NCBI GenBank assembly: GCA_035236585.1
Contig: CP141132.1
Coordinates: forward strand, 60,919,880-60,983,879
DNA length: 64,000 bases
Direction: 5' to 3'
From: Warburgia ugandensis
Lineage: Eukaryota > Streptophyta > Magnoliopsida > Canellales > Canellaceae
Part shown: positions 1 through 64,000 of the stretch, in pieces
How the letters are laid out: the number at the start of each line of letters is the position of its first letter
How positions within the stretch are numbered: position 1 is the stretch's first letter
Made by a program: the position numbers and the translations under genes
Notes under the pieces: generated by a model
The model's input: only the letters and a program-made list of their open reading frames with translations
Told to the model about the DNA's origin: nothing
The model's database searches: none

Positions 1-301
1 ATTGTTCACAACCTATAAGGTAGTACTAGAGCAGCAAGATCACTAATATGGCTGCCAGTGGTGATGGGCTGCTGTTCTACAAGATAACAACAACCTGATG
101 GGTGCAATATCGGAAACCCTCTGGGGCTTACAGGCATTATGCATCAGATGAATGACGTGATGACAGATGCGCAAATCAGTAACTTCAGTAAGGATTGAAC
201 GCAAAAACCCTAGGGCACAGACAGAACAAACCATTGTTAAACCAGCTGGCATTCCTGGACCCGTTTTAAACTCAATCAACGTGAACATTTTATCTCCCTA
301 A

Positions 302-1700
302 ATGATTCTCCTGGTAATGAAATGGATGTTTTGGATGCTCGTGAGAAAAGATTTCAAGGAGATAGGCCACTCCATCAGGGTTGACAACAATTTAGACGAA
401 ATTTCCATGAAAATGGATTACAAAATGAAGATAGATCTTGCATATTTTAATGGGCAGTACCATCTTGAGAATTTTCCGGATTGCATCATGGAGGTGGAGA
501 GATTCTTTGACTATGCAGAAACCCCGAAACACAAGAACGCAAAGTTCGTGGGTTACAAATTAAAAGGAGACACATCTACATGGTCAGAAAAATCACAAAT
601 GATGCGCATAAGGATAGGAAAACCTTCAAATAAGTCTTGGCCAATAGGAAACAACTTCTACAAGGTCAGTTCCTTCCATGATTACTGTTAAATGTTGTTT
701 ATCCAGCATGACAATAGGGCATATGAAGTATTTGAGAGCACACCACAGAATCTTTTACGCTTTCTATGCACAAAGAGTCAATGAAGACTTATTCCCAGAA
801 GGCTGCTAGGATTAATGGTGGCTCAAAACCAATTTAACAAAAGAAGTAGCCATGCAAGATATTTGAAGTTTAAACAATATGATCTGGTTGGTTGCTACGG
901 CAAAAACGTACTTAAGAGATTTTCTTTTCAAAGCCAAGCATTAGGGAGCTGAATGGTGGTTGATGAACTCTATTTGATGCAAATCAGGCACATAATATTG
1001 GGACACCCATTCCTACATGATTATGATGCTACACAATCAGACAAGGATAACAAACTAAGCTTCTCAGGAGGAGGAGTCTGTCCTGCTTACCAAGAAGCTT
1101 ATAGACCAAACCAAGGAGATAGCAAGGTGTATTTTACAGTTGATAAAGGGACAATATAGCAATCCTCACAAATTCCTGAAAGTTTACAACATCTTCTTCA
1201 CGAACTTGTCTATGTATTTCTTGAAAATTTGTCAGATGGGCTGCCACCCATGAGGGATATCCACATGTTATTAATTGGGTGTAGGATGCTTGTTTACCAA
1301 ATCTAGCACATTTCTATATAAGCCTAGGGAGCATTGACGTTCTAAGGTGTTCCAGGTGGGTCACAAGATGATGGTTTTCTTGTCTCAAGAGTGTTTTCAA
1401 GTTGGCATGCGCAACAAGTTGAAGATACAGAGGATTGGACCACCTACTATTCCAAAAAAGTTATCAACAACGCTTACATTGTAGAAGCTCCAGATTCTCT
1501 GGTCATTTTGAAGACTTTCCATGTTGTTGATTTGCACAAGTATCATTTAGTGGAACATTCTCCAGAAAACTCAAGGACAAGCTCTCTCCAAGTAGAAGGG
1601 ACTAATGTAGAGGAACATGTGCTTATCTTGAGAGCATTGGTTGCACCAAATCCATGGAGTATATTTTCAAGTCTAGAGGCATCTTGGAGCAACTAGACAT
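302..1700 (+). mobile_element. Ty3/gypsy retrotransposon fossil, internal parts only
   Basis: Three short stretches read as pieces of a Ty3/gypsy polyprotein in the usual order on the plus strand. They are a gag-like part around 420-630 (FNGQYHLENF, VERFFDY, GYKLKGDTSTW), a protease-to-RT-start part around 953-1260 (HIILGHPFLHDYDA, then SDGLPPMRDI), and an integrase C-terminal part around 1350-1560 (KVINNAYIVEAPDS, VVDLHKYH). No LTR pair was recognised. The element is heavily broken and old. It lies in the stretch that would be intron 3 of the MINIYO-like gene, antisense to it. Lineage within Ty3/gypsy is uncertain. Confidence 0.75.
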
Positions 1701-1734
1701 CTTTTGTCATAGTTTAGGTGTCTTATAAGTCTAT

Positions 1735-1886
1735 TGTGGTGTCTTATTTTTGCTTTAAGCAGTTAGGACCATTGTATCTTCATAAGTGACTTTAAGTAAG
1801 GGTATCTATGTGTGGTGTCTTATTTTTGCTTTAAGCATTTAGGACCATTGTATCTTCATAAGGGACTTTAAGTAAGGGTATCTATG
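1735..1886. repeat. 76-bp tandem duplication (two copies)
   Basis: Two head-to-tail copies with a 76-bp period, about 1735-1810 and 1811-1886, each containing GTCTTATTTTTGCTTTAAGC and CATTGTATCTTCATAA, with only a few differences. It lies just 3' of the Ty3/gypsy coding pieces, so it may belong to that element's 3' region. Confidence 0.85.
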
Positions 1887-4005
1887 TATTTTCATAATAT
1901 TTTGGATTTTAAGTAAGGGACTGAATGTAAAGCATGAATTTTCGGATTCTAATAGAGAGAAGACATTCAAGAAGGGTTCCCAGGGTTTCTTGAAAGAACT
2001 CTAGGATTTAGCTTTGCTCTTTTCAGATTTCAGGTTCTAAGTCTCCATTTGACTGTTTTATGCTCCATAAGGCCTGACATTTGCTGGTCAGATTGCCATA
2101 ACAAAATCTACTTGTCTGGTCTTAACATATATTACATTCCATGATCAGATACTGCTTCAACTGCTAAGAAGCTTGAAAAGAATCATCAAGATTTCTTGAA
2201 AAGAATCATCAAGATTTCTTGTGGAGTGAATATGAGTAGAAATTTTTTCTTCTAGAGTGTGCGGTACAGAAAAGGAAACAGTATGGATTTAGAGAGGATT
2301 CATAGTCAACTACACACTCTTAGGTAAATGGTGGACAGCAATGAGAGTTGATGCAGATTATGAAAAGTGGAATGAGATCTACAGCATAGTACAAAACAAG
2401 GATAACTACTTTAATTTAAGTGGCCTGTAAGCTGTAGTGCAATAACCCAATAAGCAGTATGGTAATGGGGGTTTGCAGGCTAGAGTCATCACAGAAGTTA
2501 TGTATTGATTCAAAAAGTACTTGAACCTTCTGCAACTCCATCTCTCAGTCTGCCCTAATTAACAGTTGAACTTTTGCTCCAATGTGTCTAACAGTATCAG
2601 CAATTCTTAGGGAGTTAAAACACCTCCAATTGCTGTTATAGGCACTAGCAATATCATGCTTGTGAAAGTATTGTTCTGCACTATGTTCTATACAACCTTC
2701 ATAGAAGCAAACAAGACAAAATGGCAAGGCTTTTCAATTTCCAACTCCCTTAGTTCCACTTGTTTTTTCCTGAGGTCTTTAGCTTTTGCCCTTTATCTGC
2801 TTGTTGCATGAAATGTAGCAACCAAGAGAAAATGATTAGTCTTTCCTATTATCAATTCTCTTACTTCAGATCATTTTCCTTCAGTTCTTTGGTTCTCCTC
2901 TTCATCTACCCAGTTTCAGATCTTCAGCCAACAACATTTTACCAAACAAATGCAATTTAAGCAATTATGTTTCTGCAAAGTTGAGATTATAATCTGTAGA
3001 ACAAACTAGGTGCAACTGTGCAAGTTGCATTTGTTCTGCTCAAGTAATTCAATTAAGTTCTAAAAATTATATAACTAATAATGTTTAAGGGAACAAGTCT
3101 GACCTTCTGATGCCAGTCATAATCCTTCGACATCAACAAGAACCCTGTTTCTCAATCATAACCTCTATCATCAGCTAATGGATGATTACGACTTATGAGT
3201 TCAGGGAATAAAGAGTATATCTGGGATCAGAGTCTGTTATCGAGTAGTGGAAAAGAGAGAGATACTTCATATGAATGAATTGTCAGTGTAAGCTGGACTT
3301 ATTCAACTTTTGTTCAGTTCAGCAACTTATACACAAAACACCTAATGTAACATATCTACAAAAATAAATATCAAATGCCAAATAAATAGTATGTTTTCTA
3401 CATAAAGTCATGACATTTATTGCACAGAGCAGCTGAAAAATGTTAATACCCACGAGCACTCAGACATGGAAACAGCACCTCTCAAATTCTTTTCTACACA
3501 GATATGCCTAGGTTATTCCTTTGAGCCTTATTTTAGATAACCCTCAAAGCAAAAGGCCAAACTATAACTATCTTCACTGCACAAGGAAATATTCAATTGC
3601 AGAAAGCACTCATTAGAATCTATATCCATTGAATAGGCTCAACCAATGTTCAAATTTTGCTCAAACGCCAACTATGGTCCGACATGATATGCAGTTATCA
3701 TGCAACGCTGATCTAGGTTTCAATTCAATCCCAAATCACTCCCACTTTGAAACGACAAACCAACAACTATAACAGGGCAACCTTCATGTTTTGTTAACAT
3801 TGTTTGTCCTTGCATTTGCTTACACAAGCTCATCAAGGAACATCAAAAAGATCAAAATCTTGCTACTAATGTGAATAGCATAACACACTAGAACCAACAA
3901 CCATAAATTCACATACCATTACTAAAGGCAAAAACAAAAATATCATTTCTCTTAAAAAGCAACTTAAAAGTTGCAATTGTTTATAATATTTGACTGCCTA
4001 AGTCA
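1887..4005. other. AT-rich stretch without recognised genes
   Basis: Apart from the 23-bp duplication nothing recognisable was found on either strand. I looked specifically for the next exon of the MINIYO-like gene (expected to begin near PGQRALAL) on the minus strand and did not see it. The stretch is therefore probably intron 3 of that gene, though loss of the gene's 3' part cannot be excluded. Confidence 0.5.
2172..2221. repeat. 23-bp tandem duplication
   Basis: The 23-bp unit starting CTTGAAAAGAATCATCAAG occurs twice exactly (2172-2194, 2195-2217), followed by the first four bases of a third copy. Confidence 0.85.
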
Positions 4006-4008
4006 TTA

Positions 4009-4128
4009 TTTTATTTATTTTATATTTTTAATATTGGAAGCACGCATCCATGACAGCCTCGAACCTGGAACCTGCCACAAGAGAGACCCCTTGCACCACT
4101 GAGCTAGTATTTAATTTTCAGTTTGCTG
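4009..4128 (-). mobile_element. tRNA-derived SINE-like element
   Basis: On the minus strand there is an RNA polymerase III box A-like sequence (TAGCTCAGTGGTGCAAGGGG, about 4086-4105) followed about 30 bp later by a box B-like sequence (GGTTCGAGGC, about 4057-4066). The unit is flanked by imperfect direct repeats (TTGACTGCCTAAGTCATTAT near 3989-4008 and TTGATTGCCTAATTCATCAT near 4132-4151), which read as an old target duplication. It differs in sequence from the two Au SINEs in this window. The exact ends are uncertain. Confidence 0.55.
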
Positions 4129-4319
4129 TACTTGATTGCCTAATTCATCATACAGTCAGTTATCAGTCATCTTTCCAGAACTGGCAGCCTCCCATGCTAC
4201 AGCTACGTAAGATCCACATGACATGACAACTTAGGCTGCAGCTTGTGAGGGATGCTTTCTAGCCAAACAATGCCAAAAACGTAATTCAAGAAAGGTAAGA
4301 TTAAAAAGGGTAAACTGAC

Positions 4320-4426
4320 CATGCTTCTAATGAGTGCTACTGCCTCTTTGATCGTGTATCCTGCACCACCAGGATCCCCTTCAGTTCGCAAGAAGTCACG
4401 TTCAGTTACATTCTCAACATGATTAG
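4320..4426 (-). CDS. IYO: MINIYO/RPAP1 exon 3
   Basis: The exon encodes residues 427-462, including the near-invariant RPAP1 C-domain motif ERDFLRTEGDP followed by GYTIKEAVALIRS. The acceptor is TGTGTGCAG at 4427-4435. The first two bases (CT) complete the codon begun by the last base of exon 2. The donor is placed at ATG|GTCAGT (4319/4318), which keeps phase 0; an alternative GT four bases further on is possible. In other plants the protein continues with PGQRALAL or similar. Confidence 0.85.
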
Positions 4427-7400
4427 CTGCACACAAATAAGCAGGAATTAAGAAACATCAAATTGAAGCTGCAAAAAAGTACTGGTGACGACAAACTCCA
4501 AACCAAATTAGATATGTATATGCAATAAAAAAAGTTCAGACTGACCAAACACCACCAAATTCTTGGAATGTTTAAGTAGTAGCATGAAAAAAAGAAGAAT
4601 GACCAGAAAACACAAATAGATTTTACATATGAAGTGAAGGGAAAAAAGAATTTTTTTCACAATTATGTACCCTAATAAAAGGGCAGCCCCAGTGCACGAA
4701 GCTCCTGCCTATGCGGGGTCCACGGAAGGGCCGGACCACAAGGCCTATAGTAGGCAGCCTTACCTTGCATTTTGCAAGAGGCTGATTCCACGCATTGAAC
4801 CCGTGACCTCAAGGTCACATGAGAACAACTTTTACCGTTACGCCAAGTCTCCCCTTCAATTATGTACCCTAATCTTGAACGAAAATCTTATACAGCGGCC
4901 AGATCTTTCAAATAGCTCAGGCCCCCAAGTTATGTTAAGTGTATCTCCATAAGGGCTCCATCTAACAGCAGTTAGTTTAAGTTAGGGAATGGCCTCACTT
5001 GTCATTCTAGTAACAAGTTTGGAGGGTATTATCACCATTTCTAAAATTGATATTTTCAATTAGAAAATTAGTAAGTTCCCCATGGGCAATAATTTCCTAT
5101 CATGATCATTGAATATTTTAAGCAGAAAAATTAGTAGGTGGAAGCATCCAATGGTCATTATTTTTCAAGTAGCCTAAATATGGTAGGTCAAGCAAGATGA
5201 ATAGAACCAATCATCCAAATGTGGGGCCTAAGCTACATGGCATACCCTTTTGGATTTTTCAATCATGACCAGTGATATTTCAACTAAAAAAATTAGTAGG
5301 AAGAAGCATCCAATCATCCCTAATTTTGCAATGGAGAGTGTAACGAAGGGGATCCTAGATGCTCACAAACACTGGATAGCATCTACAAGTTCTATGGTCA
5401 CTTGAAAATCCTTGAAGACCAAGAAATCACTATTTTTTCATTTGTTTTTTCTCTTCAGGCAGAACTCAGGACATTGCACGTCCTTCTTTCATTTCAGAAC
5501 ACTTCCAATTTAATCCTATAATTAAGATTGTAATATGTTCCCTTTCGATGCCAATGAATAATAAATTGAGTTTCATACTACCAAGGAAAGAGATTTCGTA
5601 AGCCCAAACCAGAGACAAATCAAGCCTTTTTACACTAAATGGGGATACTTGATTATCCCAGAAAAGAGTAGAGGAAAAAGGGGGAGAGAAACAGAGAAGG
5701 GAATAGGCGAAGTCACCTTCTGTAGGAAAGGAACAGAAATTTCACATGCGGACCTTCAATTTTGAGAGAAGAAGCACAAGAATTCCTTAATATGAACAGG
5801 CTCTTCATCCTTATTGACAATCACTCCATTCTTTTCATTGATTTGGCAATATTACCATTAGCCCCAGATACCTAAGACATCTTCTTCTCGGTAGACAAAT
5901 AATAAAACAGAACACAAGAGCAGAGTTTTCATCAACTGCCATTCCCGCTTTCATGGAGAAACTGACAAAACAGAGAAGAACCAGATCTAAGTTTTAAAAC
6001 TAAATTAATACCCTTCACGACTGTCTAACGGAACATTAGATGGGCCATACAGAAAGATACTTAATATATCTTGAGGTCCTTATGTGAAACGTTTTACAGA
6101 TGGCCCTGTGTGAGATTTTCAAGTAACATTAGGTACATACATGAAAGAATTGAAAACAAAAAACAAAACAAAATGAGCAGATTGCTATGAAAAATATATG
6201 ACAAAAGAGTTTCCCCACTTCCACAGAAAAGCACATGATAGTTCAATATAAAAAATAGAAAGAAATAAATAAACAGGTTATGCCAAATATAAAGAAGCAT
6301 GTCACTGGAGTGCTAAACACAAATCAAGAAATTTACCAACTCTACTTTCCCATAATTGCTGCAGTCCTTGCTCAACTCAAGGAAGAAAAAGCTGCTATAA
6401 TAGCCACATATTGAATGACAACAATCATGAAGCTAAATCTAACTAAAAAGAAGAAGTCATGGGGCAACCAACTAATGCTAATTAAAGACAAAAAATACAC
6501 ATTAGGGCAAAGAGTCTTTCATGAGGAAGTTTCATGTCCTTACATCTAATAAATCAACCAGGTTATACACAGTTTCACCTGAGAGCTATCCATTGAGCGG
6601 ATCCACCTTTCAATTGCTAAGAAGCAACTCGTACATTTTACACTGCTAATAATCCGTTTACCCAATTTGTATTATGATGTTCGAAAATGTAACTAATCAC
6701 AGGCATTGAAGGATCTGATGTGTGCACATGTGCACGTGCCTGCATGTTTGTGAAGGTCATGAAATGAGTCAGGATGCTAAGGGTTATGTCCAAAAGAGTG
6801 AAAGAACTAGAACTACTATAAGAAGTTCTTGGCAACAGTAAGCAAGGAAGAGAAAGGAGGTAGAGAAAAAGGAAATAGAGAAACAAACTAATAACAGAAA
6901 ATATAAGGTATAGTTACTATTCTATGAAGAAACATACATCATAAAATGTATTACAGTGTTGTATAAAATATAAATAAATATTTAATTTCATAATATGACA
7001 CTAGAAAAAAAAGGGCACACATGATGCGACATACACACAGAGGTGTAAGGCCCCTTTCATTGCTTATTTGGAGTTAGTTTCTATAAGTAAACCAATGAAG
7101 TAAAAAAGTCATATTTAATACATATATCTCCATAAAAAAAAAATTTAATAGGAAAAATTAGTTTTGGACAGACCTCCATGCCAAAAATTTCAACAAAAAC
7201 TATAACAAATTCAGTTTTTAACCACCATTAAAAGTAGGGGGTGAATTTTTTTATATATATAGTACATATATAATATTTGTATATTAATTAAATACATAAT
7301 TATATGTTCATTAATTAATCAATCTAAAAGTTTAGGTTGATAGGAAGTGGGCCAATGATAGTTATATCTCTAACACACCACCTCACATGGGAGGCTATTT

Positions 7401-10400
7401 GTTTTGGGCTCTTGTAGGTGGATTTGATAAATGAAATATCTTTGGATTCAAACTCATGACCTTTTGGTCAATAAAGCTTTGATACCATATTGGTTTACCA
7501 TTCAACCTATGAGTTTAAGCTCATAGGATAAATGATAATACAATATGGTATCAGAGCTTTGTTGACCAAAAGGTCGTGAATTCAAATCCCGAGATCTTCC
7601 ATTTACCAAATCCACTTGCAAGAGCCCAAAATTGGCCTTCCACTTGAGGGGGTGTGTTAGATATATAACCATTATTGGCCCACTTGCTATCAAATTAAGC
7701 TTTTAGGTGTATATACACACTTGTAACAAAGGAATGCTTTGGCCACAATGGAAGGTGTGTCTAGTCACAACATTTTCTACAGCCAACCTTTGAGTGATCC
7801 AAACTGTTCATCTGTTTGATCCACCTTCAGATACTTACTGGATCGAAAACCATGTGAATTGGTTGATTCAAGGTCTAATATTTAAACTGTTGTTTATCAA
7901 AGTTCCTAAACTGTTTGTATTTTAGCACAATTTTTAGATGGTGGAGTTAACCAATCCACTTGGTTTTGATCCAACAGATGTCCAAAGGTAGAGCAAGGAG
8001 ATGAACAAGTAGGATCAAGCAAAGTTGGGCCCCAAAAGATTGTGGCCAGAGGACACGCCTCCCTTTGCAGTCAGTTCAGAATTCCTCCATATAACATGTG
8101 AAAATAAATATACAAACAGAATTATTATACATGCACTTGCTATACAATATACAAATAACATATATAGTATAACCCATATATGTATCTACGTGCCTGTGTA
8201 CTTAACAATGCACTAGAGGAACAGATGAAGGAGAAAGATAGAACAAGGAACCACTCATGGAGCTACGCCAAACAACGATAGAAATGGGAATAGGTATTCA
8301 GTCATTTTACTTTGCATGGGAACCAAGAATTAAGTCCTCGGAGGTCACTTTATTTCCATTCTAAGGTTCTCTTATACTAATCTATCCAAACAGTGATTGT
8401 AATGGTTGACCTGTTCATTGAATAATTGGCGGCCTATACCACTAAGAGACAATTAATTTCAAGGAAATAGCAAGCATTGGTTACAGGATTTTGAAGCTAA
8501 TAACCGTTGCTGGCAAACCAATATCAATATCCAGTATAAGAAACATAGAGATCATCAAAACCAACAAATAAGACAGCTTGAAACAAAATAATGGTTTAAT
8601 GAAAGTGAAAATATAAACATGCCAGGAAGTAGATTCAAGATAAATATGCACAATGTGTTGTTGATAGTTCGACTAATTAATCCATAATGCCAAAGATAAT
8701 GAAGCAACTCTTGCTTACCACCTCGAGGAATCTGGACCGAATCATTTTCCAACACAGACCCATCCAGAGAAAACCTTAACGCCCTGACTTTCTCAACTCT
8801 GTCAGTCCAAGCATTCCATGCACTGGTACTAGGCACATCAGTTGATGGCTGACCATCACTGTCTCCCTTAGTGAATGCAGGTGCAGTATGCATTCTCTCT
8901 GCCACATTGGAAGGTTCACCATCTAAAATTGGAGTGCTTTTAGAGTCTTGGTTCAAGTGATTTCCATTGTCAACAGTACTATGGTCATCTCCTGAAACCA
9001 AATTTTCTGTGGCTTTTTTCTGCTTCCCAGTTCTATCTCGACCACGTCTCTTCAGCATCTCCAAAACTTCCGGACGCAATTTCTCCATTATCTCAGCCTG
9101 AGCTTCTGCAATTTCTTCAGGTGTCATCTTCTGTAAGCGAGCATTATTTTCAGCATCAATTTCGCTCATAAATGGCAGTGAACCTTTCTCATTCCCTTTT
9201 AGTTTAACATGTCCAGCAGCCTGATATTTGTTCCCATCATCTTTCTGGGAATTCTCTAGGGGAATGTGACTTTCATCATAAACATCAATCACAGAGAAGG
9301 ATCCTTGTTCCCTATTCTCGAACACATCAGATCTAGTATCCTGATATTTAGCCATGTCAGGAACTGGCAAGCTCTTATATTCAGTAACTGGGTCCAATGT
9401 CAAAGATCCTGAACCACGTTGATCGGTCTGTCCATTTCTAATGAGATCCATGTTAGAAGCCATGTGTGATTCTGTGTTGGAATTTTTACAACTGACTCCT
9501 ACTTCAGACAAATTTCTATTTTCAACACTTGTAGCTGGGTCCTTTTCTCTGTTTTCTTCTCTCTGGTTCACCAAAGCTAAGACATTCTCTTTCTTTTCTT
9601 GAAGTGTAGCAGATATATCTGGGGGCCCTAATTCTCTCCACTTGCTAAAGTCCAAACCTTTCTTCTGTTTTCTCTGTATTGGATGTGCAGAGGCTGCTAT
9701 AGGGTCAAAGCTGGTATCATCCCTATCTTCTTCATCATCCACATCTTGCAATTCAATGCCCACGGGAGCCCAATGCTGTAAAAAGTAATTGAACAATTGG
9801 TACTACAAAAAAACTGTCATTTTTCTTTCCATGGTTTAACACAGAAAATTATAGCCTTAAATTGAACATGGTATGTCAAAACATGTCAATCATATAACAA
9901 TGCAACAATTAGCATCTTAAAATCGGAAACAAAGGAGAAGAAGCAGAGTCTTCTATGGCAGTTATATCAATTTCTAGAACTAAGATCTTCAGCTATTCTA
10001 AGATCGTATCACTATCAAGAGATAGAAACAGCACCATATACAGAAGCACTTTTCATCTACATCCTCATCACTAAATTTTGTAATTATTCTTATAAGTCTT
10101 CATTTTTTATATATTGTAAAAGAGCCGTCATTGGGAGGAAGGATATTTTAACACGTAACAAGTGGGTAACCCAATTAACCAAATTGATTATGTGTCACCC
10201 TCGTTGTGATCATAGGAGCAGTTTCAGTGATAGGAAGCAGGAAAGAGATCTCAGTAAAAGAGGTACCTGCTATGTTCCTATGGGCCAACCAGAGGTGAGC
10301 TTTTTTGGGAGCCTCAATTAAGTGAACTTAAACTTAAGCATGGTGAACCATGTCACAGATCAGTTGTGTGCTTCATATTCAGATACGAATTCCATTCCAT

Positions 10401-13400
10401 TCTGAGTGGAATTTGCTGGAATATGCTATTCTGCAACATAAAACTCAAGCAAAAACCCCAGATATCATAATGATCTGGCAGGGTATGCAAGTTACTTTCA
10501 AAATCAAGAGTGTCTTGAATTTGATTATCAAAGAGGCCCAGAATGTTTTTTTCCCTGGAAGACAGATTCATGATAACATCCTCCTTGCTCATGAGGTGCT
10601 CACCTCATTCAAGATCTCTTAAGCTAAAATATAGGAACAGAAATCAAGATAGATATGTTTAAAACATGTGACCTCATCAGGTGGGAGTTACTCAACAAAC
10701 CCTTACTGAGAACAGGATTTCTGAGCAGATGGTTAAACTCGTTATGTTTATGGTTTCAACTACAAGTCTAGCAATTTGCATGAACTGCCAGCAGTTAGAA
10801 TGGTTTAAACCTAGGTGTGGTATTAGGAAGGAGACCCCTTGTACCAGTTTGTAATATGTATGAAAAGCTTTAGCGACTATTCTTCATAATGTATGCTGAT
10901 GATGTCCTAGTGTCAGTTGAGGCATCATTTGAGAACTGTGATGAGCTCAGGAAATTGTTTTATCTGTTTGGTCAAGAATCTGCCCTGAAAATCACTGCTG
11001 GTAATCATCTGTGGTTTTCTCTCGGAATGAGCACCAAAAAGCTCATAAACCTCTGTACAAAATCCTTAATATCTTAAATGGAACCTGTTCTTTCTAAGAG
11101 GTCTACTTCTGAGAAATTCGGCCTCTTGAAGAACAGAAGGCAGATTAAGACGACTCCTTGGAAAAGATTACTCCTTTCTAAATCAGGTAGGTTGACTTTG
11201 CTTAGTTCTGTGACTGCTGGAATGGGAACATCTGTTAAGCAAGAGTGCTCTATACCGAACTTTGTTCTCCAAGAGTGTAGAAGACTTCAGAATGACTACA
11301 TTCGGAAAAAAGTAACAAGTAGGATGACAAAGGGAGTCCTAAGGGTTGGTTAGGATAAAGTGGCAGGCAGCAAACTTCATGATGGTCTCGAAGTAAGAGA
11401 CACTTCAAAGATAGACAAAATTTTCAAATAAAGCATGGAGAATTGTTAGATAATCAAACTCTCTTGGTTCTCACTCATAAATACTGAATACCTGAGAGGA
11501 AAATCTATGTTTGAAATTAAAAAAGCTAGTACTACCTCAGCAATGCGGAATGAAATTTTTCAAACTGCCGGGATCTCCTTCATAATAGGATCAGATGAGC
11601 GATTGGCAATGTAAAGAACACCTCTCTTTGGAATGATAACTGGATGGGTTTAGATCTGGTGATAGATCATGTTTTTATTTCTCATTTCAATAGCTGTAAG
11701 AAGGAAGATTGAGTTGCAGATATCCTGTTGCATGACAGCAGGAGGGATTTTTCTAAGGTTTCTGGTTCAAATATGAGGTTGTTTGGTTCCTTCTGAATCT
11801 GGAACCTTCACTATTGGATCTGCCTATAACTTAAAATGCAGCACCAACCATGATGGACATTCTATTAGGAAAATAATTTGGAATAAGAAAGCTTCAGCCA
11901 AGGGGGAAGCTCATCAATTGGCAAATTGCTCATCATAGGTTGCTTGTTAGAGGAAACTCAGATTGCTTCCCAAAGATCAGAAGTTATGCCCAATGTGTAA
12001 TGCTCAAGCTAAGACTATCTTCCATCTGTTGCCCCATTGCGAGCAGGTAAACCTCTTCAGAAAACGGATACTGATTCTTTTGCATTACCAGAGTATGACT
12101 TTTCTAGTATGCAGGCAGCTATGAACATGTGGTTGAAGAAGGCAGAGAAGCAGTTTTGAATGATTTGTTCACAGTAGCAAATGTCCTCAGGAATGATTCT
12201 ATATGATTTAAACAGAAAAGAGTAGTTCATGGTAATAATGCTGACTGGATATGAGTTGCTGTGGAATGAACGGAGGCTAGAGTAATTGAATAGTCAAATT
12301 CCCTTAATAATTGTCCTTTATTCGCAGATGAGCAAGCACCGAATCTAAAATTCTGTTAATAATCTGTCTCCTCAATTATTGCAGTAAGGGAATTATATTC
12401 ACTTAATTAGCAAGCAGAGATGACGATTGACAATGTACAAAGCCCACAAACAGGCCTACAAGATAGTAACTCTAGAAGTAACTATCTCATGAAGCTCCAT
12501 GAAATGCACTTCCGATCACTTAAACCATGCACATGCCAAAGATTAAGATAATTCCTATTCTCCTTACAAGATTTCTTAAGTTATCCACCAAATTTTTTCA
12601 CCATCAATGAATCTTTTGTTACCCAGAAGATTTGAAGTATTGACGTCTTGACAGATCCACGTGTGAGATTGTTTTATATGTATATTGCAATTTTATTTTT
12701 GAACTCTTTTAGGTTATGTGCACAACTACCATCTGAAAATTTTTAAGTAGCAAGTACACTGCAACTTGGACATATAAACAAGTGATATAATGATGAGGAA
12801 CCCCATCATAGTGCTGACTATTCAGGCCTGACTCCTTACTTTAATGATACAATTCCAAGAGGATCAAAATGACAAAACCTACACTACCACATCTAAACAC
12901 TACTACTCCTGAATATTTCTGTAAATGCCAGGCTGCTACAGTCCTTGTTTGGCATTACTGCTTTCATATTCTCAACAGCGATCTAAGATTTGATCTACAG
13001 GGCGTAACATATACAGTGAAAACTCACACTTCCCCAAGGAGGACAATCACAAGCAGTTAAAAAAAATTTGCTATCCTAGGCAAAACAATGAATTGTTATT
13101 TTCTACTGGTAGATGCTGTAATTCATCAATCTTTTCTCTGTAATCAGTATGAATCATCAGTTAAAACCAAATTAAGCTACGAACTGCCATTCCCATGTTT
13201 TTATCACAAAACAATTGTAACCGAAATTAATAATTACGTCACATAGTTGTCCCAATTCCTTGAATCCTTATTTTCAAATCCCACCAGTCACAGTACATAA
13301 GGCTAGTTAAACAAAGACTTGTATAGCAAATCACTGTCAAGCAAATCTCCATCCGAGGCAAATTAACTCGCAAAGTCTGTGAGCTAGGTAGAATAAGCCA

Positions 13401-13846
13401 ATTAATCAGTTGAGTAAAAATTTTGTCAGGTTGGTAGATGAAGGTAATTAAGATTGAGAAGGTAAACATGATGTCGAATTGTAAAACTTAAATTTGGCCT
13501 ATTTTCATCATTCATGTCTTCCTTTTTCCCTCAAAATAAGAAAGCCCCTTTCGAATCGATCGCAAAAGAAGAACAATAAAGAAAAGGAGCTATGTCTCAG
13601 AATAAAGCGATGATGGAGAATTACCGGTCCGTGGGAGCGGTGGCGAGCGACAGGAAATGGAAAAACCGTTGGTTTCGGAAGAGAGGAAAGTGTCAGTTTT
13701 TGCTCCTGTTGGGATTTTGAGGAGGAAAACCCCTTCTCTACGATGTTGCCTATGAGATTTAAAGGATCCAATTTCTTGGATGGAACAGCGAAAGGAGGCT
13801 TTCGAGAAGAAGAAGTCATATTAACACCATTGTCATCCGTCTCCAT
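4320..13846 (-). CDS. IYO: MINIYO/RPAP1-type RNA polymerase II associated protein, 5' part of gene
   Basis: Gene-level entry. Three coding exons on the minus strand (13846-13625, 9775-8719, 4426-4320) join without breaking frame: intron 1 is phase 0, intron 2 splits a codon as G|CT, and exon 3 ends in phase 0. Total so far is 1,386 nt, 462 codons, with no in-frame stop. In Arabidopsis, MINIYO/RPAP1 associates with RNA polymerase II, promotes transcriptional elongation, and acts as a switch for cell differentiation when it enters the nucleus. Family proteins are about 1,400-1,600 residues, so only the N-terminal third is here. The intact frame and good splice sites suggest a live gene whose 3' exons lie beyond the left edge. 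Introns are 3,849 bp and 4,292 bp and hold several transposon insertions. Confidence 0.85.
4677..4856 (-). mobile_element. Au SINE (minus strand)
   Basis: Read on the minus strand this 180-bp unit matches the Au SINE plan from memory. It has a box A-like GGCGTAACGGTAAAAGTTG, a box B-like GGTTCAATGCG after a CACATGACC/AGGTCAC block, then AGCCTCTTGCA, TAAGGCTGC, TTGTGGTCCGGCCCTTCC, GTGCACTGGGG, and a short T-rich tail. It is flanked by an exact 17-bp target duplication, CAATTATGTACCCTAAT, at 4660-4676 and 4857-4873. Only the tail side of the copy has drifted, so insertion is fairly recent relative to the element it sits in. Confidence 0.9.
4861..6140. mobile_element. DNA element with ~115-125-bp terminal inverted repeats (MULE-like or fold-back)
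   Basis: The left end (about 4861-4985, continuing leftward as TTATGTACCCTAAT before the SINE) aligns in inverted orientation with the right end (about 6028-6140). Matched blocks include TATGTACC(C)TAAT, GAAAATCT, GGCC and CATCTAA. Identity by eye is about 70%. Long TIRs and a ~1.3-kb non-coding body fit a non-autonomous MULE or fold-back element. A ~40-bp motif (ATTAGTAGG...GAAGCATCCAATC) occurs twice inside, near 5130 and 5290. No transposase was seen. The Au SINE is inserted at the outer edge of the left TIR. Confidence 0.6.
6141..7323. other. Intron 2 sequence, nothing recognised
   Basis: AT-rich sequence with homopolymer tracts, lying between exons 2 and 3 of the MINIYO-like gene. Short open frames here show no family resemblance. 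Confidence 0.5.
7324..7707. repeat. Fold-back repeat with two ~190-bp arms (TRIM/LTR-like arms)
   Basis: The left arm (about 7324-7516) is the inverted copy of the right arm (about 7518-7707). The centre is a short palindrome, CCTATGAG-TTTAAG-CTCATAGG. The right arm reads TGGTATCAGAGC (near 7548), the complement of the initiator tRNA-Met 3' end commonly used as a plant retroelement primer site, and GTGTGTTAGATATATAACC. The arms therefore look like terminal parts of a small LTR-type (TRIM-like) retroelement arranged head to head. It is a fossil in intron 2 of the MINIYO-like gene. Confidence 0.7.
7708..8718. other. Intron 2 sequence, nothing recognised
   Basis: AT-rich sequence without recognisable coding or repeat content, ending at the exon 2 donor. 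Confidence 0.5.
8719..9775 (-). CDS. IYO: MINIYO/RPAP1 exon 2
   Basis: The exon is 1,057 bp and encodes residues 75-426. It starts after TTTTTACAG (acceptor AG at 9777-9776) with HWAPVGIEL and ends at GGTG|GTAAGC (last exon base 8719). Visible parts are an acidic stretch (DDEEDRDD, about 86-94), FDPIAASAHPIQRKQKKGLD (about 97-116) as in other plant IYO proteins, and a long low-conservation linker. Then comes the RPAP1 N-domain core (EIDAENNARLQKM, then TPEEIAEAQAEIMEKLRP, about 279-309), followed by a basic patch KRRGRDRTGKQKK that could act as a nuclear localisation signal. The start of the RPAP1 C-domain follows (WNAWTDRVEKVRALRFSLDG, about 394-413). No stop or frameshift is seen. Confidence 0.9.
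10340..12290 (+). mobile_element. L1-type LINE remnant, 5' truncated and decayed
   Basis: The element lies in intron 1 of the MINIYO-like gene, in the opposite orientation. Pieces of an L1-type ORF2 appear in order. The reverse transcriptase part has AQNVFFPGRQIHDNILLAHE (10530-10590) and the catalytic box MYADDVLVSVE (10889-10921). Next is the thumb-side SKSGRLTLLSSV (11180-11215). Last comes a zf-RVT-like C-terminal part (around 11970-12060) with C-x2-C and H...C spacing (KLCPMCNAQ, then HLLPHCEQV). Several stops and frame shifts separate them. The endonuclease is not seen, as expected for 5' truncation. No clear poly(A) tail or target duplication was found, so both ends are approximate. 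Confidence 0.8.
12291..13624. other. Rest of intron 1, nothing recognised
   Basis: AT-rich intronic sequence up to the exon 1 donor (CCG|GTAATT, GT at 13624-13623). No coding or repeat structure could be supported. Confidence 0.5.
13625..13846 (-). CDS. IYO: MINIYO/RPAP1 exon 1 with start codon
   Basis: The exon encodes residues 1-74. It opens with METDDNGVNM and contains LIGNIVEKGF (about 31-40) and PFPVARHRSHGP (63-74). The last two are the most conserved N-terminal motifs of plant MINIYO proteins, and in relatives the second is followed, as here, by a short segment ending in APVG or SPVG. The ATG at 13846 was chosen because it gives the family's usual distance to LIGNIVEKG. The donor is CCG|GTAATT in phase 0. 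The 5' UTR should lie just above 13846. Confidence 0.9.
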
Positions 13847-15943
13847 TGTTGTTTATTGAAGAAATCCCGAAGACCTTCTCGCAGACGTTGAGAAGAAGCA
13901 GTCTGCAGCCAGCACTAGAACTGCAAAGCAGGTACTGTTCAAAGGGTACGAGGATAGGAGAGGGATGGAGGGAAGAGGTTTTGCTTTGTTTGCAGTTGCA
14001 ACTAGCGATAGGCAACAACAATTTTATTATGAGTTTTTTGGAAAAATGCTACTATAATCGGCATTTTTGCAGAAAACAGTCCATAGTTTTTTTAGTTTGC
14101 AAATCTGCCACTAAACTTTCGTGCAAAATTGTTAGTTTCCAATCTTCTTCCTTGTTAATTTTTCAAATTTTCAATATCACGCTTCTTCTTTTTTCTCTCT
14201 TAATACGTTCTAACAAACCTTCTACCTCAAGGATGCAAACATTATTAAGTTGCAGACTTTGGCCACTAAATTCAAAGACTTCCCAATAAAAAGTTTTGGT
14301 AAAACTTGATGTGCAATACAACTCGATAGCAAGTAATGGTATGGTTAGATTTCAACAAAAGATCAACCAATAGTGAGATATTCAATCATAAACATATCAT
14401 ATTTACCGATCTATACAACAATACCTGTTAAGCTTCTACAACAAAATTCAATAATTTAAACTTTGATTTCTAATTAAAAACTGATATAAAATTCTTCCTA
14501 ATACAAATTAGAAGGTAATCAGTGCTTTTGATCAATAAAAAATATAATAAATTAAAGAAAAATTCATGTTTAGAACATAAGCAAAATATTATTACTATTC
14601 ATGTAAACAATGAACAGTAGCAGACTTTAAGTTCTTCGTTCGATGCCTTTTCAAATGAAAATTGAAAATCTAAGACTTGTCTTTTTCTTCTCAATGTCTT
14701 CTATCTAGCACAATCAATTTCAAAGATTTCGTTAATTAACAAAGTGAAATGTCATGTGCAAAATCCTCATATTCACCATTATCTGTTGAGAGAAGGATAG
14801 TATCAAAATTTTGAAAAAACTAGCATGAAAGGAGGATGGAAAACTTGTAGAATGATAATTTTGCAAAGCTCATGAAAACTTGATTACAAATTTACAAAAC
14901 TTAAAAAATGTTGCAATTTTTGCAAAAATGCCAAAATGTAATGTCATTTTTGCAAAGAAAATCCTTTTATTTTCCTGTGCTGCCAAACATGCATATTTTC
15001 ACTTTAAATATACTAGCGAGCTAAAATGAGAAAACAATTTTTAAACCCTAATATTTAAAAAAATCTCAAATTAATTTATGTACTCTTGGACGGCATAGAT
15101 TAAACACCAAGCTTGTAAAGTTACATTAATTTAGTCCTACATTGTTAAATGAGATAACACTTGTAGCCCATTGGCAGCTTGTATTTTGACATGGATTTTG
15201 TCCTAGCCTTGTTAGTAGTTGACCGTGCCAAAAGTGGTAATATAATGTTAACATAATAAGAGAAAGAATGATGTCCTCTTCATTCAAATGAGGTCCTCTT
15301 CATTCACCCCGTTGCCAAGCACTAATTCTATTTTTCAAATTAAACAATACAAGTTTAGAAACATCACATCAGACATTGGAAAAGATCATATTAAAGTCTC
15401 AAATTATCATTTGCATGAAATTAGGTTTCACCCTCTTCATTCTTTGTCTTGGATCCCCAACATTTTCGGAAGCTTCATTTTGGGTAACATATATACTCAG
15501 ATGATGAGGTAGTTTTGAAGATGAAATGTCCAAATGTCGAGGTTATTTGAAACTCTACAAGTCAAGGATGAAGAAGAATAAGCTTCTGAAGTGCTCCAAC
15601 TAGGTTGGAGAAGGAGGATATAGGTACTTTAGTTGAAAAGATCAAGCTTGTGGAAATTTAATTAGCATTGTTGTTTCTTTGACTGCCTTTGATGCAGAAT
15701 CAAGAGACCAACATCTCTTGCTTGCCAATGTATTTTCTACTCCAAGAGGAAGCCCTTCAACTAGAGAGTCAGAACAGGTGGTGTAATATGGCTAGTGTTC
15801 ATTCTGTTAGTGTTGTCTTTGATGCTAGCCAAGGTTATTTTTATTTTGAAATAATTTGTGAAAAGGCAAGTTGTAATGTGATGAAAGATAATTAGATTAT
15901 AATGCAGATACACCTTTGCAAGTTGTTGATCATTGTACTCAAT
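13847..15943. other. Upstream region of the MINIYO-like gene and AT-rich spacer
   Basis: This stretch presumably holds the 5' UTR and promoter of the minus-strand gene, but no TATA box or other element could be assigned with confidence. The plus-strand frame at 13846-14289 is a shadow without family resemblance. A 20-bp direct repeat (GTCCTCTTCATTCAAATGAG and its near copy) sits near 15270-15300. No gene recognised. Confidence 0.45.
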
Positions 15944-15951
15944 CTCAAAAT
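15944..15951. repeat. Left 8-bp target site duplication (CTCAAAAT)
   Basis: CTCAAAAT lies immediately before the TAGGGGTGGCAA terminus and is repeated exactly at 31130-31137 after the opposite terminus. Eight base pairs is the target duplication length of the hAT superfamily. Confidence 0.9.
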
Positions 15952-16150
15952 TAGGGGTGGCAATTCAGGTTGGCGGGCCGTATTTGTGGCGACACGAACA
16001 CGACATGATTAATAGTCGTGTCAAAAACCTATGACTCATACACAACCCGGTTCTTAAAAAAATGACACAACATGACCTGTGTAACACGATTAATTGACTG
16101 AGTCGTGTTGGATACACGACACGAAATGACACGACACGACATGAAACAAC
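15952..16150. repeat. Left hAT terminus and ACACGAC-rich subterminal region
   Basis: The terminus starts TAGGGGTGGCAATTCAGG and continues with many copies of ACACGA, CGTGTC and GACACGAC in both orientations, ending near GACACGACATGAAAC. This resembles the sequence composition of plant hAT ends and hAT MITEs, where such short motifs are likely transposase binding sites. Confidence 0.8.
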
Positions 16151-16226
16151 TCGATTTCCCTTTTACAACTTAGTAAAAAAAACTGCTCCCAAGGGAATGG
16201 AGCCGCTGCTAAACCAACTATAAAAC

Positions 16227-16338
16227 ATAGGATGGTTATGACATAACCGTCCTATAAGTTATGTTTTATAGGACGGTTGTAAAATAACCGTCCTATATGT
16301 TAAGTTTTATAGGACGGTTGTACGATAACCATCCTATA
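16227..16338. repeat. Palindrome cluster 1 (three hairpins)
   Basis: Three consecutive hairpins with stems of the TAGGACGGTT/AACCGTCCTA type and 6-8-bp loops, spaced about 40-45 bp apart. The cluster is about 275 bp inside the left terminus. Confidence 0.9.
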
Positions 16339-17059
16339 TGTTATGTGTTTTATTGGAACGTTGTGATTGATCTTCTGATTCTGACTTAACGAATCTTTGA
16401 TCACCTGAAGCAATGACAATGAGGTTTTGGAGCAGAAAATCAGAATTCAATGGCATGGGTCTTTCAGTTATGAACAACTAAACTTTCAACTCAACCCCCA
16501 AATAAATTGTTAGGATGGAATTCATTTCTCCAACCCCTCTCATGCTCATTGTCATTGGTCATTGCTCTATCCACTGATCCGCACGACAAGTAGATAGACA
16601 AACACAGAAAAGCATTACTAACTAGTATTGGTGAAAATTGAACTATACCAAATTACCAATAAAGTTTCTGTAACATTTTAGTATTTTATTTAGAAGCAAC
16701 ACAGTTCTTTACACCACTCACTGACTCACATCACATGATATGTAAAAGAGACTGAAATGAATCAAATAACCACAATAGTAGTAAATAAATAGGGATTAAG
16801 TAGCACATGAGGGAAATCTACTTCCATCAATGTATCAAACACAACAAATTAAAATAAGTTATGAAAATTATACAAATTAATCAAAATGAATTAATCCAGA
16901 GTCTTCAGTTGGTTGAAATGATCCTGCATTGCTACTTATGCTTACAATGTCCTCGACAAACTCATCCATGGCAACTGTAATGGTAGAGTCTACAATCATA
17001 TAGAATAAACACGCATTAGTCATTACTAAGCTCATATAAAATATAATGTAAATATAGAA
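16339..17059. other. Spacer between left palindromes and hAT gene
   Basis: Holds the presumed 3' UTR of the minus-strand hAT transposase gene. No other feature recognised. Confidence 0.5.
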
Positions 17060-19200
17060 TTATAAACTATTACCTTTCAATCCATATAGCCAATCTCTTA
17101 CACAAATCAATGCTTGCACGATATCTGGCTTTAAAGTAGATCTATATTGGTCAAGAACTCGACCACCAACGCTAAAAATAGACTCTGATGCAACTATAGA
17201 TATAGGAATGCTCAAGACATCACGAGCCATGGCAACAAGTTCAGGATACATAAAATCAACATTTGAATCAAATATAAATGTAAATAAGATTACAGAAAAT
17301 AGTGTTTACATGATATTATTAGTCAAACAACCTGTATTGATTGCCTTTCTAGAATGCAAGAATGTCTAGCTTTGACTCTTGCAATCTTGGTTCATCCAAA
17401 TAAAGCTCCAATTGTGATTTTTGCATAGCCAAAGTACCTCCTTCACCTTCAAATGAATCAAATTCCTAATACAAATACATTATATTATTCAATGTACTAT
17501 AAGACAATTCATAGCAAATTTTAATATGCTAAGTAGTAAGCGACATATAATGAAAGATACAATTATAAATAAAATTACCTTCATGACATCTAAAACCTCT
17601 TGACTATATGACATGTTCTGTCTATCATCAGTACCTCTAGCCACTGGGGAAGATGAGGAGGAAGGAATAGGATAAATCTTAACCATATATTCATTGAAGA
17701 GAGAGAATAACTTTTTCTGAACTTGAGTAAACTCCAAGCAGCCACTGCCAAACAATTTCTTGTACAAGAATTCCACAAAGGAGAGCTTATACCGAGGATC
17801 CAACACACATGCAATTGCCAAAATGGTGTTGAATTCAGACCAGTACTTTGAAAACTCGGCAAACATTTGAGTGGACATACGCTTCATATAGTCATCATCA
17901 CTTCTCATGTATTGTGTTAAACTCAAATAAATTACAAATGTTGCACGAAGGTAGAGATTTGCAGTGGGATACTTGGATCCAAAGAACATGCAGGTGGCAT
18001 CATAAAAAACTGCCAAAAACTTTGAAATTTTTGTAACCTTTTCTCATTCATTGAAAGAAGGACAGTGCTTATAATTTGAGTCACTTAGTTCTAAGTGACA
18101 AAATGCACGTTGGTAACAAAGAGCACTTTCAAGCATCAAATAGGTTGAGTTCCATCTTGTAAGACAATCTTGTCTTAAGCCTTTTTTTGTCTCAATTGAC
18201 ATGTGATTCACACACTCTAAAAAAATTTGTTTTCAACTTTGTCATGCTTTGACATACTTGATACTCTCTCTAATTTTTTGAATAGCATCATTAATTTCTT
18301 TCAAACCATCTTGCACAATCAAATTCAAAACATGAAAACAACAACGTAGATGAAGGAACTCTCTACCACAAACAAGAGTGTTCCTGATGTTTAATTGATG
18401 CCTTAACATCTCAATAGAAGAATCATTAGCAGAAGCATTGTCTAAAGTGATTAAAAAAAAATATTTTTCTCAATTTCCCATTCTACCAATAATGAGTATA
18501 TCTTTTCTACTAATGATATTCCATTATGTGGAGGTGGTAGGAAACAGAAATTTAATATCCTCTTTTGTAAAACCCACTGACTATATAGAAAATGTGCTAT
18601 GAGACTTATATAACCATCAATAATACAAGAAGTCCACAAATCCGATATCAAACTTATCCTGCCAGGTGCCAACTTTAACATCTCTTTTATCTTTCCTTTT
18701 TCTCTTTTATACATTCTCAGAACATTTGCTTTTACTGTATTTCTACTAATCAAGTGCAAATCTGCATGCAAATATTTCAGTAGAGTTCTAATTCCATCAT
18801 ACTCAACAAATTGGAGAGGCAAATCATGCAAAACAACTGCAGCTGCTACTAACTCACGATAAACTTCAGGATTAAACTCATTATCTGAAGCTACACTTAA
18901 TGACATACTCCCCTGACTTTGAGATAAAAGCAACTGGCCTATATCATGAGAAGAGCTCCGTTGACAAGTCTTTATATGACGTTTTCAATTACCAGTGCCA
19001 AATTTGCTATCGCAAATATATATTGCAGAGCACTTCTTGCATTTACACCTTTGCCTTCCATCTTCTGATAGAGGAAGGTGTTCAAAAAATTTTCAAACTG
19101 GAGACATTAGTTTCCTATGATTTTTACCTTTATTGAATTTTGAAACTAACTCCACGTTCTCCAAATCAACAAGCTTATCATCATCGTTGTTGTGGTGTAG
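17060..19200 (-). pseudogene. hAT transposase (BED finger, RNase-H-like core, dimerisation domain), decayed
   Basis: Parts appear in family order on the minus strand. The BED zinc finger is at about 19085-18955 (CKKCSAIYICDSKFG, then KRHIKTC). The N-terminal part of the core is in a 160-residue frame at 18933-18451 (FVEYDGIRTLLKYL, SDLWTSCIIDGYISL). The insertion side of the core is at about 18450-18240 (DNASAND, HLRCCFHVLNLIVQDGL). A DUF4413-like part is at 18016-17489 (AVFYDATCMFFGS, ACVLDPRYKLSFVEF). The C-terminal hAT dimerisation domain is at 17251-17060 (SIPISIVASESIFSVGGRVLD, with a break before it). Damage includes a frame shift at the A9 run near 18455, broken frames around 18040-18230, and a TAG in the DILAFWK motif near 17352. 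Introns appear to separate the last two parts. The cysteine pair and HLRCC-H motif are retained. Confidence 0.85.
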
Positions 19201-19707
19201 CATATTTAAGTTATCAGAAACATCAGTGCTCCCAACTTCAACTTATGCCCTATATTGCAAAATGTAAATGACAAAAAAAAAAATTAGTTCACACTAACAG
19301 TAAACTAAACACTACACCAACAATTACTAATAAGGGAAGGGAGCGAGAGTGTGGAATGAAAAGAATCAGAATCATAATTTCATAAAGAAATAACAAAAAA
19401 CAAACACATAATTGTGGTGCTGTACCTGTAGTAGTAGGGGTGTTGCTCCTCATCGTGTTAGAAGGGTTAAACTTGAAGAAGATATCTGGAAAGGAAAATC
19501 TGCAACATATGTAAAATTGTAAATTATAAAAGCAGCTTGGGTTAGGTTGGGTTTGGGGAGCCTTTAACTGATTCAGGCGATTCTGTATTTGATTGATGTT
19601 ATTTATATATGACGGCTCAATAACAACAGTCTTATAATATAACAAAAAATAAAAGACCGTTGATAATAGTCAATATTACAGGACAGTTAATAGAAAAGAA
19701 AACCAAA
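19201..19707. other. Upstream region of the hAT gene
   Basis: Probable leader and promoter side of the minus-strand hAT gene. A minus-strand frame at 19645-19289 is open but not recognisable. No TATA box is assigned. Confidence 0.4.
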
Positions 19708-19973
19708 TAGGACAGTTATGTATTAACCGTCCTATATTGTCTAAATATAGGACGGTTATGCACTAACCATCCTATTTATAAAATATAGGACGGTTATGCA
19801 CTAACCGTCCTATATTTATAAAATATAGGATGGTTATGTATTTACCGTCCTATATTGTATAAATATAGGACGGTTAGTGCATAACCGTCCTATATTTGTA
19901 ACATATAGGATGGTTTTACGTTAGCCGTCCTATATTGTCTAAATATAGGACGGTTATGCATGAACTGTCCTAT
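19708..19973. repeat. Palindrome cluster 2 (seven hairpins)
   Basis: Seven consecutive imperfect palindromes spaced about 38-45 bp, each a TAGGA(C/T)(G/A)GTT stem, a short loop, and the inverted stem. A half copy (AGGACAGTT) lies just to the left near 19680. The cluster is located in the divergent region between the two genes. Confidence 0.9.
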
Positions 19974-20984
19974 TTTAGACATATGGGATATGGTTTATTA
20001 GTACTTTACCAATCTGTGAGTGTGACTGTGATGTGCCAGATTTCCAGTGACCAGTCTGCCTGTGTCGACAAACCGCCTAGCCTTGGCGCCGGCCTGCCTA
20101 ACAGGGACAGATAGCCTTCTTTCCTCCAATTCCAAACTAGCAAGTGGCAACTGGAGTTAATGAAACTTACACTTCAATCATTTGTCAAATATTTTGAGTC
20201 CTTGTCCTTGATGTTACTTGTTATGTTAGATCCGATGTGTGGGCCTCCCTTGTAGTGGCGGGAAAATAAAATGAAAACTGAAAACATAAAGGTTTAACTT
20301 TAACTAATTAATAATTATCTAGGTCTACTAAGTCAATTTAATCTAAGGCAATTGTTTTGTCTTTTTGTATGTAAGTAAGCTCAAATCCAATTATCCAATT
20401 GAATTTGAAGTCTTATCCTAAAGCGCCCTAACCTGGCTGGTTGTTTGCTATAACTATAAGTTATAACTTATAACGGTATAACCTAAGGCTAAGATGTAGC
20501 TACGACCTACACAGTACGCACTGTCTCTAATTTTCTTATCAACCATTTTAAGATTAGCTGCGCACTATTAGTTACAAACTTACAAGTTACTTTTAGTAGA
20601 AAATTAGTTGACCAAGTTTTGTAACTTGTACAAGTACAAGTGATAGACTAACTAACTATCATATATTGTATAAAATTATAAATGCTAATGATTTTCTCAT
20701 GTTAATTTCACATGTCATCACCAAACACCAATTGATCTAATATATCTCTTTTTCATCAAATTCATGAATATCATGTATCCAACTCTTATAACTCAATATT
20801 TGTTTCTCATTTCTAACTCCTAATTGATGATAATAGATTGGGAATAACTCATTCATCTATGATCCATTGATCCATCATTCATGTAGAGTAAAATTTAGTA
20901 ACTCCCTTAGTAATATCATTCAACATTTGTGTTAATTCAACACATAACTCCTATTCTCTGTTCTCATTCTCACCTCACCTAAAT
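19974..20984. other. Divergent intergenic region inside the hAT-ended unit
   Basis: Begins with a short GC-rich patch (about 20040-20110, containing TTGGCGCCGGCC) and then turns AT-rich. No coding content was recognised. Confidence 0.5.
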
Positions 20985-21720
20985 ACCTAATGAGTTAATT
21001 ACATAACTAATAACTATTCCCTTCGGACCCTTCCTATACTCATTATCCACTAATGAGATAATTGCATAACTCTTTCTATACTCATTTTCAAGCTACTGAG
21101 TTAATTACATAACTGTTTCTATTCTCATTCACTCATTCTTACCTAATGAGTTAATTACATGACTCTTTCTTTACATATCGTCAACAACTTTTGAATTGAG
21201 TATGACTTACTTAACTTTGCTTTTTTAAGCTGATCCTCAACTGAGATCAGATGAGTTAAATACATAACACTTACTTTACTCATCCTCAACCTCAACAACT
21301 ATTGAATTGAGTATGACAGTATGAGTTACTTACATAACTTTGTTTAGTTTTTAAGCCGATACTCAATTGAGATGAGTTAATTACATATATGCTCTGTCTT
21401 TTTAAGTTAGCTCATCCTTAAGGAAATTAAGATGAGTTAATTACATAACTCTTTCTTTAGTCTATACTTAATAACTGATCTTTTTAAGCACATCCTCGAC
21501 TAAGATTAATTAATAACTCTTTCTTTACTCATCCAGTCATGTCATCCTCTTCAACTGAGATGAGTTAATTACATATATGCCCTGTCTTTTTAAGCTCATC
21601 CTTAAGGAGATTAAGATGAGTTAATTACATAACTCTTTCTTTACTCTATACTTAGTAACTATTTTTATTTGAGTATATCATCAACTAAGATTAATCAAAT
21701 ACATAACTCTTATAGCTTAT
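20985..21720. repeat. Imperfect direct repeats built on a GAGTTAATTACATAACT motif
   Basis: GAGTTAATTACATAACT followed by CTTTCTTTACTC or a near match occurs about nine times between 20992 and 21690 at irregular 55-120-bp spacing, alternating with CTCATCCTCAACTGAGAT-type motifs. It reads as a degenerate tandem array older than the 181-bp array. Confidence 0.75.
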
Positions 21721-21796
21721 AGCGTTATGCAACGGTTATGCAACAACTCAACAACCGTGAACCATCTACCTTTCTAATAAATAAATAAGACTTAAA

Positions 21797-21909
21797 CAAC
21801 CATCCTATATAACTTATAGGACATTAGACAGTTATAAAAAAAACCGTCCTATATATATTTGAATATTTCATTATATATTAAAGGATGGTTATTTAAAAAC
21901 CGTCCTATA
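21797..21909. repeat. Palindrome cluster 3 (about two hairpins)
   Basis: Two imperfect palindromes of the same family (GGACATTAGACAGTTATA...AACCGTCCTA and AGGATGGTTATTTAAAAACC), the last ending about 60 bp upstream of the first ATG of the plus-strand gene. Confidence 0.75.
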
Positions 21910-21969
21910 TTGTTCTACATATCATTTTTCACCTTGATTAGCCCTAATTTCAAATTTCAATCTTCCAAT

Positions 21970-22035
21970 GGTCCAACCTACTGAGAAGGTGAAAACGACC
22001 ATTCCTCTTCGATCTTTCACAAATCTAAGAGAAAA
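21970..22035 (+). CDS. Possible first exon of the Transposase_24/Ulp1 gene
   Basis: ATG at about 21970 opens a short frame, MVQPTEKVKTTIPLRSF and onward, that runs to AAAAAG|GTATGT. This is the founding unit of the 181-bp array; later units keep EKVKTTIPLRSF but have a TAG just before it. Whether this exon is ever spliced to the exon at 25975 cannot be told from sequence. Confidence 0.4.
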
Positions 22036-25000
22036 AAGGTATGTATTTATGAATTTTAGCATATGTATACAGTAACAGTTTGTGTAAAATACATAAAAAC
22101 TAGTACATTTTTTCAGTTTTGTTGTTGTTTGTTAACGTCTTTTCCATAGATCTTGATGGGTTTTAGTCTGAGAAGGTGAAAACGACCATTCCTCGTCGAT
22201 CTTTCGCAGATCTAAGCAAAAAAAGGTATGTATTTTTGAATTTTCACATTTGTATATAGTTTCTGTAAAAAACGTAAAAATCAGTACGTTTTTTCATTTT
22301 TTTTGTTCTTTGTTAATGTATTTTTCATAGATCTTGATGGCTTTTAGTCTGAGGAGGTGAAAACGACCATTCCTCTTCGATCTTTTGCAGATCTAAGCAA
22401 AAAAAGGTATGTATTTTTGAATTTTTGTATCTGTATATAGTTTCTGTAAAAAACGTAAAAACTAGTACGTTTTTTCATTTTTGTTGTTATTTGTTAACAT
22501 ATTTTCCATAGATCTTGATGGGTTTTAGTCTAAGAAGGTGAAAACGACCAATCCTCTTCAATCTTTCATAGATCTAAGCAAAAAAAGGTATGCATTTTTG
22601 AACTTTCACATCTGTATATAGTTTCTGTAAAAAACGTAAAAACTACTACATTTTTTCTTTTTTTGTTGTTGTTTGTTAACATATTTTCCATAGATCTTGA
22701 TGGGTTTTAGTCTGAGAAGGTGAAAATGACCATTCCTCTTCGATCTTTCGCATATCTAAGCAAAAAAAGGTATGTATTTTTGAATTTTCACATCTGTATA
22801 CAGTTTCTGTAAACACCGTAAAAACCAGTATGTTTTTTCATTTTTGTTGTTGTTTGTTAACGTATTTTTCATAGATCTTGATGGGTTTTAATCTAAGAAG
22901 GTGAAAACGACCATTCCTCTTCGATCTTTTGCAGATCTAAGCAAAAAAAGGTATGTATTTTTGAATTTTCGCATTTGTATATAGTTTCTGTAAAAAACGT
23001 AAAAACCAGTATGTTTTTTCTTTTTCTTTTTTTCTTTGTTAATGTATTTTTCATAGATCTTAATGGGTTTTAGTCTGAGGAGGTGAAAACGACCATTCCT
23101 CTTCAATCTTTTGCAGATCTAAGCAAAAAAAGGTATGTATTTTTTAATTTTTGCATCTGTATATAGTTTCTGTAAAAAACATAAAAACTAGTACATTTTT
23201 TCATTTTTGTTGTTGTTTGTTAATGTATTTTCCATAGATCTTGATGGGTTTTAGTCTGGAAAGGTGAAAACGGCCATTCCTCTTCAATCTTTCACAGATC
23301 TAAGCAAAAAAAGGTATGCATTTTTGAACTTTCGCATCTGTGTATAGTTTCTGTAAAAAACGTAAAAACTAGTACGTTTTTTCATTTGTTGTTGTTGTTT
23401 GTTAACCTATTTTCCATAGATCTTGATGGGTTTTAGTCCGAGGAGGTGAAAACGACCATTCTTCTTCGATCTTTCGCATATCTAAGCAAAAAAAGGTATG
23501 TATTTTTGAATTTTTGCATATGTATACAGTTTCTATAAAAACCGTAAAAACCAGTACGTTTTTTCATTTTTTTTGTTCTTTGTTAATGTATTTTTCATAG
23601 ATCTTGATGGGTTTTAGTCTGAGGAGGTGAAAACGACCATTCCTCTTCGATCTTTTGCAAATCTAAGCAAAAAAAGGTATGTGTTTTTAAATTTTTGCAT
23701 CTGTATATAATTTCTGTAAAAAACGTAAAAACCAATACGTTTTTTCATTTTTGTGGTTGTTTGTTAACGTATTTTCTATAGATCTTGATGGGTTTTAGTC
23801 TGAGAAGGTGAAAACGACCATTCCTCTTCAATCTTTCACAAATCTAAGAAAAAAAAGGTATGCATTTTTGAACTTTCGCATATGTATACAGTTTTTGCAA
23901 AAAATGTAAAAACTAGTACGTTTTTTCTTTTTTTGTTGTTGTTTGTTAACGTATTTTCCATAGATCTTGATGGGTTTTAGTCTGAGAAGGTGAAAATGAC
24001 CATTCCTCTTCGATCTTTCACAGATCTAAGCAAAAAAAGGTATGTATTTTTGAATTTTCGCATCTGTATACAGTTTCTATAAAAAACATAAAAACCAGTA
24101 CGTTTCTTCATTTTTGTTGTTGTTTGTTAACGTATTTTCCATAGATCTTGATGGGTTTCAGTTTGAGAAGGTGAAAATGACCATTCCTCTTCAATCTCTT
24201 GCAGATCTAAGCAGAAAAAGGTATGTATTTATGAATTTTCGCATTTGTATATAGTTTCTGTAAAAAACGTAAAAACCAGTACGTTTTTTCATTTTTTGTT
24301 GTTGTTTGTTAATGTATTTTTCATAGATCTTGATGGGTTTTAGTCTGAGGAGGTGAAAACGACCATTGCTCTTCGATCTTTTGCAAATCTAAGCAAAAAA
24401 AGGTATGTGTTTTTTAATTTTTTCATATGTATATAGTTTCTGTAAAAAACGTAAAAACCAATACGTTTTTTCATTTTTGTTGTTGTTTGTTAACGTATTT
24501 TCCATAGATCTTGATGGGTTTTAGTCTGAGAAGGTGAAAACGACCATTCCTTTTCGATCTTTCACAAATCTAAGAAAAAAAAGGTATGCATTTTTGAACT
24601 TTCGCATATGTATACAGTTTTTGCAAAAAATGTAAAAACTAGTACATTTTTTCTTTTTTTGTTGTTGTTTGTTAACGTATTTTCCATAGATCTTGATGGG
24701 TTTTAGTCTGAGAAGGTGAAAATGACCATTCCTCTTCGATCTTTCACAGATCTAAGCAAAAGAAGGTATGTATTTTTGAATTTTCGCATCTGTATACAGT
24801 TTCTATAAAAAACATAAAAACCAGTACGTTTTTTCATTTTTGTTGTTGTTTGTTAACGTATTTTCCATAGATCTTGATGGGTTTCAGTTTGAGAAGGTGA
24901 AAACGACCATTCCTCTTCAATCTTTTGCAGATCTAAGCAGAAAAAGGTATGTATTTTTGAATTTTCGCATCTGTATACAGTTTCTATAAAAAAACGTAAA

Positions 25001-25245
25001 AACCAGCACGTTTTTTCATTTTTTGTTGTTGTTTGTTAATGTATTTTCCATAGATCTTGTTGGGTTTTAGTCTAAGAAGGTGAAAATGACCATTCCTCTT
25101 CGATCTTTCACTGATCTAAGAAAAAAAAGGTATGTATTTTTGAATTTTAGCATCTGTATATAGTTTCTGTAAAAAAACATAAAAACCAGTACATTTTTTC
25201 ATATTTTTTGTTTTTTGTTAACTATTTTCCATAGATCTTGATGGG
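21977..25245 (+). repeat. 18-unit tandem array, ~181-bp period, each unit exon/intron-like
   Basis: Eighteen head-to-tail units were counted by two independent markers: 18 occurrences of an AAG|GTATG(T/C) donor-like sequence (from about 22035 to 25130) and 18 of a TTTTCCATAG|ATCTTGATGG acceptor-like sequence (from about 22150 to 25230). The spacing is 178-184 bp. Each unit has a ~76-bp block (ATCTTGATGGGTTTTAG, then GAAGGTGAAAACGACC, ATTCCTCTTCGATC, AGATCTAAGC) and a ~105-bp intron-like block (CAGTTTCTGTAAAAAACG, TTGTTGTTGTTTGTTAACG). Copies differ by scattered substitutions. The first unit diverges on its left, where the ATG replaces the TAGATCTTGATGG sequence. Confidence 0.95.
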
Positions 25246-25974
25246 TTTTAGTGCTATGTGTATAAGAAACATTCCATTTAGTTCTTTGCTCTAGATTTGA
25301 GTTTGCTTTTAGGTTTTTTACAGTTTTTCTGAAGAAATCAGTTATGAAAAAAAAAAAAAAAAAAAAAAAAAAGTCATTGTTTTTCGTATTTCTTCATTGA
25401 AACTTATTTCTATCCACATATAGAGCTTTCCCATGTTGTGTGTTCATGTGTGATAACATTTTCTTCTTCTTCTTTTTTGTAATTTAGTGTTATTTTTTAA
25501 TTTTTCCAAAAAAAAGTTACAAAAATTAGGAAAAAATTGTTCTTTTTTTTGTATTTATTAGTTAATACCTATTCTTATCCACATATATAGCTTACTCATG
25601 CTTGAATCTTCAAGTATTAATAATTTTTAGCTAATTTTTAGCATTTTAGCTAATCTTTAATAACAAATAATATAATTTTGGGCTAAAGCAATCAGGCTTT
25701 AGGGCCAAGCCTGCGCCTAGGAGCCCAAGGCTCCAGACGCACCCCTTTGCCCCTTGGGATGCCTCTCCCCTTTAACTACATAGCAGACAGTAGTGATCCG
25801 ACCCTACTACCCTAGCAAGTTAGCAACCTTGATCAGTTGAGGAATTGGCTGTCAATTTTGTCCGTAAACTGAGATTGTAAATCCTTCTCTATGAATCTAT
25901 GATCAAACTGTAAAAACACTTTCCACTTTTCTTGTCTAACTGTAGTCATTTTCATTTTTATTTGTGAAGCAAAC
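25246..25974. other. Spacer between array and Transposase_24 exon, with poly(A) run and GC-rich patch
   Basis: Contains an A24-type homopolymer (about 25348-25372), AT-rich sequence, and a sharply GC-richer patch at about 25690-25790 (GGGCCAAGCCTGCGCC, CACCCCTTTGCCCC). No gene recognised. Confidence 0.6.
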
Positions 25975-28900
25975 ATGGAGCAAGTAGAAGAGGTACAAGT
26001 AGAACAATTACAACACACAGAAGTAGAACAATCAAGGCTATCAAGCACATGTCCATCAGTAACACCACCGGTCAGTGTCAAGAGAAAGGTCAGGGGGAGG
26101 GGGCCAACACAAATGAATCCTAGAAATAAGAGAACCTCAGTTGGAATAAAAGAAATGGTACAATTCAACAATAGAGGCCAGCCGATTGGTGGTATTGCAC
26201 ATGCCTATGCTAGTTTCATATGTTGCACTGTCAGAAGACTTGTGCCAGTATCAGCCACTGATTGGAGACTTGTATAGCCACAAGTCAAAGATTCAATATG
26301 GGAAATGGTCAAGGTATGTAAATTCTTCGTACATATAACATAATATGTCCTTTATATTTATCTATTTTGTTTTTGTTTGCATATTAATCAAGATACACAA
26401 AGTTGCTATAATACTCACTAGTAAGTTAGTCACTTTAACATGCTTCTTCTTTTGTTTTGTAGTATGCCTTTGACGTATCTGATGAGTGTAAGAAGCAAGC
26501 ATTACTAGGAGCTCGTGAAGCTTTGAGGAAATGGAAGAGTGAGCTTGCAAGGAAGTACATACTTCCAAATTCCCATGATCCTTCTACGCTTAACATGGTC
26601 CCTCAATTGTATTCCTGCTTCATTGACCAGGAAACATGGAATCAATTTGTATAGTATAGGCTATCTCCTGATTTTGAGGTAATCACAACTTGAACTAGCC
26701 AAGCTAAATATTGATTCTTGTAATTATTATAATTGATTGTATTTTGATCTCATTACTTTGATGTTCAGGCAAAGCGTATAAAAGGACAGAAGGCGCATGC
26801 ACAGAACCATATGCCGCATCACCTTTCAAGGGTTAGCTATGCATGATTAGAGGCAGATGTAGTAAGTATATCATGTGACATTCCATTTGTCTAATCATAT
26901 TAGATTTTTATTTATTAACTTTGACTTAGTGTTTCTTATTACAGCAAAAGAAGGATGGGACAACGAAGCCCATCGACTATCTTATTCTATGAAAAATGGC
27001 ACATTCGAAAGGGCGCAACTCCCACACTTTGCCAATGAGACAACTGCAGCAATTGCTTCAAGAATTGTAAGTGGTTTAAGACTTTAAGTTTTATACTTTT
27101 ACTTTATCTGCATATTGCCTAGTTAAATACTTGTATACCCTTGCATAGTACATTATATAAATATTACATATATAATAGTGATTTGATCATGTTATGATCT
27201 TTACGTGTGCTGGAAGAGTTGACCCAAGAGAGTGCAAGTGCAACTATAGGGACTCTTAGCAGCACTGCTGCAAAGGGGGACATCCTGTATAGGGCAATGG
27301 GCAACAAGGATGAGCACCCTAGCGGGGTAAGGGGCTAAGGTCGGGGTGTTTTTCCTTCCAAGTTCTTCCCCAAACAAAAGGCTCCTTTGCTACAAGAATT
27401 CGAAGAATGAAAGAAGCAAACAGTTGTGGTGATATATAGAAAGATCAAAGATCAACTGTTGAAGGAAATCCAGGGTGGCGGAAGAACCTCATGTGAGGAT
27501 GTTGGCCCTCAAGCTGAAGCTCAACCTCGAGTTCAACCACCCCAATTTGATAATAACTGCACTCCTAGTCCTTCATTAGATGAAGAGGTGGCAGAACAAG
27601 TACTTGAAAGTGATGTCCTGATCAGTGAGGTATGTATATTGACTTGTTTAGTTTTATAATGTTACTTATTTACTAACCTTTTTAGTTTACATTACATCAC
27701 TAATTATTATTATATATATATATGTCATTTCTCAAATGCAAGTGGGTCAGTGCATGTTGCAGCTACATACATCTGAGAACCATGTGGCTGTGGCAACATT
27801 GTACGAGGTTCGGCCCATGACTTCCGCCACCTTGCATGGTAAGCTGATGCCTCCACACACTAAGCGCATGTGCATCACTACTGCTGTTCAACCAGATGCT
27901 CCCCTTCCATTTCCAGTCGAAGGGGATGATGTTGAAACTGTTGGGGATGTAATTGGATATCATGTGTGTTGGATAGAGAAACACATAAAACCAATGATAT
28001 CTAATTCCAAGGTACATATATATTAACTGTAGTCATGGTTTCATTTTCTCCTACCTTTTTTTAAGTCTTGCTAAATTGTTCATTGATTAATATTGTCTAC
28101 AACATGTCGGATCACCAAAAGCAGCACAAGGGGCAATTGAAGCAAACCTTGCTGCCGGCAAATTCTGGCGCAGCGGCAAGTATAGCCACATCCCAGCCTT
28201 CTTAGGTAGTACTAGTTCTATATATTTGCATAGTTGTATCATGTTACATGTGAACTTGAATGATGCAACAACTAACAAGTTCAAAGCACTTGTTAGGTGC
28301 TCACTACTCACAAGTCAGTAGTCACAATGTTATATTATAAAATATTCTAATTTTACCTCACTGTGTCTCTTCTTTTATATATGCTAGTATACCAGTATAT
28401 GTTGTATATACTCATTACTAATTTCTAAAATGTTACATTATTACATCTACAGTGTAAGAATCAGGTCTAACACACCTCCATTCCTAAGGGTACTGTACAG
28501 ATTGACCAATGAAGGCAACACAAATACAATGAACCTTGTAAGGATAGAGGCAGGTGTGCCTTCAAATGATGTGGTTGAGGTTCCACTCTTTAAGGAAGAC
28601 CTCTTAACCATATGTAATATGGATCAATTGGAGTACATGCACATCATAGTCTATATAGGGTCGTCGTGTAACTGCTCTATTAGAGTTAAGACTTACTAAT
28701 CAATGTAATATTACTTAATACTTGCTTTTTTAATAACACTTAATAATTATTTGACATTAACCCAAATTCCAAAAGCAAGTATTTGCATGATAGCTTGCAA
28801 AGACTAGAGGGCAAGGACATTTACAAGTTCCTTGACCATTCTCTTGTCTTTCGATTGGACTATTTGCCCACGGACAAACAAAGTGAAGATATCATTCCTG

Positions 28901-29552
28901 GTCTCATGAGTTGTGCGAAGGGGCAAGCCTTACTGATTCCCTACAATAGCGGGTACCTTGTAACATATGTTGCTTAATTATGCCATTTTAATTTCACAAT
29001 TCATACACATGAATACTAATACTATATCAGTTAAGATTAGAAAAAATTCAATTGAATTGTTATTTTTATAGGTCCCATTGGATGCTGTTAGCTTTGGATA
29101 TGCATGGTGGCCATGCAATTTTTTTTATTCATGTGGAGCACACATTCGGGAACACTTGATGGAAATTATAAACAAGTAAGTCTTTATTATTCCTTTTATT
29201 ATAATATAACTACTCACTTGGCAACTATAATAATATTCGTAATCTAATGCTTTTCAATTATATGTGTGTAGAGCATAGTATAAATGGGATGAGAGGGAAG
29301 GCATTCACCACCCACCAAAACTCAACTGGAAGAAGGCCAAGGTATGGCTTACTAATTACTGCTCTTTAGACTCTTTGATATAATTTTAAACCTGAACTTA
29401 TTGGAAATTATATTTTGAAACTTTTCTATTGTCTTTGGTGGCATTATTCTGCAGTGCCCTAAACAAAAATCAGATTGGGAGTGTGGATATTATGTTCTTA
29501 GATACATGAGAACCCTCATTCGCAATGGAGTTACAGTCTCACAATTGAGAAA
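25975..29552 (+). pseudogene. Multi-exon Transposase_24-like/Ulp1-protease gene of CACTA type
   Basis: Exons inferred from GT/AG sites and family similarity: 25975-26313 (starts MEQVEEVQVEQL; KVRGRGPTQMN, then FNNRGQPIGG), 26463-26678 (FDVSDECKKQAL, ALRKWKSELARKYI), 26769-26861, 26945-27066 (IDYLILWKMAHSKGR), about 27205-27629 (SGVRG-like glycine motif), about 27743-28011 (DUF8039-like: VAVATLYE, LPFPVEGDDVETVGDVIGYH), about 28108-28206, 28452-28690, 28776-28952, 29072-29176, 29270-29340 and 29455-29552. The last exons form an Ulp1 (C48) protease: HWMLLALD carries the histidine and CPKQKSDWECGYYVLRYM the glutamine and cysteine. In-frame stops are seen near 26275, 26653 and 26846, and the C-terminus after QLRK is not found. 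Acceptors of the middle exons are uncertain. In plants this domain set normally belongs to CACTA (En/Spm) elements. Confidence 0.8.
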
Positions 29553-30177
29553 GGTAAGACTTAGACTTATTGACCAATGTTACACTTTTGATTTGTATAT
29601 TTCCTGACTTAATCCAAGATTACATGTCTGATCTCTGAACTAAGTTATTATATGTTTCTTGATGGTGGATTTGGGAAGCATGAGTTACTCCCAATTAGAT
29701 CTAGATGATATTAGAATGGAATGAACAGATCATATTATGAATTTTAATTTGTAGTTCAGTGATGAAAATGAATGTATATTATCATTTATGTATATATATA
29801 ATTTACTCAAATATAATACAAAGATCAGTTCATTTCAATGGATGTGTTCTATTTTTCTTTTGATTGAAGTGCACGATTTCAATGTATGTGCTTTCTTTGT
29901 TTCAAACTTTTAAATTTCAATGATGTGATTGTGAAGTTGGTGTTTTGATCAGCAGATAGGTTGATCATCAATTTTCAATGATGGCTTAGATCAACAGATG
30001 GGTTGTATCATGTACATACAGATATAGTATGGTTGATACTGAAGCAGATAACTTTGGAGAGGGAGGCATATATGGAGGTTGAAAATTGAAATTACTGATA
30101 CTAAAGTTGCAGATATGATTCATATGAATATGATTCCAAATTAAAAACAAATTTATACCAAAATAATGATAAATAAG
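29553..30177. other. 3' flank of the Ulp1 gene
   Basis: AT-rich, with short repeated phrases (GATCA(G)CAGAT(A/G)GGTTG near 29950 and 29992). No terminator-like or coding structure assigned. Confidence 0.45.
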
Positions 30178-30243
30178 ATGGTTCTAGAAAAACTGTTCTA
30201 TATAACTTAGTAATATAGGACGGTTCCTGAAGAACCGTCTATA
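30178..30243. repeat. Palindrome cluster 4
   Basis: One good hairpin (ATAGGACGGTTCCTGAAGAA followed by CCGTCT) preceded by a degenerate one (GATGGTTCTAGAAAAACTGT). Confidence 0.8.
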
Positions 30244-30299
30244 TATCTCCAACTAACACTAAGTTCCATCGTAAATAACCACTTTCCTAGATCCCATCC

Positions 30300-30720
30300 C
30301 ACGAATGATAACTACAACAATCAAAACCAAAGTTTAAAATGAAACATCAACAATACCGCATTGCGTCAGAAAGATCTGATATCAACTCCCTAAGAAATAG
30401 GCCCAAAATCCAAGAGCAGATCCAAACAATTCTAGAACAAAATCGATCCAGAAAACAGCGATCTCCAGAAATTCCCTTCCCTAGACCACATTCAAACCCC
30501 TTACTCAACCAAAACCGCAAAAATATGTACGGAACAACACAAATCACAACCAATCTACACACAAACCACAAATCGCAATCCTCGCCTCAGAACAACCTCG
30601 AATAAGACAAATCCCCCCCCCCGATCGGCCAAAAACAAGCTCCTTGAACACCTAACACAAGAATCAACTCGCAAACACAAAAAAAAAAAAAAAAAAAAAC
30701 CCACCTTAAGATCAGAAAAC
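30300..30720 (-). promoter_or_regulatory. Plant 5'-leader-like sequence (possible captured host fragment)
   Basis: On the minus strand this is T/G-rich with phrases typical of plant 5' UTR introns (GATCGATTTTGTTCTAG, TTTGGATCTGCTCTTGG, TTTTTGCGGTTTTGG). It includes a C10 run (about 30610) and an A22 run (about 30680) on the plus strand. The base composition differs clearly from the flanks. There is no protein-level support, and the reading is by resemblance only. Confidence 0.3.
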
Positions 30721-30748
30721 GAATCAATAGGCTAAAAAAGAGAACCTA

Positions 30749-30892
30749 ATATAGGACGGTTCTTCAAGAACCATCCTATATAACTAGTAATATAGGATGA
30801 TTTTTCAGGAACCGTCCTATATAAATTGAGTAATATAGGACAGTTCATGAGGAATCGTCCTATATTACATGAGTAATATAAGACGGTTCCTA
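30749..30892. repeat. Palindrome cluster 5 (three hairpins and a half copy)
   Basis: Three consecutive hairpins with TAGGACGGTTC/GAACCGTCCTA-type stems, spaced about 45 bp, plus a left half at about 30880. The cluster lies about 240 bp inside the right terminus, mirroring cluster 1 near the left terminus. Confidence 0.9.
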
Positions 30893-30939
30893 TATTTTCA
30901 ACCATTCCATAGGTTAGAATCGTTTCAAGGTGATGAGTA

Positions 30940-31129
30940 AATAGGTCACGTGTCAAACAGGTCGACACGACGGGTCAAATTGATTGACTCGAACACGACA
31001 CGATTTTTGGCGTGTCATTTTCAGGTGACCCAAAAATGACACAAACACGATAAGACTCGACCCGAACCCGCTAAATTCGTGTTGGGTTCGAGTCATGTTA
31101 TCGTGTCGTGTCATATTTTGCGGCCCCTA
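30940..31129. repeat. Right hAT terminus and CGTGTCG-rich subterminal region
   Basis: Rich in ACACGA/TCGTGT motifs and ending in TTTTGCGGCCCCTA, the inverted counterpart of the left terminus TAGGGGTGGCAA. Confidence 0.85.
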
Positions 31130-31137
31130 CTCAAAAT
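31130..31137. repeat. Right 8-bp target site duplication (CTCAAAAT)
   Basis: Exact copy of 15944-15951, directly after the right hAT terminus. Confidence 0.9.
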
Positions 31138-33359
31138 GGGTGTTTTCTAATAAAGAACTCAAAGATGTTTTTTTTTTCTTTCATTAATTGTTTGTATGAT
31201 TCATTAGTAAGCCTCAAAGTGGTGTTAATTAGTTACTCTCTTACTTATTAGCGTGTTAATTAGTTGTTTTTTAGTGTAATGGTTTATGACCTTGGTTTAT
31301 GTGAGCAATTGAACTCACAAACACAAGGTACATATTAAATAAAAAAGAAAAAAAGTTGATCTCCACTTACAGAGTTGGGAAATGTTTCATATTTAACAGA
31401 TTTTATCCGCTCATATAGTTACCAGAATATGTGAAGTAGATACAAGATAATGAGACATTACAACAAGAATGAGTTCACAGGAATGTTTGGAGTAGGAACA
31501 AGTTGGTTCACCTATTACAAAGAAAAAACAACAAAAAACTACAAGTCTCATCTTGTGAACTGGTTCTTCTCATTGTTGAAAGATTTGACATGTAATCTCT
31601 TCAAGCTTTGCTCTTCTTTTTTAGGTGACAATTAGTATGAACCAAAATTTCCTAATTGGCACAAAATGTAACTTCAAAAGATATAGTTGTAGCTTTTAGA
31701 TGCATACTGTAAATCTCTAAGTTACAATGTTTATTGTTCAAAAGAGTAGTAAAACTTTGTCCTTGAATCCCTTTGCTCATTTAGAAAGGTCTATTTCATG
31801 ATCAAGGACCTGAAAATGTCCAACAAAATCTTCATTTTCCTATGGGTCTCTAATAGAGTTTCTAGTGTTCTTTAGAGATCTTAAAGATAGATTAACAAAT
31901 GTAAAAATCATTGTTCAATTGAGAGATCTTTTGGTAATGTCCACCTTTGACCATAGATCTTCCAGTATTGTCCATCTTCAGCTATTAATAAGTTGAAGGG
32001 GTTTATCTCATAAAAGGGCTATAGAATTGCTAATATCTCAATGCGTAAAGTATCAATTAGGTGTCATAATGTTTTAGAGTTTTGCTAGAACATAAAAAGG
32101 GGGTGATATTGACCCTTGTTTAGGAATGTTGTTACTGTTGGAGTTAAAGCAACACTTTGGGCATTAGTCCTACATTAGGTTGATGTAATTGATTTTCTTG
32201 AACAAAATTCTACTGGAATTAGCAATTTTAAGAAGCCTGCGATAGTTGGTAGTTCCAAAGTATCTCTTCTTCATAGCTAAATACATTGAAAATCATGTTC
32301 TTTACATGATTTAACCCACCAACTAGTTATGACTAACACTATCATTCTCTTAATAATGAATTAACCCTATAATTGAACTCATCTAATTTTCATTGTTGGT
32401 GTAGAATTTGTAGTTAATAATGATTTTTAGTGCACTACTTGTTTATGAAGGATTGTGACCAACACTGAGTCTGTTCATGTATAATTGGCTATTACTGTTA
32501 GTGATGGTGTATTTTTCTACAATTCAGGTGTTACCTTAAAAGGAATGAAACCATCACATTCAGGCATTGAATTTTATGTTTCCATAAAAGGATTGAAAGC
32601 ATCACTAAGAGAGGGAAAGAGAAACATAACAAGTAGCAACAAATAAATTGAAGTTGAATTAGTGAACAATTTCATAAAAGTGGCATTAGGTAATTGCCAC
32701 GTGTATTAAAATTGGAAAGGAGTACCAAACCTCCATTTTACATCCTTTTGAATCCTCTTCTTTAAAAAAGAGTATCGCAAGTGTTAAACTTTACAAAAGA
32801 GCTAATTCCAATTACATCCCCTTTACAAAAAGTCCTCACCTTTAAGCTAATCTCCTTTTCTCAACCTTCCTTTTACAAGTTAATACATTAACCATTTACC
32901 AAAAGTACCACATTTGGCTTTCTACAATCACATAGGCTCCATTAAACTCCATTCAACCAATAGTTTATGGATCATGAGACAAGCTAGCATAGCTCTCTTG
33001 AGTCCCCATAATTTGCTTGAGGACTTACTGCTTGTGTTGTCCCATTGTTGTTTTAGTTGTGTAGTACTTATTTTCCTTGCCCTCCAACATTGACAAAGCA
33101 TCAATCATAAGGAAAATGTGATTTGGCTAGTATGAAAAGCACACTAACAAACCATTATATAAAAGCAAAGAGAAAGGAAGCACTACAATCCATAGTAGAG
33201 CCCTATCGTTACATATATTGATTCATCATTAGGGTTTGTATAAAATCCCAAAACCCATTAGAATGTTTATGGGTCTCCTAACTACTATCTTCTTCCTTAT
33301 TGGTGTAGTAACAACTACGTCACTTGAAAACCCCATGGCGGCACTGGTGGTTGTACCAA
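31138..33359. other. AT-rich spacer, nothing recognised
   Basis: No coding family or repeat structure could be supported. The rightmost part may contain the 3' end of the adjoining minus-strand MULE. Confidence 0.45.
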
Positions 33360-34930
33360 TGTGGCTTCTAGAATTGCTCAACTGCACTCCTTTTTCTAAT
33401 ACTTGTTTCCATCATTTGCCTCCTAATGTATTTGAACACAACTATGATAGGCTTTCCTTTTTGCTCTAGTATGAAGTTGTTAGAAGCCTCAAACATGTTA
33501 TTATCTATTGCTTGAGATTTACGGCTTGTAGAGAAGAAAGCCTCGTAAAAGGTTATAAGATCTTACTGTTTAAGGTCTTTTGCTATCATTCAATTTATAA
33601 CTTCCATTTCCTTCATAGCACCCACAGTCTACTTTTGCAAATGTCTTTGCAGCCTTGTATAATTGTATCTTAAGGTTTGACCCTTAGTTGCTCTTCTTCC
33701 ACTTAGTACAAATGTGCATGCACAATTCGTATGCTCTGCTAGAGAGACCAACTCCTTTACAACATGAATTGCAAGTGTAAATTTTGAAAAAAGATTAGTA
33801 GAACAACATTAATTTGTTTAAAAAGAAGGAATTTCAAGGTAATAAAGGAAGTGGCTAGGATATGTTATACATTTTGTTTTTTGCTAATAATTGTGAGCAT
33901 GTAACCCCTAGGTTAGACAACAAAAGTTGTAGAGACCATGTTCAAGAATCTATATTTTCTTCCTTCACCCCAACCCATGCTATTGAAAACATTTGATGAT
34001 TAGCATCCTTGGCTATAGTATGCAATAATTACCCTTGGAAAAACCACTTTAATAAACATTCATCTCAACCAATGAATGGTCTATATCTCTCTCTGTCTCA
34101 TAGTCAATCCACTGAAGTATACACATATTCCATGGAATACAACATCACCTCCAGGGATAGATCTTTGCTCAGACAACTAAATGGAACTTTTCACATTCTT
34201 ACTCTTAACCCCCCTTCATAATCCCATAGTCTAGCACAATGGTTTTTCAAAGACCCATGGATCTTCTTCAAAGCCTTCTTCTTAACTCTATGGCATTAAC
34301 TTTTGGTCATGTCAACTTTATATGTCCTTCTCGCTTCATCTTGCATGTGACTCAACCTCCAATTTGGAGTTGTCCCTTACTTATCCAAGAATTTCTCTGC
34401 TAGACAAGTAGAAGACATCTATATATTCTTATGAGACTTAACATGTGTGCTCACTCTTGTATGCTTTTACTTGAAATCGGTTAACCTTATTACCAAATGA
34501 TGCATATAATCTCCATTGGCATGATACCACCCACACTTCACCTCAACTCTATGACTCACATTTTGTGTGAACTTGACATCTCTATGATCTACAACTTAGT
34601 AGGTAACAACAACCTTCCAAAACACTCTTAGCATCTATGAACCTTATTCCAATCTCAAATCTTGAGCTACCCGCATTCACCTTGTCATTAAACAAAAGCC
34701 AATGCTTCGCTTTCTTCTTCCCTTGAACTAGCTCATCCTTACAGAAAGTGTCATATTCTGAGAAACCAATGTAATCATTAAAAACCTCTTCAAGCTTAGT
34801 CTCTAGCACAACATTTCCCCTTTCTATTTTGTCTATGCCTAGTGCATCATAATATTTTATTATATAGTGGGTTGCCTTAATTCCTATCGGTTGGATATGT
34901 CTATTATAATATATAAAATTTGGGTTCAAT
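33360..34930 (-). pseudogene. MULE (MuDR-type) transposase remnant
   Basis: In MULE order on the minus strand: the N-terminal DBD-like part (FEIGIRFIDAKSV, about 34670-34610); WRLYASFGNKVNRFQVKAY and SEHTC (about 34520-34430); RRTYKVDMTKS (about 34325-34295); RLWDYEG (about 34225); the region of the first catalytic aspartate, RPFIG.DECLLKW (about 34085-34045, aspartate present, surroundings altered); DANHQMFSIAW (about 34000-33965); then FFSTSRKSQAIDNNMFEASN and FILEQKGKPIIVV (about 33550-33440). Many stops and shifts occur. The SWIM zinc finger that should follow is not seen, and no terminal inverted repeats were located; its 5' flank was split by the Ty3/gypsy insertion at 35143. Confidence 0.75.
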
Positions 34931-35137
34931 CTACCTAACTTTAGCCAAAATCATTCAGACCTTTACCATAATCAGTTGTCATATATCTTGGTAAGCCAAG
35001 TGAAAACTAGATTTTCAGCCCAAACTCTTGTTAGATCTTGCAAAATCTAGTCAACTCAAGATCTAGCAAGCTCCAAATAAATTAGGTGTTCTCCACCTTG
35101 ATTAACATGCTATTAATTGGTAGAATGATCGACCTTT

Positions 35138-35142
35138 ATGAA
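35138..35142. repeat. 5-bp target duplication (ATGAA), left
   Basis: ATGAA precedes the left LTR at TGTAATAGCC and recurs at 45865-45869 after the right LTR. Confidence 0.8.
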
Positions 35143-38100
35143 TGTAATAGCCTAAAAAAAAATTACTTACTTGAGGAGGGGGCCAAATTGATATTGGCAA
35201 CCCCCTCTGATGAGAAGAAATAGTCGAGTTTCCCCAACTATTACTCGAGGAGAAAGAAAAAATAAATAAAATGGGGGGAGAGAGAGAGAGAGAGAGAGAG
35301 ATAAGGAAACTACTAACCATCAGAAAACTCAGCACGCTGACAAGGAGGAAAAACGAAGCATGCGAATTTGTTGGATTTTATAGACGTTGATGGAGAAGAT
35401 GATAGCTTAGATAGTTCTTGAATTTTACAAACATAGTTGAAGAAGACAACAGCTCTAATAAACTATTAGAGCCACTTATTCCACTCAGTGCAAGGAGATG
35501 AACAAGCACCATAGGGTTATTTGGGGATCCATGATGATCTTGGCCGTCAACAATGCACGACATGATCAGAGGATTTTAGTACAAAACGATGACTAATCAA
35601 ACTAGTCCATGAAACCAAACTCATGATTTTATTTTATCTTTGCCATATAGTACAATTCATCCTAGATCTCAATTTTATTGATTATCTGACCGTTGATTTC
35701 CTAATCCATGATTAGATATGTCTACAATAGGCTTGAAATATCCTAGGTTTAGTTGAAATTGTCAATATAAGTTAGAAAGCGATTGGACAATCTCAGCCAT
35801 CCAATCAGGCATTACTGGAACAATAACTTTGTGACATTTGATGGATGATCAAATGCCATAGATAAATTCTTTGACCATCAATAAGCCAAATCCCTCTAAA
35901 AATTATTTGATCGAAATGTCGATCATTGGAGATCAATTGGAAATACAGTTCCAATCAAGGACAGGAGAAAAACAAAGAATTTGAATGATCCTACCATTAA
36001 TTTCTTAATCCACATTTAGAAATGCATGAACATGAGCTTAGGATAACCTAGATCTAACAAAGATAGTCAATCCAAACCTAAAAATGATAGGATGATCTAG
36101 ATCGTTCAAACAATCATTGCTGGAATTTAAGCATGGAACATCGGATCAATGATCGGACATTTCCAATACACTTATTGATCTTTAAATTATTTAAAAATTA
36201 AGAAAAGATGTTTTGATCAAAATATTGATTCACTAAATCTAAACATCTAATATATGATCTAATCATGGATCATCAGATCGGAGGGTTCTGACACCGATTA
36301 GGGACAAGAACATAGATTCCAACTACTTAAAACTATAGATGTATAATTTAGAATGATTTATAGATTAGATAATGCACCAAGGGCCATTCAACTATTAAAA
36401 TTTACAATCCGATGAATCGATGAGAGTTAATTGATGAAGTTGAATTCATTGTTTTCCCAAATTTGCATGATAGAGGTTGAGATCGATCGATTCCATTGAT
36501 TTTGGAGTAATTGAGGTTGCGGTTCTATGTAGCTGTTCTAACATTACATGTTTTCTACTTGAACTAAATTTTGAACTAAACATGTTCAAATGAATGAAAT
36601 TCTAAAATTTATTCATGAGAATTGTCACATTCATAATTATTATAATTATAGTTGAGTTCGTTATAACCTTATCAAAGTATTTAACTTTAGATTGCCTATA
36701 GTTTTCATTTTATCCATTATGCATGTTCTAATTATGAACTCAGTAAATTAGTATGACTGCAAGTATTACTTTTCATAAGTATGTATTTAAGTATTCTGTG
36801 GTTTGATTTCAAAGATGATTAGTACGTGATTGATAAGTCGCATAAAGTACAGAGGTACTAGATTTATCGCAATGTTTATCAATAATTTGTTTTAGACTGG
36901 CGCTCTTGCTCGGTGGACACTCTGCTGGGAGAGTAGTAGGGTAGACCACCCGCTCTTTGAAGTTTAGATACTTGTTATAGTCAGGATTGGTTTTTCCAAT
37001 GCGGGTATCATGGGAAGGCCCCATTTGGAGTTGATTCACATCCTCATGTGGTGTAGATTGTAGTCTCTCCTCTATGGTATTGGTGGGTGAGCACATAGAC
37101 AAACCATCTTTGGATTGTGGATGCAGAGTGGTCCATGAGTTCCTTTCTTATTTGTGGATGTGACTTGGCACTATGAGCAAGATAGAGTGATGATTCCCTA
37201 TAGTGATGCGGCATGATGATGCCTAGATGTTGGTTTGAGTACTCAGAACCAAGGTAAAATTGTTGAAATGATCTTGAAAATTTGTGAGATTGAATAATTT
37301 TTCTATTGATGGAACTTTATACTTTTGTAAGTATTGTATGTGTTTATGATTTCTCCAGTGCATCATTACTTTCTAGATTGATTTTGCAAAATATGTGAAT
37401 TTCAATCTATAATGTTATTGAAGTCTCGTACTTGAATTATAAATGAATAATTTGCACCTTTACATAATATGACTCTGTCATTTTGCATACATGGAAATGA
37501 TTACTTAAATTATTAGACTTTGTCGTCATATTCTCGTATGAAGTATTATGCTTATTTGAAATTATTAAATATTAAATGTAATGTTAGACACCTACACAAT
37601 CATAGCTTGATGAGATATTGAGTGTTTAAAATATCTCAGATCCGAAGAAGTAATTGAGAGTAGCATTTAGTTGAATAAAGGTGGACGAGACTTATAGTAG
37701 GAAGAGTTAGCAGAAGACTAGTACAAGTTGGCATCATTGATGTATATGTTTAAACACTTGAATATCAGTTATGTTTGGACTATATAACTATTTAACTTTA
37801 CACTTTCTTTGTGATTTGGACTCATCTACATGAGGAATACATATAATGGACTGTGGACTGTGATTGGAGGAGATTTTGGGTAAATGGTGATATATTATTA
37901 TTCATTTGTTAAATATTGTTACTTCTTTAAACTTTTTGAAACTTTGCGTATATGGGTGTGGAGACACAGTCTCCAAGTGTCTTGATGATAATTGTAGAAT
38001 TATCAAGTGTTGCCGCATCTCATGCGTTTAATGCGAATGTCCTAAAAATAGAGGAAACTCTAAGGGATTTTTGGTAAAAATGGAATGTCTATTTCACTAT

Positions 38101-38266
38101 TAAATCTAAGTTTTTGTAAACGTCATGACACCCAAGGTTCTTCATAAAGTGTTTTCTTAAAGAAAATATGATGTTATTTGTTTTTCAAATAGAAATTTTC
38201 ATAATAAGGAATCCTAACTTATTTAAAAATGACTTAAAAATGTGTTCAAAAAGTTGGGTCATCATA
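35143..38266 (+). repeat. 5' LTR of the Del/Tekay-like element
   Basis: Starts TGTAATAGCC and ends GGGTCATCATA, directly before the primer binding site. It aligns along its length with 42729-45864. Confidence 0.9.
35278..35301. repeat. (GA)12 microsatellite in the 5' LTR
   Basis: A perfect GA run of about 24 bp. The corresponding place in the 3' LTR holds a 62-bp run. Confidence 0.9.
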
Positions 38267-38268
38267 GT

Positions 38269-38280
38269 TGGTATCAGAGC
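38269..38280 (+). promoter_or_regulatory. Primer binding site, tRNA-Met type
   Basis: TGGTATCAGAGC begins two bases after the LTR end. It is complementary to the 3' end of plant initiator tRNA-Met, the usual primer for chromoviruses. Confidence 0.85.
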
Positions 38281-38399
38281 CCAATTTACTCCATTCACAG
38301 TCAGTCCAACAAGTCCATAAAGTTATAATAGTTCACAAAGTGCTATAGTGAAGGGTGAGTTAGAAGGAAAACTCACAAATTGTATTGATTTTGGAATAG

Positions 38400-41300
38400 A
38401 TGGCTCCTCGGAGAAGGACTAGGTCTACTCCCACCACTTCATTTGTTGCACCTACCAAGTCTTTAGGGCAAGGGAATCAGGTGGCAGAGATTGTATCAGA
38501 ATCTAATGAGTAGGCATAGACACAGCTTGTAATAGCATCTTGTGATTAGGCTCAGACTCATACAAATATGGTACCGAGTAAAGTGGAAGGTAGTTTGGGA
38601 AACAATACCAACATAGCTGATAAATTACTAGATTGGTTTTAGAGGATGGTGCCCCCATTCTCAAGCAAGGGTGAGCCTGAGCCTGCTGAGAAGTGGATTG
38701 TTGAGGTAGAGAAGGCTTTCAAGGCAATGGAGGTGCCTACAGATAAGCAGGTGTAGATAGAAACATATATTCTAATAGGAGAGGCCAAATTTTGGTGACA
38801 GACTGCAAAGATGACTCATTTTCCTAGTGGTATGGTTACTTGGGAGAGTTTCAAGAGCGTGTTTAATGACAAGTACTTTCCACTCCATATAGAGAAGGAA
38901 AAAGAGATGGACTTTTTTACCCTAAAGTAGGGTAATCTCACAATTTAGCAATATGAGAACCATTTCACTCATTTGAGGAGGTTTATTCCTAGTATTGGCA
39001 TGACTAATTCACAAGTCGTAAATCAGTTCATTTATGACCTTAGTCCAATGTTGAGGAATTGAGTTTTATTGAAACAACCATCTACAGTGGCTAGAGCAAT
39101 TGAGATAGTGAGTACTATGGAGTTGGATCTTAGATGGGTAAGATAGAGTTGAAAGAGAGTGAGCATGATGGCAATAGTCCAGAATACCATAGTATGAGTA
39201 AGAGGCCCTTCTCTTCTATAAAGCCATATGGAAACCCTAGACAACAACAACAGGTTACTAAACAAAGCGGAAGCTTTGGGTGGAGACAACTGTTATGTTG
39301 CTATGGTTGCAGAGATTCCTGACATTTTCTTAGGGATTGCCTCAGGAGATAGGCAGACAAATAGATGGATAGACAGATAGATAGTGGAGTTAGGACAATA
39401 AAGTTCAATGTAGTCAAGGCCGTGTATTTGTCATCATGTTAGGAGAGGCACAGACCTCTAACGCCATTGTGGAAGGTACTTTTCTAGTTGCAAATAGACA
39501 TGCTAGAGTTCTGTTTGATTTAGGATCCACCCATTCACTTAATTCTAGTATTTTTGCATCTTGTGTGGATCTACCTATACATGCCTTGGGTTTTGGTTTA
39601 GATATAATGACACCACTGGGAGAGTCAATCGAGACTAGAGAGTTTCTTCAGGGTGTGCCCATAGAGATCATGGATAAAAGGATGGATGGTGACCTCATCA
39701 TCCTTGATATGGTTGATTTCGATGTTATTTTGGGGATGGATTGGTTGGCGTCATTTTGGCCAATAGTGAATTGTTGGAAGAAGAAGATCATGTTTGGTGC
39801 ACTAGGACAAATGATGATTTCATTTTAGTGTAGGAAGAACAACACAGGGACTTGTATTATTTCTTCCATGAAAGTAGCACGACATTACTCTAAGGGGTGT
39901 CAGGTTTTCTTAGCGAGCATAGTTATGGTAGATGCTGAGCAACCACGGATTGAGGAGATAGACATGGTTTGAGAGTTCCAAGACATTTTCCTAGAAGACC
40001 TTCCTGGATTATCATTGCAGAGAGATATTGATTTTACGATTGAGTTTGTACCGAGCACATCTCCTATTTTTAAGGAGTCATATAGAATGGCTCCAACAGA
40101 GCTGAGAGAACTTAAGAGTCAGTTATAGGAGTTATTGGACGGAGGTTCATTAGACCTAGTGGATCACCTTAGGGAGCACCAATCCTTTTGCGAAGAAGAA
40201 GGACAGATCTATGCGGTTGTGTATTGATTATCGCATGCTAAATAGCACCACAGTAAAGAACCCGTATCATTTACAATAAATTGTTGATCTCTTTGACCAA
40301 CTCCAGTTTGCATAGATCTTTTTGAAGATTTATCTAAGGTCAGGGTATCATCAGTTGAAGATTTGGGAGGAGGATGTCCCTAAGACAACTTTCAAGACTC
40401 ACTATGGCCACTATGAATTCTTGGTGATGCCATTTGGGTTGACTAATGCACTAGCAGTATTTATGGACCTCATAAATCAAGTCCTTCAAGATTATTTAGA
40501 TAAGTTTGTTATTGTATTCATGGATGATGTACTTGTGTATCTACTAGTAGAGAGGAACATAGGGAGCACCTGTGTATTGTTCTTGAAACTTTGCAAAACC
40601 ATCGCTTATTATTCGCAAAGTTTAGTAAGTATGATTTTTAGTTGCAGGTGAACTTCTTAGTCATGTTATATCTAAGAATGTAGTAGTAGATCTGACAAAA
40701 GTTTAGGTAGTTATGGTTTGGGAGCAACCCAAGACAGTGAGATTTGTAGTTTTCTCGGTTTAACAGGCTATTATCCTAGGTTCATTGAGGAATTCTCTAA
40801 GATTACATTATCTCTGAGCTCACTGACTAGGAAAGACATGAGGTTTGTGTGGACTAATGCTTGTGTGGTGAGCTTTCTAGAGATCAAGAAGAGACTTACC
40901 TCTGCACCTATGTTGACTTGACCAGTAGGCAATGGTGGTTTTGTGGTTTATTGAGATGCATCTAGTAGGGGACTTGGATGTGTGCTAATGTAGCGTGGCA
41001 GGGTGATTGTGTATGCTTCTCAATAGTTGAAAACACATGAGGTAAATTACCCCACACATGATTTGGAATTGGCAATAGTAGTCTTTGTATTGAAGATGTG
41101 GCGTCGCTATCTATATGGAGAGAAGTTTGAGGTTTTCACTGATCATAAAAGCCTCAAATATTTCTTTACATAGAGTGATTTGAATATGAGACTACGAAGG
41201 TCAATGGAATACCTTGAGAATTATTATTTTACTATCTAGTATTACCCCGGGAAAGCTAATGTGGTAACTAATGCTTTGAGCAGGAAGACGAGGGTTGTAG

Positions 41301-42640
41301 TTGCTAATCTATCTGTCATATCAATGTTTATAGATAGAGTCCTCCAAGTAGAAGTGGAAGATGCAGAAGCCCAATCCATATGCGACAAGTTAAGTTTCAC
41401 CAGAGGCCTGGATGCGGGTGTGCATTTTCATGATAGATTGGTAGTGTCGACAATTGATAACTTGAGGTGGGAATTACTTCAGGAGGTACATCAATCGTGA
41501 TTCACTATTCATCCTAGAGGTACAAAGAAGTATCAGGACTTGATGCAACATTTCTAGTGGAATGGAATGAAGAGGAACATCAGTGAGAGCATAACACAAT
41601 GTTTGCCTTGTCAGCAAGTCAAAGTGGAGCACTAGAGACTAGTAGGGATGTTGTAGATTTTAGAGCTTCTGAAGTCAAAGTGAGATCATATCACCATGGA
41701 CTTCATCATGGGTGATTGTTGATAGACAAAGTCTGCCCACTTCCTTCCCATTCAACAGAGTTAGTTTGTTAATAGCTTGGAAAGACTATGTTAGGGAAAT
41801 TGTGAGCTAGCATGGGATTCCTCCAACTATTATTTCTGAAAGGGATATCATATTTACATCTAAGTACTGACAAAGTGTTCAAGAGGCTTTAGGATCAACA
41901 TTAAGATTCAGCACTGCTTTTTACACATAGACTAATGGTTAGTCTGAGAAGACTATCCAGATGATAGAAGATATGCTACAGGCATGTGTAGTTGATTGGA
42001 CGGGCAGTTGGAATGAGCACTTGCCACTTGTATCACAATAGCTTTCATGTGAGTATCGGCATGGCTCTTTATGAGGCACTTTATGGAAGATTGTTTCGAT
42101 CACCCTTGTGTTGAAGTGATGTGGGTGAGAGATGATTGTTGAAGTTTGAGCTAGTTGAGTAGTGTGAAGAGAAAGCATGGTTAATCCAAAAATGACTTTT
42201 GACGTCTCACAGTCGTCAAAAGAGCTATGAAGAAAGGCATTGTAGAGACATTGAGTTTATGGTTGGAGATCATGTGTTCTTTAAGATTTCTCCAATAAAG
42301 GGTGTGAAGAGATTTAGAGTTAAAGGGAAGTTGAATCCCCAATTCATCAGGCTATTTGGAATCCTAAAAAGGACTGGAGCAATAGCCTATAAGTTGGCCA
42401 TATTGCCACAGTTGGCAAATGTACATGATGTTTTTTCACATATCGATGCTACATAAATATATAGCTGATCCATCCCACATGCTTGAGCAGGTTCCTATAG
42501 AGCTGAGACCTAACCAAACTTTTGAGGAGAAAGCTGTATGGGTTTTAAATCGTAAGGTGCAAGAACTGAGGACTAAGACCATTTCATTATTCAAGGTTCA
42601 CGTCAACATCATTCAGTGGAGAAGCTACATGGGAGATTGA
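38400..42640 (+). pseudogene. Gag-pol remains of the Del/Tekay-like fossil
   Basis: Recognisable parts are gag (about 38400-39200), a CCHC-side region (about 39240-39340), aspartic protease (39436-39828, with the retroviral-type active site in the usual place), reverse transcriptase (about 40000-40650), RNase H (about 40900-41250), integrase (about 41450-42200) and a C-terminal part typical of chromoviruses (about 42200-42640). The reading is broken in many places. Confidence 0.85.
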
Positions 42641-42714
42641 GGAGGAGATGAGATGGACATATCCTGAACTTTTTGGGAATTGATGTAAAGGGAATTTCAA
42701 GGACTAAATTTCTT

Positions 42715-42728
42715 TGAGGGGGGAAGAA
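42715..42728 (+). promoter_or_regulatory. Polypurine tract
   Basis: GAGGGGGGAAGAA lies immediately before the 3' LTR, in the position used for plus-strand priming. Confidence 0.8.
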
Positions 42729-42866
42729 TATAATAGCCCTAAAAAAAATTTACTTACTTGAGGAGGGGCCCAAATTGATATTGGCACTCCCCGCTCCCAA
42801 GAGGTAACAGTTGGGTTTTCCTGACTGTTACTCGACGAGAAAGAAAAAAAATAAAATAAAAGGGGA

Positions 42867-42935
<69 letters not shown>

Positions 42936-45864
42936 TACTAGTTGCCAATAAAAGCAACATGCCAGCAAGGAGGAAAAGCGAAGCCTGTGGATTTGCCAAA
43001 TTTTACAGACATTACAAGAGAAGACAACAGCTAGGATCGATGATCCGAGCTAATCATTCGATTGAGTGCAAGGAGATGACCAAGAACCCCAAGGTTATTT
43101 GGGGGTCCATGATGATCTTGACTGTCAATCAGAAGGGGAATAGTGCACGATGTGATCAGAGGATTTCAGCACAAAATAGTGATTAAACTGACTAAGTGAG
43201 TAAAAACATGAATATATGCCTAAGAGGTAATATCCATGAAACTTAACTCATGAATTTTTTTTGTTGTTGCTAGATCGTATAGTTCATGCTAGATCTAAGT
43301 TTAACTGATGATCCAACCATTGATTTCCTAATCGATGCTTAGATATGTATACAATGGGCTTGAAATGTCCTAGGTATAGCTAAACTTGTCAATCTAAGCT
43401 AGAAATTGATCAGACAATCTTAGCCATCCGATCAAGCACTACTAAAACAATGACTTTGAGACATTTGAATAATGATCAGATGCCACAAATAAATTATTTG
43501 ACCATCAATAAGCCAAATCTCTTTAAAAATTATTCAATCAGAATGTCGATCATTGAAGACATACTATTCCAATCAAGGATAGGAGAAAAATAAAGATTTT
43601 GAATGATCCTACCATTAATTTCTTAATTCACATTTATAAATGCATGAACACAGACTTAGGATAACTTGGATCTAACAAAGATAATCAATCCAAGACTCAA
43701 AATGATAGGATGATCTCAACTGTTCTATCAATCATTGTTGAAACGTAGGCATGTCACATCGGATCTATGATCAGACATTGCCATTACACTTATTGACTTT
43801 TAAATTATTTAAAAATTAAGAAAAGATGTTAGATTAGACTATTGATTCTCTAGATCCAAACATCTAATATATGATCTGATCATCAAATCATTAGATAAAA
43901 GGGTTCTAACACCAATCAGGGACTAGAACATGGATTCCAAGTACTTAGAACTATAAATATATAGTTTAGAAAGATCTACAGATTAGCTAATGCACCAAGG
44001 GCCATTCAACTACTAAATTTATAATCCAATGAATCAATGAGAGTTAATTGATGGAGAAGAAGGGATAGTTTTCCCAGATTTGTATGATAAAGGTTAAGAT
44101 CAACTAATTCCATTGATTTTGTGAGTAATTGGTGTTGCGGTTCTAGGTAGTTATTTTGACATTACATGTTTTCTACTTGAACTAAATTTTGTTCAAATGA
44201 ATGAAATCCTACAATTTATTCATGAGAATTGTCATATTTAGAATTATTACAATTATAGTGGACATCAGGAGAACCTTATCAAAGTATTTAACTCTATATT
44301 GCTTATAGTTTTTGTCTAATCCACTGTGTGTGTTCTAATTATGAACTTGGTAAATTAGTATGATTACAAGCATTAATTTTTCATGAGTATGGCTTTGAGT
44401 ATTCCGTGGGTTGATTTTAAAGATGATTGGTACGCGATTGATGAGTCACATAGAGTACATAGGTACCAAATTTATCGCCATGTTTTTTGATGATTTGTTT
44501 TAGATGGGCACTCTCACCCAGTGGCCACTATGCTAAGAGAGTAGTAGGGTTGGCCACCCCTCTCTCTGAAGTTTAGATACCTGTTATAGCCATGATTGGC
44601 GTTTTCCAGTGTTGGTATCATGGGAAGGCCCCACTTGGCTTTGATTAGCATCCCCATGTGGTGTGGATCGTAGTCTCCCTGCTATAGTATCGACGATTAA
44701 GCACATAGACACACTAGATCTGGGTTGCGAATGCAGAGTGGTCCATGAGTTCCTTTTTTGTTTCTGGATGTGACTTGGTGCTATGAGCATGATAGGGTGA
44801 TGATTCCCTATAGTGATATGGCATGACGATGTCAAGATGTTTATGTGAGTACTCAAAATCAAAGTGTGGTTGTTAAAATTCTCTTGAAAATTTGTGGGGT
44901 TGAATAATTTTTCTATTGCTGGAACTTTATGCCTTCTAAGTTATTGTATGCATTTATGATTTCTTGAGTGCATCGTTACTTTCCAAAATGATTTTGCAAA
45001 GAATGAGAATTCCAATCATATGATGTTATTGGAATCTCATACTTGAATTATAAATGAATAATTTGCATCTTAACATAATTTGACTCTATCATTTTGCATA
45101 CATGGAAATAATTACTTAAACCATTAGACTTTATCTTCATATTCTTGTATAAAATATTATGCTCATTTGAAATTATTAAATATTAAATTTAATGTTAGAC
45201 ACCTATACAAACATAGCTTGTTGAGATATTGTAATGTTTGCAATATCTTGATTCAAAAAAGTAATTGAGAGTAGTTGGATAAAGGCAGATGAGACTTACA
45301 GTAGGAAGAGTTAGATGAAGAGTACAGTAGTACGCATTGGCATCATTGATGTATATTTCTAAACACTTGAACTATTGGTTATGTTAGGATTGTATAACTG
45401 TTTAACTTTATATTTTCTTTATGATTTGGACTTATCTACATGTGGAATAAGTATAATGGACTGTGGACTATGATTGGAGGAGATTTTGGGTAAATGGTGA
45501 TATATTATTATTCGTTTGTTAAATATTGTTACTTCTTTAAATTTTTTTGAAAGTCTATGTATATGGGTGTGGAGATAGAGTCTCCAAGTGTATTGATGAT
45601 AATTGTGCAATTATTAGGTGTTGTTGTATCGCATGCATTAAATGCAAATGTTCTAAAAACAGAGAAAACTTTGCCAAATTTTTAGTAGAAATGGAATGTT
45701 TATTTCATCATTAAACTTAAGTTTTTGTAAAAGTTATGACACCCGAGGTTTTTCATAAAGTGTTTTTTAAAAGAAAATATGATGTTATTTGTTTTTCAAA
45801 AAGAAATTCTCATAATAAGGGATCGACTTATTTAAAAATGTATTCAAAAAGCCGGGTCATCACA
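42729..45864 (+). repeat. 3' LTR of the Del/Tekay-like element
   Basis: Second copy of the ~3.1-kb terminal repeat, ending GGGTCATCACA and followed by the ATGAA target duplication. Confidence 0.9.
42871..42932. repeat. (GA)31 microsatellite in the 3' LTR
   Basis: A perfect 62-bp GA run at the same LTR position as the 24-bp run at 35278-35301. Confidence 0.95.
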
Positions 45865-45869
45865 ATGAA
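45865..45869. repeat. 5-bp target duplication (ATGAA), right
   Basis: Matches 35138-35142 exactly. Confidence 0.8.
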
Positions 45870-47242
45870 CTAGCCAATTTAGTTTGTAGAAATCATTTAC
45901 TTCATATGATCTGCTTGATCAATTTACCGTTGTTTTTATAGGTTCAATACATTGAAACATTAGAAGTGTTCACTCAGGCTGTAGCATAAAATTTTTGTTC
46001 AAATCTATGTTTCCACATATAAAAAAAAAAAATATCATCATTTTCTATATGACTACTTCCAGCTCTTGTGATATTCTAAGCAACTAAAAAAATTTAAAAA
46101 AATTAAATTTGTTTAGAGCTTCATGTATTAGCTTGAATGTCTTATAAAGCTTCCTTCTTTTTTCTTTTTGTTTTTGTCTCTTGCTAGCCTTTTTAATTAG
46201 ATAAGAAGGTATATACTATCAAAGAGTAAAATTGGAAGTAACAAATATCTACATTGTGTACCATATATTTAGGCAACCCATATAATCCTTAAGAATCAGT
46301 TTTATAGGTCAAAGCACTGTCCAAATGACTAACTTCACCTAGAAGATCCAATACAACTAGTAATTGAGTTTCTCCATGTTAGTAATGGCTTGCATATATT
46401 TGGACATTTCTACAAGCCTAATGAAGCCACTAACCTCAAATTTTTTGGTAATTGCATCCTTTTTATGCCAAGGCTCCAAGCTAGTGTAGACACCATGTTT
46501 TGACCCCCACCTTAATTATCACAAATCAAAACAAAACTGTACCAATGATAATCTACATTTACTCTTAGACATATCTTTTATTTAGAATTTCGAAGAAAAT
46601 TTAGCCAAAAGGCCTTGGAATATCAAGAGTATAAAAATAGTGAACAGAGTTAGAAAGGTCATGTTACTGCATAACCCTCTCCAAGTTGACATATCACTTG
46701 GACAGGTATCCCTTATGGAATAGTTTATAATGCAACTGCATAACCTAATACATATAGGTGCTCCCTTATAGAAGATGATGGAGGCATCCAGATGATGACA
46801 TGTTCATGCAACTGCATGACTCAACTTCATGTGGCCACATGAACCAGTATAAGTGTAAAAAAATTAAGTGTTGCAATCTGAGTGGTTGAAGCTATCCCTT
46901 GAAATGATATATAAAGGGGTGTCTTCAAAGAGCAAAGGCAAGAAATGGTGATAGAGGCATACCTTAATAAGATTGTTTCACTCTTGAAAATCTCTCTTAG
47001 AAGGTTTTCATAAGTCGAGAAGTTTGGAAAAAGTATTTTAAAGGGTGAAATAGCAATATTCCTTATCAGGCTACCCTAGGGGGTTCTAATTGGAGCTTTG
47101 TTAAGGAGGAGTTTTTTTTAGCATATTTTGGAGCTTGGGCTTTCTCTATATTTGTTTTTTGGGCTTTTAGTCTCCTTATTCTACTTGGTGAGTTGTAATG
47201 TTGTATTTTTTCTCTTTAATTTTCTTACACCTAGAATAGCTA

Positions 47243-47278
<36 letters not shown>

Positions 47279-47572
47279 CATTTAAGTTTGATTTCTTGCT
47301 TTTTAAAGTAGATTTCTTATCTTGTAGAATACTTCTTCAATTAGATTAGGATTTCCTCTAGAGTGGGAGTGGAAGGAGAGGAGCCAAGACCCCTCCTTCC
47401 TCCAAGGAACCTTCTTAGCTTTGTTACAGAGTCTCCACATTCTTGTATTGGGGGAGATCCCTCTACTATAGAGCATGAGAGGATTTTAGGTTAGTTGCAT
47501 AGCATGTTGCAGATGAGTGCCTTACATTCATATATTCTTTATAGGGCAACATAACTCAGTTATTCCATTTTT
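45870..47572. other. AT-rich spacer between Ty3/gypsy fossil and RTE LINE
   Basis: Holds a TATA-like GATATATAAAGGGG near 46910 and an (AT) run at 47246-47276. No coding family was recognised. It may include the 5' side of the split MULE. Confidence 0.45.
47246..47276. repeat. (AT)n microsatellite
   Basis: About 31 bp of uninterrupted AT dinucleotides. Confidence 0.9.
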
Positions 47573-47585
47573 ATGCATTGAAGGG
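47573..47585. repeat. 13-bp target duplication, left copy
   Basis: ATGCATTGAAGGG, repeated exactly at 50921-50933 after the TGATGATG tail of the LINE. Confidence 0.9.
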
Positions 47586-50500
47586 CTTAACTCCACGATG
47601 TCAGTCCCAGCCCAGTTGAAAAATGAGGAGGGTCTTGCGTCAAGTGCTAGTGGTAAGATAGAAGTTAAAGATGATTTTGATTTTGTTATTTTTTTCCTAC
47701 TTGCAAATGAATATATATTTGTATATTAGTTTGGAAGTAAGAAGAGAAGACAATAAAAATCATCTCCAAGTTCTTTAAAGTATGGCAACCCTAACATGAC
47801 ATGAATCAAAAACTGACATTCATAAGTGATGCACTGCATCAGATCCTAGGTGCAATGAAAAATGGGCAAGGGTTTCTAGGGCATTCTCCTAGAAGTGACA
47901 TTGAATCGTGGGTGTAGTGGAAAATGGGCAAGGGATGCTAGAGCGTCCCCTCAGAAGAAATGCACTGCATCAGAATCAAGTGCAGTGAAAAGTAGACATG
48001 GGTTCATGCCATGGTGGTCAAAAAGCGCATGGGTAAATAGGCTATCTCAAGAGCATAGGATTCATATTGCCACAATGGAATAGAGGGACATTGACAAGTA
48101 AGAGTCTGGAGTTAGTAGATACGATAAAATGTAGGAGAATTAACATCGCTTGTATCCAAGAAATCAAGTGGAAAGGAGCTAAAACTAGAGAAATCGATGC
48201 GTATAAACTCTAGTACATAGGAAATGATAATAACAGAAATGGCGTAGGAATAATAGTGGATAAAGAATTAAAGGATAAAGTTGTGAATGTTAAAAGAATC
48301 TGTGATAGGAATATAATAATAAAACTATTCTAATAGTGTAGATCATAAATGTTATAAGTGCATACACATCACAAGTAGGGTTAGAAGATATAATTAAGAG
48401 ACAATTTTAGGTAGATATGAAGGGAGTCATGTAAGAAATTCCTAACACTGAGGGGATTGTTATAGGTGCAGACTTAAATGGCCATATAGGAAAAGAAAAA
48501 GAAGGATATGATAGGATACATGGAGGGTATGGTATAAGAGAATGACATGAGATGGGGAAAACCATCCTCGATTTTTCTTTGGCATATAACCTGGTCATTG
48601 CAAATACATTCTTTAAGAAGAGTGATGAACACTTAATAACCTTTAAAAGTGGACTCCATAAAAGCTAAATAGACTCTTTTCTACTTAGGATACCCAAAGA
48701 TCAATGTGTAAGGATTGTAAGGTGATATCCGGTGAGAGTTTAACCTCACAACATAGTTTAATGATTATGGATATCTATAATAAAAGATGAAAGAAAGGAA
48801 ATGAACTTAATATGTATGCAAAAACTAAGTGATGGAACTTAAAAAGAGAGAATAATCTCATTTACTAATAAGTTGGTTGTCGAAGGAAATTGAAACTATA
48901 AACAAAAGTAAACACCATGTGGACTAATATGGCTAAGTCCATTAAGAAAGTGTCAACCAATATCTTAGAAGTATCTAAAGGTAAAAGACAATTAGTAAAG
49001 GAAACATGGTGGTGGAATTAAATAGTGTAAAAAGTTACTAAAGAAAAATGGATGTCTTAAAGCATGGCAGAAGACTAGAAATAATGAAAACTACGAATAG
49101 TACAAGAATGCTAAAAAGGTTGCCAAGAGAATAATAAGTGAGGCTAAACTTAAGGCATATGATGACCTTTATTGTAGACTAGGATTAAGAGAAGATGAGA
49201 AAGATGTGTTTAAACTTGCAAAAATAAGAGAATAGAAGGTAAGAACTTAGACTATGTTAGGTGCTTTAGAAGTGATGATCAAAAGGTACTAGTCAAAGAT
49301 GATGAGATCAAACAAAGGTGGGAAACTTACTTTCAAAAATTGTTAAATGATAATGGCTCTGAGAATATTGAGATTGAAAATTTTGCAAACCTAAATAACA
49401 TTGGACATGATAAATATGAATGTAGGATTAGAATACCTGAAGTGAAAGAGGACTTGAAAAGGATGTAATCAAGAAAGGCCATGGGGCTCGATGGTATACC
49501 AATAGAGGTTTAGAAGCATATGGGAGATACTGGAGTAGTTTGGTTGACCAAGTTGTTTAACAAGATTATAAAATCAAAGAAAATGCCAGATGAATGGAGG
49601 AAAACTCCTATTGTACTAATTTATAAAAATAAAGGAGACAGACAAAGTTACACTAATTATTTGGGGATCAAACTTATGAGGCACACTATGAAACTTTTGA
49701 AAGAGTGATTGAAAAGAGGCTACATCATGAGACAAGTGTATTAGAGAACCAGTTTGGTTTCATGCCTAGGAAGTCTATTATTGAAGCTATTTTCTTACTA
49801 ATACAATTGATAGAGAAATATGGGGAGAGCAGGAAAGACCTCCACATGATCTTTATTGACTTAGAGAAAGTTATGATAGAGTCCTTAGAGAGTTAATATG
49901 AGGGTGTTGGGCAAGAAAGGGGTTTCATAGGGGTATCTAGACATAATTAAAGATAGGTATGAGGGAGCAGTAATAAATGTTAAGACCATTAATGGTGAGA
50001 CCGGTGATTTTCCTGTCACAGTAGGATTGCACCAAGGATCGACTTTGAGCCCATACCCTTTCATGTTGGTTATGGATGAGTTAACAAAACTTCTTCATGA
50101 GGAGATTCTATGGTAATGCTACTTGCAGATAATATAGTCTTAATTGATGAGACAAGCGAGTGCATAAACACAAAGCTAGAGTTATGGAGAGAGGCATTAG
50201 AATCTAAAGGATTTAAAATTAGCTGAACTAAGATAGAATATATGGAGTGCAATTTTGGCACGATGAGGAGTAGGAGTGGAACATCATTTAAGATTGATAA
50301 CCAAGACATCCTCATAAAAGGCCACTTTTGGTACTTAGTATTAATTATTCATGTGAGTGGAGAGATTGAGAGGGAGGTTACCTAGAGAATCCAACCGGGT
50401 TGGAATAAATGGAGATGTGCATCTAGAGTTTTGTGTGATAAGCGAGTGCTATTTAAACTAAAAGGAAAATTCTATAGCATGGCAATAAGGCCAGCCATGC

Positions 50501-50920
50501 TCTATGGATTAGAGTGTTGAGCAGTTAAAAAACATCATGTTCATAGAATGAGCATCGTAGAGATGAAAATGTTGAGATGGATGAATGGCAAGATAAAAAA
50601 GGATAGAATTAGGAATGAAAACATTAGAGGAAATTTAGGGGTAGCACAAATAGGTAATAAGATGAGGGAGATTAGACTTAGATGATTTGGACATGTCCAA
50701 AGGAGACCCAAAATAGCATAAGTTAGAAGGAGTGAGGCAATGCAAGTATAAAGTTCTAAAAGGGCATTGGGGAAGGCCCAAAAGAATGTTGGTAGAAGTG
50801 GTGAGAAAAGATTTAAAAAATTTAGGATTAAATGAAGACTTGCAATTAATAGAGGGGAATGGAAGAACATGATTCATGTGGCACACCCCTAATTGGGATA
50901 GGGTCTTAATGATGATGATG
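47586..50920 (+). mobile_element. RTE-type LINE, full-length-like but decayed
   Basis: A 3.3-kb non-LTR element, the usual RTE length. The apurinic endonuclease part is at about 48090-48700, with RINIACIQEIKWKG carrying the catalytic glutamate, RNGVGIIVDKELKDKVV, GADLNGHIG, and FKSGLHKS followed by ID. The reverse transcriptase part is at about 49450-50330, with MPDEWRKTPIVLIYKNKGD, LENQFGFMPRKS and LHMIFIDLEKV; the YADD-type box is altered to LADN near 50115. The C-terminal part (about 50380-50900) has [19 protein letters not shown] and RPKRMLVEVVRKDLK. It ends in ATGATGATGATG, the short repeat tail typical of RTE. A perfect 13-bp target duplication flanks it. Many stops and frame shifts show it is inactive. 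Confidence 0.9.
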
Positions 50921-50933
50921 ATGCATTGAAGGG
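50921..50933. repeat. 13-bp target duplication, right copy
   Basis: ATGCATTGAAGGG, as at 47573-47585. Confidence 0.9.
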
Positions 50934-52374
50934 TTTCCCATGCTCATCTTAGGACAAAGTAGTTTAATCAATAGCTTAATCAAGAAGAACTCTTGCTTCC
51001 ATGGCAGGAGGGATCCCTTATAGGGCTACATGGCTCATGCATCTTTCTTCTATAATTTAGTTCACGATTTGAGTAGGAATTGAAATATTTCTCGCATTTA
51101 TTCTAAGTTGAGAATACATATATAAACCATCTTCCCCTTCTCAGTTTAAGATAACCAAACCATCATGTCCAGTAGAGACTATTTTCAAACCATGTGGGTT
51201 GATGCCTGACACCTTCCTTACCATAACTAAGTTGCAAACTGATATTTGGACATCTAGGTCCTAGGGCCACTTCTTTAGGTGGCAATTCTAAGTCTATCAA
51301 TAAAGGGTGAACCATATTGCTTCATCCTAAAATCTAAGAAACCCATGGTTAACCAACCATTGAGAGTCCCATGGTGTTGTAGGGGAATTGATTGAGCTCC
51401 AAGTGACCAAAACTAGTAGCTGCATATTTTTTTGCCCAAGGCTCCAAGCTACAATTGTAAGTGGTTAAATATAAGCTTAACAACAAAATGATTAATTTGG
51501 GTAGTTTTTTTGTGCTTAAGAGTCATTGTCCTGCTATTTCTACTTCTTCTTTTTTGCAAAAAAAAATAGCTTCTAGCAATTTTTGTGATGATAATAAGTA
51601 GACTTCTTTTAAGGTATTATTGAGGTCAACATGCACTATAGATTCCAACTCTCCAATGAGGCATTATGTTTACTGTTGTTTTTTCTTATAGAAAACATAT
51701 GTTGTTCACATGGGCTATTTTTTCCAACTTTCTCTGTAGACTCCAACTTTCTTAGTAGTACAAGACATCGTATTCCATCATAGTACAATACGTGGTCAAT
51801 TAGCAAAAGAAAAAGAAAAATAAGTTTCCAATATGCTCAATCCTCTAGTATTTGAAGTAGAAATTTCTTGTTTTTGTTATAGCACAACTCAACATAATAA
51901 AATATAATAGGTCATGAGTGAAAGCTTCAATCATTGTGTTGATCATAATCAGTATGCTAATCATTCATTGGAAAATCACAAATTGATAGAAATATCTTCT
52001 TCTTTTTCTTTTTTTTGGCAACTGCTATCTATCTTGTTGTTATAAGCTCTAGTCATTGAAGTGATCATAGTCATTGTATTGACAAACTATAATCCTTAGA
52101 CAATCATAAACCGCAGTCATTGTGCAATCACAAATCATAGACGTTAGGCAATCACAAATCACAATCATTGTTTTCAATTGTAGTCATTGTTGGGCTTATA
52201 ATCTTAACCCAAAAGCCATTCAAAAATCCAACTTACAAAATGAGCTCCAGTAAAGTTCACACATGACATACAACCAAGTTCTAGTACATGACATACAACA
52301 AATTTTATGATTTCCAATAGTTCAGCTAAGCTCTAATATCTATAATCTCCAACAATTTTGTCATCTTCACATTT
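50934..52374. other. AT-rich spacer, nothing recognised
   Basis: Contains loose repeats of AATCACAAATCA/TCATTGT phrases between about 51900 and 52200 but no supported gene or element. Confidence 0.45.
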
Positions 52375-52605
52375 TTAATATGAGTTGAGGATGGCTTTCT
52401 TGGGTTTCAAGTTGGGATTGTGCCAATGTACTCTAGCCACTCCTTTGTTTAGCAGTGCCTTTATTTCCAACTTATCTTTGACTAAATGTGAAATTCCTTG
52501 GCCTTTATCCTTGCATCTACAATCACCTAGGAGTAGAGTATCATCTATATCATCTTTGAAAGCCATTAGAAGTGAAAATGATGTTACCTTAGTTTTTAAA
52601 ATCAT
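52375..52605 (-). CDS. Unrecognised 76-codon minus-strand frame
   Basis: An open frame reading KDDIDDTLLLGDCRCKDKGQ and LEIKALLNKGVARVHWHNPN. It lies next to a MULE remnant on the same strand and could be a piece of it, but I do not recognise the family. The Au SINE target duplication starts at its upstream edge. Confidence 0.2.
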   Translation of the reverse strand: MILKTKVTSFSLLMAFKDDIDDTLLLGDCRCKDKGQGISHLVKDKLEIKALLNKGVARVHWHNPNLKPKKAILNSY

Positions 52606-52623
52606 ATCATGTATATCTAACTC

Positions 52624-52808
52624 AGAAGTGGAGCCTTAGTGCAATGGTAGAGTTGTCATCATGTGACCTTGAGGTCACAGGTTTGAGGCATGGAAATAGC
52701 CTTTTACAAAATTGCAAGGTAAGGCTTCGTACTATAGACTCTTGTGGTCTGCCCCTTCCCCAGACCCCACATACGCAAAAGCTTCATGCACCAAGCTAAC
52801 CTTTTTTT
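52624..52808 (+). mobile_element. Au SINE (plus strand)
   Basis: A 185-bp unit with the same layout as the minus-strand copy at 4677-4856: box A-like AGTGCAATGGTAGAGTTG, a CATGTGACC/AGGTCAC block with box B-like GGTTTGAGGC, AAGGTAAGGCTTCGTAC, TCTTGTGGTCTGCCCCTTCC, CATGCACCAAGCTA, and a T7 tail. It is flanked by an 18-bp duplication with two mismatches (ATCATGTATATCTAACTC at 52606-52623, ATCATGTACATCTAGCTC at 52809-52826), so it is older than the other copy's exact duplication suggests for that one. Confidence 0.9.
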
Positions 52809-53019
52809 ATCATGTACATCTAGCTCCCATCTATAAGGGAGGTGTATACCCCATATCCAACTAGCAACCTCCCTCTCTTGCTAGCCATTAAGGTCGCATG
52901 GCTGCTATTTTGCCTTCCATGGGACAATATCCCCACTATTATTGATAGATGGTCGTTTGTAGGTCTTGTCGCCCATAGGATATCTAGATCTACAGCAAAC
53001 TTACCTTCTCCTTAGTCTA

Positions 53020-53965
53020 CTTCATCTCTTTGGAGGTTGGACTAGGGGCAAGAAGTTACGCATCCTCTTCTGTTATGCCCATCTTCATGACACAACGTGC
53101 AAGTGACTACTCTCCCATGTCTACTCAACCTACTTCTACTTTCTTTTCTCTCTTCAAAGACATCCTTTCACCTATTTACCCTTGGTCTACTTGGGATTCT
53201 ACTTCCCACAAGTGGGAGAATTGTACCTCAATCAATCTTGGTCTATAAAGTGTTTCATGCACATAGTTGATAGAATATTGATAGCACTTGGCCCATGCCT
53301 CTTTCCTAAACCAAAAACCAACATATTTGGCTATATTGGCACAAATCTTTCATATGGCTTCGATGCCATGACATTAGTGGATCCACTAAGATCCCATGCA
53401 CTGCATGCATGGGATCACCTAAACAAATTGATAGTAAATGACTGTCCACTATGCTTGACTTCATACTGTTCATTACCATTATGGAGGACTTCATATTTGA
53501 AATTCTCTTACTTGGTTTCATCTAATTTGTGTTGGATTCTTGGAAAAATGACTCCATGACATTTTTTAATCTCCAAGTCCTTGCCAACCTCATCATCACC
53601 TGCCCCTTGATTTCTTGCAACGTCTCAATGACTGGCTTCTTTTTCACCTCTAAAATGTTGCTATTAAAAGTTTTTGACATGTTATTGTCAATTAAATCAG
53701 GGCCACTACATGTTAGGTAATTACCCTACAAAATGTTTCCATCCCTTGCTCTTTGAACTTCCTAATGCCCACCTCATTATGCGCCTCCATCTCCACTAAT
53801 ACTTAGCAAGGGCTTCTCTTGCATTACATTTGCAAGCATTGTAGAAAACATTTTTAAGATCAGTACTACTATTGCTTTCGTCCTATTTGCAGAAATGTGT
53901 CTAACATATATTCTATGCTCTACTTGAGGAAGCTAGTTCTTTATGGCATGAATTAGTCCCCACAT
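53020..53965 (-). pseudogene. MULE transposase remnant, C-terminal half
   Basis: Minus-strand pieces in order: VEHRIYVRHISAN (about 53925-53890); MSKTFNSNILEVKKKPVIET and VMMRLARTWRLKNVMESFF (about 53680-53540); the SWIM zinc-finger region, FTINLF followed by AWDLSG (about 53440-53370); a knuckle VTCTLCHEDGHNRRGCVT with intact C-x2-C-x4-H-x4-C spacing (about 53100-53045). Stops and shifts lie between them. The N-terminal half was not found. It overlaps in domain content with the MULE at 33360-34930, so the two are separate copies. Confidence 0.7.
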
Positions 53966-54394
53966 AATACAATAAGACAAAAATCATAGAATATCTTTTG
54001 CAAAGTTTTGATATTTCAATTAATATAACTGATAAATGGTGCAAAATGATTTAAATACTTAACTAGCTAATTAAAAACTCAAATTGAGAGTTAACTACTT
54101 TTCACAAAGTAGTTAAACTAACCCCCTTTAGGTTAATGTACTTGATTTTGAATATGTTAATCGTACTTGTTATCAAATGGATCCATTCTCCTTTTTGGTT
54201 GTTAAGTACTTTCCTTTTATAACACTAGAAACCAAGAAGTTTAGATGTTAAGTCAATGCAGGACTAAAGTTTCCATGTAGAAAAGGGTGTAAAATTTTTT
54301 TTTTTTTTGCTAATACATCATTATGAAATGTTGCATTGTGCTAACAAAACTAAAGCAATACTAAGAAAAGACAATAACAATTAAAATAGTACAT
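53966..54394. other. AT-rich spacer, nothing recognised
   Basis: Contains a T13-type run near 54296. No gene or element supported. Confidence 0.4.
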
Positions 54395-56759
<2,365 letters not shown>

Positions 56760-56761
56760 TT

Positions 56762-59700
56762 AGTGCCGTTGTAGTATAGTGGAAATTGAAAAGTGAAAGA
56801 AATTGGCAAGTGGATCTTCATCAAAATAAAAATTTCCCTGCTTTCTTATATTAGGATTTTCTTTTTCTTTTGAGTGAACCTTGTAGTGAGGTTCTTTGTA
56901 ATTTCCATTTTAATTTTAAGGTGTCCCACATTTGATCTTCATTAGAAACCCCACTGTAAGTATCTCTCACTCATTTTATTTCCTAGATTAGGGTTTATAT
57001 TTAGAATAATCTTACATTATTTAGTAGAATAATTGCATATAGAAAGCATATTTGATAATTGTTGTATTTTTAGGATTTGGCATTAGTTTATTATTTTAAT
57101 TGCATTCTTAGGGCACGTTTACTGCTTTAAGATGATATATATGTTGATCGAACTACCATGGAGAGTGAAAATTAATTAATAGGGGCACCCGATCCCATGA
57201 GATTAAGGGTGGATTTCATCACCATTCCTTGTTCCATATAAGGTAATCACCTCAAGTGTGCAACCTTATCTTTCAAATTAATCTAAAATCAATTAGAAAA
57301 GACCTATAGGGCCATCACATGCTTGTAGGACCCTCTTACTAAGACATGATCTATTGTCACTCTAGTGACTTTTGAGTACTGTGGTTATAGTGGGTGTCTT
57401 AAAATACAAGTGATTTTTCCATGTCTTTTGTTGACATTTGTTGAGGTCTAAATGCCTACTTACATGAGGATTGTATTAACACCTTGTGCAGAACCTAACT
57501 AGTAAGCAATAGTAAAATATAAAGGAGAGGAGGAGCACTATATTAGGCTAATTTAAAAGCATTGTCCTCACATAAATTTAAGAAAGTCAAAATATTACTT
57601 ATTAGCCTAAGCATTGTTTGATTGTGCCTATTTGTTTGTGCATCACGTAGAGTTAGAGTCAGTATTTATATTAGGGTAGTTTATGCAAGGGCATCGATAT
57701 CAGAACCCAGAGTTAGCACCTTTAGACCTAGAGATTCAACACATCCACTGACAAGGGGAAAGAAACCTAGTTCCTATCCCCATGGTTGAACCACCAGCAG
57801 AGAATGAGCATAAAAAAATTAAAGATTTCTATGCGCCTCTACAACTTAATACCCATCTTGCATAGCTTTACCTCCCACAAATGCCAACCACTTTGAGTTA
57901 AAGCCAAGAGTCATTCAATTACTCCCTACTTTTTATAGTCGAGACTAAGAAGACCCCTACCTACATATCAACAAGCTCCTTGATATTTGTTCCACATTTA
58001 GGTTTCAAAACTTTTTGAATGATTTGATTAAGCTTAAGCTCTTCCCATTCTCACTTAAGGACAAAGCCAAGTCATGGCTTAATTCCTTGGAGATAGGTTC
58101 CATACATACATGAGATTAATTGTTTAAGAAGTTTTTGAACAAGTTCTTCCCTGTTCACAAAACAAATGCCTTGCATCATGATATTATAAATTTCCAACAA
58201 AGGGATGATGAGCAATATTATGAATGTTGGGAACAGTGGAATGAACTGATGCAGAAATGCCCTCATCATGGATTTGAGAAATGATAGCAAGTTCAATACT
58301 TCTATGAAGCATTGAAGCCTCAAAATAAACAAATGATAGATGCAGCAAGTGGAGGGACCCTCATGTTAAAGGATGAAAGCGAGGCATGGGAATTTTTTCG
58401 GACAATGGCTGATAATTCTCAGCAATGAGATTATTCAAATAGGAGAGAAAGAACCAACCAACTGACTAAGAAAGGAGGTCTCTATGAGATAGGAGTGCAT
58501 ACTGATCTATCCCATAAGCTTTACTCTGTCGCTAAAAAATTAGGTGGAAGAATGGACAAGCTTGAAATAATGTTTCAATCTTTCATGGCTGCTACCTTAT
58601 CCCATAAACCTCCACAAGAGGTATGCACTACTTGTTCTAGTCTAGCTCATTTAACTGCACCTTGTCCATCCAATAAAGTATTCCCTAAATATCTTGTAAA
58701 CCAAGTGAATACATTGAATACATATCACCAACCTAGAAACAACCTATATTCCGAGACCTACAATCCTAGATGGGCTAGGCATCCCAATTTTTCTTGGTCA
58801 AAGAATAATCATCAAGGGGGACCACTACTAAACACCCCTATCCAAAATTTTCCTCCTAGGCTTATACTTCCTCAACAGCCACCTAGCTTCCAACAACCTT
58901 AGCAATTAGAGGATAGAATTGAGAGCATGATAGCAAAATACAATGAAGAAACAAAAAGGACTCTAAACCAATACCAGAATGTCAACTCTCAAGCCATAGC
59001 TAAGTTAGAGATGCAAGTAAGCTAATTGTCAACTGAACTATATAATAGAGGAAAGGGTCAGTTCCCTAGTCAACCCATCCCCAACCCTAAGGGTCAATTT
59101 GAGATATGGTCAAGTTCTCAAAATCTTAACCCTCATGAGAAAGCCAAGTCTATAACCACCCTTAGAAGCGAACGTCAAATCGATAATGAGGAAGGGCAAG
59201 CTAAGAAAATTACAGAGGAGAAAGAGGCAAATAAAACATAGGAGAAAGAGAAAAGACAGAAAAATCATGTAGAATCTATAATGGAGGCACCTTATGTGCT
59301 TAAAGCCCCTTTTTCCCAGTTATTGAACAAGGCTAGGAAGGGAACAAACTTCTGTGAGTTAATGGAGGTATTTAAATATGTACAAATCAATATACCATTG
59401 CTCAATGCAATTAAAGGCATCCCTGCCTTGCTAAGTTCTTAAAAGCGCTCTGCATAAGAAAAAGAAAGATGAATGTCCAAAAGAAAGTGTTCCTCACCGA
59501 GCAAGTAAGCTCTTTGATTCAACATAAGACCCTACCAAAGTTTAGAGACCCAGGGTGTCTTACAATTACTTGCATCATTGGAGATCATGTCATAGATAGG
59601 GCACTACTTGACTTAGGGGCTAGTGTTAACTTGTTGTCATACTCTGTCTATGAGCTACAAAAACTCAGTGAGTTAAAACCAACCACTATCATACTATAAT

Positions 59701-62700
59701 TACTTAATAAATCAGTTAAGATACCTCATGGTTTGGTGGAAGATGTGTTGATACAGGTGGATAAGTTTTATTATCCTGTGGATTTCATTGTACTAGACAC
59801 CCAGCCTGTATCCGATCCCGGTAGTCAGATCCCAGTCATCCTTGGACGTCCATTCTTGGCAATGTCCAACGCCATTATTAACTGTAGGAATGGTGTAATG
59901 AAACTTTCGTTTGGCAACATGAAGGCTAAGCTTAATGTCTTTAATACCGATCAACAACATTTAGACCTCAATGATTCATGTGATGTCAACTTGATTGAGA
60001 GTCTAATAATGAGATTCATTTCACCATTGCCCATCTTTGACCCACTAGAGGCTTGTCTCATCCACTTTAATGGATTATTTGATATAAATAATGCAATTGA
60101 GGTGGTAAACAATCTTTTAAATGTTGCACCAATCATAGATACCCCTAAATGGGATCCTTATTTGGGACCACTCCCACCTTCTAAATCTGTCCACACAGCC
60201 TCAATAGAGCAACCACCATCTTTGGACTTAAAACCTTGCCTAATAACTTGAAATATTCATACTTAGGCCTAGATGAAACCTTACCTGTAATAATAGCGTT
60301 AGATTTAGATAAAGAATAGGAGGGTAAGCTTTTAGATGTTCTTAAGGATCATAAATCTGCTCTAGGGTGGACGATAGTAGACATAAAAGGGATTAGTCCA
60401 GCTGTATGCATGCATAGGATACATGTAGAAGAAAATACAAAACCTTCTAGAGAAACACAAAGATGACTGAACCCCCACATGAAGGACATGGTTAGAGATG
60501 AAGTCTTAAAGCTCTTAGATATTGGCATCATATACCTTATCTCTAATAGTACTTAGGTTAGCCCCGTTCAGGTTGTACCTAAGAAATGTGGGGTCACGGT
60601 AGTAAAAAATGAGGATAACGAGTTAGTCCCCACCCGCATGACCACTGGGTGGGGAGTTTGTATTGACTATCAAAAGTTGAATGCGATCACGAGGAAAGAT
60701 CATTTTCCTCTACCCTTCATTGACCAAATGCCAAAGAGGTTGGCTAGACATAGTTATTACTATTTTTTGGATGGATATTTCGGTTACAACTAGATTCCTA
60801 TAGCACTAAACTATCATGAGAAGATCACCTTGGAACCTTTGCCTATAGACGTATGCCTTTTGGGCTTTGTAACGCTCTAGCTACATTTCAAAGGTGTATG
60901 TTGAGCATTTTCTTCAACATGGTAGAAAGGTTTCCTGAGGTGTTTATGGATGACTTCCTAGTATTTGAGTTATAATTTGATGAGTGCCTGCACCACTTAA
61001 AGTTAGTTCTTCCAAGGTGTTAGGAAAAGAATCTTGTCTTAAATTGTGAAAAGTACCATTTTATGATACATAGTGGGATAGTATTATGCCACATAATATC
61101 ACCCAATGGGATAGAAGTTGATAAGGCAAAAGTGGATTTAAGACCCAACCTTCCTCCACCAAGGATGGTGAAAGAAATCTCCTCTTTTTTAGGACATGCT
61201 GGCTTTTATAGACCCTTCATCAAGGATTTTAGCAAAATTGTCAAGCCCTTGTGTAATTTACTTACAAAGGAGGCCACTTTTGACTTTGATGAAAACTATA
61301 AGAAAGCATTTGAGCAACTCAAGGCCGAGTTGACTTATGCACCTATTATCCAACCACCAAATTGGAATGCACCATTTGGGATAATGTGGGACACATCAGA
61401 TTATGCCATTGGAGCTGTTTTGGGGCAGCGTATTGATAAACTTCTCTATGTGATATATTATGCTAGTGTATTGATAAACTTCTCCATGTGATATATTATG
61501 CTAGTAAAACACTAATTGATGTGCAACTCAACTATTCAACCACTAAGAAAGAGTTGTTAGCTGTAGTGTTTGCTTTGGATAAGTTTAGAGCTTACCTATT
61601 AGGGTCTAAAGTTATAGTATACTTGGATCACAAAGCCTTAAAGTACCTCCCTTCTAAAAAGGATGCGAAATCGAGGTTGATTCATTGGATACTAACTCTA
61701 CAAGAGTTTGACTTAGAAAGTAGGGACAAGAAAGGTTCAGAAAATTTAGTGGTAGATTACTTATCCAGATTAGTGGTGGAGCACACTAGCCATCAAGGGC
61801 CTATAACCGAGTCATTCCTAGATGAACAGTTAATGCATATTTCCCAGTTTCCTTGGTATGGTGATATAGTTAATTATCTTATTACAAGACAAATGTCTAA
61901 TCATTGGACCAAACAAAATAAAGTGAGATTTTTAACCTAGGTTAGATATTTTACTTGGGATGATCCATACTTATTTAAGTACTATCCTGACCAAGTAATT
62001 AGGAGATGCATACTAGATAGTGACCACAATCAAATCATCTCCTTTTATCATGATCATGCATGTGGGGCTATTTCAATTCTAGAAAGACCGCTGCAAAAAT
62101 TTTACAGTGTGGATTTTATTGGCCTACCATATTTAAGGATGCACATGCTTACTATAAAGCATGTGTAAGGTGCTAAAGGTTAGGAAGTTTAGGAAGGAGA
62201 CATATGATGTCTTTAAACCCAATCCTTGTCATAGAACCTTTTGATGTTTGGGGCATAGATTTCATGGAACCTTTTCCTAATTGTTTTGAAAATGTGTACA
62301 TCCTAGTGGGAGTAGACTACGTGTCCAAGTGGGTGGAGGCTATACCCTACAAAATCAATGATCACAAGGTTGTGGTAAATTTTTTAAAAGAAAATATTTT
62401 TTCACGGTTCGGTACTCCTAGAGCCATAATAAGTGATGGGGGAAAACACTTTTGTAATAATGTGTTTGAGAATTTAATAAAAAAAGTATGAAGTCAATCA
62501 TATGATAGTTACCCCATATCACCCTCAAACCAGTGGTTAAGTAGAGGTATCCAATAGGGAGATAAAGCAAATTTTAGAAAAGATAGTCAATCCAAGTAGG
62601 AAAGACTGGTCTTTAAGACTTAATGACGCTTTATGGGCTTATCATATAGCATATAAAACCCCTATAGGAATGTCACCCTACTGCCTGGTCCATGGAAAGG

Positions 62701-63330
62701 CCTGCTACTTACTAGTAGAGTTAGAGCACAAGGCATATTGGGCTATCAAAAAGCTCAATTTCAGCTTAGATTCTATTGGGACTCATTGAAACTCCAACTC
62801 AGTGAGTTGGAAAATTGAGGAAGGATGCATATGATTCTGCACAATTGTACAAAGACAGAATGAAGGCTATACATAATAGACATATTTTAAGAAAATCCTT
62901 CACACCTGGTCAAAAGGTCTTATTATATAACTCTAGATTGCATCTATTCCCAAGAAAACTTTAATCTAGATGGATTGGACCTTATATATTACACACAATC
63001 TATCCTCATAGGGCCATCGAGATCAAGAAGGATGGGGAGATCCAAAAAGTCAATGGTCAAAGGTTAAAACCTTTCTTAGAACTGCCTGACCCTGAAATTG
63101 AAGAGACACTTTTAGAGACACCTCAGTATCATGACCCACCTTAGATTACCACTCCAGGAGTCATACCATCATCGCACTCATCATTATGTCTGGCCAAAGA
63201 CGTAAAACTTAGTGCTTCCTGGGGGCAACCCAAATGTTTTTCAAATCTTCATCTTCTTCATCCTTCCATCATCATATAGATCCTATGTTTTCAAACATTG
63301 AGGACATTACTTCATTCAAGTTGGGGGTGT
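56762..63330 (+). mobile_element. Athila-like Ty3/gypsy retrotransposon fossil, internal region
   Basis: The element starts with a degenerate primer site (AGTGCCGTTG, cf. the GCGCCGTTG core used by Athila/Tat elements). Then come a gag-like part (about 57970-58430), a C-terminal gag region (58495-58902), an aspartic protease region (59469-60250), reverse transcriptase (about 60300-61000), a connection and RNase H region (61063-61940), integrase (about 62030-62760), and a purine-rich tract near 63317 (AGTTGGGGGTG). The order is normal for the family. The coding parts hold many breaks, well over ten, so it is dead. The 3' LTR would lie to the right of the window. Confidence 0.8.
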
Positions 63331-64000
63331 AGTCAGGATTATAAATTTTCTTGAGTTTTCTTGCTTCTTTTGAAAAAAAAAAGGTTTTTAAGGTAGAGTT
63401 CCCTTACTATGATGAGAATTGGATGTTCAGAATTTAGTACTTCTACTATTTTCACCTCTTAATAGGAATACATATGATTAGTTTTGCATATTATTCATTG
63501 AAGCATTTTATAAAAGTTAATTCTCAAAAACCATTTACACACAGCACATAGTCAAGACTAATAGAGAGGTATGACTTAGAGACCCTGAGAAAAATTAGTG
63601 GAGACCTATAACCCAATGAGTTTATGGACTATCTTCTTTCAGAGAGTTATAAGTAATGTCATAATTTCTTCTGCATATATAAGTTAGTGTGATCCTGTTA
63701 TCCTTGTTTTGGTTAAATATAAAGAATAAATAGGAGCAATAGCTTTAATTTCAAAAAATTTATTGAATCTGATAGGCTTTAGAAAACCTAGGAAATGATA
63801 TATGTCATCCTTGCTAAGCCTAGAGATATAAAGCCTACCAAGTATATCATACCATTAGTTAGTCCCTTTGAGCCTATTAGTAAGCCTTTTCTTTCTTAAC
63901 CCCACTCACCTTAACCCCAAATAAACCAGAAAATTAAATAACCACTACCCATCTTCAAATGAGTAGAGTTAGTAGAAAAAGTTCAAAAATAGGACAAAAG
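63331..64000. other. Sequence after the Athila-like coding region
   Basis: AT-rich, non-coding. No match to 54395-56759 was seen, so the 3' LTR either starts beyond the window or is not alignable by eye. Confidence 0.4.

Follow-up and report, generated by a model that had tools for sequence, protein, structure and literature searches.

The window analysed here is a stretch of 64,000 nt of Warburgia ugandensis (assembly GCA_035236585.1, contig CP141132.1, forward strand, positions 60,919,880-60,983,879). It holds a unit of 15,178 bp (15952-31129 without the duplications) bordered by the target-site duplication CTCAAAAT, and the left (15944-15951) and right (31130-31137) copies of this octamer are identical at 8/8 positions, which confirms the 15.2-kb hAT-ended unit with a perfect 8-bp duplication described in the first-pass annotation. 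The left terminal inverted repeat TAGGGGTGGCAA (15952-15963, plus strand) is the same in 19 of 20 other copies fetched from the genome; the sole exception, L018, has lost one base of its left end. The right terminal inverted repeat, TAGGGGCCGCAA when read inward (31118-31129, minus strand), matches TAGGGGTGGCAA at 10 of 12 positions. Since the right end is TAGGGGTGGCAA itself in 7 of the 13 other two-ended copies, the two deviating bases of the window unit look like decay of this copy. Inward of the ends lie a left subterminal region rich in ACACGA/CACGAC motifs (15964-16200, plus strand) and a right one rich in CGTGTC/TCGTGT motifs (30900-31117, minus strand). Of 1575 candidates for the left region 40 were scored, and the 39 outside the window unit are 82-93% identical to it; for the right region, with 40 scored of 2716 candidates, the corresponding 39 are 93-95% identical.

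Two divergent genes are carried by the unit. The left one is a hAT transposase gene with exon pieces at 17072-19176 on the minus strand, assigned by Pfam domains for the RNase-H fold part (PF14372, 17489-18043, minus strand) and the C-terminal dimerisation domain (PF05699, 17072-17260, minus strand). A region homologous to the BED finger is located at about 18943-19092 on the same strand; zf-BED (PF02892) was not detected on the window pieces and was recognised only in the sister copy L025. The L025 protein matched Hermes weakly (E=0.001), and in the PDB a single window ORF of the gene, used as query, had 0 matches. Segments SDLWTS, LDNAS and SES, candidates for the catalytic D-D-E motifs, are readable in the gene. 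The window copy of this gene has a frame change near 18455 and, over the counted frames, 5 stops; across 14 copies 29 stop places were recorded, 7 of them common to two or three copies and none to all.

The second gene (gene 2), a multi-exon CACTA-type accessory gene, occupies 25975-29553 on the plus strand. Its Ptta/En/Spm domain (PF03004) was recognised in L026 exon pieces joined by eye (E=3.2e-15, 56.9 bits against a cut-off of 28.7) and was not detected by Pfam on the window pieces, where it was placed at about 26625-27350 by comparison with L026. A six-frame genome search with PF03004 returned 0 of 12 candidates, but the control was likewise 0 in 14 genomes, which makes this negative uninformative. 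The Ulp1/C48 protease domain (PF02902, about 28771-29553, plus strand) scored 23.8 bits on the window pieces and 32.7 bits on joined L026 and L016 pieces (cut-off 20.7), the score varying with the reading of the middle exons (21.6 bits for the all-L026 version). The window copy of gene 2 has 6 stops in 644 codons.

Stem-loop clusters accompany both genes. Three units of the form TATAGGACGGTT-N7-AACCGTCCTATA make up cluster 1 (16226-16338), a cluster being found at this place in 7/7 full copies; cluster 2, with eight units, lies upstream of the hAT gene (19606-19974). The central intergenic region between the divergent genes (19990-21780), matched in 16 of the 20 fetched copies, contains diverged GAGTTAATTACATAACTC-type repeats and is followed by cluster 3 upstream of gene 2 (21793-21910; a full unit at 21879-21909 and half units). 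Next comes an array of 18 tandem 181-bp units (21981-25252, plus strand), 14 of which match a splice-site-like pattern with a 76-bp block between TAG and AAG|GTATG; the array ranges from 2 to 18 units among full copies. A single degenerate stem-loop is located 3' of gene 2 (30172-30202), and three units inside the right end form cluster 4 (30750-30864). In all seven full copies, the window copy included, clusters lie close to each end and flank the central region. The stem-loop pattern had 0 matches in viral and prokaryote collections. CACTACAA stands 1-14 bases before TAGGACGGTT at 112 places, and the reversed control gives 0; these pairs are clustered, occur in both orientations and resemble spacers of stem-loop arrays, not element ends. 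The exact pair was absent from the fetched copies, with near forms in L026 and L027, and six 3.6-kb stretches around CACTA transposase genes revealed no stem-loop and gene-2 matches at chance level only, so that none of these stretches yielded a CACTA element carrying this gene 2.

The same 1.12-Gb assembly was searched for the ends and genes, yielding 1575 first-look candidates for the left end, 2716 for the right end, 760 for the hAT exon and 1422 for the gene-2 exon. Among the best 40 places per probe, the window copy counted, 12 pairs of left end and hAT exon (0.0025 expected by chance) and 7 pairs of hAT exon and gene-2 exon (0.012 expected) had the correct order and strand, and no other arrangement of the probes occurred in range; this count does not depend on which copies were selected for reading. 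No hAT partner among the best 40 of 760 hAT places was seen for 33 of the 40 listed gene-2 places. Long copies of the family may number from some hundreds to a thousand or above.

Our sample of 20 other left-end copies comprised seven short deleted copies with both ends, seven copies that were read further and six read to 10 kb; the seven read further were chosen since gene 2 was already visible within 10 kb and do not form a random sample. Six of these seven carry both ends and both genes, at lengths of 13,584, 13,025, 12,454, 12,154, 14,866 and 14,783 bp; in the seventh, L015, no right end was found in the 14.5 kb read, though gene 2 is present. Target-site duplications of the six full copies, scored by eye from the flanks, match at 8/8 in L016, L018 (allowing the one-base loss in its left end), L026 and L027, at 7/8 in L021 and at 6/8 in L009. 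The seven deleted copies (1.5-4.3 kb) show 8/8 in L011, L019, L022 and L023 (the last after four end bases were added) and 7/8 in L012, L013 and L014. In the other six of 13 copies with the hAT gene, no gene 2 occurred within the 10 kb read, and L017 has neither central region nor gene 2 within that length. The ends thus co-occur, each pair with its own 8-bp duplication, in 13 of the 20 fetched copies, as the first-pass annotation had proposed to check, which bears out its view of one hAT-ended unit that moved whole. Great length is a property of the whole family and not a one-off, and internally deleted copies have moved too.

That TIR-like sequences and an 8-bp repeat merely fell together is an explanation to which we assign a negligible probability. 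Pairs that combine an exact 8-bp repeat with inverted 12-bp ends of at least 10 matching positions number 37 in the window, the unit among them, and the duplication and 12-bp ends of the window unit alone are not beyond chance; 27 of these pairs, however, lie inside the 181-bp array, with 9 elsewhere, and the 13 other two-ended copies, with duplications matching at 8/8 in eight, 7/8 in four and 6/8 in one, rule out a chance pairing. When aligned to each other, the two 420-bp ends of the unit score 101, and none of 200 base-shuffled controls exceeds 42; the alignment starts at about base 107 inward and owes a large share of its score to the stem-loops. The end pair is judged real because the ends align above shuffled controls and recur together with 8-bp duplications in the 13 copies. 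A search of the assembly for the empty site with the insertion flanks matched only the two flanks of the window insertion itself. Late mobilisation, which had been deduced from a perfect duplication beside genes with stops, does not follow: the window copy departs from the majority base at 3.2% of hAT-gene sites and 4.4% of gene-2 sites, and at that divergence all 16 duplication bases stay untouched with a probability of 0.59 or 0.49, respectively, so that about half of equally old copies remain perfect by chance, as do eight of the 13 other two-ended copies.

The 8-bp duplication (8/8 in the window copy), the short inverted ends of TAGGG type (TAGGGGTGGCAA at the left) and the transposase domains (PF14372 and PF05699 in the window, PF02892 only in L025) are those of a hAT element. 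CACTA termini were found neither at the ends of the unit nor at its inner boundaries, isolated CACTACA words lie inside, and the duplication is of 8 bp, not the 2-3 bp of CACTA elements. TNP2 (PF02992) gave 5074 genome candidates, and 0 of the 150 scored lie in the window, whose ORFs were partly scanned. CACTA-like are the Ptta/Transposase_24 accessory protein, recognised on L026 exon pieces, and the stem-loop subterminal repeats, with a motif different from that in the part of PMC2613891 drawn on here. The cargo is not a host gene as in Pack-hATs; gene 2 is of transposon type (PF03004 and PF02902).

Plant hATs are as a rule regarded as elements of a few kilobases with a single gene; Ac and Dart have 8-bp duplications, short inverted ends, a hAT transposase and many deleted copies. 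The grapevine families Hatvine-1 to -11 resemble the window family in the same four features and differ in being 2-5.5 kb long (Hatvine-6 'variable') and in having no Ulp1 reported in the excerpted text of PMC2528002, where Ulp1 is assigned to MULE and CACTA families and not to hATs. The earlier estimate that the unit is three to five times longer than ordinary plant hATs holds roughly against these sizes; the family is two to three times as long as the longest hAT listed for grapevine (PMC2528002, as excerpted).

With gene 2, En-1 shares the Ptta domain PF03004 (PMC2613891) and some Cactavine families the Ulp1 domain (PMC2528002), and the soybean CACTA element Tgmt* shares great length (20.5 kb) and subterminal repeats that can form stem-loops (PMC2613891). 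En/Spm TNPA binds subterminal repeats and is needed for transposition, DNA binding not being stated of the Ptta domain itself in the relevant passages (PMC2613891). CACTA/En-Spm elements are defined by CACTA termini, a 3-bp duplication and TNP2, whereas the window family has the ends, duplication and transposase of hATs. Non-TIR MULEs carry a Mutator transposase and a 9-bp duplication, and we know of no Ptta domain in MULEs of the Kaonashi/VANDAL type. Like the window family, Kaonashi and VANDAL (VANC) elements combine a transposase with an accessory gene, with Ulp1 in some, and the MULE accessory protein counters silencing by acting on short motifs within its own element (PMC13317346). Pack-hATs and Hatvine-6 likewise have hAT ends around foreign sequence, of host genomic origin and in Hatvine-6 often unique or common to few elements in the parts of PMC8903248 and PMC2528002 used; the window family, in contrast, carries a transposon-type gene in all 7 full copies seen.

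We consider the unit, with high confidence, to be one decayed copy of a high-copy hAT family with two divergent genes, the whole ~12-15 kb of which transposes. At unlinked loci the same succession of hAT ends, 8-bp duplications, hAT gene, central region, gene 2 and stem-loop clusters is found again, hence the whole length is the transposing unit. The CACTA-like character of gene 2 and the stem-loops could also be explained by a short hAT element or hAT MITE (~400 bp of ends) split by a large CACTA-like insert, the outer duplication being that of the short element only. Each hAT-specific subterminal region is just ~200 bp long, and nesting of this kind would leave a perfect outer duplication intact. 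Isolated CACTACA words lie within the unit (for instance at 19310 and, in inverted form, 20257), and direct repeats of up to 11 bp connect the inner boundaries (3 exact ones of at least 8 bp against a control mean of 1.2). The inner boundaries (16050-16420 and 30700-31060), however, have no CACTA end; the 14 inverted-end candidates have 2-bp duplications only and lie in stem-loops or CACGAC motifs, as do the mismatch-free 11-bp direct repeats. Six other loci, with different duplications, moreover show the full order, which one event at one locus cannot produce; this rules out a nested CACTA insertion at the window locus and leaves this explanation very improbable. An ancient nesting whose product then spread as a single element would be a way of acquisition within the two-gene family reading. 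Scarcely more probable is macrotransposition, in which the outer ends of two neighbouring hAT insertions moved together and enclosed unrelated DNA. Mobilised neighbouring insertions are a proposed route to Pack-type elements (PMC8903248, as excerpted), and stem-loops flank each of the two genes; against it, no hAT-end-like sequence with up to 2 mismatches is present inside the unit, which also speaks against the split element, no inner GACACGA words are left, and the structure recurs at other loci. Macrotransposition could still be the ancient origin of the family.

It is less probable than the two-gene family reading, while deserving serious weight, that gene 2 is passive cargo acquired by transduplication, as in Hatvine-6 or Pack-hATs, with no function in transposition. 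Passenger sequences have been reported in hATs (PMC2528002 and PMC8903248, in part), and deleted copies lacking either gene moved as well. Codon-position tests within the family gave no sign of selection: private and shared changes in gene 2 are spread evenly over the three codon positions, and differences between the young and old subfamilies number 3/6/10 at positions 1/2/3 in the hAT gene and 14/7/10 in gene 2, the latter with imperfect frames. Upkeep of gene 2 by selection is therefore not demonstrated. Gene 2 nevertheless keeps its place and orientation in the six other full copies (L009 carrying an insert and L021 a deletion), and stem-loops flank both genes. Its 15 stop places over six aligned copies are private in 12 cases and in two copies each in 3, and because none is common to all, the source copies had an open gene 2. 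The gene-2 frames are stop-free in both young-subfamily copies (L027, 0/643 codons; L026, 0/645, by frame choice), a weak sign as there is little divergence between the groups.

The two-gene family reading suggests a mechanism in which the hAT transposase would cut and paste the element via its 12-bp ends. Gene 2, with its Ptta and Ulp1 domains, may have been acquired from a CACTA-type element together with stem-loop repeats, or may have adapted to them later. Its product would bind the stem-loops at both ends and in the central promoter region; it would keep the element expressed, help to bring the ends together, or both. We read the family as a two-gene hAT that acquired a CACTA-type accessory gene, which probably acts on the stem-loops; the likelihood of the specific role proposed for gene 2 we place at rather under one half. 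That a hAT lineage took over a CACTA Ptta and Ulp1 gene along with stem-loop sites, and that the product recognises these sites at both ends and at the shared central promoter and so counters silencing or assembles the ends, has in our estimate slightly less than an even chance.

Searches of the open literature for two-gene or composite hATs, the terminal or stem-loop sequences, hAT with Ulp1 and long hATs gave no result among the papers listed, and the family may already be named. Terms for hAT and Ulp1 together led, among the matches listed, only to PMC2528002, which in its excerpted text places Ulp1 in MULEs and CACTAs. Going by that text, hATs would follow these two as the third superfamily in which Ulp1-type genes occur. 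With so many genomic copies, and deleted derivatives besides, what gene 2 does can be tested directly by comparison. A CACTA-type gene with its stem-loops in a high-copy hAT would demonstrate that control modules pass from one transposon superfamily to another, and such a transfer between unrelated superfamilies, if true, would explain the spread of the family.

The 8-bp sequence CTCAAAAT occurs at 15944-15951 of the window and again at 31130-31137, enclosing 15,178 bp that start with TAGGGGTGGCAA on the left and end, inverted, with TAGGGGCCGCAA on the right; the target duplication and inverted hAT-type ends described in the first-pass annotation are thus present. The window is AT-rich, and pairs of an 8-bp repeat and inverted ends of comparable quality number 37 in it, including the unit's own, with 27 of them inside the unit's 181-bp array. 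The case for the unit therefore rests on the subterminal sequence common to both ends (score 101, with none of 200 base shuffles above 42) and, above all, on its other copies.

Copies were searched for in the 1.12-Gb assembly (14 contigs). First-look candidates amounted to 1575 for the left 301 bases, 2716 for the right 238 bases, 760 for an exon of the hAT transposase gene and 1422 for an exon of the CACTA-type accessory gene (gene 2); only the best 40 per query were scored, and these totals indicate rough abundance, not copy counts. Among the best 40 places of each query, and with the window copy included, left end and hAT exon formed 12 pairs in correct order and strand (0.0025 expected by chance), hAT exon and gene-2 exon seven (0.012 expected), with no other arrangement in range. 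Pairing this far above chance shows linkage of the ends to the transposase gene, and of the transposase gene to gene 2, at many unlinked loci. The other 33 gene-2 places had no partner among the best 40 hAT places. Candidates for the gene-2 exon were about twice as numerous as those for the hAT exon, which is a hint only, as the query lengths differ; gene 2 may also occur in other element families.

Stretches of 10 kb were fetched for 20 of the 39 left-end places scored besides the window copy, all with a match that extends to the element end, which was the basis of their choice; the hAT gene was found in 13 of these copies and was absent from seven. Seven of the 13 were read further, selected for a gene 2 already visible and hence not a random sample. 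Six of them reached a right end, with total lengths of 12,154-14,866 bp and duplications matching at 8/8 bases in four, 7/8 in one and 6/8 in one; in the seventh (L015) no right end was seen in the 14.5 kb read. Gene 2 was not seen within the 10 kb read of the remaining six hAT-gene copies, nor was the central region in one of these, L017. Both ends, both genes and 8-bp duplications thus recur together at other loci, which bears out the earlier proposal of a single transposed unit instead of an accidental juxtaposition: the family moves as one hAT-type unit.

The seven copies without the hAT gene are short (1.5-4.3 kb) and keep both ends, flanked by perfect 8-bp duplications in four cases and 7/8 matches in three (L023 being counted after the addition of four end bases), so that the ends co-occur with duplications in seven short and six long copies. 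Deleted copies consequently transpose as well. Four of them (L011, L014, L022 and L023) have a common layout, about 4.2 kb long, that retains the central region and neither gene, and the presence of this gene-less form with duplications at four loci implies mobilisation in trans.

From left to right, the unit (15952-31129) comprises a 12-bp end, a stretch of some 200 bp with many ACACGA motifs, stem-loop cluster 1, the hAT gene (17072-19176, minus strand), stem-loop cluster 2, the repeat-rich central region (19990-21780), stem-loop cluster 3, a tandem array of 181-bp units (21981-25252), gene 2 (25975-29553, plus strand), stem-loop cluster 4, a stretch of some 200 bp with many TCGTGT motifs and the other 12-bp end. 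Stem-loops inside both ends and on each side of the central region were found in all seven full copies (both ends and both genes), including that of the window. Exact GGACGGTT and AACCGTCC words occur eight times each in the window, all within the unit. Genome-wide, CACTACAA closely precedes TAGGACGGTT at 112 clustered places in both orientations, the reversed pattern at none; these places possibly represent another transposon family sharing the stem-loops. The array, 5' of gene 2, looks as if an exon had been multiplied together with its splice sites, a 76-bp block between TAG and AAG/GTATG being matched in 14 of its 18 units. Unit number ranges from 2 to 18 across the full copies, and this variable array size explains part of the extra length of the window copy.

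The hAT gene carries the hAT RNase-H fold (PF14372, E=4.7e-26) and dimerisation domain (PF05699, E=8.6e-22). A BED finger (PF02892) was recognised in the sister copy L025, which also matched the Hermes transposase weakly (E=0.001); a PDB search with the window's own hAT reading frame gave no match. In gene 2 of L026, read as exon pieces joined by eye, Transposase_24 (Ptta/En/Spm) scored 56.9 bits against a cut-off of 28.7, while Ptta was not detected in the broken gene 2 of the window copy. A predicted Ulp1 C48 protease domain is present in gene 2, scoring 23.8 bits in the window pieces, 32.7 bits in joined L026 and L016 pieces and 21.6 bits with an all-L026 alternative of the middle exons (cut-off 20.7).

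The hAT genes are 93-98.5% identical across 14 copies, and 97-98.5% in a younger group (L024-L028). In the window copy, 3.2% of hAT-gene sites and 4.4% of gene-2 sites depart from the majority base, divergences at which all 16 duplication bases remain unchanged with a probability of 0.59 or 0.49. Chance alone would therefore leave the duplication perfect in about half of such cases, even where the genes are broken, and the late mobilisation previously read from it does not follow. The largest class of private changes is C-to-T plus G-to-A (287 of 621 and 245 of 453), a pattern that methylated, silenced elements would be expected to show.

Near the unit, an RPAP1-like host gene lies at 8555-13780 on the minus strand (PF08621 in the reading frame 8555-9802). 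Its probable first exon, which we assign from sequence motifs to about 13.6-13.8 kb, is some 2.2 kb from the transposon's left end. Reading frames at 39394-39828 and 58429-61940 resemble, by eye, Ty3/gypsy retrotransposon remnants. In the joined L021 stretch, an inverted hAT-gene fragment (13965-14499, 85% identical) lies about 1.5 kb beyond that copy's right end.

Published work already describes hATs with transduplicated sequences, MULEs and CACTAs with Ulp1 genes, and the Ptta domain of En-1; no hAT family with a resident Ptta-Ulp1 gene appeared among the matches listed in the open-access literature. The main rival explanation of this gene is that it is passive cargo. Codon-position counts within the family gave no signal of selection. 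Stops in gene 2 fall at 15 places in six aligned copies, 12 of them private and none common to all, which means that gene 2 was open in the source copies. In the working we propose, the hAT transposase would do the cutting and pasting, and the gene-2 protein would recognise the stem-loops. Such recognition, to which we give rather less than an even chance, is suggested by analogy with En/Spm TNPA, which binds subterminal repeats and is necessary for transposition (PMC2613891), and with the VANC proteins that VANDAL elements encode, which lift silencing via short motifs and in some cases carry a Ulp1 domain (PMC13317346).
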